Source: Phycisphaerae bacterium (GTDB lineage: Bacteria; Planctomycetota; Phycisphaerae; Phycisphaerales; SM1A02). Taken from it: a stretch of DNA of 45,078 nt. The stretch's first letter is position 1; each line of letters starts with the position of its first letter. Both the position numbers and the translations under genes were made by a program. Below the pieces are notes generated by a model. It worked only from the letters and a program-made list of their open reading frames with translations. It made no database searches and was not told where the DNA came from. The stretch covers positions 1-45,078 of the forward strand of contig VGXN01000009.1 of NCBI GenBank assembly GCA_016873335.1, in the 5' to 3' direction. Of the stretch, positions 1 through 45,078 are shown piece by piece.

Positions 1-1784
1 CCGCGGTGCTGGTCGGAGCCTTCGAGATACAGCGCGCTTGGGAAGCCGACGCCGCGCGTGCGCAGCACCGAGTGCCACGACGAGCCCGCCTCGAACCACA
101 CGTCGAAGATGTCGTGCATCTTCTGCAGCGATGGGATGTCGAGCCCCGCTGGCGCGTCAGGATCCTTCGCGGCGTCATACCCCGCGAGCAGATCCGCGGG
201 CGGCAGCGTGAACCACGCGTCACTGCCCTTCTCCGCCACGATGCGCGCCACCGCACGAACACTCGCAGCGGTCAGGAACGCCGTGCCACTTGGCAGGCGG
301 AACGCCGGGATTGGCAGCCCCCACGCACGCTGCCTGCTGATGCACCAGTCCGGCCGACTCTCCAACATCCCCCGCATCCGATTGCGCCCCCATGCGGGCA
401 CGAAGTCAACACGCGTTTCGACCGCAGCGATCGCCATCTTCCGCAGCGACTCGCCGCTGCGGCGTGCGGGTCGATCCACACCGATGAACCACTGCTCGGT
501 AGCGCGGAAGATGACGGGCGTGTGGCTCCGCCAATCATGCGGATACGAGTGGCGGATTGAGATCGCCTTCACCAGATGCCCACTGCGCTCGAGCGACTCG
601 ATGACGAGCGCATTCGCATCCCAGACCGACTTGCCCCGCAACCACTCGGGGACCGTGTCGTCGTAGGTGCCGTCGTCCCGCACCGGGCAGTAGATATCGA
701 GCGATTCACGCAGTCCCGTGCGGTAATCGTCCTCGCCGTGCCCGGGCGCCGTATGCACGAGCCCCGTTCCATCTTCGAGCGTCACATAGTCGGCGCCGAC
801 GATGCGCCCCTCGCGCGCACAGAACGGATGGCGATATCGAAGTCCAAGCAGCGCCGCGCCATCCGCCTCCGCGATGCGCCGAACATCTGACGCGCCGACC
901 GCAGCCTGCACCTTCGGCAGCAGCTCCGTTGCAACGATGGTGAGCGCGCCGTCCATCTCGACAAGCGCGTATCGGTACCGCGGATGAACGGCGATCGCGA
1001 GATTCGCGGGCAGCGTCCATGGCGTCGTCGTCCAGATCATGAAGCTTGGCGTGCAATCACACTCCACGCCGAACGCAGCACCGACAGCGGCAGGATCGAC
1101 CGCTTCGAAGTCGACATGCACGGACGGATCCTCGCGCTCCTCATACTCGAGTTCCGCCTCGGCGAGCGCCGTGCGGTTGGCGATCGACCAGTGCACGGGC
1201 TTCAACTGACGGAACACCAGCCCCTGCTCGATGAGTCCGGCGAAGACCTCGAGGGTCGCCGCCTCGTACGAGGGCTGCATCGTGAAGTACGGCGCCCCAT
1301 AGTCGGCAAGTGTGAGGAGTCGCTGCATCTGCTGCGACTGCTTGCGGATCACCTTCTCCGTGTACTGCGCACACTCACGGCGAATCGCCATGCGGCGCGT
1401 TTCTTCGGGCAGCGCATCGAGTTTGGCGGCCTTTCCTGCCGCGATCAGATCGGTCATGACGCGATGCTCGATCGGCAATCCATGGCAATCCCAGCCGGGG
1501 ATGAAGTGGCAGTCGTTGCCCTCGAGCAGCACAGACCGCACCACCATGTCCTTCAGCACCTTGTTGAGCATGTGGCCGACGTGGATGTCGCCATTCGCAT
1601 AGGGCGGTCCATCGTGGAACACGAACGGCTGCGCACCTGTCCGCGCCGTGCGCACCGCGGCGAAAACGCCGCCGCGTTCCCATCGTGAAAGCGTGGCTGG
1701 TTCCGCTTGCGCGAGGTTCGCCTTCATGGGGAAGGCGGTCTTGGGCAGGTTGAGGGTCGCCTTGTAATCGCGCGCGTCGGACAT
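1..1784 (-). CDS. ileS: Isoleucyl-tRNA synthetase (partial, C-terminus beyond left edge)
   Basis: Cytosolic class I aminoacyl-tRNA synthetase that charges tRNA-Ile. From the ATG at 1784 an open frame of about 594 codons runs off the left edge without a stop. The HIGH-type ATP-binding signature is PYANGDIHVGH at residues 61-71, followed by WDCHGLPIEH. The CP1 editing insertion is marked by TTPWTLPAN. Close to the edge, YLEGSDQHRG is the IleS-type signature that separates it from ValS and LeuS. The KMSKS loop, anticodon-binding domain and any C-terminal zinc finger would lie outside the window. It is the last gene seen in a minus-strand run behind a 59-residue protein, 50 bases away. No Shine-Dalgarno sequence stands out before the ATG. 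No T-box-like leader fits in the short upstream gap. Confidence 0.97.
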   Translation of the reverse strand, partial: MSDARDYKATLNLPKTAFPMKANLAQAEPATLSRWERGGVFAAVRTARTGAQPFVFHDGPPYANGDIHVGHMLNKVLKDMVVRSVLLEGNDCHFIPGWDCHGLPIEHRVMTDLIAAGKAAKLDALPEETRRMAIRRECAQYTEKVIRKQSQQMQRLLTLADYGAPYFTMQPSYEAATLEVFAGLIEQGLVFRQLKPVHWSIANRTALAEAELEYEEREDPSVHVDFEAVDPAAVGAAFGVECDCTPSFMIWTTTPWTLPANLAIAVHPRYRYALVEMDGALTIVATELLPKVQAAVGASDVRRIAEADGAALLGLRYRHPFCAREGRIVGADYVTLEDGTGLVHTAPGHGEDDYRTGLRESLDIYCPVRDDGTYDDTVPEWLRGKSVWDANALVIESLERSGHLVKAISIRHSYPHDWRSHTPVIFRATEQWFIGVDRPARRSGESLRKMAIAAVETRVDFVPAWGRNRMRGMLESRPDWCISRQRAWGLPIPAFRLPSGTAFLTAASVRAVARIVAEKGSDAWFTLPPADLLAGYDAAKDPDAPAGLDIPSLQKMHDIFDVWFEAGSSWHSVLRTRGVGFPSALYLEGSDQHR

Positions 1785-1834
1785 GGAGCGCGGGAGTGTA
1801 ATCCGCACATGCCCCGATGCGCAGCGGCGCGCGA

Positions 1835-2014
1835 TCACTCGGGCTTCGGATCGCCTGGCTTCACCACCTCATCGAGATACTTCTGGAACTCCGCCACGCG
1901 GTAGGAGATGAAGCAGAAGGCGTGGTGCAGTGCGAACCACTCGATGTCGGTCGGATCCTTCTGGAGATCGTTGCGCTGGCGGTTGAGTTCGGCAAGAATG
2001 GGTTCGACCTTCAT
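1835..2014 (-). CDS. Small uncharacterised protein (59 aa)
   Basis: Short soluble protein of unknown function between the DUF1444-like gene and ileS on the same strand. It is predicted all-helical and rich in aromatic and charged residues: MKVEPILAELNRQRNDLQ at the start, then WFALHHAFCFISYRV and FQKYLDEV. I chose the ATG at 2014 because the protein then starts directly with structured sequence. An upstream in-frame ATG at 2080 would add 22 low-complexity residues that overlap the end of the upstream gene and look like a shadow of it. Its ordered composition and position in a co-directional run support a real gene. No family was recognised and no function is proposed. Confidence 0.6.
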   Translation of the reverse strand: MKVEPILAELNRQRNDLQKDPTDIEWFALHHAFCFISYRVAEFQKYLDEVVKPGDPKPE

Positions 2015-2045
2015 GCGGCAAGCGTACGCCTGCGCCCCGCCGCGG

Positions 2046-2858
2046 TCAGGCGACGACGCCCGCTGTCCCTGCGATCCCATCTCGGGTCACGATGAACAAC
2101 TCGCTCGTGATCGGATAGGGCAGCCGAGAAAAGTCTCTTGCCACACGCGTGCGGACGCGGTCGATGAACGGCCCCGGTCCATACGAGAGTGCAATGAAGA
2201 CATCGCGCGCTGGAGTGGCGACATAGAAGTCGCCGCGCAGTTCGCGCGAGAGACGATCATGGAGTTTGGTGAGCAGCAGACGCGCCGCGTCGTAACCGTC
2301 CTTCAGTGACAGGAGTGCCGCGCGTCCGCCATCATGGCTGGTGATGACCTGCGCCTGCAGTTCGGGGGTGTGCACTGCAAGGTTGGTGCGCGCCACCGAT
2401 TCCAGTTCGTCGACCGAGACGCCCCAGCGAACCATCTGCTCGGTGGAGATGCTGACGGTCATTTCGGGCATGTCGAGCACGAACACCACGACCGTTCCAT
2501 TCACCCACGGCATGTGGGCGATCGTCTCGCGACTCACTCCCTCGAAGATGCTCTCGGGCTGGATGCGCGGCATGATGCGATGCCGAGCCACCGAGAACGG
2601 GATCGGCGTCGCGCCGATGCTGTCCCCCTCGAAGACGCGGTCAAAGTAGGAGCGCACGAAGGTCTGGTCGCGCGACGGATCCTGATGCATCATGCGGAAG
2701 AGGTTGTCGAGCGCGAACGCCTTGCCATCGATCGTGAGCTGGAGTGGCGCGACGACCTGCACCTTGCGCTGCGCATACCATTCCCGGAGCCAGTTTCCGA
2801 CATGCTCCGTGAACTCCCCGGACTCTTCCGCAAACCAGTTGGATCCGCCTTCACCCAT
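2046..2858 (-). CDS. DUF1444 (UPF0354, YtpQ-like) family protein
   Basis: A 270-residue soluble protein without signal peptide or membrane segment. The second half resembles DUF1444/UPF0354 proteins: a segment around MVRWGVSVDELESVARTNL, then KDGYDAARLLL and a motif of the form 'vatParDvfial' (YVATPARDVFIAL), the order I recall for that family. The function of the family is unknown to me. The start at 2858 is well supported: AAGGAG lies 7 bases upstream (2866-2871 on this strand). The gene is divergent from kdsA across about 120 bases and is followed by a small gene and ileS on the same strand. The family call rests on remembered motif order, not on a search. Confidence 0.6.
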   Translation of the reverse strand: MGEGGSNWFAEESGEFTEHVGNWLREWYAQRKVQVVAPLQLTIDGKAFALDNLFRMMHQDPSRDQTFVRSYFDRVFEGDSIGATPIPFSVARHRIMPRIQPESIFEGVSRETIAHMPWVNGTVVVFVLDMPEMTVSISTEQMVRWGVSVDELESVARTNLAVHTPELQAQVITSHDGGRAALLSLKDGYDAARLLLTKLHDRLSRELRGDFYVATPARDVFIALSYGPGPFIDRVRTRVARDFSRLPYPITSELFIVTRDGIAGTAGVVA

Positions 2859-2865
2859 TCCCTTG

Positions 2866-2871
2866 CTCCTT
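2866..2871 (-). promoter_or_regulatory. Ribosome binding site of the DUF1444-like gene
   Basis: AAGGAG on the minus strand, 7 bases upstream of the ATG at 2858. It is one of the few strong Shine-Dalgarno sequences in this window, and it fixes the start of the DUF1444-like gene. Confidence 0.7.
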
Positions 2872-2980
2872 CCAGGTCACGCACCATCGCAGACCTGCAG
2901 GAACAATCGGATAGATTTCAGGGCACTTCAAGCGAACTGGTCGATATTTCCAGTCGCGCCCCACTTATTTGGACAACTGA
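2872..2980. promoter_or_regulatory. Divergent intergenic region, DUF1444-like gene / kdsA
   Basis: About 110 bases between two divergent operons, so it should hold promoters for both. It is clearly richer in A and T than the flanking genes, especially toward kdsA (about 2905-2980). No convincing consensus -35/-10 pair, operator or riboswitch could be assigned by eye. kdsA has no strong Shine-Dalgarno sequence before its ATG. Confidence 0.4.
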
Positions 2981-3817
2981 ATGAAGCAAATCCCGCTTGA
3001 CTTTTCCCGTTTCTTTGCGAAGGGCACATCCCCTGGCGCGCGGGGTCCGCTGGTCGTGATTGCGGGACCGTGTCTGCTCGAGTCGCACGAGATCCATCGC
3101 CGCATCGCTGATGCACTTTGCACATCATGCGCACGGCTTGGCATGGTGCCGATCTTCAAGGGCAGCTTCGACAAGGCGAATCGAACGAGCGTGCGGAGTC
3201 CGCGCGGGCCCGGCATCGATGCGGGCTGCGAGATGCTCGCGCGCGTGCGCAGCGAGTTCGGCGTTTTACTGACGACCGACATCCACGAGCCATCGCAGGC
3301 GGCGCGCGCCGCCGCCACCGTGGACATCCTTCAGATTCCCGCGTTCCTGTGTCGGCAGACGGATCTGCTTGCGGCGGCGGGCGCCACGGGGCGCGCCGTC
3401 AACATCAAGAAGGGACAGTTCATGGCGCCGTCCGAGATGCGCGGCGCGATCGGCAAAGTGCAGGAGGCGGGTTCGCAGCAGATTCTGCTCACCGACCGCG
3501 GCACTTTCTTCGGCTACCACCGGCTGGTCAACGATTTCGTTGCTCTCGCGGATCTCGCCGCACTCGGCGTTCCCGTGTGTCTGGATGCGACCCACAGCAC
3601 GCAGCGCCCTGGCGAGGGTGAGACAAGTGGCGGTCATGGCCAGCACGCCCCGATGCTCGCGCGCGCTGCCGTGGCCGCGGGCGTGGATGCGGTGTTCCTC
3701 GAGTGCCATCCCGATCCAGCGTCATCGCCAAGCGACCGCAGCACCATTCTGCCGCTCACGCAGCTCGATCCCCTGCTCACGCAGCTCGCCGCCATCCGCA
3801 AGGCGGTCTCCACATGA
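2981..3817 (+). CDS. kdsA: 3-deoxy-8-phosphooctulonate synthase (Kdo-8-phosphate synthase)
   Basis: Cytosolic aldolase that condenses phosphoenolpyruvate with arabinose 5-phosphate to Kdo-8-P, the committed step to the Kdo sugar of LPS inner core. Full length at 278 residues. Diagnostic segments are IAGPCLLES (27-35), FKGSFDKANRTS and TTDIHEP. It appears to be the metal-dependent class: Cys31 sits where metal-independent enzymes have Asn, and His205, Glu241 and Asp252 fall at the spacing of the other ligands known from the Aquifex enzyme. The stop overlaps the mcsA start as ATGA, so Kdo synthesis is translationally coupled to the McsAB kinase genes, a pairing with no obvious metabolic logic. 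The start is the first ATG after a short A/T-rich gap. Confidence 0.97.
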   Translation: MKQIPLDFSRFFAKGTSPGARGPLVVIAGPCLLESHEIHRRIADALCTSCARLGMVPIFKGSFDKANRTSVRSPRGPGIDAGCEMLARVRSEFGVLLTTDIHEPSQAARAAATVDILQIPAFLCRQTDLLAAAGATGRAVNIKKGQFMAPSEMRGAIGKVQEAGSQQILLTDRGTFFGYHRLVNDFVALADLAALGVPVCLDATHSTQRPGEGETSGGHGQHAPMLARAAVAAGVDAVFLECHPDPASSPSDRSTILPLTQLDPLLTQLAAIRKAVST

Positions 3818-4326
3818 AGTGCGATCTCTGCAACAAGCCCGCCGTGGTGCACGAGGTGATCATCCAAGGGGGCAAGTCCACGGAACTGCATCTGTGTGCG
3901 GAACACGCCATCGAAAAGGGGCTCGCTGTCCCGGCGCAGCAGCCGCTCGCGGACATCCTGCCTGCGCTTGGCGGAGTGGTGAAGGTCGAAGGCGTGATCG
4001 GCAAGGGGCAGCAGCAGGCGCGCTGCACGGCGTGCGGATGCACCTTCAGCGAGTTCAAGAAGTCAGGCTCGCTTGGCTGCCCCGCGTGCTACGACTCGTT
4101 CATGCCGATGATCGCGCACGTGATCGAACGGGCGCAAGCGGGCGCCACGGCCCATGTCGGGCGTTCGCCCGCACCCTCGAAGGACGCGGAGCGCGTCCAG
4201 CACCTGCGTTCGAAGTTGATGAGGGAACTGGAGCAGGCGATCGCTGCGGAGCAGTACGAGCGCGCGGCACAACTGCGCGATGAATTGAAGGCTCTCGACG
4301 CGGCGCCGCAGGTGCGCGATGAGTGA
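3814..4326 (+). CDS. mcsA: McsA-like zinc-finger activator of protein-arginine kinase
   Basis: 170 residues. In Bacillus, McsA is the zinc-binding adaptor that activates the McsB protein-arginine kinase and links it to ClpCP proteolysis. The N-terminal CxxC (residues 3-6) and a later LHLCAEH form a first zinc knuckle. A second cluster is made by CTACGC and GCPACYDSF. The C-terminal 35 or so residues match a UVR (UvrB/UvrC) motif, ending AAQLRDELKAL. The ATG at 3814 overlaps the kdsA stop by four bases, and the gene's own stop overlaps the mcsB start by eight. No ctsR or clpC is adjacent, unlike the Firmicute operon, so the regulatory target here is unknown. Confidence 0.93.
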   Translation: MKCDLCNKPAVVHEVIIQGGKSTELHLCAEHAIEKGLAVPAQQPLADILPALGGVVKVEGVIGKGQQQARCTACGCTFSEFKKSGSLGCPACYDSFMPMIAHVIERAQAGATAHVGRSPAPSKDAERVQHLRSKLMRELEQAIAAEQYERAAQLRDELKALDAAPQVRDE

Positions 4327-5365
4327 GTCATTTTCCGCCGCGCTCACGCAGCTCGGCCCCGAGAGCGATGTGGTCATCACCAGCCGCGTCCGCTTCGCTC
4401 GGAATCTGCGCGGGTTTCCCTTCACCTCGCGCGCGAGCGGTCCTGTCCGACAGGAGGTCATGCGGCTCGTGCGCCGCGCCGTCGAGCAGTCCGGACCGCA
4501 CGCTGACGCGGGCTGCAACCTGCGCTGGATCGACTTGCAGACGGCGACCCCGCGCGACCGCCAACTCCTCTGTGAGCGCCATCTCGTGTCGAAGCACTTC
4601 GCGTCGCTCGATGCGCCGCGTGCACTGGCGCTGTCGTCGGATGAGCATGTCAGCATGATGATCAACGAGGAGGATCACCTGCGCATTCAGGCAATCGGCG
4701 CAGGCGCCTGCACGCGCGAGTGCTTTGAACGCGCCGCCGGGGTCGAGCGCGACCTGGCGCGCACGCTGCTCTTCGCCTTCCACGAACGGTGGGGATTCCT
4801 GACGGCCTGCCCGACCAATGTCGGTTCGGGCATCCGCATCAGTGCGATGCTGCATCTGCCGGCGCTCACGCTCCTCAAGGAGTTGGAACGCGTGAAGCGT
4901 GCCGCGCGTGAGTTGCATCTCGCCGTGCGCGGCTACCACGGCGAAGGATCAGATTCGCTCGGCGATCTCTACCAATTCTCCAACCAGACCACGCTCGGCG
5001 CGACCGACGACGCGCTGCTCAACGAGTTCCATGGCTCGGTGCTCCCGCGGCTCGTGCAGTATGAACGGGAGGCACGGACCGCGGCGATGGAGAAGGCGCG
5101 CGTGCGCATTGAGGACCTGGTGCACCGCGCACTCGCCACGCTTCGTTCCGCGCGGCTGATCTCGGCGGAGTCCGCAGTACGGGACTTGTGCCGCGTGCGG
5201 CTCGGAGCCGTGCTGGGGCTGCTGCCGACCGATCTTGCCACGATCCAGCGACTGCTTCTGCAGGTTCAGCCTGCGCACCTTTCCGTGCTGCACCCGCAAG
5301 CGCTCGAAGGCGATGAGACCGAACGCGAACTGCGCGCGACCCTCATTCGTGAGGGGCTCGGCTGA
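4319..5365 (+). CDS. mcsB: Protein-arginine kinase McsB (phosphagen kinase fold)
   Basis: 348 residues, the normal size for McsB, which uses ATP to phosphorylate arginine side chains and so marks proteins for Clp degradation in Firmicutes. Phosphagen-kinase features are visible. SRVRFARNLRGFPF near the N-terminus is the arginine-rich nucleotide-binding motif. NEEDHLRIQ is the conserved acidic segment. ACPTNVGSGIR holds the active-site Cys, about residue 164. The start ATG at 4319 lies within the end of mcsA, an eight-base overlap that indicates translational coupling. It is followed convergently by a pterin dehydratase gene only 12 bases away, with no visible stem-loop terminator. An arginine/creatine kinase is unlikely given McsA next door. 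Confidence 0.95.
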   Translation: MSESFSAALTQLGPESDVVITSRVRFARNLRGFPFTSRASGPVRQEVMRLVRRAVEQSGPHADAGCNLRWIDLQTATPRDRQLLCERHLVSKHFASLDAPRALALSSDEHVSMMINEEDHLRIQAIGAGACTRECFERAAGVERDLARTLLFAFHERWGFLTACPTNVGSGIRISAMLHLPALTLLKELERVKRAARELHLAVRGYHGEGSDSLGDLYQFSNQTTLGATDDALLNEFHGSVLPRLVQYEREARTAAMEKARVRIEDLVHRALATLRSARLISAESAVRDLCRVRLGAVLGLLPTDLATIQRLLLQVQPAHLSVLHPQALEGDETERELRATLIREGLG

Positions 5366-5377
5366 AGACCTGAAGTG

Positions 5378-5665
5378 TCAGCTCGCGTAGATGCGGTCCA
5401 CGGCGACCGCCGCGGTGAAGTCGCGGTCACTGAGTCCACCCGCATCGTGCGTGGAGTAGCCGAGGCGCACGCGGTTGTAGAGCACATGGATGTCGGGGTG
5501 ATGCTGTGAGCGTTCCGCCTCCTCCGCGACGCGATTGACAAACCGCATCGCAGCCACAAAGTCGGGGAAGGAGAACTCCCGCTCAATGAGATCGCCCGTG
5601 CGTTTCCATGCTGCGACGGAAGGCATGCGCGACTCCACCTGTGCATCGCTCAGTCGTGTCACCAT
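5378..5665 (-). CDS. phhB: 4a-hydroxytetrahydrobiopterin dehydratase (PCD/DCoH family)
   Basis: About 95 residues, the normal size for pterin-4a-carbinolamine dehydratase, which recycles the cofactor of aromatic amino acid hydroxylases and may also act in molybdopterin metabolism. The signature is HHPDIHVLYNRVRL followed by STHDAGGLSDRD; the early segment WKRTGDLIEREFSFPDF is also typical. I prefer the ATG at 5665 because the protein then begins MVTRLSDAQVE, the usual family start. An ATG eight codons upstream (5689) is possible. No phenylalanine hydroxylase gene is in the window. The 5665 start overlaps the probable start of the divergent phosphatase gene. Confidence 0.9.
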   Translation of the reverse strand: MVTRLSDAQVESRMPSVAAWKRTGDLIEREFSFPDFVAAMRFVNRVAEEAERSQHHPDIHVLYNRVRLGYSTHDAGGLSDRDFTAAVAVDRIYAS

Positions 5666-6929
5666 GACTTCGATCGTACTTCGTACCATCCGCCCCCACG
5701 TGCCGAGCCCTGCGCCAGACAGCGAAGTCGATTTGGGCCCGCCGCGGATCGCGGTCGTGACGCATCAGGCGAGCGACGCCCATGTGCAGGTGGCGCGCAC
5801 GCTTGTCACGCGCTTCGGGATGGAGGCGAAGGCGCTCTCCGATCCCGATCCCGCACGCATTGCGATGGCAGTACGCGAGTCGCACGCACTGGTGGTGATC
5901 GGGGCGCCCACCGAGGAACTGCTCAGTTTGACCGCCGTTGCGGAGGCCATCGCTTCCATGCTGCCTGTCGTTGCGCTGTGTGCGGAGTCACCGCCCCATC
6001 GCCTGCCCGCAGGCATCTCCTTCGCGCTCGCTGCCGATGATGGACCGGATCATCTCGCCGTGGCATTGCGTGCGCTGGTCGCGCGGCAGCGCGATGTGCG
6101 ACTGCTGCAACTCGATGCGGCGACTGCCATGCGTTTCTCTGGCGGGCTTCGCCGCGAGATGGAGACGCTGCACGGAGAACTCCAACTGGCAGCGTCCGTC
6201 CAACAGGAGTTCCTGCCGCGCACCCTGCCGACGCTCGGCGGCATGACGAGCGCCGCGCTCTGGCGCCCTGCCGCATTCGTCTCGGGCGACATTTACAACA
6301 GCGTTCGCATCGACGAGCATCACCTCGGCCTTTTTGTCACGGACGCGGTCGGTCATGGCATGCCCGCTGCGCTGCTCACGCTTGTCATCGCGCGGAGCCT
6401 GCAGGTGAAGGAGATCGGCGAAGACTCGTATCGAGTGCTGCCGCCCTCGGAGTCGCTCGCGCGCATCAATGCGGAGATGCTGCAGCGCTCCACGCGCATG
6501 ACGCGCTTTGCGACGGCGATCTATGCGGTAGTCGACACGCGAACGCATGCGCTCAGCGTCTCGTCGGCAGGTCATCTGCCCTTGCTGCACGCGCGCCGCG
6601 GAGGACTGTTTGAACCTGTGGAGACACAGGGCGGTTTGCTCGGCGTCTTCAAGGATGAACACTTCTCGCAAGCGAACATCCAACTCCAACCAGGCGACAA
6701 GGTGCTGCTGTACTCCGACGGATTTGAGCAGGCGTTCTCCGAACAAGGTCAGGGGGCATCCTCGCCTCGACTTCCCAACCGCCGCTACTTGCAGGTCTTC
6801 AACGAGTTCGCATCGCTTGAAGATCCGCAGGCGTTCGTGGATGCGATCACGGGTCGCCTTGAGGAGGAACGCAACATGTTCCCGCTCGTGGATGATGTGA
6901 CGCTGCTGTGCAGCGCGTGGCGACCGTGA
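5664..6929 (+). CDS. PP2C-type (SpoIIE/RsbU-like) serine phosphatase
   Basis: About 421 residues. Residues ~1-145 look like a response-regulator-type alpha/beta domain (RIAVVTHQ, ALVVIGAPTEELL, LPVVALCAE) but without a clear phospho-acceptor Asp. A short coiled linker containing ASVQQEFLPRTLP precedes a SpoIIE catalytic domain. Metal-binding aspartates are visible in FVSGDIY, FVTDAVGHGMPAALLT, LLYSDGFEQA and VDDVTLL. Such enzymes usually dephosphorylate anti-sigma-factor antagonists in partner-switching pathways; no anti-sigma kinase or STAS antagonist is adjacent. An in-frame ATG exists at 5535, but it would run through the pterin dehydratase. The ATG at 5664 is more likely, and a later GTG is possible. 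Confidence 0.88.
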   Translation: MTSIVLRTIRPHVPSPAPDSEVDLGPPRIAVVTHQASDAHVQVARTLVTRFGMEAKALSDPDPARIAMAVRESHALVVIGAPTEELLSLTAVAEAIASMLPVVALCAESPPHRLPAGISFALAADDGPDHLAVALRALVARQRDVRLLQLDAATAMRFSGGLRREMETLHGELQLAASVQQEFLPRTLPTLGGMTSAALWRPAAFVSGDIYNSVRIDEHHLGLFVTDAVGHGMPAALLTLVIARSLQVKEIGEDSYRVLPPSESLARINAEMLQRSTRMTRFATAIYAVVDTRTHALSVSSAGHLPLLHARRGGLFEPVETQGGLLGVFKDEHFSQANIQLQPGDKVLLYSDGFEQAFSEQGQGASSPRLPNRRYLQVFNEFASLEDPQAFVDAITGRLEEERNMFPLVDDVTLLCSAWRP

Positions 6930-6947
6930 GGTCAGCGGCGCGCGAGG

Positions 6948-7562
6948 TCAGCGACGCGCGAGGTGCTGCGCAACGGCGCGCGCCACCAGACGCGCCAGCG
7001 GATCTGCCTCGAGATTGACTCGATCCCCCGCACGGAGCCCGCCAAGCGCAGTGCATTCGAGCGTGTGTGGAATCAGCGCCACTTCGAAGAAGCCGCTGCC
7101 GCACGCGGCAATCGTGAGTGACACGCCGTCCACCGCGATCGAGCCCTGTGCGCAGATGACATCGTCCCAGCGCTGTTCGGCGGTGCTGTCAACGGCGATC
7201 CGCACGCGCCACTGACCATCGGTGCGGTCGACGGACTCCACCTGTCCGGTGCCCTCGACATGCCCTTGCACCCAGTGCCCGCCGATCGGATCACCCAATC
7301 GAAGCGCGGGCTCAAGGTGCACACGTGTGCCTCGCTGCCATGCACCAAGCGTTGTTCGCCCGAGCGTCTGCGCGACGGCATCGAAGTGCAGCACACCGCC
7401 GCCGAGCGACGCCACGGTGAGGCAGATGCCGTTCACCGCGACGGAATCACCGATCTGCACGCGCGCGGCGATGGTCGGACACTCCACCGCGACACGCACG
7501 CCTGCCTCGGACCGCGTGAGATCCGTGATCGTGCCTGTGGATGGAACGAGCCCTGTGAACAT
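6948..7562 (-). CDS. ribE: Riboflavin synthase, alpha subunit
   Basis: 204 residues, full length. Converts two 6,7-dimethyl-8-ribityllumazine molecules to riboflavin plus a pyrimidine in the cytosol. Two tandem lumazine-binding repeats are visible: MFTGLV at the start, with VNGICLTV in repeat 1, and GGHWVQGHVEGTG with VDGVSLTI in repeat 2. It starts 3 bases after the stop of the SpoIID-like lipoprotein gene and is the last gene of the long minus-strand block. No other riboflavin genes are close, and an FMN riboswitch would not be expected inside this operon. Its 3' end overlaps an imperfect 17-base tandem repeat (about 6931-6964). Confidence 0.96.
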   Translation of the reverse strand: MFTGLVPSTGTITDLTRSEAGVRVAVECPTIAARVQIGDSVAVNGICLTVASLGGGVLHFDAVAQTLGRTTLGAWQRGTRVHLEPALRLGDPIGGHWVQGHVEGTGQVESVDRTDGQWRVRIAVDSTAEQRWDDVICAQGSIAVDGVSLTIAACGSGFFEVALIPHTLECTALGGLRAGDRVNLEADPLARLVARAVAQHLARR

Positions 7563-7565
7563 GCG

Positions 7566-8984
7566 TCACTTCCACGCCCGAACGATGGACGCTTTCGGAT
7601 AGTAGCGCCCAAGGATGGCGCGCTCGTCCCGTCCTGCGCGTCCCATCGCCTCCGCTCCATGCTGGCACATGCCCACACCATGCCCGAAGCCGCGGCCCGT
7701 GATCGTCGCGTTGGCGCCCTGGATCACGACCTCGCAGTCGCAGGACTTGATGCTGGTTTTCGCATCGCCCGCCGCATTGATCGCGCGGCGGAAATCCTCC
7801 GCCTGGATTTGGAGATCCGCACCCCGCGTGGGTCGAAGACGCATGGCGACAGGTCGCCCCGCCGCGTTTCGATCAGCCGCCTCCACGCGCGCAAGTCCAT
7901 CCAACTTGGCGAGATCGCTGCGTCCGTTGGCAGCGCCCCACGCACGCAGTCGTGTCACGATTGCCGACACGGGAATCACGACCTTCCACGATGCCGCCGA
8001 GGAACTGCCGCAACACCCATCCTTGCGTGCGGCACCATCGCCCGTGGAAACGCTCGGGATGTCGTGATGTGGATTGTCCGTCACTGTGCCGAACGCGTTC
8101 GCGGGGCGACCGCCGCAGGCGCTCGAGTAATACGCGGGCACCACGCTGCCGGACTCGACGAGCACCTGACCGCGCGTCTGCCGCACGGCATCATTTGCCT
8201 TCGCATTGTCGGTCGCGCCAATCCACGCCTGACTCAACTGACCTGCCACCATGTCGTAGTGGCGCCGACCCTCCCAGCGGTCGGACTCCACCGTGGCGTA
8301 GCTGCGAGCGGCGATCGCCTGCGCTCGGTACGCGGCAGGCGTCCACGATGGGTACAGCTCCTTTGCAATCACGCCCGGCAGATAGGACTCCATGCCAACA
8401 CTCATGACGAGGTCGATGCCTTCCTCGGTGGCGTGCAGTCGCATCTCACCAGGCCAGTCCCGGTCGTTCCAGCGGATGTCACCTGCCTTGGTGAGTGGCT
8501 CGATCAGCAGCGGTCCACGCGCGAAGACACGCTCGCTCGGCGCTGCACCGCCACCGGATCGCGACACCTTCCAGCCATCGGGCAGCAGGCGTACCGTCAA
8601 AGTTCCCTCCGTTGTCCACGCCGCGGAGATCCCACCCCCATCGCCGAAAATCCGCACCTTGCCCGATGGCTTCAAGACCACGGGCTGCGCCAGAGGAAGC
8701 GCTGCGAGTCGGATTGCCACCATCGGCTCCGATGTGGGCGGTGTTGGAAGCGGCTTGGGTGGCGGTGGCTTCGGTGCGGCAGGTGGCTCCGTGGCAGCGG
8801 ACTGCTCCGCGTGCTGCGGTTGTTCGGGAGAACCCTGCGTGACCTGCGCCGATGTGGACTGCTCCACAGCCACCGGGCGCACAGGTGCCACAGGTCGAAC
8901 AGGATCGGGGGATGAACACGCAGCGATCAGCAGTGCGCTCAGGCCGATGCAGGCACGGTGCCCATGCATCAGAGCCTCGCGCAT
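7566..8984 (-). CDS. SpoIID/LytB-domain lipoprotein (probable peptidoglycan lytic enzyme)
   Basis: About 472 residues. The N-terminus has a lipoprotein signal with lipobox LIAAC (Cys about residue 23), then a proline/alanine/glutamine-rich linker to about residue 85. The SpoIID domain follows: GMESYLPGVIAKELYPSW, then AYRAQAIAARSYA, AYYSSACGG and near the end GFGHGVGMCQHGAEAMG. SpoIID of Bacillus is a lytic transglycosylase, but the domain is widespread in non-sporulating bacteria, so wall remodelling rather than sporulation is inferred. In-frame starts exist at 8990 (GTG), 8984 and 8969 (ATG); I chose 8984, nine bases after the upstream stop. It lies between the TPR/alpha-CTD gene and ribE with gaps of under 10 bases. 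Confidence 0.9.
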   Translation of the reverse strand: MREALMHGHRACIGLSALLIAACSSPDPVRPVAPVRPVAVEQSTSAQVTQGSPEQPQHAEQSAATEPPAAPKPPPPKPLPTPPTSEPMVAIRLAALPLAQPVVLKPSGKVRIFGDGGGISAAWTTEGTLTVRLLPDGWKVSRSGGGAAPSERVFARGPLLIEPLTKAGDIRWNDRDWPGEMRLHATEEGIDLVMSVGMESYLPGVIAKELYPSWTPAAYRAQAIAARSYATVESDRWEGRRHYDMVAGQLSQAWIGATDNAKANDAVRQTRGQVLVESGSVVPAYYSSACGGRPANAFGTVTDNPHHDIPSVSTGDGAARKDGCCGSSSAASWKVVIPVSAIVTRLRAWGAANGRSDLAKLDGLARVEAADRNAAGRPVAMRLRPTRGADLQIQAEDFRRAINAAGDAKTSIKSCDCEVVIQGANATITGRGFGHGVGMCQHGAEAMGRAGRDERAILGRYYPKASIVRAWK

Positions 8985-8993
8985 CCGCACGGA

Positions 8994-9911
8994 TCACTCG
9001 AGCGGACGGAGCGACAGACCATGGAGGGCCAACTGCGCCTTGATCTCGTCGAGACTTGTGAGACCGAAGTTCTTCAGTCCCATCAGTTCCGCTTCGGTGC
9101 GGCACGCCAGTTCGCCCAGCGTGTGCGCCCCGAGCAGCGTGATGGCCTTTTTCGCGCGGACGCTGAGTTCCATGGTGGACACTGAAATCAGCAGCACGGC
9201 TTCGTCATGCTGCCCCTTGAGATACTCGAGGTACTCCTTGCGGTACGCCTGATCCTGACCGCCCTCAAGTGCCTGCCCAAGCCGCAGACCGCGCGCGGCG
9301 AGCACGGCCTTGATCTCGCTGATGCTCGACTCGCCGAAGTTCTTGAACGCAAGCAGTTCCGCTTCGGTAATCCGCAGCAGGTCGCCGAGCGTGCGGATAT
9401 CCACCTTCTTCAGGCAGTTGCGCGCACGACCGCTGAGTTCGAAGTCTGTGATCAGCGTGTTGAGGATCAGGTTCTTGCGAACCTCTTGCTGCTGGGCGTC
9501 GGCATCGACCGTCAACTCGGTCACAACGGTGACATCCTTCAGGTACATCCGAGCGCGTGGGTGCGTGGGGTACTCATCCACGACGCGGCGCAGGCATCGC
9601 TCCGCACGCGTGAGTTCGTTCATGTCTTCGTACAGGATGGAGAGATTGATGAGCGCGTTCACAGGCGGCTTCTGTCCGAAGCAGATGCGCTCGTACAACT
9701 CGACCGCCTCCTCGTCTTCGCCAACGCGGTCGAGCAGGCGAGCGAGCGCGAAGATGGTGTCCACTGCGTGATGCTCGTCAAGCGCCTTGCGGTACGACTC
9801 GATGGCTGCGTCGCGGTCGCCCGATGTCTCGCACTGCTGCGCACGGTCGAGGTGTGGCTTGGCCTTCGCAGGATCGCCAGCATGAAGTGGCAACGTGGTG
9901 AATGAAGTCAT
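8994..9911 (-). CDS. TPR protein with two C-terminal RNA polymerase alpha-CTD modules
   Basis: 305 residues. Residues ~15-130 are TPR-like helical hairpins (SGDRDAAIESYRKALDE, GEDEEAVELYERI, NELTRAERCLRRVVDEYP). Two helix-hairpin-helix modules like the alpha subunit C-terminal domain follow, at ~155-212 (ELSGRARNCLKKVDIRTLGD) and ~245-302 (ELSVRAKKAITLLGAHTLGE). Both keep the arginine equivalent to E. coli alpha R265, which contacts UP-element DNA; the Asn at the N268 position is kept only in the first. There is no RpoA N-terminal domain, so this is not the polymerase subunit. A transcription-associated role is inferred. The longer reading begins with TTG at 9920; I use the ATG at 9911. The next gene begins within about 10 bases. 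Confidence 0.88.
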   Translation of the reverse strand: MTSFTTLPLHAGDPAKAKPHLDRAQQCETSGDRDAAIESYRKALDEHHAVDTIFALARLLDRVGEDEEAVELYERICFGQKPPVNALINLSILYEDMNELTRAERCLRRVVDEYPTHPRARMYLKDVTVVTELTVDADAQQQEVRKNLILNTLITDFELSGRARNCLKKVDIRTLGDLLRITEAELLAFKNFGESSISEIKAVLAARGLRLGQALEGGQDQAYRKEYLEYLKGQHDEAVLLISVSTMELSVRAKKAITLLGAHTLGELACRTEAELMGLKNFGLTSLDEIKAQLALHGLSLRPLE

Positions 9912-9977
9912 GGTGGTCAAAAAGCTCTTCGGTGTTGGAAAGAACGTGGGCGCCTCACAGACGCCTCAGACGCAACA

Positions 9978-11465
9978 TCATAGCGCAGTATCACCTTGCG
10001 CCGCGGCATCCCCCGCAGCGCCGCGTGCGGTCATCTGCAGTCGGATGTTGCGCCATGGACCTCGCTCGAAGCGCCACGCGAGCGCTGCGCCGAGCGCAAC
10101 GATGTAGAGCGTGGTGCCCGCCCACGGTCCCCACGAGCCCCACCGTGGGAACGCCACCGCGCATCCCCAACCGCCGCCCACGACCAGTATCCAACTGAGC
10201 CCGGCGGTGACCAGCCCGGGCCAGAGCGTGTCGCCCGCGCCCCGCAGTGCGCCAAGGTACACGATGCCGATGCCATCGAACGCTTGAAAGACCGCGGCGA
10301 GGATCATCACCGACGATCCGATTGCGACGATGCGCTCCAGATCGGCTCCGGACTCCCCCGCACCAAGAAAGATGCGCACCATCGGCTCACGCAGCAGCAT
10401 CATTAGTGCTCCCCAGATCGACATGTAGACGACACCCATCCAGAGCGAAGTGTGCGCGGCCTTCGCAGCGAGGTCCGGTTCGCGTGCACCGATGCATTGC
10501 CCGACAAGCGTTGTGGTCGCCACGGAGAATCCGACCGCAGGCATGAACGACAGATGCATGTACCGCAGCACGATCCAGCCCGCCGCGAGGTGCTCCGTGC
10601 CGAATCGCCCGACGAGCACCGTCATGAAGATTGCCCAGCACACCATCTCGTTGCCCTGCTGGAGGCTCGCGGGCCAGCCGACGCGGATCAGATCCCGAAT
10701 GCCGCCCACATCGATGCGCCACGCCGATCGGGTGCCGTACTGCCGCGCAATCTGCGGACCGAGAAACACGAACGCGGGGATTGCACTCTCCACGCAGATG
10801 CCGATCACCGTGGCGATCGCCGCGCCCTGCACTCCCATCGGCGACACGCCGGGCACTCCCGGCAAGCCGAGCGCGGGAAGTCCTTCCTCACCGTAGATCA
10901 GCACATAGTTGCCAATCACGTTCACGACATTTCCTGTGATGGCGGAGATGGTGATCACCTTGGGGCGACCGATGCCGAAGAAGAAGTTGGCGATCGACTT
11001 TCCGGCGAGGTTCAGCGCCGCGCCGAGCAGCAGCACGCGGCCATACGAGGTCTCAAGTTCGATGAGCGCGCGTTCATGTCCCATCGCTTCGAACGCGGTC
11101 GGCAGCCCCCACACCGCCATCGGCAGCAGGAGGATGCCCCAACTGAACACGGCAAACCAAACGCCGCACCACGCGTAGCCAGCGGCGCGCTGCGACTCGC
11201 CGCGCCCGACACACTGCGAGACGAATGTGTTGACAATGGTGATCACGCCATAGAAGAACGCCATCGCAGTCCACGCCCACACGCCGCCGTTGCCCTGCGC
11301 GGCCAGTTCGAGTCCCCCGAGTTGCGACACCATGAGGCTGTCCATGAACTGCATCACGGTGTAGCTGGTCATCGTGACGACGGTCGGCCACGCGAGGGAC
11401 CAGACGCGCTGGGCGCGCTTCAATCCGCTGAGATGATGGAAGTCAGCGTGCTGCACCGGCTGCAT
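9978..11465 (-). CDS. MATE-family multidrug/Na+ antiporter
   Basis: 495 residues with about twelve hydrophobic segments in two similar halves. The first helix region, SLAWPTVVTMTSYTVMQFMDSLMVSQLG, is typical of MATE exporters, which swap Na+ or H+ for organic cations or metabolites across the inner membrane. NTFVSQCVGRGE in the first half and TTLVGQCIGARE in the second are the matching repeat motifs. The ATG at 11465 lies 39 bases after the nuoG stop, so it is probably co-transcribed with nuoG. Substrate cannot be told from sequence. Roughly the last 25 residues are an alanine-rich cytoplasmic tail. Confidence 0.92.
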   Translation of the reverse strand: MQPVQHADFHHLSGLKRAQRVWSLAWPTVVTMTSYTVMQFMDSLMVSQLGGLELAAQGNGGVWAWTAMAFFYGVITIVNTFVSQCVGRGESQRAAGYAWCGVWFAVFSWGILLLPMAVWGLPTAFEAMGHERALIELETSYGRVLLLGAALNLAGKSIANFFFGIGRPKVITISAITGNVVNVIGNYVLIYGEEGLPALGLPGVPGVSPMGVQGAAIATVIGICVESAIPAFVFLGPQIARQYGTRSAWRIDVGGIRDLIRVGWPASLQQGNEMVCWAIFMTVLVGRFGTEHLAAGWIVLRYMHLSFMPAVGFSVATTTLVGQCIGAREPDLAAKAAHTSLWMGVVYMSIWGALMMLLREPMVRIFLGAGESGADLERIVAIGSSVMILAAVFQAFDGIGIVYLGALRGAGDTLWPGLVTAGLSWILVVGGGWGCAVAFPRWGSWGPWAGTTLYIVALGAALAWRFERGPWRNIRLQMTARGAAGDAAAQGDTAL

Positions 11466-11504
11466 GGCCAGGGAACCTCGTTGTTGCGCCGCAAACGCCG
11501 CGCG

Positions 11505-13187
11505 TCACAGATCGGCCGTGACCATGTCGCTTGCGCGCCCCGCTGCAACGGGCGGGTGGCACACCTGCGACACGAACGCCTCGAGCCCCTTCACCTGCGC
11601 CATCTGCGTGCGCGTTCGGGCGGCATCGAATGCGTCGTCGACGGACTGCCCGGCACGTGCGCCGAGTTCGAGCGCGATCTGCGCTTCGCTCTTGGCGAAG
11701 TCGATCGGAAGGATCGCGCGCTCGAAAGACTGGAGGCGACCGCGGGCGTTCTCGAAGCAGCCTGCCTTCTCGATCCATGTTGCCGAGGGAAGCAGCACTT
11801 CAGCGTGCGAGTTCAAGCGTGTCGGCAGCGTATCGATCAGCACCAGCCGCCGTGTCGCGAGCGCCGCACCCATCGGCTCGGTGACCCACGCGCTTGGGTA
11901 GTTGCCTGTGACCAGCACGGTGCCCGCGCCGGCTGTCGTCAGCGCGGCGACAAAGCCCTCGGCATCCGTGACATGCGCCGCGCCCGCCGGCATCTTGCGC
12001 GCGGGCTGCGATGCAGCGAGTGCCTCAAGGACGCGCCGCACACCGCGTGCGTTGGGCGCCTTCTCCGCGTGGATGGTGAATCCGCCCGCAAGCGTCCGAT
12101 CCTGCCCGCTGCGCGGAACGGGACCGACACCCAACACGGCGGATGGATCGAGCCCGAGCACGAATCGACCGAGCAGGAACGCGTCCTCACAGGAGAGCAT
12201 CGGCGAGATCAGCGCTGCCAAACGGCCGCTGCGCGCACCAGCCTGCAAGACTTCCACCGCGCGCGCGAGCGAAGTCTGCCACGCTTCACTCGGATCTTCA
12301 CGGTCGAACGCCGGCTTCCCCCGCACCACTGGCATCGTCAGCCGCTGCTCGCTGTGCACGAACTTCCAGCCGTAGCGCACTTCATCGGTGATCCACCATT
12401 GGTTCACCTCGAGGTTCGTCCGCGGCTTCACGCGGTAGACCGTTCCCTCGTTGTGCTCGACCGAGATGTTGTCGCCGCTTGCCGTGATGCCATCGATCGA
12501 CGGCGTCTTCTTCAGGAACCACACGCGCTGCTGGAACAGGAAGTCCTTGTCCAGCAGTGCGCCGACGGGGCAGAGATCGACCACATTGCCTGAGAGCTCG
12601 TTGTCGAGTCCCTTGCCCGGGAAGACATCGATCATCTCCGTTCCGCCGCGCCCCTCCACCATCAGCTCATGGGTCTGCGTGACCTCCTTCGTGAAACGCA
12701 CGCAGCGTGTGCACATGATGCAGCGGTCGCTGTAGAGCAGCACGTGCTCGCCGACGTCCTTCTTGGGGTTCTTGATCTTGTCTTCTTGGAAACGCGAGTG
12801 ACTGCGCCCGTACTCGTAGGAGTAGTCCTGCAGGTGGCACTCGCCTGCCTGATCGCACACCGCGCAGTCCACGGGATGGTTGATGAGCAGGAACTCCATC
12901 ACCGCCTTCTGGTTTGCGACTGCCTTGGGGCTTTCGGTGGTGACGACCATGCCCTCCGCGGCGGGCGTGTGGCAGGTGGGCATCAGCTTGGGAATCTTCT
13001 CGAGCTGCCCCGACTTCGGATTGGGCTGACTGATCTCCGCAAGACAGATGCGGCAGTTCGCAGGAACTGAAAGACCAGGGTGGTAGCAGTAGTGCGGGAT
13101 CTCGATGCCACCTTGCAGCGCCACATCGATGATCGATTGGCCCTTCGTGAACTCGAGTGGAACGCCGTTGATGGTCAGGTGGGGCAT
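11505..13187 (-). CDS. nuoG: NADH-quinone oxidoreductase subunit G (NuoG)
   Basis: 560-residue iron-sulfur subunit of complex I, which passes electrons from NADH toward quinone. The N-terminal ferredoxin-like domain binds a 2Fe-2S cluster (Cys34, Cys45, Cys48, Cys72). A His-Cys 4Fe-4S motif follows (His104, Cys108, Cys111, Cys117), then a further 4Fe-4S set (Cys156, Cys159, Cys162, Cys206). The molybdopterin-oxidoreductase-like remainder is short: E. coli NuoG is about 900 residues, so the C-terminal domain is reduced. No other nuo genes are in the window, so complex I genes are dispersed or this is a solitary copy. Its neighbours are a membrane protein gene 51 bases upstream and a MATE gene 39 bases downstream. 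Confidence 0.94.
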   Translation of the reverse strand: MPHLTINGVPLEFTKGQSIIDVALQGGIEIPHYCYHPGLSVPANCRICLAEISQPNPKSGQLEKIPKLMPTCHTPAAEGMVVTTESPKAVANQKAVMEFLLINHPVDCAVCDQAGECHLQDYSYEYGRSHSRFQEDKIKNPKKDVGEHVLLYSDRCIMCTRCVRFTKEVTQTHELMVEGRGGTEMIDVFPGKGLDNELSGNVVDLCPVGALLDKDFLFQQRVWFLKKTPSIDGITASGDNISVEHNEGTVYRVKPRTNLEVNQWWITDEVRYGWKFVHSEQRLTMPVVRGKPAFDREDPSEAWQTSLARAVEVLQAGARSGRLAALISPMLSCEDAFLLGRFVLGLDPSAVLGVGPVPRSGQDRTLAGGFTIHAEKAPNARGVRRVLEALAASQPARKMPAGAAHVTDAEGFVAALTTAGAGTVLVTGNYPSAWVTEPMGAALATRRLVLIDTLPTRLNSHAEVLLPSATWIEKAGCFENARGRLQSFERAILPIDFAKSEAQIALELGARAGQSVDDAFDAARTRTQMAQVKGLEAFVSQVCHPPVAAGRASDMVTADL

Positions 13188-13238
13188 GATGAGTTGACGC
13201 GTGGATGAGTCCTCTTGTGCGCCGAGCGGCAGCGCATC

Positions 13239-13898
13239 CTAGCGACCGTCCGCAGCCGAGGCAGCGGATCGCGTGATGCACTCGATCTCGATGGCGCCGT
13301 CCACCACATCGACCGCACAGATCTCGACCGTCCGCCCATCGTGCAGCGGATGAAGCGTGGGCAGCTGCTTCTGCGCGGCAGTCTCTCCGTCGAGGAAGCG
13401 CCAGGCGATTGCACCGCCCGATGGCACGGGCAGACGCCCGATCGCTCCGCGTGCAGGCTGCAGCCGAACGGCGCCCCCCTCCACGCTCGGCACCACATCG
13501 CAGCTGAAGATGCGCCCGCCCGTCTCGAGCAGCAGGGTCATGCAACCGGGGTCGCAGCGCACCTCGGCTGCAACGCCCTCCAGCGGCCACGCAAAGGAAG
13601 GATCATGTGAACGCCACTGTGGCAGACGAACGGCGAGCCAGGCGTTCACATCGTGCGCATGAATGCGAACCGCCCAGCGCGCATTCGGCTCGCGGATACG
13701 CGAGACAGCGGCGGCGAGATTCTGCTCGAGGCTCCGTGCGCGGTCGGCGCTCGTCGGATCCGCTGCAATCTGCAGCGGGTCCTGCCAACCGCGCGGAGGC
13801 AGCGATGCGAGGATGAGACCGGCGGCCGCGAACAGCAGCAGCGCCGCGCCCGCCACAAGCAGGAATACGCCCGCGCGCCGCATCGGGGAGCCGCGCAT
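13239..13898 (-). CDS. Uncharacterised membrane-anchored protein
   Basis: 219 residues. One N-terminal hydrophobic helix (about residues 8-33, GVFLLVAGAALLLFAAAG) is followed by a soluble, probably periplasmic domain with alternating beta-like and charged segments. WAVRIHAHDVNAWLAVRLPQW is its most ordered stretch and resembles the start of a lipid-binding or DUF-type fold, but no family was recognised. The ATG at 13898 is separated by one base from the stop of the upstream ketosynthase gene (TGAGATG), indicating coupling, so a role linked to the ketosynthase product is plausible but unproven. A second ATG five codons on is also possible. The gene has the same composition as its neighbours. 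Confidence 0.75.
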   Translation of the reverse strand: MRGSPMRRAGVFLLVAGAALLLFAAAGLILASLPPRGWQDPLQIAADPTSADRARSLEQNLAAAVSRIREPNARWAVRIHAHDVNAWLAVRLPQWRSHDPSFAWPLEGVAAEVRCDPGCMTLLLETGGRIFSCDVVPSVEGGAVRLQPARGAIGRLPVPSGGAIAWRFLDGETAAQKQLPTLHPLHDGRTVEICAVDVVDGAIEIECITRSAASAADGR

Positions 13899-13899
13899 C

Positions 13900-15237
13900 T
13901 CAGCCCTCGAAGGCCGTCACGCACACCGTGTCGTTCTGTCCACCAAAGCCGAACGAATTGGAGAGGCATGTGCGCACCACCGAGGCGCGCGGCGTGTTGG
14001 GCACGTAGTCAAGATCGCATTCAGGATCGGGCGTCGCATAGTTGATCGTGGGAGGCAACATGCCTCGCTCGATCGCCATCACGCAGGTGATGAACTCGAC
14101 GGCACCTGCAGCCGCGATGAGGTGACCGAGCATGCTCTTGACCGAACTCATCGGCACTTCCTTCGCGAGATCGCCGAAGACGCGCTTCACCGCGAGCGTC
14201 TCGATCGAGTCATTCTCCTTGGTGCCCGTGCCATGCGCGCTGATGTAGTGAACAAGCGGACGCCCGTCGCTGCCGCGCGCGTGCGGATCAATCCCCGCCT
14301 GCCCGAGCGCCTGCAGCATGGCAGCGGCAGCGCCGCGCCCTTCCGGCTCGATGTCGGTGATGCGATAGGAGTCGGCGCTCGACCCGAATCCGATCACCTC
14401 GGCAAGGGGCTTCGCACCACGGCGCCGCGCGTGCGCGAGGGTTTCCAGGATGAGCATGCCCGCACCCTCGCCCATGACGAATCCGCCGCGGGTCATGTCG
14501 AAGGGACGGCTGGCCTTCGTTGGATTGCCGGTGCTCGTGCTCAGGGCGGTCAGTCGATTGAATCCCGTCACGCCGAGCACGTGGATCATGGTGTGTGCGC
14601 CGCCGGCGATCATGACATCCGCTTCGCCGCCGCGAAGAATGCTGCACGCTTCGCCGATCGCCTGCGTGCTCGCGGCGCACGCCGTGAGGCAGTTGGATGT
14701 CGGTCCGCGCACATCGAACTCGCGGGCAATGTGCGCGAGCGGCATGTTCGGCTCCTGCTCGATCTCGCACGCTGCCTGCAGCAGCGAGTGACCGAGCTTC
14801 GCCCATGTCGCGCCATCCGTGCGACCTTGCGACGCATCCCACGAGCGGATGTTCGCGGCGAGATAGTTCATCGTGTCGATGACCCCCTCGCCTGCGCCGA
14901 GATACATCCCCACGCGCCGCGCGTTCGCGGGTGGGGTCTGATGGAGCTGCGCCTGCTTCCACGCCTGCGCCGCCGCGCCGAGCGCAAACTGCGAGTTGAT
15001 GCCCGCATTCTTGTGCAGAGCGATGTCGCGGACGAACGGTCGCACGTCGAAATCCTTCACTTCCGCCGCGAAGGTCGTCGGGAACGTGCGCGCGTCGAAG
15101 CGCGTGATGGGCGCCATGCCGCACGCGCCGCGCATCAGGGCGGACCAGACCGTCTCAAGATCGTGACCGAGCGGCGTGACCCAACCCATGCCGGTGACCA
15201 CCACGCGCTCGGCGTCGCTTCGGCGTGCGGCGTTCAT
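13900..15237 (-). CDS. fabF: Beta-ketoacyl-ACP synthase II-like (catalytically intact ketosynthase)
   Basis: 445 residues of thiolase-fold condensing enzyme. The catalytic residues expected of FabF/KS-alpha are present: Cys187 in NCLTACAAS, His335 in SAHGTGTKEND, Lys367 and His372 in SVKSMLGHLIAAAGA. The C-terminal NSFGFGGQND is also standard. It should extend acyl chains on ACP by decarboxylative Claisen condensation. The start is the ATG at 15237, four-base overlapped (ATGA) with the stop of the upstream ketosynthase paralog. A longer upstream frame would run through that paralog and is rejected. The pair resembles KS-alpha/KS-beta of type II systems, but no ACP, ketoreductase or acyltransferase gene is adjacent, so primary or secondary lipid synthesis cannot be decided. 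Confidence 0.93.
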   Translation of the reverse strand: MNAARRSDAERVVVTGMGWVTPLGHDLETVWSALMRGACGMAPITRFDARTFPTTFAAEVKDFDVRPFVRDIALHKNAGINSQFALGAAAQAWKQAQLHQTPPANARRVGMYLGAGEGVIDTMNYLAANIRSWDASQGRTDGATWAKLGHSLLQAACEIEQEPNMPLAHIAREFDVRGPTSNCLTACAASTQAIGEACSILRGGEADVMIAGGAHTMIHVLGVTGFNRLTALSTSTGNPTKASRPFDMTRGGFVMGEGAGMLILETLAHARRRGAKPLAEVIGFGSSADSYRITDIEPEGRGAAAAMLQALGQAGIDPHARGSDGRPLVHYISAHGTGTKENDSIETLAVKRVFGDLAKEVPMSSVKSMLGHLIAAAGAVEFITCVMAIERGMLPPTINYATPDPECDLDYVPNTPRASVVRTCLSNSFGFGGQNDTVCVTAFEG

Positions 15238-16574
15238 GCGATCCTCCCGAGCACCATCGCAGCGCTCTGTCCGCCGAGCCCTGTGGTGGTGACGACGATA
15301 TGACGCAGTGTTGCCGCCATGGCTCCACGCGCATCCGCATCCACACCGAGTTTCGCGGAGCCGCCCGTCGAGAGCCGCGCAGGCAAACGCTGCTCGCGCA
15401 GACAACGCGCTGCGACGCATGCGGCGAGCGCACTCGTGCCCGCACCCACGATGCCGACCTGCGGCGCGACCGTCACGAGCGGCAGCGATGCCGCGCGGGC
15501 ACCGAAAATCTGCCGAACCGCATGCGCCTCCGCCGCATCGACGCACGCGATGCCGCTGCCCATTGGTACCACCGCATCCACTTCATCGGCGCGAACGCCA
15601 GCCTGCTGCAACGCACCTTCGACAGCAGCGGCGATGTCATCACCGGTGTTTGCGAGATCAACGCCCACCGTGTCCTCGCAGCGGCACTGCGTTGCCGCAA
15701 AGCCGCAAAGCTCCGCCCACGCCGTCGCGCCGCGCGACTTCGCACTCTCGGCGCTCTCCACGATGAGCAGACCGCCGCCCTCGCCGAGCACCGTTCCATC
15801 GGCGGATGGATCGAACGGACGAACCGCCGCCGCGCCATCGCCCCCCTCCGGCACGCGCGCGAGTCGCTGCGCGAATGTCTGTCGCAGCAGACCCATGTAG
15901 TTCACCTTGCTCTCGGCGCCGCCCGAGAGGCATGCATCCGCGTCGCCGCGGCGAATCACGCGCATGCTTTCGCCGATGGACAGCCCGCCCGATGCCTCTG
16001 CGCATGTGATCGTGTTCGACGGACCCTGACAGTCATGGATGATCGTGACGTGGCACGCGAGCATGTTGGGCAGATACTTCAGCAGCCAGAGCGGCGTCAG
16101 ATTGTTCATGCCGGTGCGCCCCCACTCGCCGCAATCGAACGAACCATCGGCGGTCTGGCAGGACTGCATCGCGACCGCCAACTCGTCGGAGTCGGCGGGG
16201 ATCAGACCAGCGCCGATCTGGCATCCGACGCGCGCCGGCGGGATGGTCGGCGTCGCGCCCTCCGCAGTGCCGCGCGTCACGAGACCCGCGGACTGCACGG
16301 CGCTTGCGGCCGCCGCCACGGCGATCTCGATGTCGCGTGCCATCACCTTGGTTGCCTTGCGATAGCTCTTGGGAACGATCGCGCGGATATCGAGTTGCTC
16401 AGGCGCGATCGTGGCCGCCACCGTGCTGCTGAACCCCGAGGCGTTCCACGCGGTGATCGGGCGGATCGCCGTCGCGCCGCTGCACAGTCCATCCCAGAGC
16501 GCATCGATGCCGATGCCGAAGCCCGACACCGGTCCGACACCGGTGATCAGCACGCGTCTGGAAGGTCCTGACAT
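15234..16574 (-). CDS. Ketosynthase-like protein lacking catalytic triad (KS-beta / chain-length-factor-like)
   Basis: 446 residues with the overall ketosynthase layout (VLITGVGPVSGFG at the start, DCQGPSNTITCAEASGG in the middle, TTTGLGGQSA at the end). Aligned to its downstream neighbour, the active-site Cys position is Glu193, although a Cys lies two residues before. The first His position is Met338, the Lys position Ala370 and the second His position Ile375. All catalytic residues are therefore replaced. In type II polyketide systems such a dead partner (KS-beta/CLF) dimerises with the active KS and sets chain length; that role is inferred here. The stop overlaps the active ketosynthase start as ATGA, giving 1:1 coupled synthesis. 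It lies 36 bases after a DAHP synthase gene. Confidence 0.88.
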   Translation of the reverse strand: MSGPSRRVLITGVGPVSGFGIGIDALWDGLCSGATAIRPITAWNASGFSSTVAATIAPEQLDIRAIVPKSYRKATKVMARDIEIAVAAAASAVQSAGLVTRGTAEGATPTIPPARVGCQIGAGLIPADSDELAVAMQSCQTADGSFDCGEWGRTGMNNLTPLWLLKYLPNMLACHVTIIHDCQGPSNTITCAEASGGLSIGESMRVIRRGDADACLSGGAESKVNYMGLLRQTFAQRLARVPEGGDGAAAVRPFDPSADGTVLGEGGGLLIVESAESAKSRGATAWAELCGFAATQCRCEDTVGVDLANTGDDIAAAVEGALQQAGVRADEVDAVVPMGSGIACVDAAEAHAVRQIFGARAASLPLVTVAPQVGIVGAGTSALAACVAARCLREQRLPARLSTGGSAKLGVDADARGAMAATLRHIVVTTTGLGGQSAAMVLGRIA

Positions 16575-16610
16575 GGGCGGAGGAGGATAACCGCGTGGGC
16601 GCGTGGGCGC

Positions 16611-17963
16611 TCACATACGGCGCGCGACAAGCAACGCCATCTCCAGTGCCTGCTCATAGTTCAGCCGCGGATCGAGCGCAGTCTGATAGGAGCGAAGGAG
16701 ATCGCCTCCCGCAAGTCCGCGCGCGCCGCCCGTGCATTCGGTGACATTCTCCCCCGTCATCTCAAAGTGAACGCCGCCGAGGTTGGTCCCCTCGCGTCGA
16801 TGCAGGTCGAAGGACTCCTCGAGTTCACTGAGGATGTGTTCGAACGCGCGCGTCTTCACGGGCACCTGCTGCCCGTCCGCGCCCGCCACCGAAACAATCT
16901 CCGTGTTTCCGTGCATCGGATCGCACACCCACAGCACCTTGCGCTTGGTCGCCGTGACCGCACGCAGCAGCGGCGGCAGCAGTTCACCGACGCGCCGCGC
17001 GCCGAGTCGGTGGATGAGCGTGAGCCGACCAGGCTCCTGATGCGGATCGAGCCGCTCGCAGAGTTGCGTCAACTGCTGTGGCGTGGTCTCGGGCGCGACC
17101 TTGACCGCGATCGGATTCGCGATGCCGCGCAGGTACTCGACGTGCGCGCCGTCCACCTGCGAGGTGCGCGCGCCCAACCACGGGAAATGCGTCGAGAGAT
17201 TCCACACGCCATCGCGGCGCGGGACCGCGCGCGTCTGCGCGGACTCAAGATCGAGCAGCAGGCACTCATGGCTCGTGTAGAAGTCGACGCGCTGCAACTG
17301 ATGCACGCGAACGCCCGCCAGCGTTTCCATGAAGCGGAGTCCCTCGCCGATGGAGTCGACCATGCGCTTGTATTCGGAGGCGCGCGGCGAGTGGCTGACC
17401 CAGTCGAGGTTCCACTGCTCCGGATGGTGCAGGTCCGCGAAGCCGCCATCCACGAGCGCGCGGATGAAGTTCAGCGTCATCGCGGAACGCGCGTAGCCGC
17501 GCAGGAGCAGTCGTGGCTCGGGGCGGCGCGCTTCCGCGGTGAAGTCTGGGCGATTCACGTTGTCGCCGCGGAAGGACGGCAGTTGCGTGCCGCCGCGCGT
17601 CTCCGTGTCACTCGAACGCGGCTTCGCGTATTGCCCAGCGAAACGCCCGATGCGAATGACGCGTTTGCGCGAGGCATGCGTGAGCACGAGGCTCATCTGG
17701 AGCAGGATCTTCAGTTGACTGGCGATGCGAGAGGAGTTGCAATCGGAAAAACTTTCCGCACAGTCGCCGCCGTGCAGGAGGAACCGTTCACCACATGCCG
17801 CCTCCGCGAGTTGCGACTTGAGCCCCGCGATCTCGCCGCTCGTGACGAGCGGCGGCAGTTCCCTGATCTCGGCGATGATGCGGTCGAGTTCGGCGCGGTC
17901 CGGCCAGAGCACCTGCTGCTGCGCGGGGCGCGCTCGCCACGAATCGGAGTTCCAGTCGCTCAT
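16611..17963 (-). CDS. Class II 3-deoxy-7-phosphoheptulonate (DAHP) synthase
   Basis: 450 residues, the plant/Mycobacterium-type (class II, AroA-II) enzyme for the first shikimate step, joining PEP and erythrose 4-phosphate. Diagnostic segments: LLHGGDCAES with the metal-ligand Cys68, RIGRFAGQYAKPR (104-116), WVCDPMHGNT and GGVHFEMTGENVTECTGG. It is shorter at the N-terminus than the Mycobacterium enzyme, which carries extra regulatory helices, so allosteric control may differ. It begins the long minus-strand block; tRNA-Leu lies 26 bases upstream on the same strand. The next gene is the KS-beta-like protein 36 bases on. The ATG at 17963 gives a typical MSDWNSDSW start. Confidence 0.96.
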   Translation of the reverse strand: MSDWNSDSWRARPAQQQVLWPDRAELDRIIAEIRELPPLVTSGEIAGLKSQLAEAACGERFLLHGGDCAESFSDCNSSRIASQLKILLQMSLVLTHASRKRVIRIGRFAGQYAKPRSSDTETRGGTQLPSFRGDNVNRPDFTAEARRPEPRLLLRGYARSAMTLNFIRALVDGGFADLHHPEQWNLDWVSHSPRASEYKRMVDSIGEGLRFMETLAGVRVHQLQRVDFYTSHECLLLDLESAQTRAVPRRDGVWNLSTHFPWLGARTSQVDGAHVEYLRGIANPIAVKVAPETTPQQLTQLCERLDPHQEPGRLTLIHRLGARRVGELLPPLLRAVTATKRKVLWVCDPMHGNTEIVSVAGADGQQVPVKTRAFEHILSELEESFDLHRREGTNLGGVHFEMTGENVTECTGGARGLAGGDLLRSYQTALDPRLNYEQALEMALLVARRM

Positions 17964-17989
17964 TCGGGGGCAAGGCTAGCGCGGCACGA

Positions 17990-18071
<82 letters not shown>

Positions 18072-18092
18072 TGTGTACGCGTGCTTCGTACG

Positions 18093-18788
18093 ATGATACG
18101 CATGGGCCTTGCGCAGACCGCTGCCACGAAAGTGATGCCGCTGCTGACGCGTCTCCTCATCGTGGCCGTGCTGCTGCCTCTCGGCTGGCGACTCGCGTTC
18201 TCGACCGTCTCATTCTCAGCCGCAGAGTCCGCTCGACTGCAGGGAATCGGCATCACGACGACGGGCGTGGACTTCTCGAAGGTGCGTTCCACGCTGCCCG
18301 GCAACTCGGCTGCACCGCAGGCTGCACCAACGACGGCGACCGCTGCAGGCGCGCCGATCAGCGAAGGGCGCGCGCTCTACCGAGTTTCGCTGACCGCGGA
18401 CGAAGCTGGGCTGCCCGCGCCTGCGCTCGCGGGCTGGGTGACGGCGGGCCTTCTCCTCGTCGGCAGCGTGCTCGTCGGTGCGGGTGCGTTCACACGAATC
18501 ACCGCCGCGCTCCTCGCTCTGCTGAGCGCGACGGCCTTCTGGGTGGACTGCGTGCCCGCGCTTCGCGGCGGCTACTGGTCGCTCGATGGCGCCTTGCTCG
18601 TGCATGCGGGTGCGCATCTCGCGCTCTTCATCTTGTGCGCGAATCTGCTGCTGCTCGGCGGCGGTGCGCTCAGTGTGGATGCGGTGCTTGGCGGTGGTGG
18701 CGGGCGAAGTGCGAAGGGCGCGGGCAACAAGGGCGGTGGTGGCGGACGCAAGGCGGGCGGCGATGGTCGCGCCGCGGACAAGGAGTGA
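18093..18788 (+). CDS. DoxX-like integral membrane protein
   Basis: About 231 residues from the ATG at 18093; a GTG at 18081 and an ATG at 18102 are alternatives. Hydrophobic segments: MPLLTRLLIVAVLLPLGWRL near the N-terminus, then after a ~70-residue loop three more (GWVTAGLLLVGSVLVGAGAF, ALLALLSATAFWV, HLALFILCANLLLLGG). This is the four-helix DoxX/quinol-oxidase-subunit-like layout, but key residues are not diagnostic. The C-terminus is a glycine/lysine/arginine-rich low-complexity tail with GGGGGR twice. It is the first gene of the VWA-ExbB-ExbD operon, with its stop three bases before the next ATG. Function unknown; a quinone-linked or lipid role would be speculation. Confidence 0.7.
   Translation: MIRMGLAQTAATKVMPLLTRLLIVAVLLPLGWRLAFSTVSFSAAESARLQGIGITTTGVDFSKVRSTLPGNSAAPQAAPTTATAAGAPISEGRALYRVSLTADEAGLPAPALAGWVTAGLLLVGSVLVGAGAFTRITAALLALLSATAFWVDCVPALRGGYWSLDGALLVHAGAHLALFILCANLLLLGGGALSVDAVLGGGGGRSAKGAGNKGGGGGRKAGGDGRAADKE
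18780..18785 (+). promoter_or_regulatory. Ribosome binding site of the VWA-protein gene
   Basis: AAGGAG six bases before the ATG at 18792, inside the last codons of the upstream gene. It confirms the start, and therefore the SxxxH-bearing N-terminus, of the TonB-like VWA protein. Confidence 0.75.
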
Positions 18789-18791
18789 CGG

Positions 18792-20063
18792 ATGCGAGGG
18801 AGGACTGCCGTGTCGTGGGCGCTGTCCGCTGCGGCGCATGCGCTGCTTGCGCTGTTGCTGCTGTCGGCGGGCGTTGCACTGCTTCCAGCGGAACGGAAGG
18901 AGGCGATGCTCGGGGATGGGGCGGCGTTCCTCTTCGAGAGCACGCCCGCCGTGAAGTCCGCACCGCAACCCCCTGCGGTGCAGGCAGCCGTTCTGCCGAC
19001 CCGAGAATCCGCCGCAACCGCAGCGATCGCTGTGCAATCCGCGAGCGACACCGCCGCGCGCATGCAATCCTCCGCGGAGTTGCAGCGCGACACGCTCACC
19101 GCAACGCTGCCGATGGTGGCGCGCCCACTCCAGACTCCATCCACGATGTTCGCGATGGCGGGCATTCGACTGCCCACCGTCAGGCGCGTGGTGTTCCTGC
19201 TCGACGCATCCGGATCGATGATCGGCTGCTATCCCGCCGCGGTCGATGCGGTCATCGAGGCAATCGGCAGGCTCAGCGATGAACAGCAGTTCGCCGTCAT
19301 TCCGTTTCAGGCGGGCGATGCGATCCTGCCCGAAGGAGATGCGCTGCGCCGCGCGGGTGCAACGCTCGGGCAGCGTGGTCGCGATCAGCTGAAGGCGTGG
19401 CTGATCGACAAGATCATCCCATCGGGCGGGAGCAATCCGACGCGTGCCGTGGGTGCTGCGCTCGCGCTGAAACCCGACACGGTCGTGATCGTCAGTGCGG
19501 GACTGCTTGGTGCGGGCGACACGACGCGCGATCGTGATGTGCTCCTCGCGGAACTCGATGCGCTGAATCCGCGGGATGCGCGTTCGGGTCGGCGCCCTGT
19601 GCTGTTTGCGTGCATCCATCTGATGCAGCAGGAGCCGCTTGGCGCGCTTGAACTCGTTGCGCGCGAGCATGGCATGGCGGGTTCCTATCGGTTCCTGCCG
19701 CGCTTGACGGATCTGCGCGCGACGGGCGATGCATCGCTTGCGCTCGACGATGAACTAACGCGCGGCGTTGCAGCCGCGGTGGAACGCGCCAAATCAGGCG
19801 ACATCGCGGCGGCGCGCGTGGCGCTCCTGCGCATCGGGCTCGCGCATCCGCTGCACGAGGCATCGCCCGCCGCACTGCTCGCCGCTGCGGAGATTTCTCT
19901 CAACCATGACCACGACGCTCGCTCCGCGCGGCGACTTGCCGTTGCCGCAGCGCAGGGCGCACGCTCCTTCGGCCTCGGCTCCCTGCAGGAGCGCGCCGAG
20001 GCAATCGCGCGCGATCCCGACGCACCAATCCCGCCCGCACAGACCACGGAAACGAATCCATGA
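18792..20063 (+). CDS. TonB/TolA-like anchored protein with periplasmic VWA domain
   Basis: 423 residues. A short positively charged N-terminus leads into one membrane helix, residues ~8-30, containing S12-A-A-A-H16, the SxxxH motif by which TonB and TolA engage ExbB/TolQ complexes. An Ala/Pro/Gln-rich linker runs to about 125. A von Willebrand A domain follows: VVFLLDASGSM with MIDAS residues D138, S140 and S142, and a threonine in SGGSNPTRAVG (T217). The usual later Asp (SDG) is Ala here (VSAG, about 235-237), so metal binding may be altered. No TonB C-terminal domain is seen. The C-terminal ~100 residues are TPR-like helices. The stop overlaps the ExbB start (ATGA). Inferred role: force-transducing partner of the ExbB/ExbD channel. 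Confidence 0.85.
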   Translation: MRGRTAVSWALSAAAHALLALLLLSAGVALLPAERKEAMLGDGAAFLFESTPAVKSAPQPPAVQAAVLPTRESAATAAIAVQSASDTAARMQSSAELQRDTLTATLPMVARPLQTPSTMFAMAGIRLPTVRRVVFLLDASGSMIGCYPAAVDAVIEAIGRLSDEQQFAVIPFQAGDAILPEGDALRRAGATLGQRGRDQLKAWLIDKIIPSGGSNPTRAVGAALALKPDTVVIVSAGLLGAGDTTRDRDVLLAELDALNPRDARSGRRPVLFACIHLMQQEPLGALELVAREHGMAGSYRFLPRLTDLRATGDASLALDDELTRGVAAAVERAKSGDIAAARVALLRIGLAHPLHEASPAALLAAAEISLNHDHDARSARRLAVAAAQGARSFGLGSLQERAEAIARDPDAPIPPAQTTETNP

Positions 20064-20809
20064 TGACAGTCACTCTTTCAACAGTGCTTCTTGCGCCGTA
20101 CGCCACCGACCTTTGCTCATCGCTCGCCCCCCCGCTGCTGACCTCACTCGATGGCGCCCGCGTGTTCTTCTACTCCGCGAGCACGATGCCCGATGGCTCC
20201 GTGCGAACGGAGTGGATCGGCAGCGCGATCATCTGGATCCTCATCGCGATGAGTCTCGTGAGTGTCGGCATGATCATCTCGGGCGCGCTCGCGCATCGGA
20301 CAGCGGCGATCGCGCCGCCGAAGGCGCTCGCCGCATTCGGCGGCGGCGGCGGCGGACGCGCAGCGCTCGAATCCGCTGCTGCGCTGCCGTGTGACGCTGG
20401 GCGCATCGCGCGTGCGGCGTCCGAGGCATGGATGCGCGGTCGGAGCGAACTCGTCGATGCCGCCGAACGCACCGCGGTCGAGTGCGCCGCGCGTCGATTC
20501 CGCACGCTGGAACCGCTGCATGTGCTCGCGCAGATCAGCCCGATGGTCGGGCTCTTCGGCACGGTCTACGGCATGATCGTTGCGTTCCAGGCGGTCGCCG
20601 CGTCGGGCGGACAGGCGGACCCTGCGCTGCTCGCCGGCGGCATCGGCACGGCGCTCGTGACCACGTTCTGGGGACTCGTGGTCGCGGTCCCCGCGCTCCT
20701 CGCCTACGCGCTGCTTCGCAACCGCGTGGACGCGGCGCTGGCGAGCACGCTCGAGAGCGTCCTTCACGCCGCCAAGGATGCGCCCGAAGTGGGGAGCGGG
20801 GCGCGGTGA
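20060..20809 (+). CDS. exbB: MotA/TolQ/ExbB proton-channel protein
   Basis: 249 residues. The first membrane helix lies at about 53-75 (GSAIIWILIAMSLVSVGMII). A cytoplasmic region with a run of six glycines (94-99) follows, then the signature helices LAQISPMVGLFGTVYGMIVAF (~157-176) and GIGTALVTTFWGLVVAVPAL (~195-213), typical of ExbB/TolQ. With ExbD it forms a pentamer that conducts protons and drives periplasmic force transfer. The start overlaps the VWA gene and the stop overlaps exbD (GTGA). A second ATG at the next codon (20063) is equally possible. Unlike classical ExbB it has ~50 residues before the first helix. Confidence 0.94.
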   Translation: MMTVTLSTVLLAPYATDLCSSLAPPLLTSLDGARVFFYSASTMPDGSVRTEWIGSAIIWILIAMSLVSVGMIISGALAHRTAAIAPPKALAAFGGGGGGRAALESAAALPCDAGRIARAASEAWMRGRSELVDAAERTAVECAARRFRTLEPLHVLAQISPMVGLFGTVYGMIVAFQAVAASGGQADPALLAGGIGTALVTTFWGLVVAVPALLAYALLRNRVDAALASTLESVLHAAKDAPEVGSGAR

Positions 20810-21267
20810 AGCCGGCGGTCGCGCGCATCTCGGTGATCGATGCGGATCTCACGCCGCTCATCGACTTGGCGTTCCTGCTGATCGTCTTCTTCGTACTCGT
20901 TGCGCGCATGAGCGGCGAACAACTTCCCGCGATCCCTTTGCCCCAACCGAACGATGTTGCCGCGACTCCCGCTGGCGCTGGGCGCCGTCTCGCGGTGAAT
21001 GTGCTTGCGCAAGGTGGCAGCGCGCTCCTCACGTTCGGTGGCGAGCGCTTTGCGACCGATGCCTCGGGGCTCGACCGACTCGCATCCGCGATCGCGCAGC
21101 GCCTGCGCAGTGATCCGCAGGTGCCCGTCGACATTCGGGCGGACCGTTCGCTTGCGTACCGCGAGGTCGAACCCGCCATCGATGCGATCACCGCCGCAGC
21201 AGCACAGGTGGGAACGCGAGTGACGATCCGTGTCTGCGCGCTGCAGGCGGAGGGTGGCACGCCATGA
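20806..21267 (+). CDS. exbD: ExbD/TolR family protein (first copy)
   Basis: 153 residues from a GTG start that overlaps the exbB stop (GTGA at 20806-20809). One N-terminal membrane helix (~17-35) carries the essential Asp in LTPLID (D20), the proton carrier of the ExbB/ExbD and TolQ/TolR motors. The remaining periplasmic domain ends with a TolR-like fold (VPVDIRADRSLAYREVEPAID). The next gene is a second ExbD, again overlapped by four bases. Two different ExbD chains could form a heterodimer within the ExbB pentamer, as in systems with paired ExbD genes. Confidence 0.93.
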   Translation: MKPAVARISVIDADLTPLIDLAFLLIVFFVLVARMSGEQLPAIPLPQPNDVAATPAGAGRRLAVNVLAQGGSALLTFGGERFATDASGLDRLASAIAQRLRSDPQVPVDIRADRSLAYREVEPAIDAITAAAAQVGTRVTIRVCALQAEGGTP

Positions 21268-21737
21268 ACGCCGCCCGCGCCATGCACGGCACTCGCGTGC
21301 GCCTTGCGATGACGCCGATGATCGACGTCGTCTTTCTGCTGCTGGTGTTCTTTGTGTGCACGGTGCGCTTCGAGCGCAACGAAGCGGTGTACACGCTGGA
21401 CTTGCCGCAGCGCGGACGCACCGCAGATCCGCTGGCGCTGCAGGAGCGTGCGCTCGTGATCCGCGTCGGTGCGCGCGCGGGCGATGCAGTGCCGATCGAC
21501 GTGCAGGCGGATGGGCTGCGTGAACGCCCCGCATCGTTGGATGCACTGGCAGCGACACTCATGCTCGTTCGGCGAGGCGCCGCTCCGGACGCGGCGAACG
21601 CGGGGCTCTTTGTGGCGGACCATCCCGTGCTCATCGCGCCCACGAGCGACTGCGGCTGGCAGGATGCCGTCGACGCGTTCAACGCAGCCGTGCGCGCCGG
21701 ATTCCGCAACATCGGTTTTGCACGGAGTGGTGCATGA
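21264..21737 (+). CDS. exbD: ExbD/TolR family protein (second copy)
   Basis: 157 residues. The membrane helix (about 18-35) contains MTPMIDVVF with the key Asp at residue 21. The periplasmic part is divergent from the first ExbD: it has an ~11-residue longer loop (RRGAAPDAANAGL) and ends in APTSDCGWQDAVDAFNAAVRAG, replacing the usual peptidoglycan-proximal TolR segment. The ATG overlaps the first exbD stop, and its own stop overlaps the next gene (ATGA), so five consecutive genes are translationally coupled. Confidence 0.92.
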   Translation: MNAARAMHGTRVRLAMTPMIDVVFLLLVFFVCTVRFERNEAVYTLDLPQRGRTADPLALQERALVIRVGARAGDAVPIDVQADGLRERPASLDALAATLMLVRRGAAPDAANAGLFVADHPVLIAPTSDCGWQDAVDAFNAAVRAGFRNIGFARSGA

Positions 21738-24406
21738 GCAGGTCCTTGCCGCCACGCCCACTGGCACGGAGTGCATTCGCCGCGGCGGCTGCGTTCACCC
21801 TGATCGCGCCGACGGGCGCCACCATCGCCTTCGCTGCGGCTTCCGCTTCGGTGCAGTCCACCCCGACAGACACCGCATCACAGCGACTTGCGGAAGATGA
21901 CTTTCTCCGCGGCATCGGCGATCTCGCCCTGCTGCGCGCGCTGGATGATCTGGACCGAACCGAGCCGGCGCGTGATCCGCAGTCGACCGAGGCACTGCTC
22001 CGCGCGATCGCGCGCGAGCGAGCCACGCTGCGCAGCGATGCTTTCTCGCTCCCCGAGCGGTTGCAGTCGCTCGATCGATTGCGCACGACGCGAGCCGCGC
22101 TGGTGGCGCGCGACACGCGTGATCCCTTCTCGGTGCTCTGGATCGGCGATGCGGCGGAGGACGAACTCTCGCTCGCGTTCTTCGGCGCGGATGGCGGTGC
22201 GGATGCGATCGCAGGGTCGTCGGGGTCCGCGCTCGTGCCGAGGGCACGAGCTGCGCTCGACCGCGTGCTCGCCCTGCTCGATACCGCCGACGCGCGCGCC
22301 GCGTCCATCCCGCCGGACAGCGTTCCCGCTGCAACGCCGCTCGCGCAGCGCCTCGACAGCGATGCGCGTGCGCGTCGTCCATTCCTGCGCGCCGCCGTGC
22401 GCGCCATGCTGCTTGCGATGGAGCGGAGCAGCGACTCGGCGGCGGCGAGTCGGGAGCGACCCGCGAAGGGCGCCGCGCTCCTGCGCGAACTCACCGAGCT
22501 GCGCCCTCAACTTCCGCCTCGCCTGCGCCCGGAGAGCGATCTTGCGGAGGTTGCTGCGGCTGCGGTGGCGGCGCAGTGCGATGCCGCGCGGTACGCCGCC
22601 GCACGCATCATTGGTGCGCGTGATCCGACGCTGACTGTCCTCGCGCGGCTCCTCAGCTGCGACTGCCTCGTGAACGAGCGCCGCGGTGAGGAGGCCGTTC
22701 GTCAGCTCACCGCGCTGCATGCTGTGCAAGGACTCTCGACGCCGCTTCGGCTGCTCGTGGCGGATGCGATCGTGCGCACCCGAGGAACGCTCGGCAAGTC
22801 ACCGACCACTGAACTGACGCTGCGCCCCTGGATCGACACGCTCGACCGCGCGCAGGCTTCGGAGCGCGCGGGCGTTCGGCGCGCGGTGCTCGAACGCATC
22901 GCTGGCGCCGCTCGCGGACAACCTGCGTACGGCGATCTTCCTCCGCTTGCCGAGGTTGCCCTCGCGCGCGAAGCTCTGCTGGCGAATCCCGCGGACCGCG
23001 CCGCGCTCGCCCGCCTCGCGCCACACGCCACTCAAACACGCAACGCCACCGCGCAGGTCGCCGCTCTCGAAACGATCGCGGACGCAGTGGTGGCTGCGCG
23101 AATGTGGCCCGAGGCTGCCGATGCGTACCGTGCGCTTGCACTCGCGGCGTCGCAGGAACCCGTCTCGCTTCCGGCGATGCAGGCGGCGCTCGACATCGAA
23201 CTCGCACTCGACCGCGCAGACCCTGCGGGACGCGAGGCGCAACTCGAAGAGACGCTCGGCTTGGCCATCAACCGTTTCCCGGAGTTGCCCACGCGACCGG
23301 CATCACTCGCGCAGCTTGAGGCGCTTCAGATACGCCGATTCTTGCAGCAGGCGCTGGCTGCAGGACCCGAGGAACGCGCATCGTTCGCCCAGCAAGCGGC
23401 GAATGCTGCGCAGCGACTGACGGATCTCGACGCTGCTGCGCGCCGCGCAGGGCTCGATCCCGGCAACCGAGTGAGCGCGACTGCCGAGATGGCGCGCACA
23501 GCCGCCGACTTCCTCGCGCCCAGCCCCGCGCAGGCGATCCGCGCGACTGCCCTGCCCTCGCGCGAGCAGTGGGAGTCATGGAGCAAGTTCGATGCGCAGC
23601 GCATCCTGCGTTTGCGTCTCGAACGCGCCGCGACGCACGCGGCAGAGCCGGCGCGAACCATGACGGCTGAACTCGCGCTTCTGCCTGAATCCATGCTCGA
23701 TGCACGAACACCCGCCGCGCTCACTGCCATCACCAACTTCATGAGGCGGCAGGTCGAGCTGGCGGGCGAGGCCAATCTGCAAGGCAGCCCGCTGTCGGTG
23801 CAGCTTGCTCGGCGCGCGCTCGCAGCGGGGCAGGCGTGGGAAGCGCTCTCGGCCACTCGAGGCGGAGATGGATCGCCCCAACCGCTCACGGCCGCGTTCG
23901 ATCGCCTCGCCGCAGATGCCGCGCTGCTCGCCCAAGAGTGGGAGAACGCCATCGCACGCGCCGAGACCATCGCGCTTGCGAACGCAGCATCGGTTGACGA
24001 CCAGCGTCGGCTCGTCGAGGCACTCTCCTTCGCGCACCGAGACGCTGTTCGGCAGGGGCTCCAGGATCTCCGCGATGAACGGCGTACGCGCGGCATGAAC
24101 GCGGCGCGCGCGCTCGAGGCGATGGCGCCCGATGGAACCCCCGCGTGGTGGCTCGCGCAGAGCGTTCAGCTGCGAATTGCCGAGGAATCGGGGCGAGGCG
24201 GCGAGCCGGTCCTTGCATCGATCGCTCGACTCCGCGCAGCGGATGCATCGCTCGGCGGTTCGCTCATGAGCGCGGACATCCTCGAGACCGAACGCGCAGC
24301 CATGGCAAGCGTCGCGCGCATGAAGCAGAACGCACAAGTCCTCCCTGCAGCGAGAGACGGCGAGTCACAAGACTCACCCGCCGCCGCGCTGCCCGTCAAT
24401 CGCTGA
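21734..24406 (+). CDS. Large exported alpha-helical repeat protein of unknown function
   Basis: 890 residues. The N-terminus looks like a Sec signal (about 1-37, [20 protein letters not shown]). The rest is almost entirely helical, rich in Ala, Arg, Glu and Leu, with repeated pairs of helices reminiscent of TPR/HEAT arrays (such as [19 protein letters not shown] and [17 protein letters not shown]). No catalytic motif was seen. It closes the VWA-ExbB-ExbD operon, with its start overlapping the second exbD stop. It may be a periplasmic scaffold or substrate receptor for that motor; this rests on context alone. Its 3' end overlaps the convergent UVR-protein gene by 11 bases. Confidence 0.8.
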
Positions 24407-25118
24407 TCTGCCGAAGTTCATCGCGCAGGATCGACGCGAGCGCGAAGTTCTCGCAGCGCACCGCGTCACGCAGGCGCTGCTCGAGATCGGCGCGCTGACT
24501 CGACGGCAGTTTCGGAATGAACGCATCGCGCAGCGCGCGCAGCATCGCCACCTCCGTCGGCACAGCGTCGCGTTCCTGCTGCAGACGCTGCATGCTCCCG
24601 AGCGCGCGGTCGATCGCTGCGAGCGCGCCTTGTGTGTCGCCGCGCCGCGCGCATCCGGTCGCTTCCGCACGAGCCTGCAGCAGGATCGCCGCGAAGCGAA
24701 TCGACTGGAGCGGCACAGGATCGATCTCTGGCAGCGCGTTCTCGACAAGCCACTGCATCGCCGATGCGTTGCGCGTGCAGTCGGCTGCAGCACGATCGAA
24801 GGCACCAAGCAGGAACCATGCACTCGCCCGCTGATGGAAGAGCTCCGCTTCCTGCCGCATCGCATCCGCCGCATCGGGTCCCACCCGCCCCCCCTTTCCC
24901 CGAGCCGCGTCCCAAACCGAATCGAACCCGCCAGGACGCCCGCCATCGGGGCGCCCCACCCCCTCAAACTGAAGCAAACCCGCTTCCAATCGCACCTGAA
25001 GCCGTTCCAGCCCATCCGCCCCCACGAAGAGTCGCGCCCGCGGACCCTCCCCCTGCCACGGCCAACGGGTGAGGATTTCCCGAATGTCATCGGAGGGGTT
25101 GCCTTCCGGAGCAATCAT
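24396..25118 (-). CDS. Uncharacterised protein with C-terminal UVR motif
   Basis: 240 residues from the ATG at 25118, chosen because upstream in-frame starts lie in the divergent promoter region. The N-terminal half has a compact domain ([20 protein letters not shown]) found before a helical region (~110-200) with several possible TPR-like helices. The last ~30 residues match a UVR motif ([20 protein letters not shown] then RDELRQI), as in UvrB, UvrC, ClpC and McsA. UVR motifs usually mediate protein-protein contacts. It is divergent from a sigma-70 gene across 81 bases and convergent with the 890-residue protein gene, overlapping by 11 bases. Function unknown; a link with the McsA/McsB pair is speculative. 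Confidence 0.78.
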
Positions 25119-25199
25119 GGGCAAAATAGTAAGTCCCGACGGAGAGAGTCGCCAGCGGCGTGTTGGCGAAGTTCGGAGCATCGCAGCGAAGAGGTGTGC
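25119..25199. promoter_or_regulatory. Divergent promoter region, UVR protein / sigma factor
   Basis: 81 bases between two divergent genes. An A/T-rich patch (GGCAAAATAGTAAG, about 25120-25133) is the best candidate for a promoter -10 region in an otherwise GC-rich stretch. No operator-like inverted repeat was found by eye. Confidence 0.4.
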
Positions 25200-26219
25200 G
25201 TGGCGAAGTCAGTCGTTCAGAGTGAGATGCAGATGTATGTGCGTGAGATCAGTCACGTCGCTCTGCTCACGCCTCAAGAGGAACGCACGCTCGGTTGGAG
25301 CGTCATCAACGACAGTTGTCCGCTCGCGAAGGAACGCCTCATCACCGCCAACCTGCGATTGGTGATCGCCATCGCGAAGGGCTATCTGAACCGCGGCATC
25401 GCACTCCCCGATCTGATCGAGGAGGGAAATGTCGGACTCATCCGTGCCGTGGAAGGTTTCGATCCGGCGCAGGGCGCGCGATTCTCCACCTACGCATCTT
25501 GGTGGATCAAGCAGGCGATCAAGCGAACGCTGATCAACGCATCGCAACCGATCCACGTTCCTGCCTACATGGTGGAACTGATCGGGCGGTGCAAGTCCGT
25601 ATCGAAGGCGCTCGAAGAGAAACTCGGTCACGCGCCCACGATGTCGGAACTCGCCAAAGAGATGCAGGTGCCGCTGGCAAAGCTGCATGTCATTCGGCGT
25701 GCGCTGCGGGCGTACAACACGCCCAATCAGGTCACCGTGACGGGCGCCGACGGCGAAGTCACATCCGCGAGCGATCTCTTCGAGGACACGTCCTCGAAAA
25801 ACCCGACGAAAGCGGCAGAAGATGATGAGATCTTGCGCGTCATCGTCACGCTGCTCGACACGATTGACCGCCGCGAGGCGGAGGTGCTTCGCCTGCGGTT
25901 CGGCCTCGATGGCACGGAACCGCTCACGCTGAGTGACGTGGGACAGCGCGTTGGACTGACGCGCGAGCGCGTTCGACAGATCGAAGTCGAAGTCCTCGGA
26001 CGGCTCGGTCGCCAACTCGGCAGCAACCAGTCACTCTCTCTTCTGCTCAAAGGTGCAGCCCAGACCTCGACACGGACGTCCGCGCGGGGGGCAGGTCCGA
26101 GCGCGCCGCGATGTGCTGGGCAGGCGCCAACGATTCCAGATCTGCTGTCGAACAAGCGGAAGCCCCCCAACAGCGGCGAGCGATGTACGCCCTCCACGCC
26201 GCCGAAGCAGGGACCCTAA
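25200..26219 (+). CDS. Sigma-70 family RNA polymerase sigma factor (group 2-like)
   Basis: 339 residues from a GTG at 25200 ([18 protein letters not shown]), preceded by AGAGG about 5 bases away; an ATG at 25227 and a GTG at 25194 are possible. Sigma regions: 1.2 at ~10-42 ([13 protein letters not shown]), 2 with core-binding [19 protein letters not shown] and -10 recognition [15 protein letters not shown] (~98-112), 3 ([13 protein letters not shown]), and 4.2 helix-turn-helix [21 protein letters not shown] (~242-262). There is no region 1.1, so it is probably an alternative rather than the housekeeping factor. About 60 residues after region 4 form a low-complexity Ser/Thr/Pro/Lys tail, unusual for the family. 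No anti-sigma gene is adjacent. Confidence 0.92.
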
Positions 26220-26244
26220 GTCCGCGTCACCGACGTCACGCGCA

Positions 26245-27369
26245 TCAACTCTTGCGGTAGAACGGGAGCGGCTCGACGCGCGCCGCGACGGTCGTTCCAC
26301 GCAGGTCAACTTCCACTTCGCTGCCGACATCAGCGAGCGCCGCATCGATGAACGCCATCGCGATCGGACGATCCAGACTCGGAGAGAGGCAGCCACTCGT
26401 CACGCGACCAACGACTGCCCCACCGCGTCGCACTTCCATGCCCTGCCGTGCGCTCCGGCGCCCTTCGAGTCCGAGCCCCACCAACTTCCGCTTCGGTCCA
26501 TCGCGTGCAATGCGCCGAAGCGCATCTTGCCCGATGAAACGCCCTGCACGCTCATCGTCGTCACCCTTGTCCAACTTCACCGCGAATCCAAGCCCCGCGG
26601 AGATCGGATCGGTTTGCTCATCGATCTCGTGCCCGTACAGCGGCATGCCCGCTTCCATGCGCAGCGTGTCACGCGCCCCAAGCCCCACGGGCTTGATGAT
26701 GCTCGAACCATCCTTCGCGCCCTTGAGGAACATGCCAAGCGCCATTTGCGCCATCGCGCTTCCGAGAATCACCTCCACACCGTCCTCGCCCGTGTAGCCC
26801 GTGCGACTGACGATCATCTTCACGACGATCAGGCTCTTCTGCACGAAGCGGTAGCGTTTGAGTTTCGGAATCTCGCTCGACAGCGTGCTGATGATGTCCA
26901 TCGCCTTCGGTCCCTGCAGCGCCACCATCGCGGTGGATTCGGTCTGATCCTCCAACTTGAACGCCATCTCGCCCTTGACCGCGGCGAAGTGCGCGAGAAG
27001 CTTCGCGCGGTTCGAAGCGTTGCAGACCATCAGGTACTCCGCCTCATCAAAGCAGGAGATGATCACATCATCGAGACAGCCGCCCTGCTCGTTGCACACG
27101 AGCCCATAGCGACACTGCCCCACCTCCATGCCGAGCACTTGCCGTGTACACACATGATCGAGGAACTTGCGCGCGTGGCGACCTGAGAAGCGCAGCCTGC
27201 CCATGTGCGATACATCAAAGAACCCTGCGGCCGTCCGGCAATGTCGATGCTCCTCGATGATCGATGAGTACAGCAGCGGCATCTCCCATCCGGCGAAATC
27301 CACCATCTTGGCGCCGTGCTCGAGATGGAACGAATGAAGCGCTGTGCGCTGCAGTGAGGCGGTTGTCAT
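26245..27369 (-). CDS. gcvT: Glycine cleavage system T protein (aminomethyltransferase)
   Basis: 374 residues. GcvT transfers the methylene group from the H-protein-bound aminomethyl intermediate to tetrahydrofolate, releasing ammonia. Family features: FHLEHGAKMVDFAGWEMPL at the start, FFDVSHMGRL, GGCLDDVIIS with the catalytic Asp, ALQGPKA, SRTGYTGEDGVE, and PVGLGARDTLRMEAGMPLYG. The start ATG at 27369 gives the usual N-terminus; the longer frame upstream overlaps bamA and is rejected. No gcvH or gcvP is nearby and the 103-base leader does not show a glycine riboswitch core. It is convergent with the sigma factor gene, 25 bases away, with no clear terminator. Confidence 0.95.
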   Translation of the reverse strand: MTTASLQRTALHSFHLEHGAKMVDFAGWEMPLLYSSIIEEHRHCRTAAGFFDVSHMGRLRFSGRHARKFLDHVCTRQVLGMEVGQCRYGLVCNEQGGCLDDVIISCFDEAEYLMVCNASNRAKLLAHFAAVKGEMAFKLEDQTESTAMVALQGPKAMDIISTLSSEIPKLKRYRFVQKSLIVVKMIVSRTGYTGEDGVEVILGSAMAQMALGMFLKGAKDGSSIIKPVGLGARDTLRMEAGMPLYGHEIDEQTDPISAGLGFAVKLDKGDDDERAGRFIGQDALRRIARDGPKRKLVGLGLEGRRSARQGMEVRRGGAVVGRVTSGCLSPSLDRPIAMAFIDAALADVGSEVEVDLRGTTVAARVEPLPFYRKS

Positions 27370-27472
27370 GGAAGAAAGCCTAGCGTCCGCGGTCGGGTGG
27401 CGTTCACACATCCGAGCGCGCCTGGCAACAGTCCGCCGACGAGCGCACCCGCCACGGGTAGCCTTCGCTGCA
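27370..27472. promoter_or_regulatory. Divergent intergenic region, gcvT / bamA
   Basis: 103 bases, GC-rich throughout, serving both gcvT and the bamA-lpxA operon. No recognisable riboswitch, sigma-E-type site or convincing -35/-10 pair was found by eye. bamA lacks a strong Shine-Dalgarno sequence. Confidence 0.35.
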
Positions 27473-29953
27473 ATGAGGGCGTGGCGCCATGCTCGACTCC
27501 AAGCGGCACTCTGGACGGTCTGCGCGGTCGCGTGGATCGCGGCTGTTCCGTCCAGCGCCGAAGCGACCGACGCGCGTTCGTGCGCGAGCCTCGCAATCGA
27601 CGACGAATCGCTTGCCGACCGTCCCGTCACGGAAGTCGTGCTGCAGGGACTCAACCGTGTCACCGAGCAGGAAATCCGCAACAACATGCGCGTGGCGGCT
27701 GGGCAGCCCTTCGATGCGTCGGCCGTGAAGGATGACATCGCCACGCTCTACCGCCTCGGACACTTCGATGCGGTCAGCGCCGACGCGGAACTGCTCGATG
27801 ATGGCACGGTGCGCGTTCGCTACATCCTCGTCGAACAGCCGATCGTGCGCGATATTCAGGTGGTCGGCAACAAGGTCATCTCCGATCAGGAACTGCGCGG
27901 CGTGATCTCGCTGTATCCAGGCGGTCCGCGTGATGACTTCCTGCTGGAACGCGCCGTCGAGAAGATCCGCAACCTCTACCGCAGCAAGGGAAACTATCTC
28001 GTGGATGTGGAGGTCGATGAATCGCGTCTGGTGGAAACCGGCATTCTCATCTTCCGCATCGTGGAAGGACCGCGCGTGCGTATCCGCGAGATCGTGTTCT
28101 CCGGCAACCAACGGTTTGATACGAATCAACTCGGCGCGCAGATCAAGACAAAGCCGTGGGTCTTCATCTTCTCGATGGGCAATCTCGACGAGAGCCAACT
28201 GATCGATGACGTGGCCGCACTCGACAAGTTCTACAAGGATCGCGGCTTCATCGATGTGCGCGTCGACAAGCGCGTCGAGATTTCGGACAACGGCAAGGAG
28301 GCGAAGGTGGTCTTCCTCATCGCCGAGGGGCGGCAGTACCGACTGCGGTCCGTGTCCATTGAAGCCGCCGACGGCACGCCAGAGGGAAAGCCGCGCGTGA
28401 TTCACGCAGAGCAGCTGCTTGGCCTGATGACCATTCGACCGGGCGATGCGTTCACCGAAGACAAGTTGGCGAGTTCGGTCGAAGCGCTCAAGCGCGCCTA
28501 CGAAGTCATGGGCCATGTCGATGCGCGCGTCGATCAGACATGGATTCGTATCGGCGAGGAACCGGAAGTCGACATGGTGGTCTCGGTGCGCGAGGCAACG
28601 GCAGTCCGCGCGGGACTCGTGCGTATCCAAGGGAACTACCTCACGAAGGACAATGTCGTGCGGCGCGCGCTTCGCATCCAACCTGGGCGACCGCTCGACG
28701 GTCTCGAAGTCGAGCGCGCCAAGATTCGCCTCGAGGAAACGGGGCTCTTCAGTTCAGCGACCGTGACGCCGCAAATCCCCGCCGCGGACGCTCCAGACCC
28801 GACCACGCGCGACGTGCTCGTCGAGGTGAAGGAGCGGAACACGGGCAGCGTCAACTTCGGCGTCGGCGTCGGCACCGACACGGGGTTCTTCGGCACAGTT
28901 TCGCTGAACCAGCGCAACTTCGACATTGCCGACACGCCGCAGACGCTCGATGAACTGCTGAACGGGCGTGCATTCCGCGGCGCAGGCCAATCGTTCTCGC
29001 TGGCAATCTCTCCTGGTATCGATGTCTCCAACTACTCGATCAGCTTTGGCGAACCACATCTGCTTGACTCCGACATCGGCTTCGGCACAAGCCTGCTTTA
29101 CCGCAAACGTGTGTATGTCGGCTTCAACGAAGACCGCATCGCTGGTTCCTTCGCACTGTCCCGTCAGTTCGGCGAAATGTGGGTCGGGTCCGTCCGCACC
29201 ACGCTGCAGTCGGTGACACTGACCAACCTCGCGTCCTCGACTCCTGTCGTGGTGTACGACCAGCGCGGCCCTGCATTCATCAATTCGGTCGGCGTCTCGA
29301 TGGCTCGAACGAATGTCGACAACCTGCAGCGCCCCACCCGCGGTACGCGGTTCGAGGCGGATGTCGCCTACTTCGGATTGTTCGGCGGTCCCTACCAGTT
29401 TCCGCTGACGGCGGCCAGTTGGACAACATGGCTGCCGCTCGCGGAAGACTTCTTCGGTCGCAAGAGCGTGCTGAAACTGAACACCAGCGCGGGCTACCTG
29501 TACAACAGCAACGCACCCGTCTCCGAGCGCTTCTATCTCGGAGGTCGCTCCCTTCGCGGCTTTGTGTTCCGCTCCGTGAGCCCGCTCAGCCCAGAAGCAA
29601 TCGGGGCCGATCCGCCAACGCCCGCGACGATCTACCCCACCACAACAACCGGCACTCCAGACGGGCTCCCCAACGGTGATCCGATCGGCGGCATCTTCCG
29701 CTTCTTTGCGGGGGCGCAGTACGAAGTGCCCGTGTTCGACAAGTTCATTACGGCGGTGGCGTTCTGCGACAGTGGAACGGTCACGGACAGTCTCACGCTG
29801 AACCCCTACCGCGTCTCGGTCGGCGGCGGCCTGCGGCTCTACATTCCGCAACTCGGACAAGCCCCGCTCGCGTTCGATTTTGCCGTGCCCATCGTGAAGT
29901 ACACCACCGATCAGACGGAAGTCTTCAGTTTCACGGCGGAACTGCCCTTCTGA
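27473..29953 (+). CDS. bamA: Outer membrane protein assembly factor BamA (Omp85 family)
   Basis: 826 residues. A signal peptide (about 1-29, LWTVCAVAWIAAVPSSAEA) precedes five POTRA-like domains (~35-430, first one VTEVVLQGLNRVTEQEIRNN) and a C-terminal 16-strand-type barrel (~440-826). The conserved L6 loop motif is present as LRGF (694-697) in FYLGGRSLRGFVF, and the protein ends in phenylalanine (TAELPF), as outer membrane barrels usually do. It inserts beta-barrel proteins into the outer membrane. The start ATG at 27473 is the first that leaves gcvT intact; an in-frame ATG upstream would overlap gcvT. The next gene is a Skp-like chaperone 47 bases on, the classical bamA-skp-lpxD order. Confidence 0.95.
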   Translation: MRAWRHARLQAALWTVCAVAWIAAVPSSAEATDARSCASLAIDDESLADRPVTEVVLQGLNRVTEQEIRNNMRVAAGQPFDASAVKDDIATLYRLGHFDAVSADAELLDDGTVRVRYILVEQPIVRDIQVVGNKVISDQELRGVISLYPGGPRDDFLLERAVEKIRNLYRSKGNYLVDVEVDESRLVETGILIFRIVEGPRVRIREIVFSGNQRFDTNQLGAQIKTKPWVFIFSMGNLDESQLIDDVAALDKFYKDRGFIDVRVDKRVEISDNGKEAKVVFLIAEGRQYRLRSVSIEAADGTPEGKPRVIHAEQLLGLMTIRPGDAFTEDKLASSVEALKRAYEVMGHVDARVDQTWIRIGEEPEVDMVVSVREATAVRAGLVRIQGNYLTKDNVVRRALRIQPGRPLDGLEVERAKIRLEETGLFSSATVTPQIPAADAPDPTTRDVLVEVKERNTGSVNFGVGVGTDTGFFGTVSLNQRNFDIADTPQTLDELLNGRAFRGAGQSFSLAISPGIDVSNYSISFGEPHLLDSDIGFGTSLLYRKRVYVGFNEDRIAGSFALSRQFGEMWVGSVRTTLQSVTLTNLASSTPVVVYDQRGPAFINSVGVSMARTNVDNLQRPTRGTRFEADVAYFGLFGGPYQFPLTAASWTTWLPLAEDFFGRKSVLKLNTSAGYLYNSNAPVSERFYLGGRSLRGFVFRSVSPLSPEAIGADPPTPATIYPTTTTGTPDGLPNGDPIGGIFRFFAGAQYEVPVFDKFITAVAFCDSGTVTDSLTLNPYRVSVGGGLRLYIPQLGQAPLAFDFAVPIVKYTTDQTEVFSFTAELPF

Positions 29954-30000
29954 GCGCGGTGCGCTGTATCGACGCGGGGCAGTGCCGTACACTCCCGCGG

Positions 30001-30654
30001 ATGATTCCAGCTTCCTATCGGTCCCCGCTTGCAATCGCTGCGCTCGCTGCCGGACTCCTCGTGGTTGCGGGCAGTTCTGCGTACACGGCGGTCCGTTTGG
30101 CTGCCGCCCCATCCGCCGTCGCCAATGTCGACATCCGCCGCATTTTGGACAAGATCCAGCAGCGCGGCGAGATGGAGATCGAGTTGACGCAGATGGGCAA
30201 CAAGTTTGAGCAGGAACTCAAGACGCGCAAGGAGCAACTCGAGACGCGCGCGCGCGAGTCCGATGCGATCACCGATCCTTCCGAGCGGCAGAAGTTGCGC
30301 GATGAACTTGCGCTTGAGCAGCTCCAGTTGAAGGAGTGGGCGACGGTGAAGCAACAAGAAGTGGACCGCGAGCAAGCGCTGCGTTGGGAGCAGCTGTACC
30401 GCCTCATCGTGTCCGAGGGCGACAAGTTGGCGCAGTCCGAGGGCTACCAGTATGTGCTCGTCTATGACGGTACGGCGGAGTTCCAGCGTGATCGCCGAAG
30501 TCAAGCCCCACTTGCACAGCAGGTCTTCGACCAGATCGCGCGCCGCCGCGTGCTCTATGCGTCGAAGGCTGATGACCTCACCGAAAAACTCATTCTTCGC
30601 ATGAACAACGCACGCGCCACGCCCGGCACCACTTCCACTTCGCCCAAGCCCTGA
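30001..30654 (+). CDS. skp: OmpH/Skp-like periplasmic chaperone (first copy)
   Basis: 217 residues. An N-terminal hydrophobic signal/anchor (~7-29, LAIAALAAGLLVVAGSSAYT) is followed by VANVDIRRILDKIQQRGE, the short beta strand and start of the trimerisation module of OmpH. A long charged coiled coil (~55-130) forms the tentacles, and a return segment GYQYVLVYDG closes the body. Skp holds unfolded outer membrane proteins in the periplasm for BamA. The start ATG at 30001 is the first codon that gives the signal. The gene lies between bamA and a second, diverged Skp, with a 68-base gap to the latter. Confidence 0.88.
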   Translation: MIPASYRSPLAIAALAAGLLVVAGSSAYTAVRLAAAPSAVANVDIRRILDKIQQRGEMEIELTQMGNKFEQELKTRKEQLETRARESDAITDPSERQKLRDELALEQLQLKEWATVKQQEVDREQALRWEQLYRLIVSEGDKLAQSEGYQYVLVYDGTAEFQRDRRSQAPLAQQVFDQIARRRVLYASKADDLTEKLILRMNNARATPGTTSTSPKP

Positions 30655-30722
30655 TCCCACCCTGCACACGCTTCCCGCGCCCACGCGTTCACCCCTCTCG
30701 TCCGACTCTGGAGTACCTCGAC

Positions 30723-31361
30723 ATGAACAAGCCCGCATGGATCATCGCAGGCGTCGCACTCGGCGCACTGCTCACGCTCGCAGCAGGATTCCCGACGGCG
30801 CCCGCCGTCATCGCATCCGTTGACCTCGAGAAGGTCTACCGATCACTCGATCAGATCAAGGCGTCCGAGGCCAAGAGTCTTGGCGTGAAGAACACGCTCG
30901 AGAAGCAGCTGACTTCCATGAACGACGAAATCCGCGGTTTGCAGGAGGATCTCGACAGCTACCAGGTCGGATCGCCCGCGCACAACGAGGCGCAAGGCAA
31001 AGTGATCCTGAAGGCCGGCGATCTCTCCGCGCTTCAGAACTTCGCTGAACTGAAGATGCAGTCGGAACAGGCGAACACGCTCCGCGAGACCTACGCGACG
31101 ATCCGCAGTACGTGCGCAACTCTCGCCAAGGAGCACAAGATCGACTTCATTCTGCTCGACGACACGATTCCGACCATCACACCTTCGGACGTGCAGGGCA
31201 CCATGGCGCAGATCAACGGCCGACGATTGCTGTTCAGCAATCCGTCGCTCGACATCACGGATCTCCTGATCGAGCGCATGAACGCCGACTTCCGTGCGGC
31301 GAATCCAACGGTCGCGCCCGCTCCCGCCGCAGCCCCCGCCGCGGCCGCAACCAAAGGCTGA
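30723..31361 (+). CDS. OmpH/Skp-like periplasmic chaperone (second copy)
   Basis: 212 residues with the same plan as the preceding gene: N-terminal hydrophobic segment (~5-23, [18 protein letters not shown]), [18 protein letters not shown], a coiled-coil pair (~45-120) and a strand [10 protein letters not shown], ending in an Ala/Pro-rich tail. It is clearly a paralog of the first copy but diverged in sequence. GGAG lies 9 bases before the ATG at 30723. The stop is 5 bases before the lpxD ATG, so it is coupled to lipid A synthesis. The two copies may serve different clients or form mixed trimers; this is inference. Confidence 0.88.
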
Positions 31362-31366
31362 ACACG

Positions 31367-32440
31367 ATGGCGTTGACCGCACGGGAGATCGCGACCAAAG
31401 TCGGCGGAACCCTCGAGGGTTGCGGCGACCATGTCGTGCGCGGTGTCGGCGATCTGCGCGGAGCACGCGAAGACGATGCGACCTACATCGCCGATGCCAA
31501 CTACGCGCGGCTCTGGCAGGACTGCCGTGCGCGCGTTGCGCTTGTTTCCGAGGGTGTGGATGTGGCTGGACATGACCCATCCAGACGGACGCTCGTTCGT
31601 GTTGCGCAGGCCGAGATCGCGATGATCTCGCTGCTCGAGTCGTTCGCGCCACCGCCCGAAGCGCCGGCGCCTGGCATTCACGCCACGGCGTGCGTCGAGA
31701 CAGCGGGCCTCGATCCGAGTGTCTCCGTTGGTCCGTATGTATGGATCGCACGCGGCTGCACGATCGGCGCGGGTGCGGTCATCCACTCCGGCGCGCGCAT
31801 CTATGCGGGCGTCCGCATTGGAACGCGAACGGTCATTCATGCGAACGCAGTCATCCGTGAACGGTGCGAGATCGGGAGCGATGCGATCGTCCACGCAGGC
31901 GCGGTGATCGGCACGGAGGGGTTCGGCTACCGCCCCTGTCCGAGCGGCAAGGGACTGCTGCGTATTCCACACCTTGGCAACGTCGTCCTCGAAGATGGTG
32001 TCGAGATCGGCAGTTGCACATGCATCGACCGCGGCACATTCGGCAGCACGCGCATCGGGCGCGGCACGAAGATCGACAACCACTGCCAGATTGGGCACAA
32101 CGTGCAGATCGGCCATTCCACCGTAATCGCAGGGCTCTGCGGCATCGCAGGCTCCTGCACCATCGGCGACTGGGTTCGAATCGGAGCCGGGAGCGGCATC
32201 GCCGATCACCGGAATGTCGGCAGCGGCGCGCAGCTCGCGGCGCGCACGGCGCTCATGCATGATGTGCCCGCAGGCGAAATCTGGGGCGGCATGCCTGCGC
32301 GCGAAATCAAGGTTGAGATGCGCCATGTGTTGGCGCTGCAGAAGCTCTCGCCGCTCTTGAAGGACCTGCAGCGGCTTGTGGAGCAGTCGCGCGCGGCGCG
32401 TTCATCCGCGACAGCAGGTTCACCACCCGCTGCGCCATGA
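31367..32440 (+). CDS. lpxD: UDP-3-O-(3-hydroxyacyl)glucosamine N-acyltransferase
   Basis: 357 residues. Third step of lipid A synthesis: adds the second hydroxyacyl chain, from acyl-ACP, to the amine of UDP-3-O-acyl-glucosamine. The N-terminal uridine-binding domain (~1-100) is followed by a left-handed beta-helix of hexapeptide repeats (~100-320) and a C-terminal helix. The likely catalytic His is H244 in QIGHNVQIG, at the position of E. coli H239. The ATG at 31367 is chosen because an earlier in-frame start would read through the skp gene. Its stop overlaps the lpxC-fabZ ATG by four bases (ATGA). Confidence 0.95.
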
Positions 32441-33849
32441 CTTCGATGCCACCCGAGCAAGATGCCACCGCTGAAGGTCTCACCGCAGCAGCCGCGCGGT
32501 CGCCGTCGAAGTCCTCACACGAAGCCACGCCAAGCACGGGGCGCCAGCGCACGATCGCTGCATCCACCATCGTTCGCGGGAAGGGACTGCTCTTCGGCGT
32601 CGATGCGGAAGTCGAGTTCGTTCCTGCGCCGCCAGGATCAGGGATTGCATTTGAGCGGATCGATCTGACGCCGCCTGTTCTGCTGCCCGCGCTGATTGAT
32701 CACGCCGTCTCGCGTCCGCGGCGATCCACGCTGCGCGTCGGCGACGCCAGCATTGATACGGTCGAACACTGCCTCAGTGCGCTCGTTGGACTCGGCATCG
32801 ACAATGTGCTGCTGCGAATGCGCGGCCCTGAGCTGCCCTGCGGTGACGGCTCTGCGCTGCCGTTCTTCGAGCCGCTGCGATCGGTTGGCACCGTGGAGCA
32901 GGATGCGCCACGGCAAGTGCATCGCATCACCGAACCGATCGTGCTCGAGGAAGAGGACTCGATGATCGCCGTCCTGCCATCGGATGAACCTGGCATGCGG
33001 GTTTCGTATGAACTCGACTACTCGAGCGTCTCGCGCCACATTGGGCGGCAGAACTGCTCATTCGATCTCGCGCGCGACGACTACGCATCGCAGATCGCAC
33101 CCGCGCGCACCTTCTCGCTGCGGGCTGAGGCGGAGGCACTCTGGGCGGCGGGCATGTGCCGACACCTGACACCGCGCGATGCACTGGTCGTTGGCGACGA
33201 CGGACCGATGGAGAACGCCTTCCGATTCGCGGATGAGTGCGTTCGGCACAAGGTGCTCGATGTCATCGGTGACCTCGCACTCTCCGGCGTGTCGATCCAA
33301 GGCAAGGTCGTGGCGCAGCGTTCCGGGCATGACCTGAATCGGCGGCTCGCGCGCCGCATTCGTCAGCAGGTGGAGGCCGCCGCGCGCCTGCGGCTGGCGG
33401 AAACCGGTCGCGTGCTCGATGCGCGCGCCATCGCACGCATCATGCCGCACCGCTACCCGATGCTGCTGATCGACCGCGTGGTGGAGATCGAAGGCAACCG
33501 CCGTGCCGTTGGCATCAAGAATGTCTCGATCAACGAGCCGTTTTTCCCCGGCCACTATCCAGGAACGCCCATCATGCCCGGCGTGCTCATCGTTGAGGCG
33601 ATGGGCCAACTGGGCGGCCTGCTCCTGTCGCAGACGCTCGAGCACACGGGCAAGGTCGCCGTTCTGCTTTCGCTCGACAAGGTGAAACTGCGCAGGGCGG
33701 TCACACCTGGTGATCAGCTCGTCATGGAAGCGGAAACCCTCCGCGCAAGCGCCCGCAGCGCTGCCGTACGCTGTCGGGCATGGGTACAAGGCAAACTGGC
33801 GGCGGAAGCACAGATCCGCTTCATGATGATCGACCCGGAGTTCGAATGA
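32437..33849 (+). CDS. lpxC: LpxC-FabZ fusion: UDP-3-O-acyl-GlcNAc deacetylase + (3R)-hydroxyacyl-ACP dehydratase
   Basis: 470 residues made of two enzymes. The LpxC part (~40-315) removes the acetyl group from UDP-3-O-acyl-GlcNAc, the committed step of lipid A synthesis. Its zinc site is complete: H111 in VEHCLSAL, H271 and D275 in [11 protein letters not shown]298 in SGHDLNRRL matches E. coli H265 with identical spacing. The FabZ part (~325-470) dehydrates 3-hydroxyacyl-ACP: [13 protein letters not shown], catalytic H373 in [14 protein letters not shown] and E387 in [10 protein letters not shown]. Such fusions are known in Bacteroidetes and related groups and place two enzymes that compete for 3-hydroxyacyl-ACP on one chain. 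The first ~40 residues are disordered. The stop overlaps lpxA. Confidence 0.96.
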
Positions 33850-34685
33850 TGGACAGAATTCACCCCACAGCAATCATTGACCCCACGGCAGAGATCGCCA
33901 CATCCGTGACCATCGGCGCGTATTGCACCATCGGTCCGCGGGTGGTCATCGGCGAGGATTGCGTGCTGCGCAGTCATGTCCATGTCACCGCCATGACGCG
34001 CATGGGCCGTGGAAACACGATCCATCCGTATGCGATCGTCGGAGGCGACCCGCAGGACCTCAAGTTCCACGGCGAACCGACGTGGCTTGAGATGGGGGAC
34101 TTCAACACCATCCGCGAACACGCCACCATTCACCGCGGGACGGGGAACGGCGGCGGCGTGACGCGCCTCGGATCACACAATCTGGTGATGGGCAATGTGC
34201 ACATCGCCCACGACACCATGATCGGCAACCACTGCATCTTCGCCAACAACGCCATGCTCGCCGGACATGTGCATGTGGATGATCACGCCAACATTGGCGG
34301 CGGTGCAGGTCTTCATCACTTTGTGCGCATCGGCTACTGCGGTTTCGTTGGTGCGATGTCGCGCGTATCGAAGGATGTTCCGCCGTTCATGCTCGTCGAA
34401 GGCAGCCCTGCGGTGATTCGCGGCTACAACGCCGTCATGATGAGCCGCGTCGGCATGCCCGAGAGCGAACTCGAAGCGGTCAAGGAGGCGTACAAGCGGA
34501 TTTACCGCGCCAAGGGCGGCGACGGCACGAGCAAGATCACGGGGCTGCTGCGCGATTATCCGATGTCGAAGGCGCTCCGCCGCATCGCCGAGTCGATCGA
34601 AGCGGTGAACAACGGACTGAATGGGCGTTCACTCGAGACCGCCCGCAAGGACAACAAGCGAGCCGCTCGGACTGCGCGCGCCTGA
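33846..34685 (+). CDS. lpxA: UDP-N-acetylglucosamine O-acyltransferase (LpxA)
   Basis: 279 residues. First enzyme of lipid A synthesis, transferring a 3-hydroxyacyl chain from ACP to UDP-GlcNAc. A long run of hexapeptide repeats (for example IDPTAEIATSVTIGAY, GNVHIAHDTMIGNHCIFANN) forms a left-handed beta-helix. The catalytic His is H122 in HIAHD, equivalent to E. coli H125. The C-terminal helical part (SELEAVKEAYKRIYRA) is also typical; the ~20-residue Arg/Lys-rich tail is extra. The ATG at 33846 overlaps the preceding stop; an ATG at the next codon is equally possible. It is followed by a 78-base gap. lpxB is not in the window. Confidence 0.95.
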   Translation: MMDRIHPTAIIDPTAEIATSVTIGAYCTIGPRVVIGEDCVLRSHVHVTAMTRMGRGNTIHPYAIVGGDPQDLKFHGEPTWLEMGDFNTIREHATIHRGTGNGGGVTRLGSHNLVMGNVHIAHDTMIGNHCIFANNAMLAGHVHVDDHANIGGGAGLHHFVRIGYCGFVGAMSRVSKDVPPFMLVEGSPAVIRGYNAVMMSRVGMPESELEAVKEAYKRIYRAKGGDGTSKITGLLRDYPMSKALRRIAESIEAVNNGLNGRSLETARKDNKRAARTARA

Positions 34686-34763
34686 GGCACGTCGCCCCCG
34701 CCAAGCGGTCTCATTCCCCGCGCTTCGCCCACACCCCCCCGCTGCGGATACAGTGAAACGCCC

Positions 34764-35471
34764 ATGTTGAGTCCAGCCAAGGCAGCCCGCGTCGACGAAC
34801 TCATGGAGAGAGCGCAGAGCGCTCTCCAAGCTGGGCATTGGTTCGAGGCGGAACGGGTTGCACAGCGCGCGCTTGAGATATCGCATCAAGCCTCCGACTT
34901 CGGTCGAATGCGTCGCATTCTTTTGCCGCTGCTCGAGTCGCGCCGTCAGCGCATGCAGATGGCGGCAAACAAGGCGAAGGTGACTTGGGTTCGTGGTGAG
35001 TTGACGGAAGACCATCTTGTTTCGCGGGGACTGCACATGCTTGAGCCCCCCCATGTCGGAGCTGATGCGCGTCGAATCCGTCTGACGGCACTTCGGCGCG
35101 AGGTGCCAGCACTGGTTCTCTGCCGCGAGCCAACGACGCAGCTTGGGCTTGTTCCCATCGTTGCCATCGGGCTCATCACCGTGCGTGCGCGCATCGGACC
35201 TCCAGAACATCCGGACAAGCCCTCCAAGCAGTGGTTCCTGAAGGCGCTCGAGTTGCTGGGCGATGCTGCAGTCGGGATGATTGATGGTGGGCTTGATGCG
35301 GTGCGACAAGTGGACCATGCAATGTCGCTCATCGATTCGGTTCCGGACCACGAAGGTCTTCACATGACCATCATGCGCCTCTGCGAAGCAGCGGAGCGGG
35401 AATCGCACGAGGCAGAAGCCATGCAGAAAGCCAAGACCTCCGCACGGGCCACCGAGCGTGCCTCCGACTGA
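34764..35471 (+). CDS. Uncharacterised soluble protein with TPR-like N-terminus
   Basis: 235 residues. Residues ~1-65 look like TPR-type helices (ARVDELMERAQSALQAGHWF then RALEISHQASDFGRM). A middle alpha/beta region follows (VTWVRGELTEDHLVSRGLHM, PALVLCREPTTQLGLVPIVA), with a long hydrophilic helix at the end. There is no signal peptide, membrane segment or recognised motif. It starts at ATG 34764, 78 bases after lpxA, and its end overlaps the M24 peptidase by 14 bases. Codon and base composition match the neighbours. Function unknown. Confidence 0.75.
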   Translation: MLSPAKAARVDELMERAQSALQAGHWFEAERVAQRALEISHQASDFGRMRRILLPLLESRRQRMQMAANKAKVTWVRGELTEDHLVSRGLHMLEPPHVGADARRIRLTALRREVPALVLCREPTTQLGLVPIVAIGLITVRARIGPPEHPDKPSKQWFLKALELLGDAAVGMIDGGLDAVRQVDHAMSLIDSVPDHEGLHMTIMRLCEAAERESHEAEAMQKAKTSARATERASD

Positions 35472-36642
35472 AGTTGCGACTGGCTTTGAACCCATCGCCG
35501 CGCTGTGCGGCGGAATCCCAGCCCAAAGCGCGACCCTGTATCACGAGATTCGCTTCAGCGTGGGCGATCCCGCCGTCCTGCTCACGCTTCGCCGCCAAAG
35601 TGGTGGAACGCACCGCGTTCTCCTGATCCGCGACATCGAACTCGACCGCGCACGAATCAATGCGCGTGCGGATGCGTTCCATTCGCCTGCGGACTTCACC
35701 CCCGTCGGCGGACTCTCTGGCAACCGCGAAACAGCGACAGCCCAGTCCGCGGCGGAGTGCCTTCGCCGCCACGGCGTTCGCCATGTGCGGATCGATCGCT
35801 CCACGCCATCGGTCTTCTGGCACGCACTCGTGGAGGCGGGACTGGAAGTGTCGTGTGATCTCGACACTTCAATCGCTCGGCGCCGCGCGAAGGATGCGCA
35901 GGAGATCGCTTGGCTTGCGCAGTGCCAATCCGACACCGAGGCAGCCGTACGACTTGCCTGCGAGCTTGTGGCGCGATCACAGGCGAGCGCGGATGGGACG
36001 CTCATGCACTCTGGCGAACCGCTCACCTCCGAGCGCGTCCGAAGTGCTATCGACGCGTTCCTGCTTGCGCGTGGATATCAGAACCCAGAGTCGATTGTGG
36101 CGGGCGGTCCCACCGCAAGCGACTGCCATGCACACGGTCATGGACCGCTTCGTACGGGCGAGCCCGTGATCGTCGACATCTTTCCAAGACAGCGGCAAAC
36201 GATGTACCACGGCGACTGCACGCGCACGGTGGTGCACGGCGCCATTTCGGCCGAGATTGCCCGCATGCATGCCGCCGTTGCGGCAGCCAAGCGGGCCGCG
36301 CTTGCGGCTGTGCGCGCGGGTACCACGGGCGAGCAGGTGCACGCCGCCACCACAGGCGAGATCAGCGCAGCCGGATTCCGCATGGGGCTGCCTGCGCCGA
36401 ATGAGAACTGGGACGATGCGCGAATGACCCACGGCACTGGGCATGGCATCGGGCTTGAGGTGCACGAGCCGCCGCTCCTCGCACTGCAAGGACCGCAGCT
36501 TGTGGTGGGTGATGTCGTGACGGTCGAGCCTGGCCTTTACCACCCTCGCATTGGCGGCATCCGAATCGAGGACATGGTTGTCGTGACGCAGGATGGATTC
36601 GAGAACCTCGGCTCGCTCCCCGAGGGTCTGGACTGGAAGTGA
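35458..36642 (+). CDS. M24 family metallopeptidase (Xaa-Pro aminopeptidase-like)
   Basis: 394 residues from a GTG at 35458 that overlaps the previous gene. The N-terminal ~170 residues are the creatinase-like domain; the pita-bread catalytic domain follows. Metal ligands are all visible: D240 in VIVDIFP, D253 in HGDCTRT, H329 in GTGHGIG, E357 in VEPGLY and E371 in RIEDM. Between the two Asp ligands there are two more residues than in E. coli aminopeptidase P, a mild oddity. It is expected to remove N-terminal residues before proline, or to act on dipeptides like prolidase; sequence alone does not decide. It is convergent with ettA across 41 bases. Confidence 0.9.
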   Translation: MPPTEVATGFEPIAALCGGIPAQSATLYHEIRFSVGDPAVLLTLRRQSGGTHRVLLIRDIELDRARINARADAFHSPADFTPVGGLSGNRETATAQSAAECLRRHGVRHVRIDRSTPSVFWHALVEAGLEVSCDLDTSIARRRAKDAQEIAWLAQCQSDTEAAVRLACELVARSQASADGTLMHSGEPLTSERVRSAIDAFLLARGYQNPESIVAGGPTASDCHAHGHGPLRTGEPVIVDIFPRQRQTMYHGDCTRTVVHGAISAEIARMHAAVAAAKRAALAAVRAGTTGEQVHAATTGEISAAGFRMGLPAPNENWDDARMTHGTGHGIGLEVHEPPLLALQGPQLVVGDVVTVEPGLYHPRIGGIRIEDMVVVTQDGFENLGSLPEGLDWK

Positions 36643-36682
36643 AGCGCTGATGCCGAAGTGCGGAAGGCAGAACGGCTTCGTG

Positions 36683-36698
36683 CTCACGCGCGCGTGAG
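36683..36698. other. 16-bp perfect palindrome at the end of ettA
   Basis: CTCACGCG followed directly by its reverse complement CGCGTGAG, covering the ettA stop codon in the convergent end with the peptidase gene, and followed on the plus strand by three T. It could act as a weak bidirectional terminator or be a chance result of the Thr-Arg-Ala codons in GC-rich DNA; it lacks a loop and a proper T-run. Confidence 0.3.
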
Positions 36699-38387
36699 TT
36701 TGCGGTACTTCACGCGGGTTGGTGCAGCCGCTGCGCCGAGTCGGCGCACGCGGTCCGCTTCATACTCCGAGTAATTCCCACCGAAGAAGAAGACTTGGCT
36801 GTCGCCTTCAAAGGCGAGGATGTGTGTGGCGACTCGGTCGAGGAACCACCGATCGTGGCTGATGATGACCGCGGTACCACCGTAGTTCTCGATCGCTTCC
36901 TCGAGCGCACGCATCGTGTTCACATCGAGATCATTGGTCGGCTCATCGAAGAGGATCACATTGTTGCTCTGCCGCAGCATGCGGGCAAGGTGCACGCGGT
37001 TGCGTTCACCACCGGAGAGCGATCCAACCTGCTTCTGCTGCTCGGTTCCACTGAATCCGAAGCGCGCCACATACGCGCGGCTGTTGATCTTCACGGGACC
37101 GAGCATCAGTTCCTCCGAACCACCTGAGATCGCCTGCCAGATGCTGTCGGTCGACTGCAGGCTGTCGCGGAGTTGTTCGATGTAGCCCAGATGAACCGTC
37201 TCACCCACGGTGAATGTGCCGGCATCGGGCTTCTCCGTACCGAGGATCATCTTGAACAGCGTGGTCTTGCCGGCACCGTTGGGACCAATCACCCCGACCA
37301 CAGCGCCCGCGGGAATCTCGAAGGACACGCGGTCGAGCAGCAGCCGATCCCCGAAGGACTTGGAGACTTCCTTTGCGTGGACAACGACCGTTCCCAACCG
37401 TGGACCGGGCGGAATGAAGATCTCGATCTCGGCCGCCTTTGCGCGCGACTGTTCGTCACTGAGCATGCGCTCATAGTTGCTGATTCGTGCCTTGCTCTTC
37501 GCCTGACGCCCCTTGGGATTCTGTCGGATCCAATCGAGTTCGCGCGCAAGCGACTTCTGCCGCACGCTTGCCTGCCGCTCCTCCACCGCCAGTCGCTTCT
37601 GCTTCTGCTCGAGCCACCGCGTGTAGTTGCCGCGGTACGGAATGCCCATGCCGCGGTCGAGTTCGAGAATCCAGCCCGCGACATTGTCGAGGAAGTATCG
37701 ATCGTGCGTGACCGCGATCACCGTCCCCGGATACCGCGCCAGATACTGCTCAAGCCAACCGACACTCTCGGCATCGAGATGGTTGGTCGGTTCATCGAGC
37801 AGCAGGATGTCCGGCTTCTGCATCAGCAGACGAGTGAGTGCGACTCGGCGACGCTCGCCACCCGAAACCGTATCGAGCGTTTGGTCGGAGGGCGGACACC
37901 GAAGCGCATCCATCGCCATCTCGATCTGGTTGTCGATAGTCCACGCATCGACCGCATCGAGTCTCTCCTGCACACGTCCCTGCTTCTCGATGAGACGCTC
38001 CATGTCTTCCGCGCTCATCTCTTCCCCGAACGTGCCGTTGATCTCATCGAACTCGCGCAGCAGGTCGAAGGTCGCCTGTGCACCCTCGCGCACCACTTCA
38101 AGAACGCTTCGCTTTTCATGCGCGAGCGGTTCCTGCTCCAAGAAGCCAACGGCAAACCCAGGCGAACGCTCGATCGTCCCCTCGAACTCCCTGTCCTCCC
38201 CCGCGATGATGCGCAGCAGCGTCGACTTGCCGCTTCCGTTCAACCCGAGAACGCCAATCTTGGCGCCGGAGTAGAAGCTCAGCGAGATGTCCTTCAGAAT
38301 CTCCTTGCGATTGACCGACTTCGACACGCCAAGCATCGAGAAAATGATGCGGACTGACTCTGGAGTCCCCTTTGCTGACTGTGCCAT
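36684..38387 (-). CDS. ettA: ABC-F ATPase EttA (energy-dependent translational throttle)
   Basis: 567 residues with two ATP-binding cassettes and no membrane domain. EttA binds the ribosomal E site and gates entry into elongation according to ATP/ADP ratio. Walker A motifs are GLNGSGKST and GPNGAGKTT; signatures are SGGERRRVALTRLL and SGGERNRVHLARM; Walker B segments are ILLLDEPTNHLD and VILFDEPTNDLD. An arm-like insertion lies between motifs of the first cassette, and the linker contains a charged helical region (KQKRLAVEERQASVRQKSLA). The C-terminus, VKYRKLTRA, is the usual EttA ending. The ATG at 38387 is divergent from the SulP-carbonic anhydrase gene across 160 bases. Confidence 0.95.
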   Translation of the reverse strand: MAQSAKGTPESVRIIFSMLGVSKSVNRKEILKDISLSFYSGAKIGVLGLNGSGKSTLLRIIAGEDREFEGTIERSPGFAVGFLEQEPLAHEKRSVLEVVREGAQATFDLLREFDEINGTFGEEMSAEDMERLIEKQGRVQERLDAVDAWTIDNQIEMAMDALRCPPSDQTLDTVSGGERRRVALTRLLMQKPDILLLDEPTNHLDAESVGWLEQYLARYPGTVIAVTHDRYFLDNVAGWILELDRGMGIPYRGNYTRWLEQKQKRLAVEERQASVRQKSLARELDWIRQNPKGRQAKSKARISNYERMLSDEQSRAKAAEIEIFIPPGPRLGTVVVHAKEVSKSFGDRLLLDRVSFEIPAGAVVGVIGPNGAGKTTLFKMILGTEKPDAGTFTVGETVHLGYIEQLRDSLQSTDSIWQAISGGSEELMLGPVKINSRAYVARFGFSGTEQQKQVGSLSGGERNRVHLARMLRQSNNVILFDEPTNDLDVNTMRALEEAIENYGGTAVIISHDRWFLDRVATHILAFEGDSQVFFFGGNYSEYEADRVRRLGAAAAPTRVKYRKLTRA

Positions 38388-38547
38388 GGAACGCCGAGTC
38401 TAAAGGTGGCTCCCGAGGCGCCCTGGGCGATGCACATGCCCCCTTTGGATCGCAACAAGCGACACAGACGATCCCTATTTTGCAAATGCGGCAGCATTTC
38501 CTATTTCGGATAACCAATCGCATTTCACTGGCGTAGCGTGGGTCCCG
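38388..38547. promoter_or_regulatory. Divergent intergenic region, ettA / SulP-carbonic anhydrase
   Basis: The longest gene-free stretch (160 bases). It is much richer in A and T than its surroundings between 38470 and 38530. It contains an inverted repeat, AAATGC-GGCA-GCATTT (38484-38499), flanked by two copies of CCTATTT (38474-38480 and 38500-38506), the best operator candidate in the window. It should hold promoters for both genes. Confidence 0.5.
38474..38506. repeat. Operator-like inverted repeat flanked by direct repeats
   Basis: A perfect 6-bp inverted repeat (AAATGC / GCATTT) with a 4-bp spacer, bracketed by CCTATTT direct repeats, 40-70 bases upstream of the SulP-carbonic anhydrase start. 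The symmetry fits a dimeric repressor or activator site. No regulator is encoded next to it. Confidence 0.45.
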
Positions 38548-40830
38548 ATGGCCACCGCCCCAGCCACCGATCTTGCCCGCGAAGGCACCTCCAGATTCAG
38601 GGATCTGATTGCCAGCCTCCCCGTCTTCTTCGTAGCCCTGCCTCTCTGCCTCGGCATCGCACAGGCATCGGGCGCGCCGCCGTTTGCTGGACTTGTTGCC
38701 GGCATCATCGGCGGCATCGTGGTCGGGCTGCTCAGCGGCTCACACATCAGCATCTCAGGACCCGCCGCAGGGCTGACCGCCATCGTCCTCGCACAGATTC
38801 AGGGCCTCGGATCGTTCGAGGCATTCCTCATGGCAGTCGTGTTGGCAGGCGTGATCCAACTCGGCCTCGGCTTCGCGCGTGCGGGAGGGCTGGCCAACTA
38901 CTTCCCATCGAGTGTCATCAAGGGACTGCTCGCCGCCATCGGCATCATCATCATCCTCAAGCAAGTCCCCCATCTGATCGGATACGACGTCGAGCCCGAA
39001 GGCGCAGAAGCATTTGTCGAGCCTGATGGACAGAACACTTTTACCGCACTCCTGAGCGCGTTCTCCAATCTGCTTCCAGGCGCAGCACTCGTCGGGCTCT
39101 CGTCGCTTGCGCTCGCCATCGTGTGGGATCGCACGCCGCTGAAGAAGACCATGCCCAGCGCTCTGATTGCGGTGCTGTTCGGCACGGTCCTGAGCCTCAT
39201 TCTCATGAAGGCCGAGTCATCTTGGGCCATCGTGGATTCGCATCTCGTGAGCGTGCCCGTGGTTGGGAGCGGTGGCGTGCAGTGGGGCGATCTCATCACA
39301 CTGCCCGACTTCTCGCGCGCACTCGAGCCTGCGGTGCTTGTGGCGGCGGTCACTCTCGCGGTCGTTGCATCGCTTGAAGCACTGCTCAACCTCGAGGCAA
39401 CGGAGAAGCTTGATCCGCAGCGGCGTACCGCACCACCCAACCGTGAACTGCTCGCGCAAGGCGTGGGCAATACGCTGTCTGGGCTGATCGGCGGTCTTCC
39501 GATGACATTGGTCATCGTTCGAAGCTCCGTGAACGTGAACGCCGGTGCACAGACGCGTCTTTCGGCGATTACGCACGGCGTTCTGCTGCTTGGAACGGTG
39601 CTCCTGATCCCGACACTGCTGAACACCATTCCGAAGGCTGCTCTGGCCGCTGTGCTGGTCGCGACCGGATGGAAACTGGCGAGTCCGCAGATGTTCCGCA
39701 GCGTGTGGAGACAGGGCAAGACCCAGTTCATTCCGTTTGTGGTCACGATCATTGCAATCGTCAGCACCGATTTCTTGAAGGGCGTGCTGATCGGGCTCGC
39801 CGTCAGCCTGTTGATGGTGCTCATTGGCAACATGAAGCACGACTTCCGAGTGCTCAAGGAAGCGCATATCCACGGCATCGTGCACCGCATCGAGCTCATC
39901 GGGCAGGCCACGTTCCTCAACCGTGCGGCACTGCTGACCACACTCAGTTCGTTCAAGCGCGGAGAGCAGGTCATCATCGACGCGCGACTCGTGGACTACC
40001 TCGACTCCGACATGGTTGCCATCCTTCGCGAGTTCACTGAGGAGACAGCGCCACGAAAGGGTGTCATCGTCAGCATGCTCGGTTTCAAGAATCGCTACGA
40101 CCTGAAGGATCAGGTGCAGTACGTCGATGTCAGCACGCGCGAGGTGCAGTCCGCAGCAACACCGCTTCAAGTCTTGCAGACGCTCAAGGAGGGCAACGAA
40201 CGTTTCGTCTCGGGACGGCGGCTGAATCGCGATCTGATGCGGCAGGTGGATCAGACCGCTGCAGGTCAACACCCTCTTGCGGTCGTGCTTGGCTGCATCG
40301 ATTCCCGGGCGCCTGTGGAACTCATCTTTGACGCAGGCATCGGCGACATGTTCATCGCTCGTCTTGCAGGCAATGTCGCAAGCCCGAAGGCGCTTGGAAG
40401 CATCGAGTTCGCATGCAAGGTGGCTGGTGCTCGACTCATCCTTGTACTCGGGCACACCCGCTGCGGCGCCGTGAAGGCCGCTTGTGATTTTGTGGCGAAG
40501 GGTCTCGATCCGGTGGAAGCAACGGGACTGACCAATCTCCCGTCCATCACCGATCCGATCTCCGAGGCTGTTCGCATGGAGACGACCATCAAGGATCGCC
40601 GCGACGCATCCAACGAGGCGTTCGTGGACCGAGTGGCGACCATCAATGTGCGAAACGCCATGCGGTGGATTCAGGACAACAGCCCGACCATCTCAAAGAT
40701 GCTCGCCACGGGCGAAGTCGCGCTCGTGGGCGGCATGTACGACATCAAGACAGGGCGCGTCGAGTTCCTCGACGAGGCGGCGGCGATCAGCCTGGTTGCA
40801 CCCGTTTCTGCCGTGACTCGATCAACCTGA
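38548..40830 (+). CDS. SulP-family anion transporter fused to beta-carbonic anhydrase
   Basis: 760 residues. The SulP membrane domain (~15-430, beginning RFRDLIASLPVFFVALPLCLG then SGPAAGLTAIVLA) belongs with sulfate/bicarbonate transporters. It is followed by a STAS-type domain (~440-535, FLNRAALLTTLSSF and VIIDARLVDYLDSDMV) and a beta-class carbonic anhydrase (~560-750). The zinc site is complete: C583, D585 and R587 in GCIDSRAP, H636 and C639 in LGHTRCGA. The arrangement suggests coupled bicarbonate uptake and CO2 interconversion at the inner membrane. SulP-carbonic anhydrase fusions are known in several bacteria. It is followed by the convergent metal permease gene 6 bases away. Confidence 0.93.
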   Translation: MATAPATDLAREGTSRFRDLIASLPVFFVALPLCLGIAQASGAPPFAGLVAGIIGGIVVGLLSGSHISISGPAAGLTAIVLAQIQGLGSFEAFLMAVVLAGVIQLGLGFARAGGLANYFPSSVIKGLLAAIGIIIILKQVPHLIGYDVEPEGAEAFVEPDGQNTFTALLSAFSNLLPGAALVGLSSLALAIVWDRTPLKKTMPSALIAVLFGTVLSLILMKAESSWAIVDSHLVSVPVVGSGGVQWGDLITLPDFSRALEPAVLVAAVTLAVVASLEALLNLEATEKLDPQRRTAPPNRELLAQGVGNTLSGLIGGLPMTLVIVRSSVNVNAGAQTRLSAITHGVLLLGTVLLIPTLLNTIPKAALAAVLVATGWKLASPQMFRSVWRQGKTQFIPFVVTIIAIVSTDFLKGVLIGLAVSLLMVLIGNMKHDFRVLKEAHIHGIVHRIELIGQATFLNRAALLTTLSSFKRGEQVIIDARLVDYLDSDMVAILREFTEETAPRKGVIVSMLGFKNRYDLKDQVQYVDVSTREVQSAATPLQVLQTLKEGNERFVSGRRLNRDLMRQVDQTAAGQHPLAVVLGCIDSRAPVELIFDAGIGDMFIARLAGNVASPKALGSIEFACKVAGARLILVLGHTRCGAVKAACDFVAKGLDPVEATGLTNLPSITDPISEAVRMETTIKDRRDASNEAFVDRVATINVRNAMRWIQDNSPTISKMLATGEVALVGGMYDIKTGRVEFLDEAAAISLVAPVSAVTRST

Positions 40831-40836
40831 CGACGA

Positions 40837-41661
40837 TCACCCACGCTGCGTGCGGCGCCAGATCCACGCGGTCATGAAGAGCAGCGCCGCCATCAGCACG
40901 ATCGTGGCACCGCTCGGCAGGGATGCGTGATAGGACAGCAGCAATCCGCCCACCACGGCCGCCGCCGCCGTTGTCGCCGAGAGCCACAGCATGGGCACCA
41001 TGCGACGCGTCAGGAGCGCTGCCGTGGCCGCTGGCGTGACGAGAAGCGCACTCGTGAGAACCACCCCCACGACCTGCACGCCCGACACGACGGCGAACGC
41101 GATGAGCACAAGCAGCAGCGCGTGCAGTCGCTGTGAACGAATGCCGATCAGATCCGCATAGGTCGAGTCGTACGAGGCGAGTTCCAACTCCTTGAACAGC
41201 GCAAGGATGACCGCGAGCACCAGCACCGCGGCGCACAGCATGAACAGAAGATCGCCCTGTGCCACCGAGAGCAGATTGCCCAGCAGCAAGTGGGAGAGGT
41301 CGCGCCAGGATCCGATGCGTGCGGTCAGCACCACACCGAGCGCGAACATGCCTGTGAAGACAACGCCAATGGCTGCATCGTCACGGATGCCGCGCCGCCG
41401 CGAGGTGCGCGAAGACAAGACCGCGATGCCGAGCGCGGTGACAACGTTGCTCGCGAGCGCCCCAGCCATCAGGCTCAGTCCCTTCGCCTGCGCGATCACC
41501 AGTCCGGGCAAGGTCGTGTGCGACATGGCTTCCCCGACAAATGCCATGCGACGGAACACCACGAAGACCCCGAGAACGCCGCATGCGACGCCCGCTGCGA
41601 GCCCCGCCGCCAAGGCGTCGCGCATGAACCCATGCGTCCACGGTTCGAGCAGCCAGTTCAT
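40837..41661 (-). CDS. Zinc/manganese ABC transporter permease (ZnuB/MntB-like)
   Basis: 274 residues, eight or nine membrane helices of the ABC-3 family. The region FVVFRRMAFVGEAMSHTTLPG is the conserved cytoplasmic loop that touches the ATPase, and SGVQVVGVVLTSALLVTPAATA is a diagnostic helix pair. It carries divalent metal through the inner membrane. The ATG at 41661 overlaps the ATPase stop (ATGA). It is last in the operon binding protein-ATPase-permease. Zinc rather than manganese is favoured by the His-rich loop of the binding protein, but this is inference. Confidence 0.92.
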   Translation of the reverse strand: MNWLLEPWTHGFMRDALAAGLAAGVACGVLGVFVVFRRMAFVGEAMSHTTLPGLVIAQAKGLSLMAGALASNVVTALGIAVLSSRTSRRRGIRDDAAIGVVFTGMFALGVVLTARIGSWRDLSHLLLGNLLSVAQGDLLFMLCAAVLVLAVILALFKELELASYDSTYADLIGIRSQRLHALLLVLIAFAVVSGVQVVGVVLTSALLVTPAATAALLTRRMVPMLWLSATTAAAAVVGGLLLSYHASLPSGATIVLMAALLFMTAWIWRRTQRG

Positions 41662-42377
41662 CGAGCGCCTCCACGGACCGTGCCGTCTTCGATCGACAGC
41701 ACATCATCGAAGGGAAGATCGTGCGTTCCCACATCGTGGGTTGAGACGATCATCGACTTCCCCGCGCGTTGCAGCCGATCGAGGAGCGCACCAACGAGCA
41801 CTCGTGAGGCGGCATCCACCGCATTGAGCGGTTCGTCCAGCAACAAGAGGTCGGACTCCTGTGCGGCGGCGCGCGCGAGCAGCAGCCGCTGCTGTTGCCC
41901 GCCCGACAACTCGCCAATCGGACGGCGCGCGATCTCCGTGAGCCCAAGCGATGCGAGGACGCCATCCACCACAGCATGGCACTCCGCGCTCGGTCGGCGC
42001 AGCCAGCCCGTGTGCACAAAGCGACCCGCGAGCGTGAAGCGCCGGACATCCACAGGAAAATCCCAGTTGATCGACTGCCGCTGGGGGACATAGGACGTGC
42101 GGTGGTGACACGCACCAACGCGCAGCCCGAAGACACGAATGTTCCCACCACACATCGGCAGAAGCCCGGCGACCGTTTTCAGCAGAGTGCTCTTGCCCGA
42201 ACCGTTCGGCCCCACGAGTGCAAACCGCTTGCCGATGGGCAAGGCAAAGCTGACGTCATGCAGGATCGGTGCGGCACCTGAGTGCCCTGCCGCAACGCCG
42301 TCAAGTGCGAGCGCGGGCGCCCCCGGATCGGGCGCATGCAGATGACGACCTCCGTAGGAGAGCGCCGTGTCCTTCAC
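41658..42377 (-). CDS. Zinc/manganese ABC transporter ATP-binding protein (ZnuC/MntA-like)
   Basis: 239 residues from a GTG at 42377 that overlaps the binding-protein stop (GTGA). Walker A VGPNGSGKST, Q-loop YVPQRQSINWDFPV (the family-typical 'vpQr..id..FP' pattern), signature ELSGGQQQRLLLARA and Walker B LLLLDEPLNAVD are all present; the switch His is in VSTHDVG. It powers uptake through the neighbouring permease at the cytoplasmic face. The first ~18 residues before the ABC fold are extra. No regulator such as Zur is next to the operon. Confidence 0.94.
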   Translation of the reverse strand: MKDTALSYGGRHLHAPDPGAPALALDGVAAGHSGAAPILHDVSFALPIGKRFALVGPNGSGKSTLLKTVAGLLPMCGGNIRVFGLRVGACHHRTSYVPQRQSINWDFPVDVRRFTLAGRFVHTGWLRRPSAECHAVVDGVLASLGLTEIARRPIGELSGGQQQRLLLARAAAQESDLLLLDEPLNAVDAASRVLVGALLDRLQRAGKSMIVSTHDVGTHDLPFDDVLSIEDGTVRGGAR

Positions 42378-43294
42378 GGCTGAAGCGCCTTGACGATCGC
42401 CTCGGTGTTCCCGCGCATCGTGGCAAGGTAAGCACTGCCACCCATCTCCGTGGACGGCGACAGCCCATCGAGCCGCAGCGTTTCGACCAACCGCGTGCCC
42501 GACTCGCGTGCAACGACTTCAGCCGTTCGCGACCGATGTGCGACATCACCAAACATCACTGGCGCACCAGAGGTGCGCACGGAGGCGACAAGTTCAAGAA
42601 TGCGGGTGGGGCTCGTATCCACTTCATCCCCCGCCATCTCCACACCGATCACCTGAACGCCGTACCGCGCGCCCCAATGCCCGAGCGCTTCATGCGTTGT
42701 GACGATCGTTCTGCGTTCCGCGGGGATCTTCGCCACCTGCTCCTTCGTCCAACGATCCAGTTCGCGGAGTTTCTCTCGCATCACATCGGCTCGGTCCCTG
42801 AACGCCGCTGCATCGGCGGGGCGGCGTTCCGCAAGCGCCTGCTGCAGACGATCCGTCATCGTGATCATCTTGATCGGATCGTGCCACGCGTGCGGATCGA
42901 TGCCGCCCTTCGTCGGGGCATCGTTCGCGTGTGTATGGGTGTGGTCAGGGTGATCGCAAGACTGTCCTTCCTGTCCAAGCCCATCCGCCAGCATCAACAG
43001 CTCCGCCTTGCTGCCCGATGTGGAGTGCATCTTCTTGAGATCCGCATCAAGACCAAGACCGAACACAATCACCAGTCCAGCGCGCGCCACCTTGGCAGCA
43101 TCCGCAGGGGTCGGTTCCGCATGGTGCGGATCGCCGCCCAAACCGCCAACTCGCACAACTTCAATCGCGCTGCCACCGACCGCTGCCGCGAGATCAGCAG
43201 TGACATCGCTTGCAACGACCACCTGCAACTTTGGCTGCGCTTCGCTCGCCGATTGAGCGGTGGCAAGGGCAAGACATGCGGCGACGGCGAACAT
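42374..43294 (-). CDS. Zinc/manganese ABC transporter substrate-binding protein (ZnuA/TroA-like)
   Basis: 306 residues from the ATG at 43294, chosen because it gives a signal peptide (MFAVAACLALATAQSASEA). The cluster A-I fold is visible: GGDPHHAEPTPAD with the first ligand His, a His/Asp-rich flexible loop (CDHPDHTHTHAND, characteristic of zinc binders), DPHAWHDPI with the second ligand region, and TTHEALGHWGARYGV with the third. The expected fourth acidic ligand is not obvious; GDVAHRSRTAEVVARESG is the matching segment. The upstream AddA-like gene ends 20 bases before, so they may be co-transcribed. Confidence 0.9.
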   Translation of the reverse strand: MFAVAACLALATAQSASEAQPKLQVVVASDVTADLAAAVGGSAIEVVRVGGLGGDPHHAEPTPADAAKVARAGLVIVFGLGLDADLKKMHSTSGSKAELLMLADGLGQEGQSCDHPDHTHTHANDAPTKGGIDPHAWHDPIKMITMTDRLQQALAERRPADAAAFRDRADVMREKLRELDRWTKEQVAKIPAERRTIVTTHEALGHWGARYGVQVIGVEMAGDEVDTSPTRILELVASVRTSGAPVMFGDVAHRSRTAEVVARESGTRLVETLRLDGLSPSTEMGGSAYLATMRGNTEAIVKALQP

Positions 43295-43314
43295 GAGTTC
43301 GCCATCATAGGAGG

Positions 43315-45078
43315 TCACGCGACGACTGCTCGCCCGCACGCAAGCAGAACCAGCAGCAACTCGCACCGCTCAGACGGCACTCGATACTCCCGCGCCATGG
43401 CCAAGCGATACGCATCGAGTTGCGGCTTGTGATGCTCGACGCGCTCCTCGATCCACGCGTCAAGTTCCCTCCCCGTTGCGTGGCTCGGCGGCTGATCCGT
43501 CTTGAAGTCCACCACTTGCAGGCGCTCCCAGGCTCCAGGCTTGCCGTGCAGCACCAATCGATCGATCGAACCCTCTTGAATACGCCCGCCTGACAGCAGC
43601 GACAAGAACCTGCGCTCCCGCAGCGCGATGGCGTTCCCTTTGGGACGCGCCAGCGACTGCCTGATTTCTGGCGCCTGAAGCTGCTTGATCGTGTCACGCA
43701 CGCAGTCTGTGATGGAAGCGATGTTTGGATAGGTGATGCTCGGCTCGATTGCTCGTGCGATGGTGTCCGCATCGGGCTCCCAACCGTCGCTCCACTCCAG
43801 CCGTTCGCACACGGCATGCGCGAGCGTGCCGCGGTCAAGTGCCGCCCGCTGTGCGGGACCCGATGCGGCAACATCGGCGGCATCGCCGCGCCTTGCGGTC
43901 GCGGCTTGCTGTGAAGCGATCTCGGCCGCGAGCCCGCGCCGCGGCGTCCGTGGAGCGGAGGGAAGCGGCGGCGCGCTCCTGCGCACACCCGCTTCGAGCG
44001 CAGGCCGCGAGGCGTCGATCCACGACTCGTCTCCTGCCCGCGACAGAACTTCACTGTGAGCGAGTGCCTCAAGCAGGATCGAACCATGGGACGTATTGCT
44101 CTTGGGGACCTTTCCGGGTTTGGGGGTCTTTCGATCAACCATGATGAAGAGCCCCCGCTTGGCGCGTGTCAATGCGACATAGAGCGCACTCAACCTGTCC
44201 TGCAATGCGAATCGCTCGGCGGAGTCGTTCACTTCACCAACTGCACCCTTGCGACTGATGGATGAGACGCCAGGTGCCACACGGTCATGCCCTAGACCGC
44301 GGTACGGAATATTCCGTTCCACGGCCAACGGCTGTGGGTGGTGGCCAGCCTGTTGTGCGGGCGTCCCGAAGATCACGATGTCCCACTCGAGCCCTTTCGC
44401 TTGATGGATGGTGATCGATTCAATTGGCTGACCTTCAACATCGCGGCAATCTTCCTGTTCGACTGCCTCCACAATCTCATCAAGCGTCATGCCTGCCCGC
44501 TCTGCTCGGGCGATGACATGCAGTGCGCGGTCGAGACGCCGACAATCGCCCGCGGCAATCAGACCACGGCGCGCGATCTCCACGCGCCACTCGTTCAGTG
44601 TGGCGGCGACGGTCGACTTCGCGAACTTCCCAAGCAGTTCCTCCGATACATCTGCTGACTTCTTTCGTTTCTCCGGCCAAGGATGCGCGCTTTCGACGCC
44701 CACACCCCACACATCTTTCAGGGGCGACATCAGCACACTCAAGAACGCCGTGCAATCCATCGGATGCGCGGCGACTCGGATCGCATCGAGGAACGCCAAG
44801 ACAACTGCACTATCGCGCAGACTCCCCCTCGCTCGCAATGAGCAGCCGGGCGACCCGTCAAGGGCACGGATACGTTCAGCCACTTCGCTCGCATCCTTGT
44901 TCTTCTGATGGATTACAGCTATACGGAGTGATCCTTTGCTGCGCTTCCAGAGGTCCACCGCCTTCCGTGCGCACGCCTCAAGACGCTCCGCGCGCGTCTC
45001 GGACTGCGCGATTGCGACCGTGCCCATGAGTTCACGATTTTTCTGCGTCGCCCGATGCGGTTGATAGATTTCGAGCCA
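43315..45078 (-). CDS. UvrD-family helicase with C-terminal nuclease domain (AddA-like; N-terminus beyond right edge)
   Basis: The frame is open to the right edge (588 codons visible; the first Met at 45027 is internal). The C-terminal half of a superfamily 1 helicase is recognised from motif V, ITIHQAKGLEWDIVIFG, and motif VI, ALYVALTRAKRGL. A PD-(D/E)XK nuclease follows: His in GTLAHAVCERL, EGSIDRLVLHG and QVVDFKTDQPP with the catalytic Asp and Lys, then HKPQLDAYRLAMARE. This is the AddA plan for double-strand-break resection with AddB; AddB is not visible. The ATPase Walker A region lies outside. A linker of ~80 low-complexity residues separates helicase and nuclease. It is followed by the metal ABC operon 20 bases on. 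Confidence 0.88.
   Translation of the reverse strand, partial: WLEIYQPHRATQKNRELMGTVAIAQSETRAERLEACARKAVDLWKRSKGSLRIAVIHQKNKDASEVAERIRALDGSPGCSLRARGSLRDSAVVLAFLDAIRVAAHPMDCTAFLSVLMSPLKDVWGVGVESAHPWPEKRKKSADVSEELLGKFAKSTVAATLNEWRVEIARRGLIAAGDCRRLDRALHVIARAERAGMTLDEIVEAVEQEDCRDVEGQPIESITIHQAKGLEWDIVIFGTPAQQAGHHPQPLAVERNIPYRGLGHDRVAPGVSSISRKGAVGEVNDSAERFALQDRLSALYVALTRAKRGLFIMVDRKTPKPGKVPKSNTSHGSILLEALAHSEVLSRAGDESWIDASRPALEAGVRRSAPPLPSAPRTPRRGLAAEIASQQAATARRGDAADVAASGPAQRAALDRGTLAHAVCERLEWSDGWEPDADTIARAIEPSITYPNIASITDCVRDTIKQLQAPEIRQSLARPKGNAIALRERRFLSLLSGGRIQEGSIDRLVLHGKPGAWERLQVVDFKTDQPPSHATGRELDAWIEERVEHHKPQLDAYRLAMAREYRVPSERCELLLVLLACGRAVVA

Follow-up and report, generated by a model that had tools for sequence, protein, structure and literature searches.

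What a VWA protein with a TonB-like membrane anchor does beside a proton motor is the question raised by six genes on one strand (18081-24406) of the window, the whole 45,078-nucleotide stretch of DNA analyzed here. The genes encode, in order, a DoxX-like protein, a VWA protein, one ExbB, two ExbDs, and an exported protein of 890 aa. The positions given for them in the first-pass annotation hold, and the ORF coordinates confirm that four 4-base overlaps link genes 2-6. The stop of gene 1 lies 3 bases ahead of the start of gene 2, so an overlap is not present at every junction; a Shine-Dalgarno-like AAGGAG is found 5′ of the ATG of the VWA gene.

The host genome comprises 2.0 Mb in 228 contigs and is about 90% complete. 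The operon is more than a chance arrangement, as its gene set and the anchor motif discussed below recur across the phylum. Near-identical loci are also seen in Planctomycetota and Planctomycetia MAGs. A defence-system reading was rejected on the finding that none of the six operon proteins matched any PADLOC model, whether for Zorya or for other catalogued defence systems. A tblastn search with the VWA protein found no plasmid-borne copies.

Components of the Operon

The first gene (18081..18788, GTG start) encodes a membrane protein of 235 aa with about 4 TM segments that matches Pfam DoxX with E=1.2e-4, its score of 23.0 bits falling just under the cut-off of 23.6. A homologue at L073:4981-5718 matches DoxX at 7e-12. 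Homologues occupy the equivalent position in relatives, and in families f1-f4 the gene often precedes that of the VWA protein.

The motor genes follow the VWA gene. The third gene (20060..20809) encodes an ExbB/TolQ-like subunit of 249 aa (Pfam MotA_ExbB, 2.2e-25), in which alignment shows the polar-ring threonines T168 and T202 to be kept, as well as a threonine, T197, in the position taken in TolQ by the Glu of GIAEAL. Its PDB match is TolQ (8odt, 4.2e-11, with alignment), and the nearest NCBIfam model is also TolQ, yet the score lies far under any equivalog cut-off. The two ExbD/TolR-like subunits, of 153 aa (20806..21267, GTG start; Pfam ExbD, 1.5e-13) and 157 aa (21264..21737; 6.8e-15), belong to different subtypes by alignment, the second carrying a DHP(I/V) signature. 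Both retain the essential Asp that had been ascribed to them, D20 in TPLID20 and D21 in TPMID21, and this pore residue is invariant across 12 aligned ExbDs.

The sixth gene (21734..24406) encodes the 890-aa protein, which has an N-terminal signal-like segment and a conserved tail of the type RLRxxDxxLGG that recurs across families. Pfam gave no match to the protein. An iterated profile recovered a homologous large exported protein in the same cluster at 36 of 40 loci of the order, and Pfam TPR models match 9 of 20 members of this family, the window protein itself not among them. The AlphaFold2 model is all-helical and of low confidence (pLDDT 52, with only 3-4 close homologues as input). Ultimately, a diverged TPR solenoid is the best reading of the protein, and the order-wide exported TPR family bears out the earlier description of it as exported and helical, together with its expected co-occurrence with the VWA cluster.

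The Anchor Helix and Its Association With Motor Genes

The VWA protein (18792..20063; 423 aa), a predicted force transducer, matches Pfam VWA_3 over the cut-off (E=1.2e-7) and consists of a TM helix, a linker of about 100 residues, the VWA domain (residues about 130-305), and a helical C-terminus (about 305-423). SxxxH is the contact of TonB and TolA with proton motors, and the N-terminal helix, MRGRTAVSW9ALS12AAAH16ALLALLLL, carries the motif W9-x-x-S12-x-x-x-H16, including the S12 and H16 singled out by the first-pass annotation. No pore-type Asp was found on inspection of this helix. When the third and fourth SHLS positions are placed by the spacing of TonB (S16-H20-L27-S31), the window protein has L23 and G27; among its homologues, L is found in 25 of 67, with no conserved S at the fourth position.

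Conservation in the N-terminal part of the protein is concentrated in the motif. In an alignment of 46 order-level proteins, the only residues conserved above 80% in the first ~130 are W9 (39/46), S12 (43/46), and H16 (46/46), unlike the linker, which is free to vary. The distance from the motif to the MIDAS is 108-134 in most of this set. Across planctomycete VWA matches, the motif helix is found in 67 of 69, with Ser in 64 and Trp in 50, and it is kept even in homologues only ~23-35% identical to the window protein. The motif finder searched for [S/A/T/G]xxxH within a hydrophobic stretch; since it demanded His, H is fixed by construction in the 67, and what the search does show is that the helix is missing from just 2 of the 69.

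The VWA domain has its MIDAS motif, DASGS, at 138-142, and the DxSxS pattern is conserved among the VWA homologues aligned, while the third acidic site reads LSDN in families f5 and f6 as opposed to VSAG or VSTG in the genus of the window. The missing acidic residue makes metal-dependent ligand binding by the tip doubtful in this genus, where, judging from the sequences, the tip may bind a partner without metal. The helical C-terminal extension is genus-specific. An origin of this region by fusion with the small TPR gene that elsewhere lies between the VWA gene and exbB was considered and rejected, the profile comparison giving a probability of 0.5%. The single-chain AlphaFold2 model of the VWA protein has a pLDDT of 45, also with only 3-4 close homologues as input.

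The presence of the motif is linked to that of motor genes. An exbB gene lies within 4.5 kb of 58 of 69 motif-bearing VWA genes and of none of 21 motif-free ones, a count that pools the main VWA match set with 20 control loci of lower-ranking VWA genes. The corresponding Fisher test (p=7.6e-13) is a guide only: the cases have a common ancestry, the controls include some short contigs, and the sets were ranked by similarity to the query. Phylogenetic non-independence makes this value too strong. The control loci hold 21 VWA proteins, 19 of which are without the motif, and none of these 19 is near exbB. The other two are an SxxxH VWA protein with exbB-exbD-exbD (L128) and an AxxxH VWA protein with no exbB nearby (L116). 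Motif-bearing genes with no adjoining exbB number 11 of the 69.

Distribution, Lineages, and Relation to TonB and Tol-Pal

Matches to the VWA protein were found in 56 of 61 searched genomes, the window's own included. In the neighborhoods retrieved, nearly every family member and most of the order have VWA, exbB, exbD, and exbD in an unchanged arrangement on a single strand. Elsewhere among the families, the VWA gene and exbB are separated by a second VWA gene or by an exported protein (~340-400 aa) that shows TPR similarity in some members. Families f2 and f4 are largely exceptions, most of their VWA genes having TPR genes but no motor next to them.

A tree of 61 ExbB-like proteins places the VWA-linked motors in two relevant groups. 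One contains the window-type motors and the f4 motor L089 (support 98/94), which has no VWA gene beside its locus; because L089 groups with the window-type motors, family f4 kept its motor even though VWA gene and motor came to occupy separate loci. The other group (99/95) contains a second VWA-exbB-exbD-exbD locus of the window genome (G000:C102, L083) together with members of f1, f2, and f4. Both groups are represented in the window genome, which therefore holds two such systems. As read from the ExbB tree, these are two old paralogous lineages of the system.

The VWA protein was said to lack a TonB C-terminal domain, and indeed no TonB_C match was found in the protein or, by profile search, in its genome. 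The same genome also gave no match to the TonB-receptor Plug; as it is about 90% complete, these absences are no proof. Among the 61 genomes, TonB_C is missing in 29, the window's included, and Plug likewise in 29, and across the genus the two are lost together while the VWA system stays. The VWA protein is found in 22 of the 25 genomes that are without both domains, so the system is not tied to TonB-dependent receptors, and its distribution suggests that it is probably not a TonB substitute. TolB_N (PF04052) was found in 0 of the 61 genomes, with E. coli, Caulobacter, and Bacteroides positive as controls; by this search, canonical Tol-Pal was not seen among the 61 genomes. The cluster also has no TolA C-terminal domain. 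Since the genomes are incomplete, negatives from these profile searches are no more than suggestive.

The Proposed Machine and Its Known Relatives

The operon probably encodes a PMF-driven trans-envelope machine of the ExbB-ExbD/TolQ-TolR type, with the VWA protein as its side-docked arm and, likely, a core envelope task. ExbB would form a pentameric channel around the two different ExbDs as the central pair, and the VWA protein would dock against the outer face of ExbB in the manner of TonB and TolA, using its S12/H16 helix with H16 as the predicted contact. The linker of ~100 residues would span part of the periplasm and pass force to the VWA domain as the working tip, which would pull on a putative partner. 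The exported TPR solenoid would be the likely periplasmic partner of either the motor or the tip. The most likely role would be tethering of the outer membrane or peptidoglycan, or remodelling, rather than TonB-receptor-dependent import; a core envelope task is preferred over receptor import because no TonB domain or TonB-receptor plug was detected in the genome.

Other readings of the gene set have to be weighed against this one. Aerotolerance operons encode VWA and TPR proteins of the BatA/B-TPR kind, and their counterparts in the window could form a similar periplasmic assembly while their ExbB/ExbD neighbors do a separate job, a composition also found at the f2 and f4 loci where a VWA gene with a TPR gene has no adjoining exbB. 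This is decidedly unlikely, given that exbB-exbD-exbD lies inside the overlapping operon, that the association of motif and motor is strong, and that no AAA/MoxR ATPase gene was recognized among the ORFs examined beside the window operon. It is very unlikely that the VWA protein replaces TonB to energize TonB-dependent outer-membrane receptors: a TonB-like helix, a motor, and a genome without the TonB C-terminal domain would suit such a role, but that genome is also without the receptor Plug, and TonB_C and Plug were lost jointly where the VWA system was kept.

Less probable still is a role in adhesion or gliding comparable to that of Myxococcus Agl-Glt/CglB, as has been suggested in the literature (Williams-Jones et al., 2025; Mol Biol Evol msaf138, PMC12204202), where the VWA domain of CglB is that of an adhesin next to a TolQ/R-type motor. 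Retention of the system by small planctomycete genomes of ~2 Mb, as well as by most of the order, fits housekeeping better, and no Glt-type gene was recognized in the neighborhoods looked at. VWA proteins whose single N-terminal helix is inserted in the pore as an ExbD-like partner do exist beside TolQ-like genes, in the second vWA family of the same study (PMC12204202), yet for the window protein this arrangement is scarcely credible, since the operon supplies the pore Asp through its two ExbDs, and the helix of the VWA protein bears SxxxH and no Asp.

In Planctomycetota, the VWA system is widespread, has a near-invariant motor-contact motif that tracks motor genes, and outlasts TonB in small genomes. 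It is therefore a candidate for an unrecognized core envelope function where TolB is not detected. A broader proposal, that VWA/ExbB/ExbD-ExbD/TPR is a core energized system of Planctomycetota with two ancient paralogous lineages, which outlasts TonB and its receptors and replaces the missing Tol-Pal in outer-membrane tethering or constriction, is conceivable though doubtful.

Among known systems, TonB-ExbB-ExbD of E. coli shares the homology of ExbB and ExbD and the SxxxH of the anchor helix, and the window system differs from it in having two ExbDs, no TonB C-terminal domain, and no detected receptor plug. Tol-Pal (TolQ-TolR-TolA-TolB-Pal-CpoB) is likened to it by the best matches of the motor to TolQ in PDB and NCBIfam and by the periplasmic TPR protein of the cluster; on the window side, TolB_N (0/61) and the TolA C-terminal domain are not found, and the TPR protein is far larger than CpoB. 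The Agl-Glt motor of Myxococcus also combines a TolQ/R-type motor with a VWA protein; CglB, however, is a surface adhesin not known to be motor-anchored, and Glt genes were not recognized in the window neighborhoods. In the second vWA family (TPH-vWA, with TolQ only), the VWA domain is likewise carried by a TM helix and encoded next to a TolQ-like gene, but that family has its own pore Asp and no ExbD/TolR genes, whereas the window has two ExbDs and SxxxH (PMC12204202).

The closest relative is the first vWA family (Tichowtungia type) of a class proposed in 2025, whose vWA transducers sit in the inner membrane through a TonB/TolA-like helix and among whose hosts are Planctomycetes (Williams-Jones et al., 2025). 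Its members carry the TonB/TolA-type His in a single TM helix, which is followed by a linker of ~100 residues and a C-terminal VWA domain; their clusters also hold a TolQ-like gene, a pair of differing TolR-like genes, and a TPR gene. "Many" of them carry SHLS, and an AF3 model of the complex has the helix His contacting the motor. By its features, the window operon belongs to this class, agreeing with it in most that could be checked: the S and H helix positions, the linker of ~100 residues, the vWA domain, the lack of a TonB/TolA C-terminal domain, and the accompanying ExbB, paired ExbD, and TPR genes. It differs in that the vWA gene is upstream of the motor instead of downstream as in PVC clusters, and the window genus adds the helical C-terminal extension, the degenerate third MIDAS site, and the DoxX-like gene ahead. 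The first-pass annotation knew of no named system with this set, which the published class contradicts; its idea of the VWA protein as a force-transducing arm is supported, since homologues keep the helix and those with the motif mostly lie beside exbB, although force transduction itself is inferred. The idea was correct, but the class had already been described. To that class, the present data contribute the depth of conservation, the association of motif and motor with a control, a further paralogous copy of the system within one genome, and independence from TonB, TonB receptors, and TolB.

VWA-motor loci beyond the window operon

The genome from which the window comes carries a further VWA-motor locus, L083 (G000:C102:1-4530), with the gene order VWA (SLPFH motif), TPR-like, exbB, exbD, and exbD, and its ExbB belongs to a lineage distinct from that of the window ExbB. 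At locus L116 of another genome (G048:C85), a VWA gene with an AxxxH helix (5754-6509, + strand) is an orphan copy, a motor neighbour not having been found at the locus. At the family f5 loci L045, L046, L047, and L050, an ABC transporter ATPase and a multi-TM protein adjoin the VWA-motor cluster, as does a ~730-800 aa, mostly single-TM protein.

Other proteins encoded in the window

One protein (8997-9920, - strand) joins TPR repeats (Pfam TPR_2, 1.5e-11) to RNA polymerase alpha C-terminal domains (Pfam RNA_pol_A_CTD, 1.3e-34, in two stretches). The window also encodes a McsB-like protein with an ATP:guanido phosphotransferase catalytic domain (4319-5362, + strand) and a carbonic anhydrase domain fused onto a SulP-type sulfate permease (38548-40827, + strand).

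Outer-membrane biogenesis

A run of outer-membrane biogenesis genes (27344-34682, + strand) encodes BamA (Omp85 with POTRA), OmpH/Skp-like, LpxD, an LpxC-FabA-like fusion, and LpxA-like proteins; this gene set supports the presence of an outer membrane containing lipid A.
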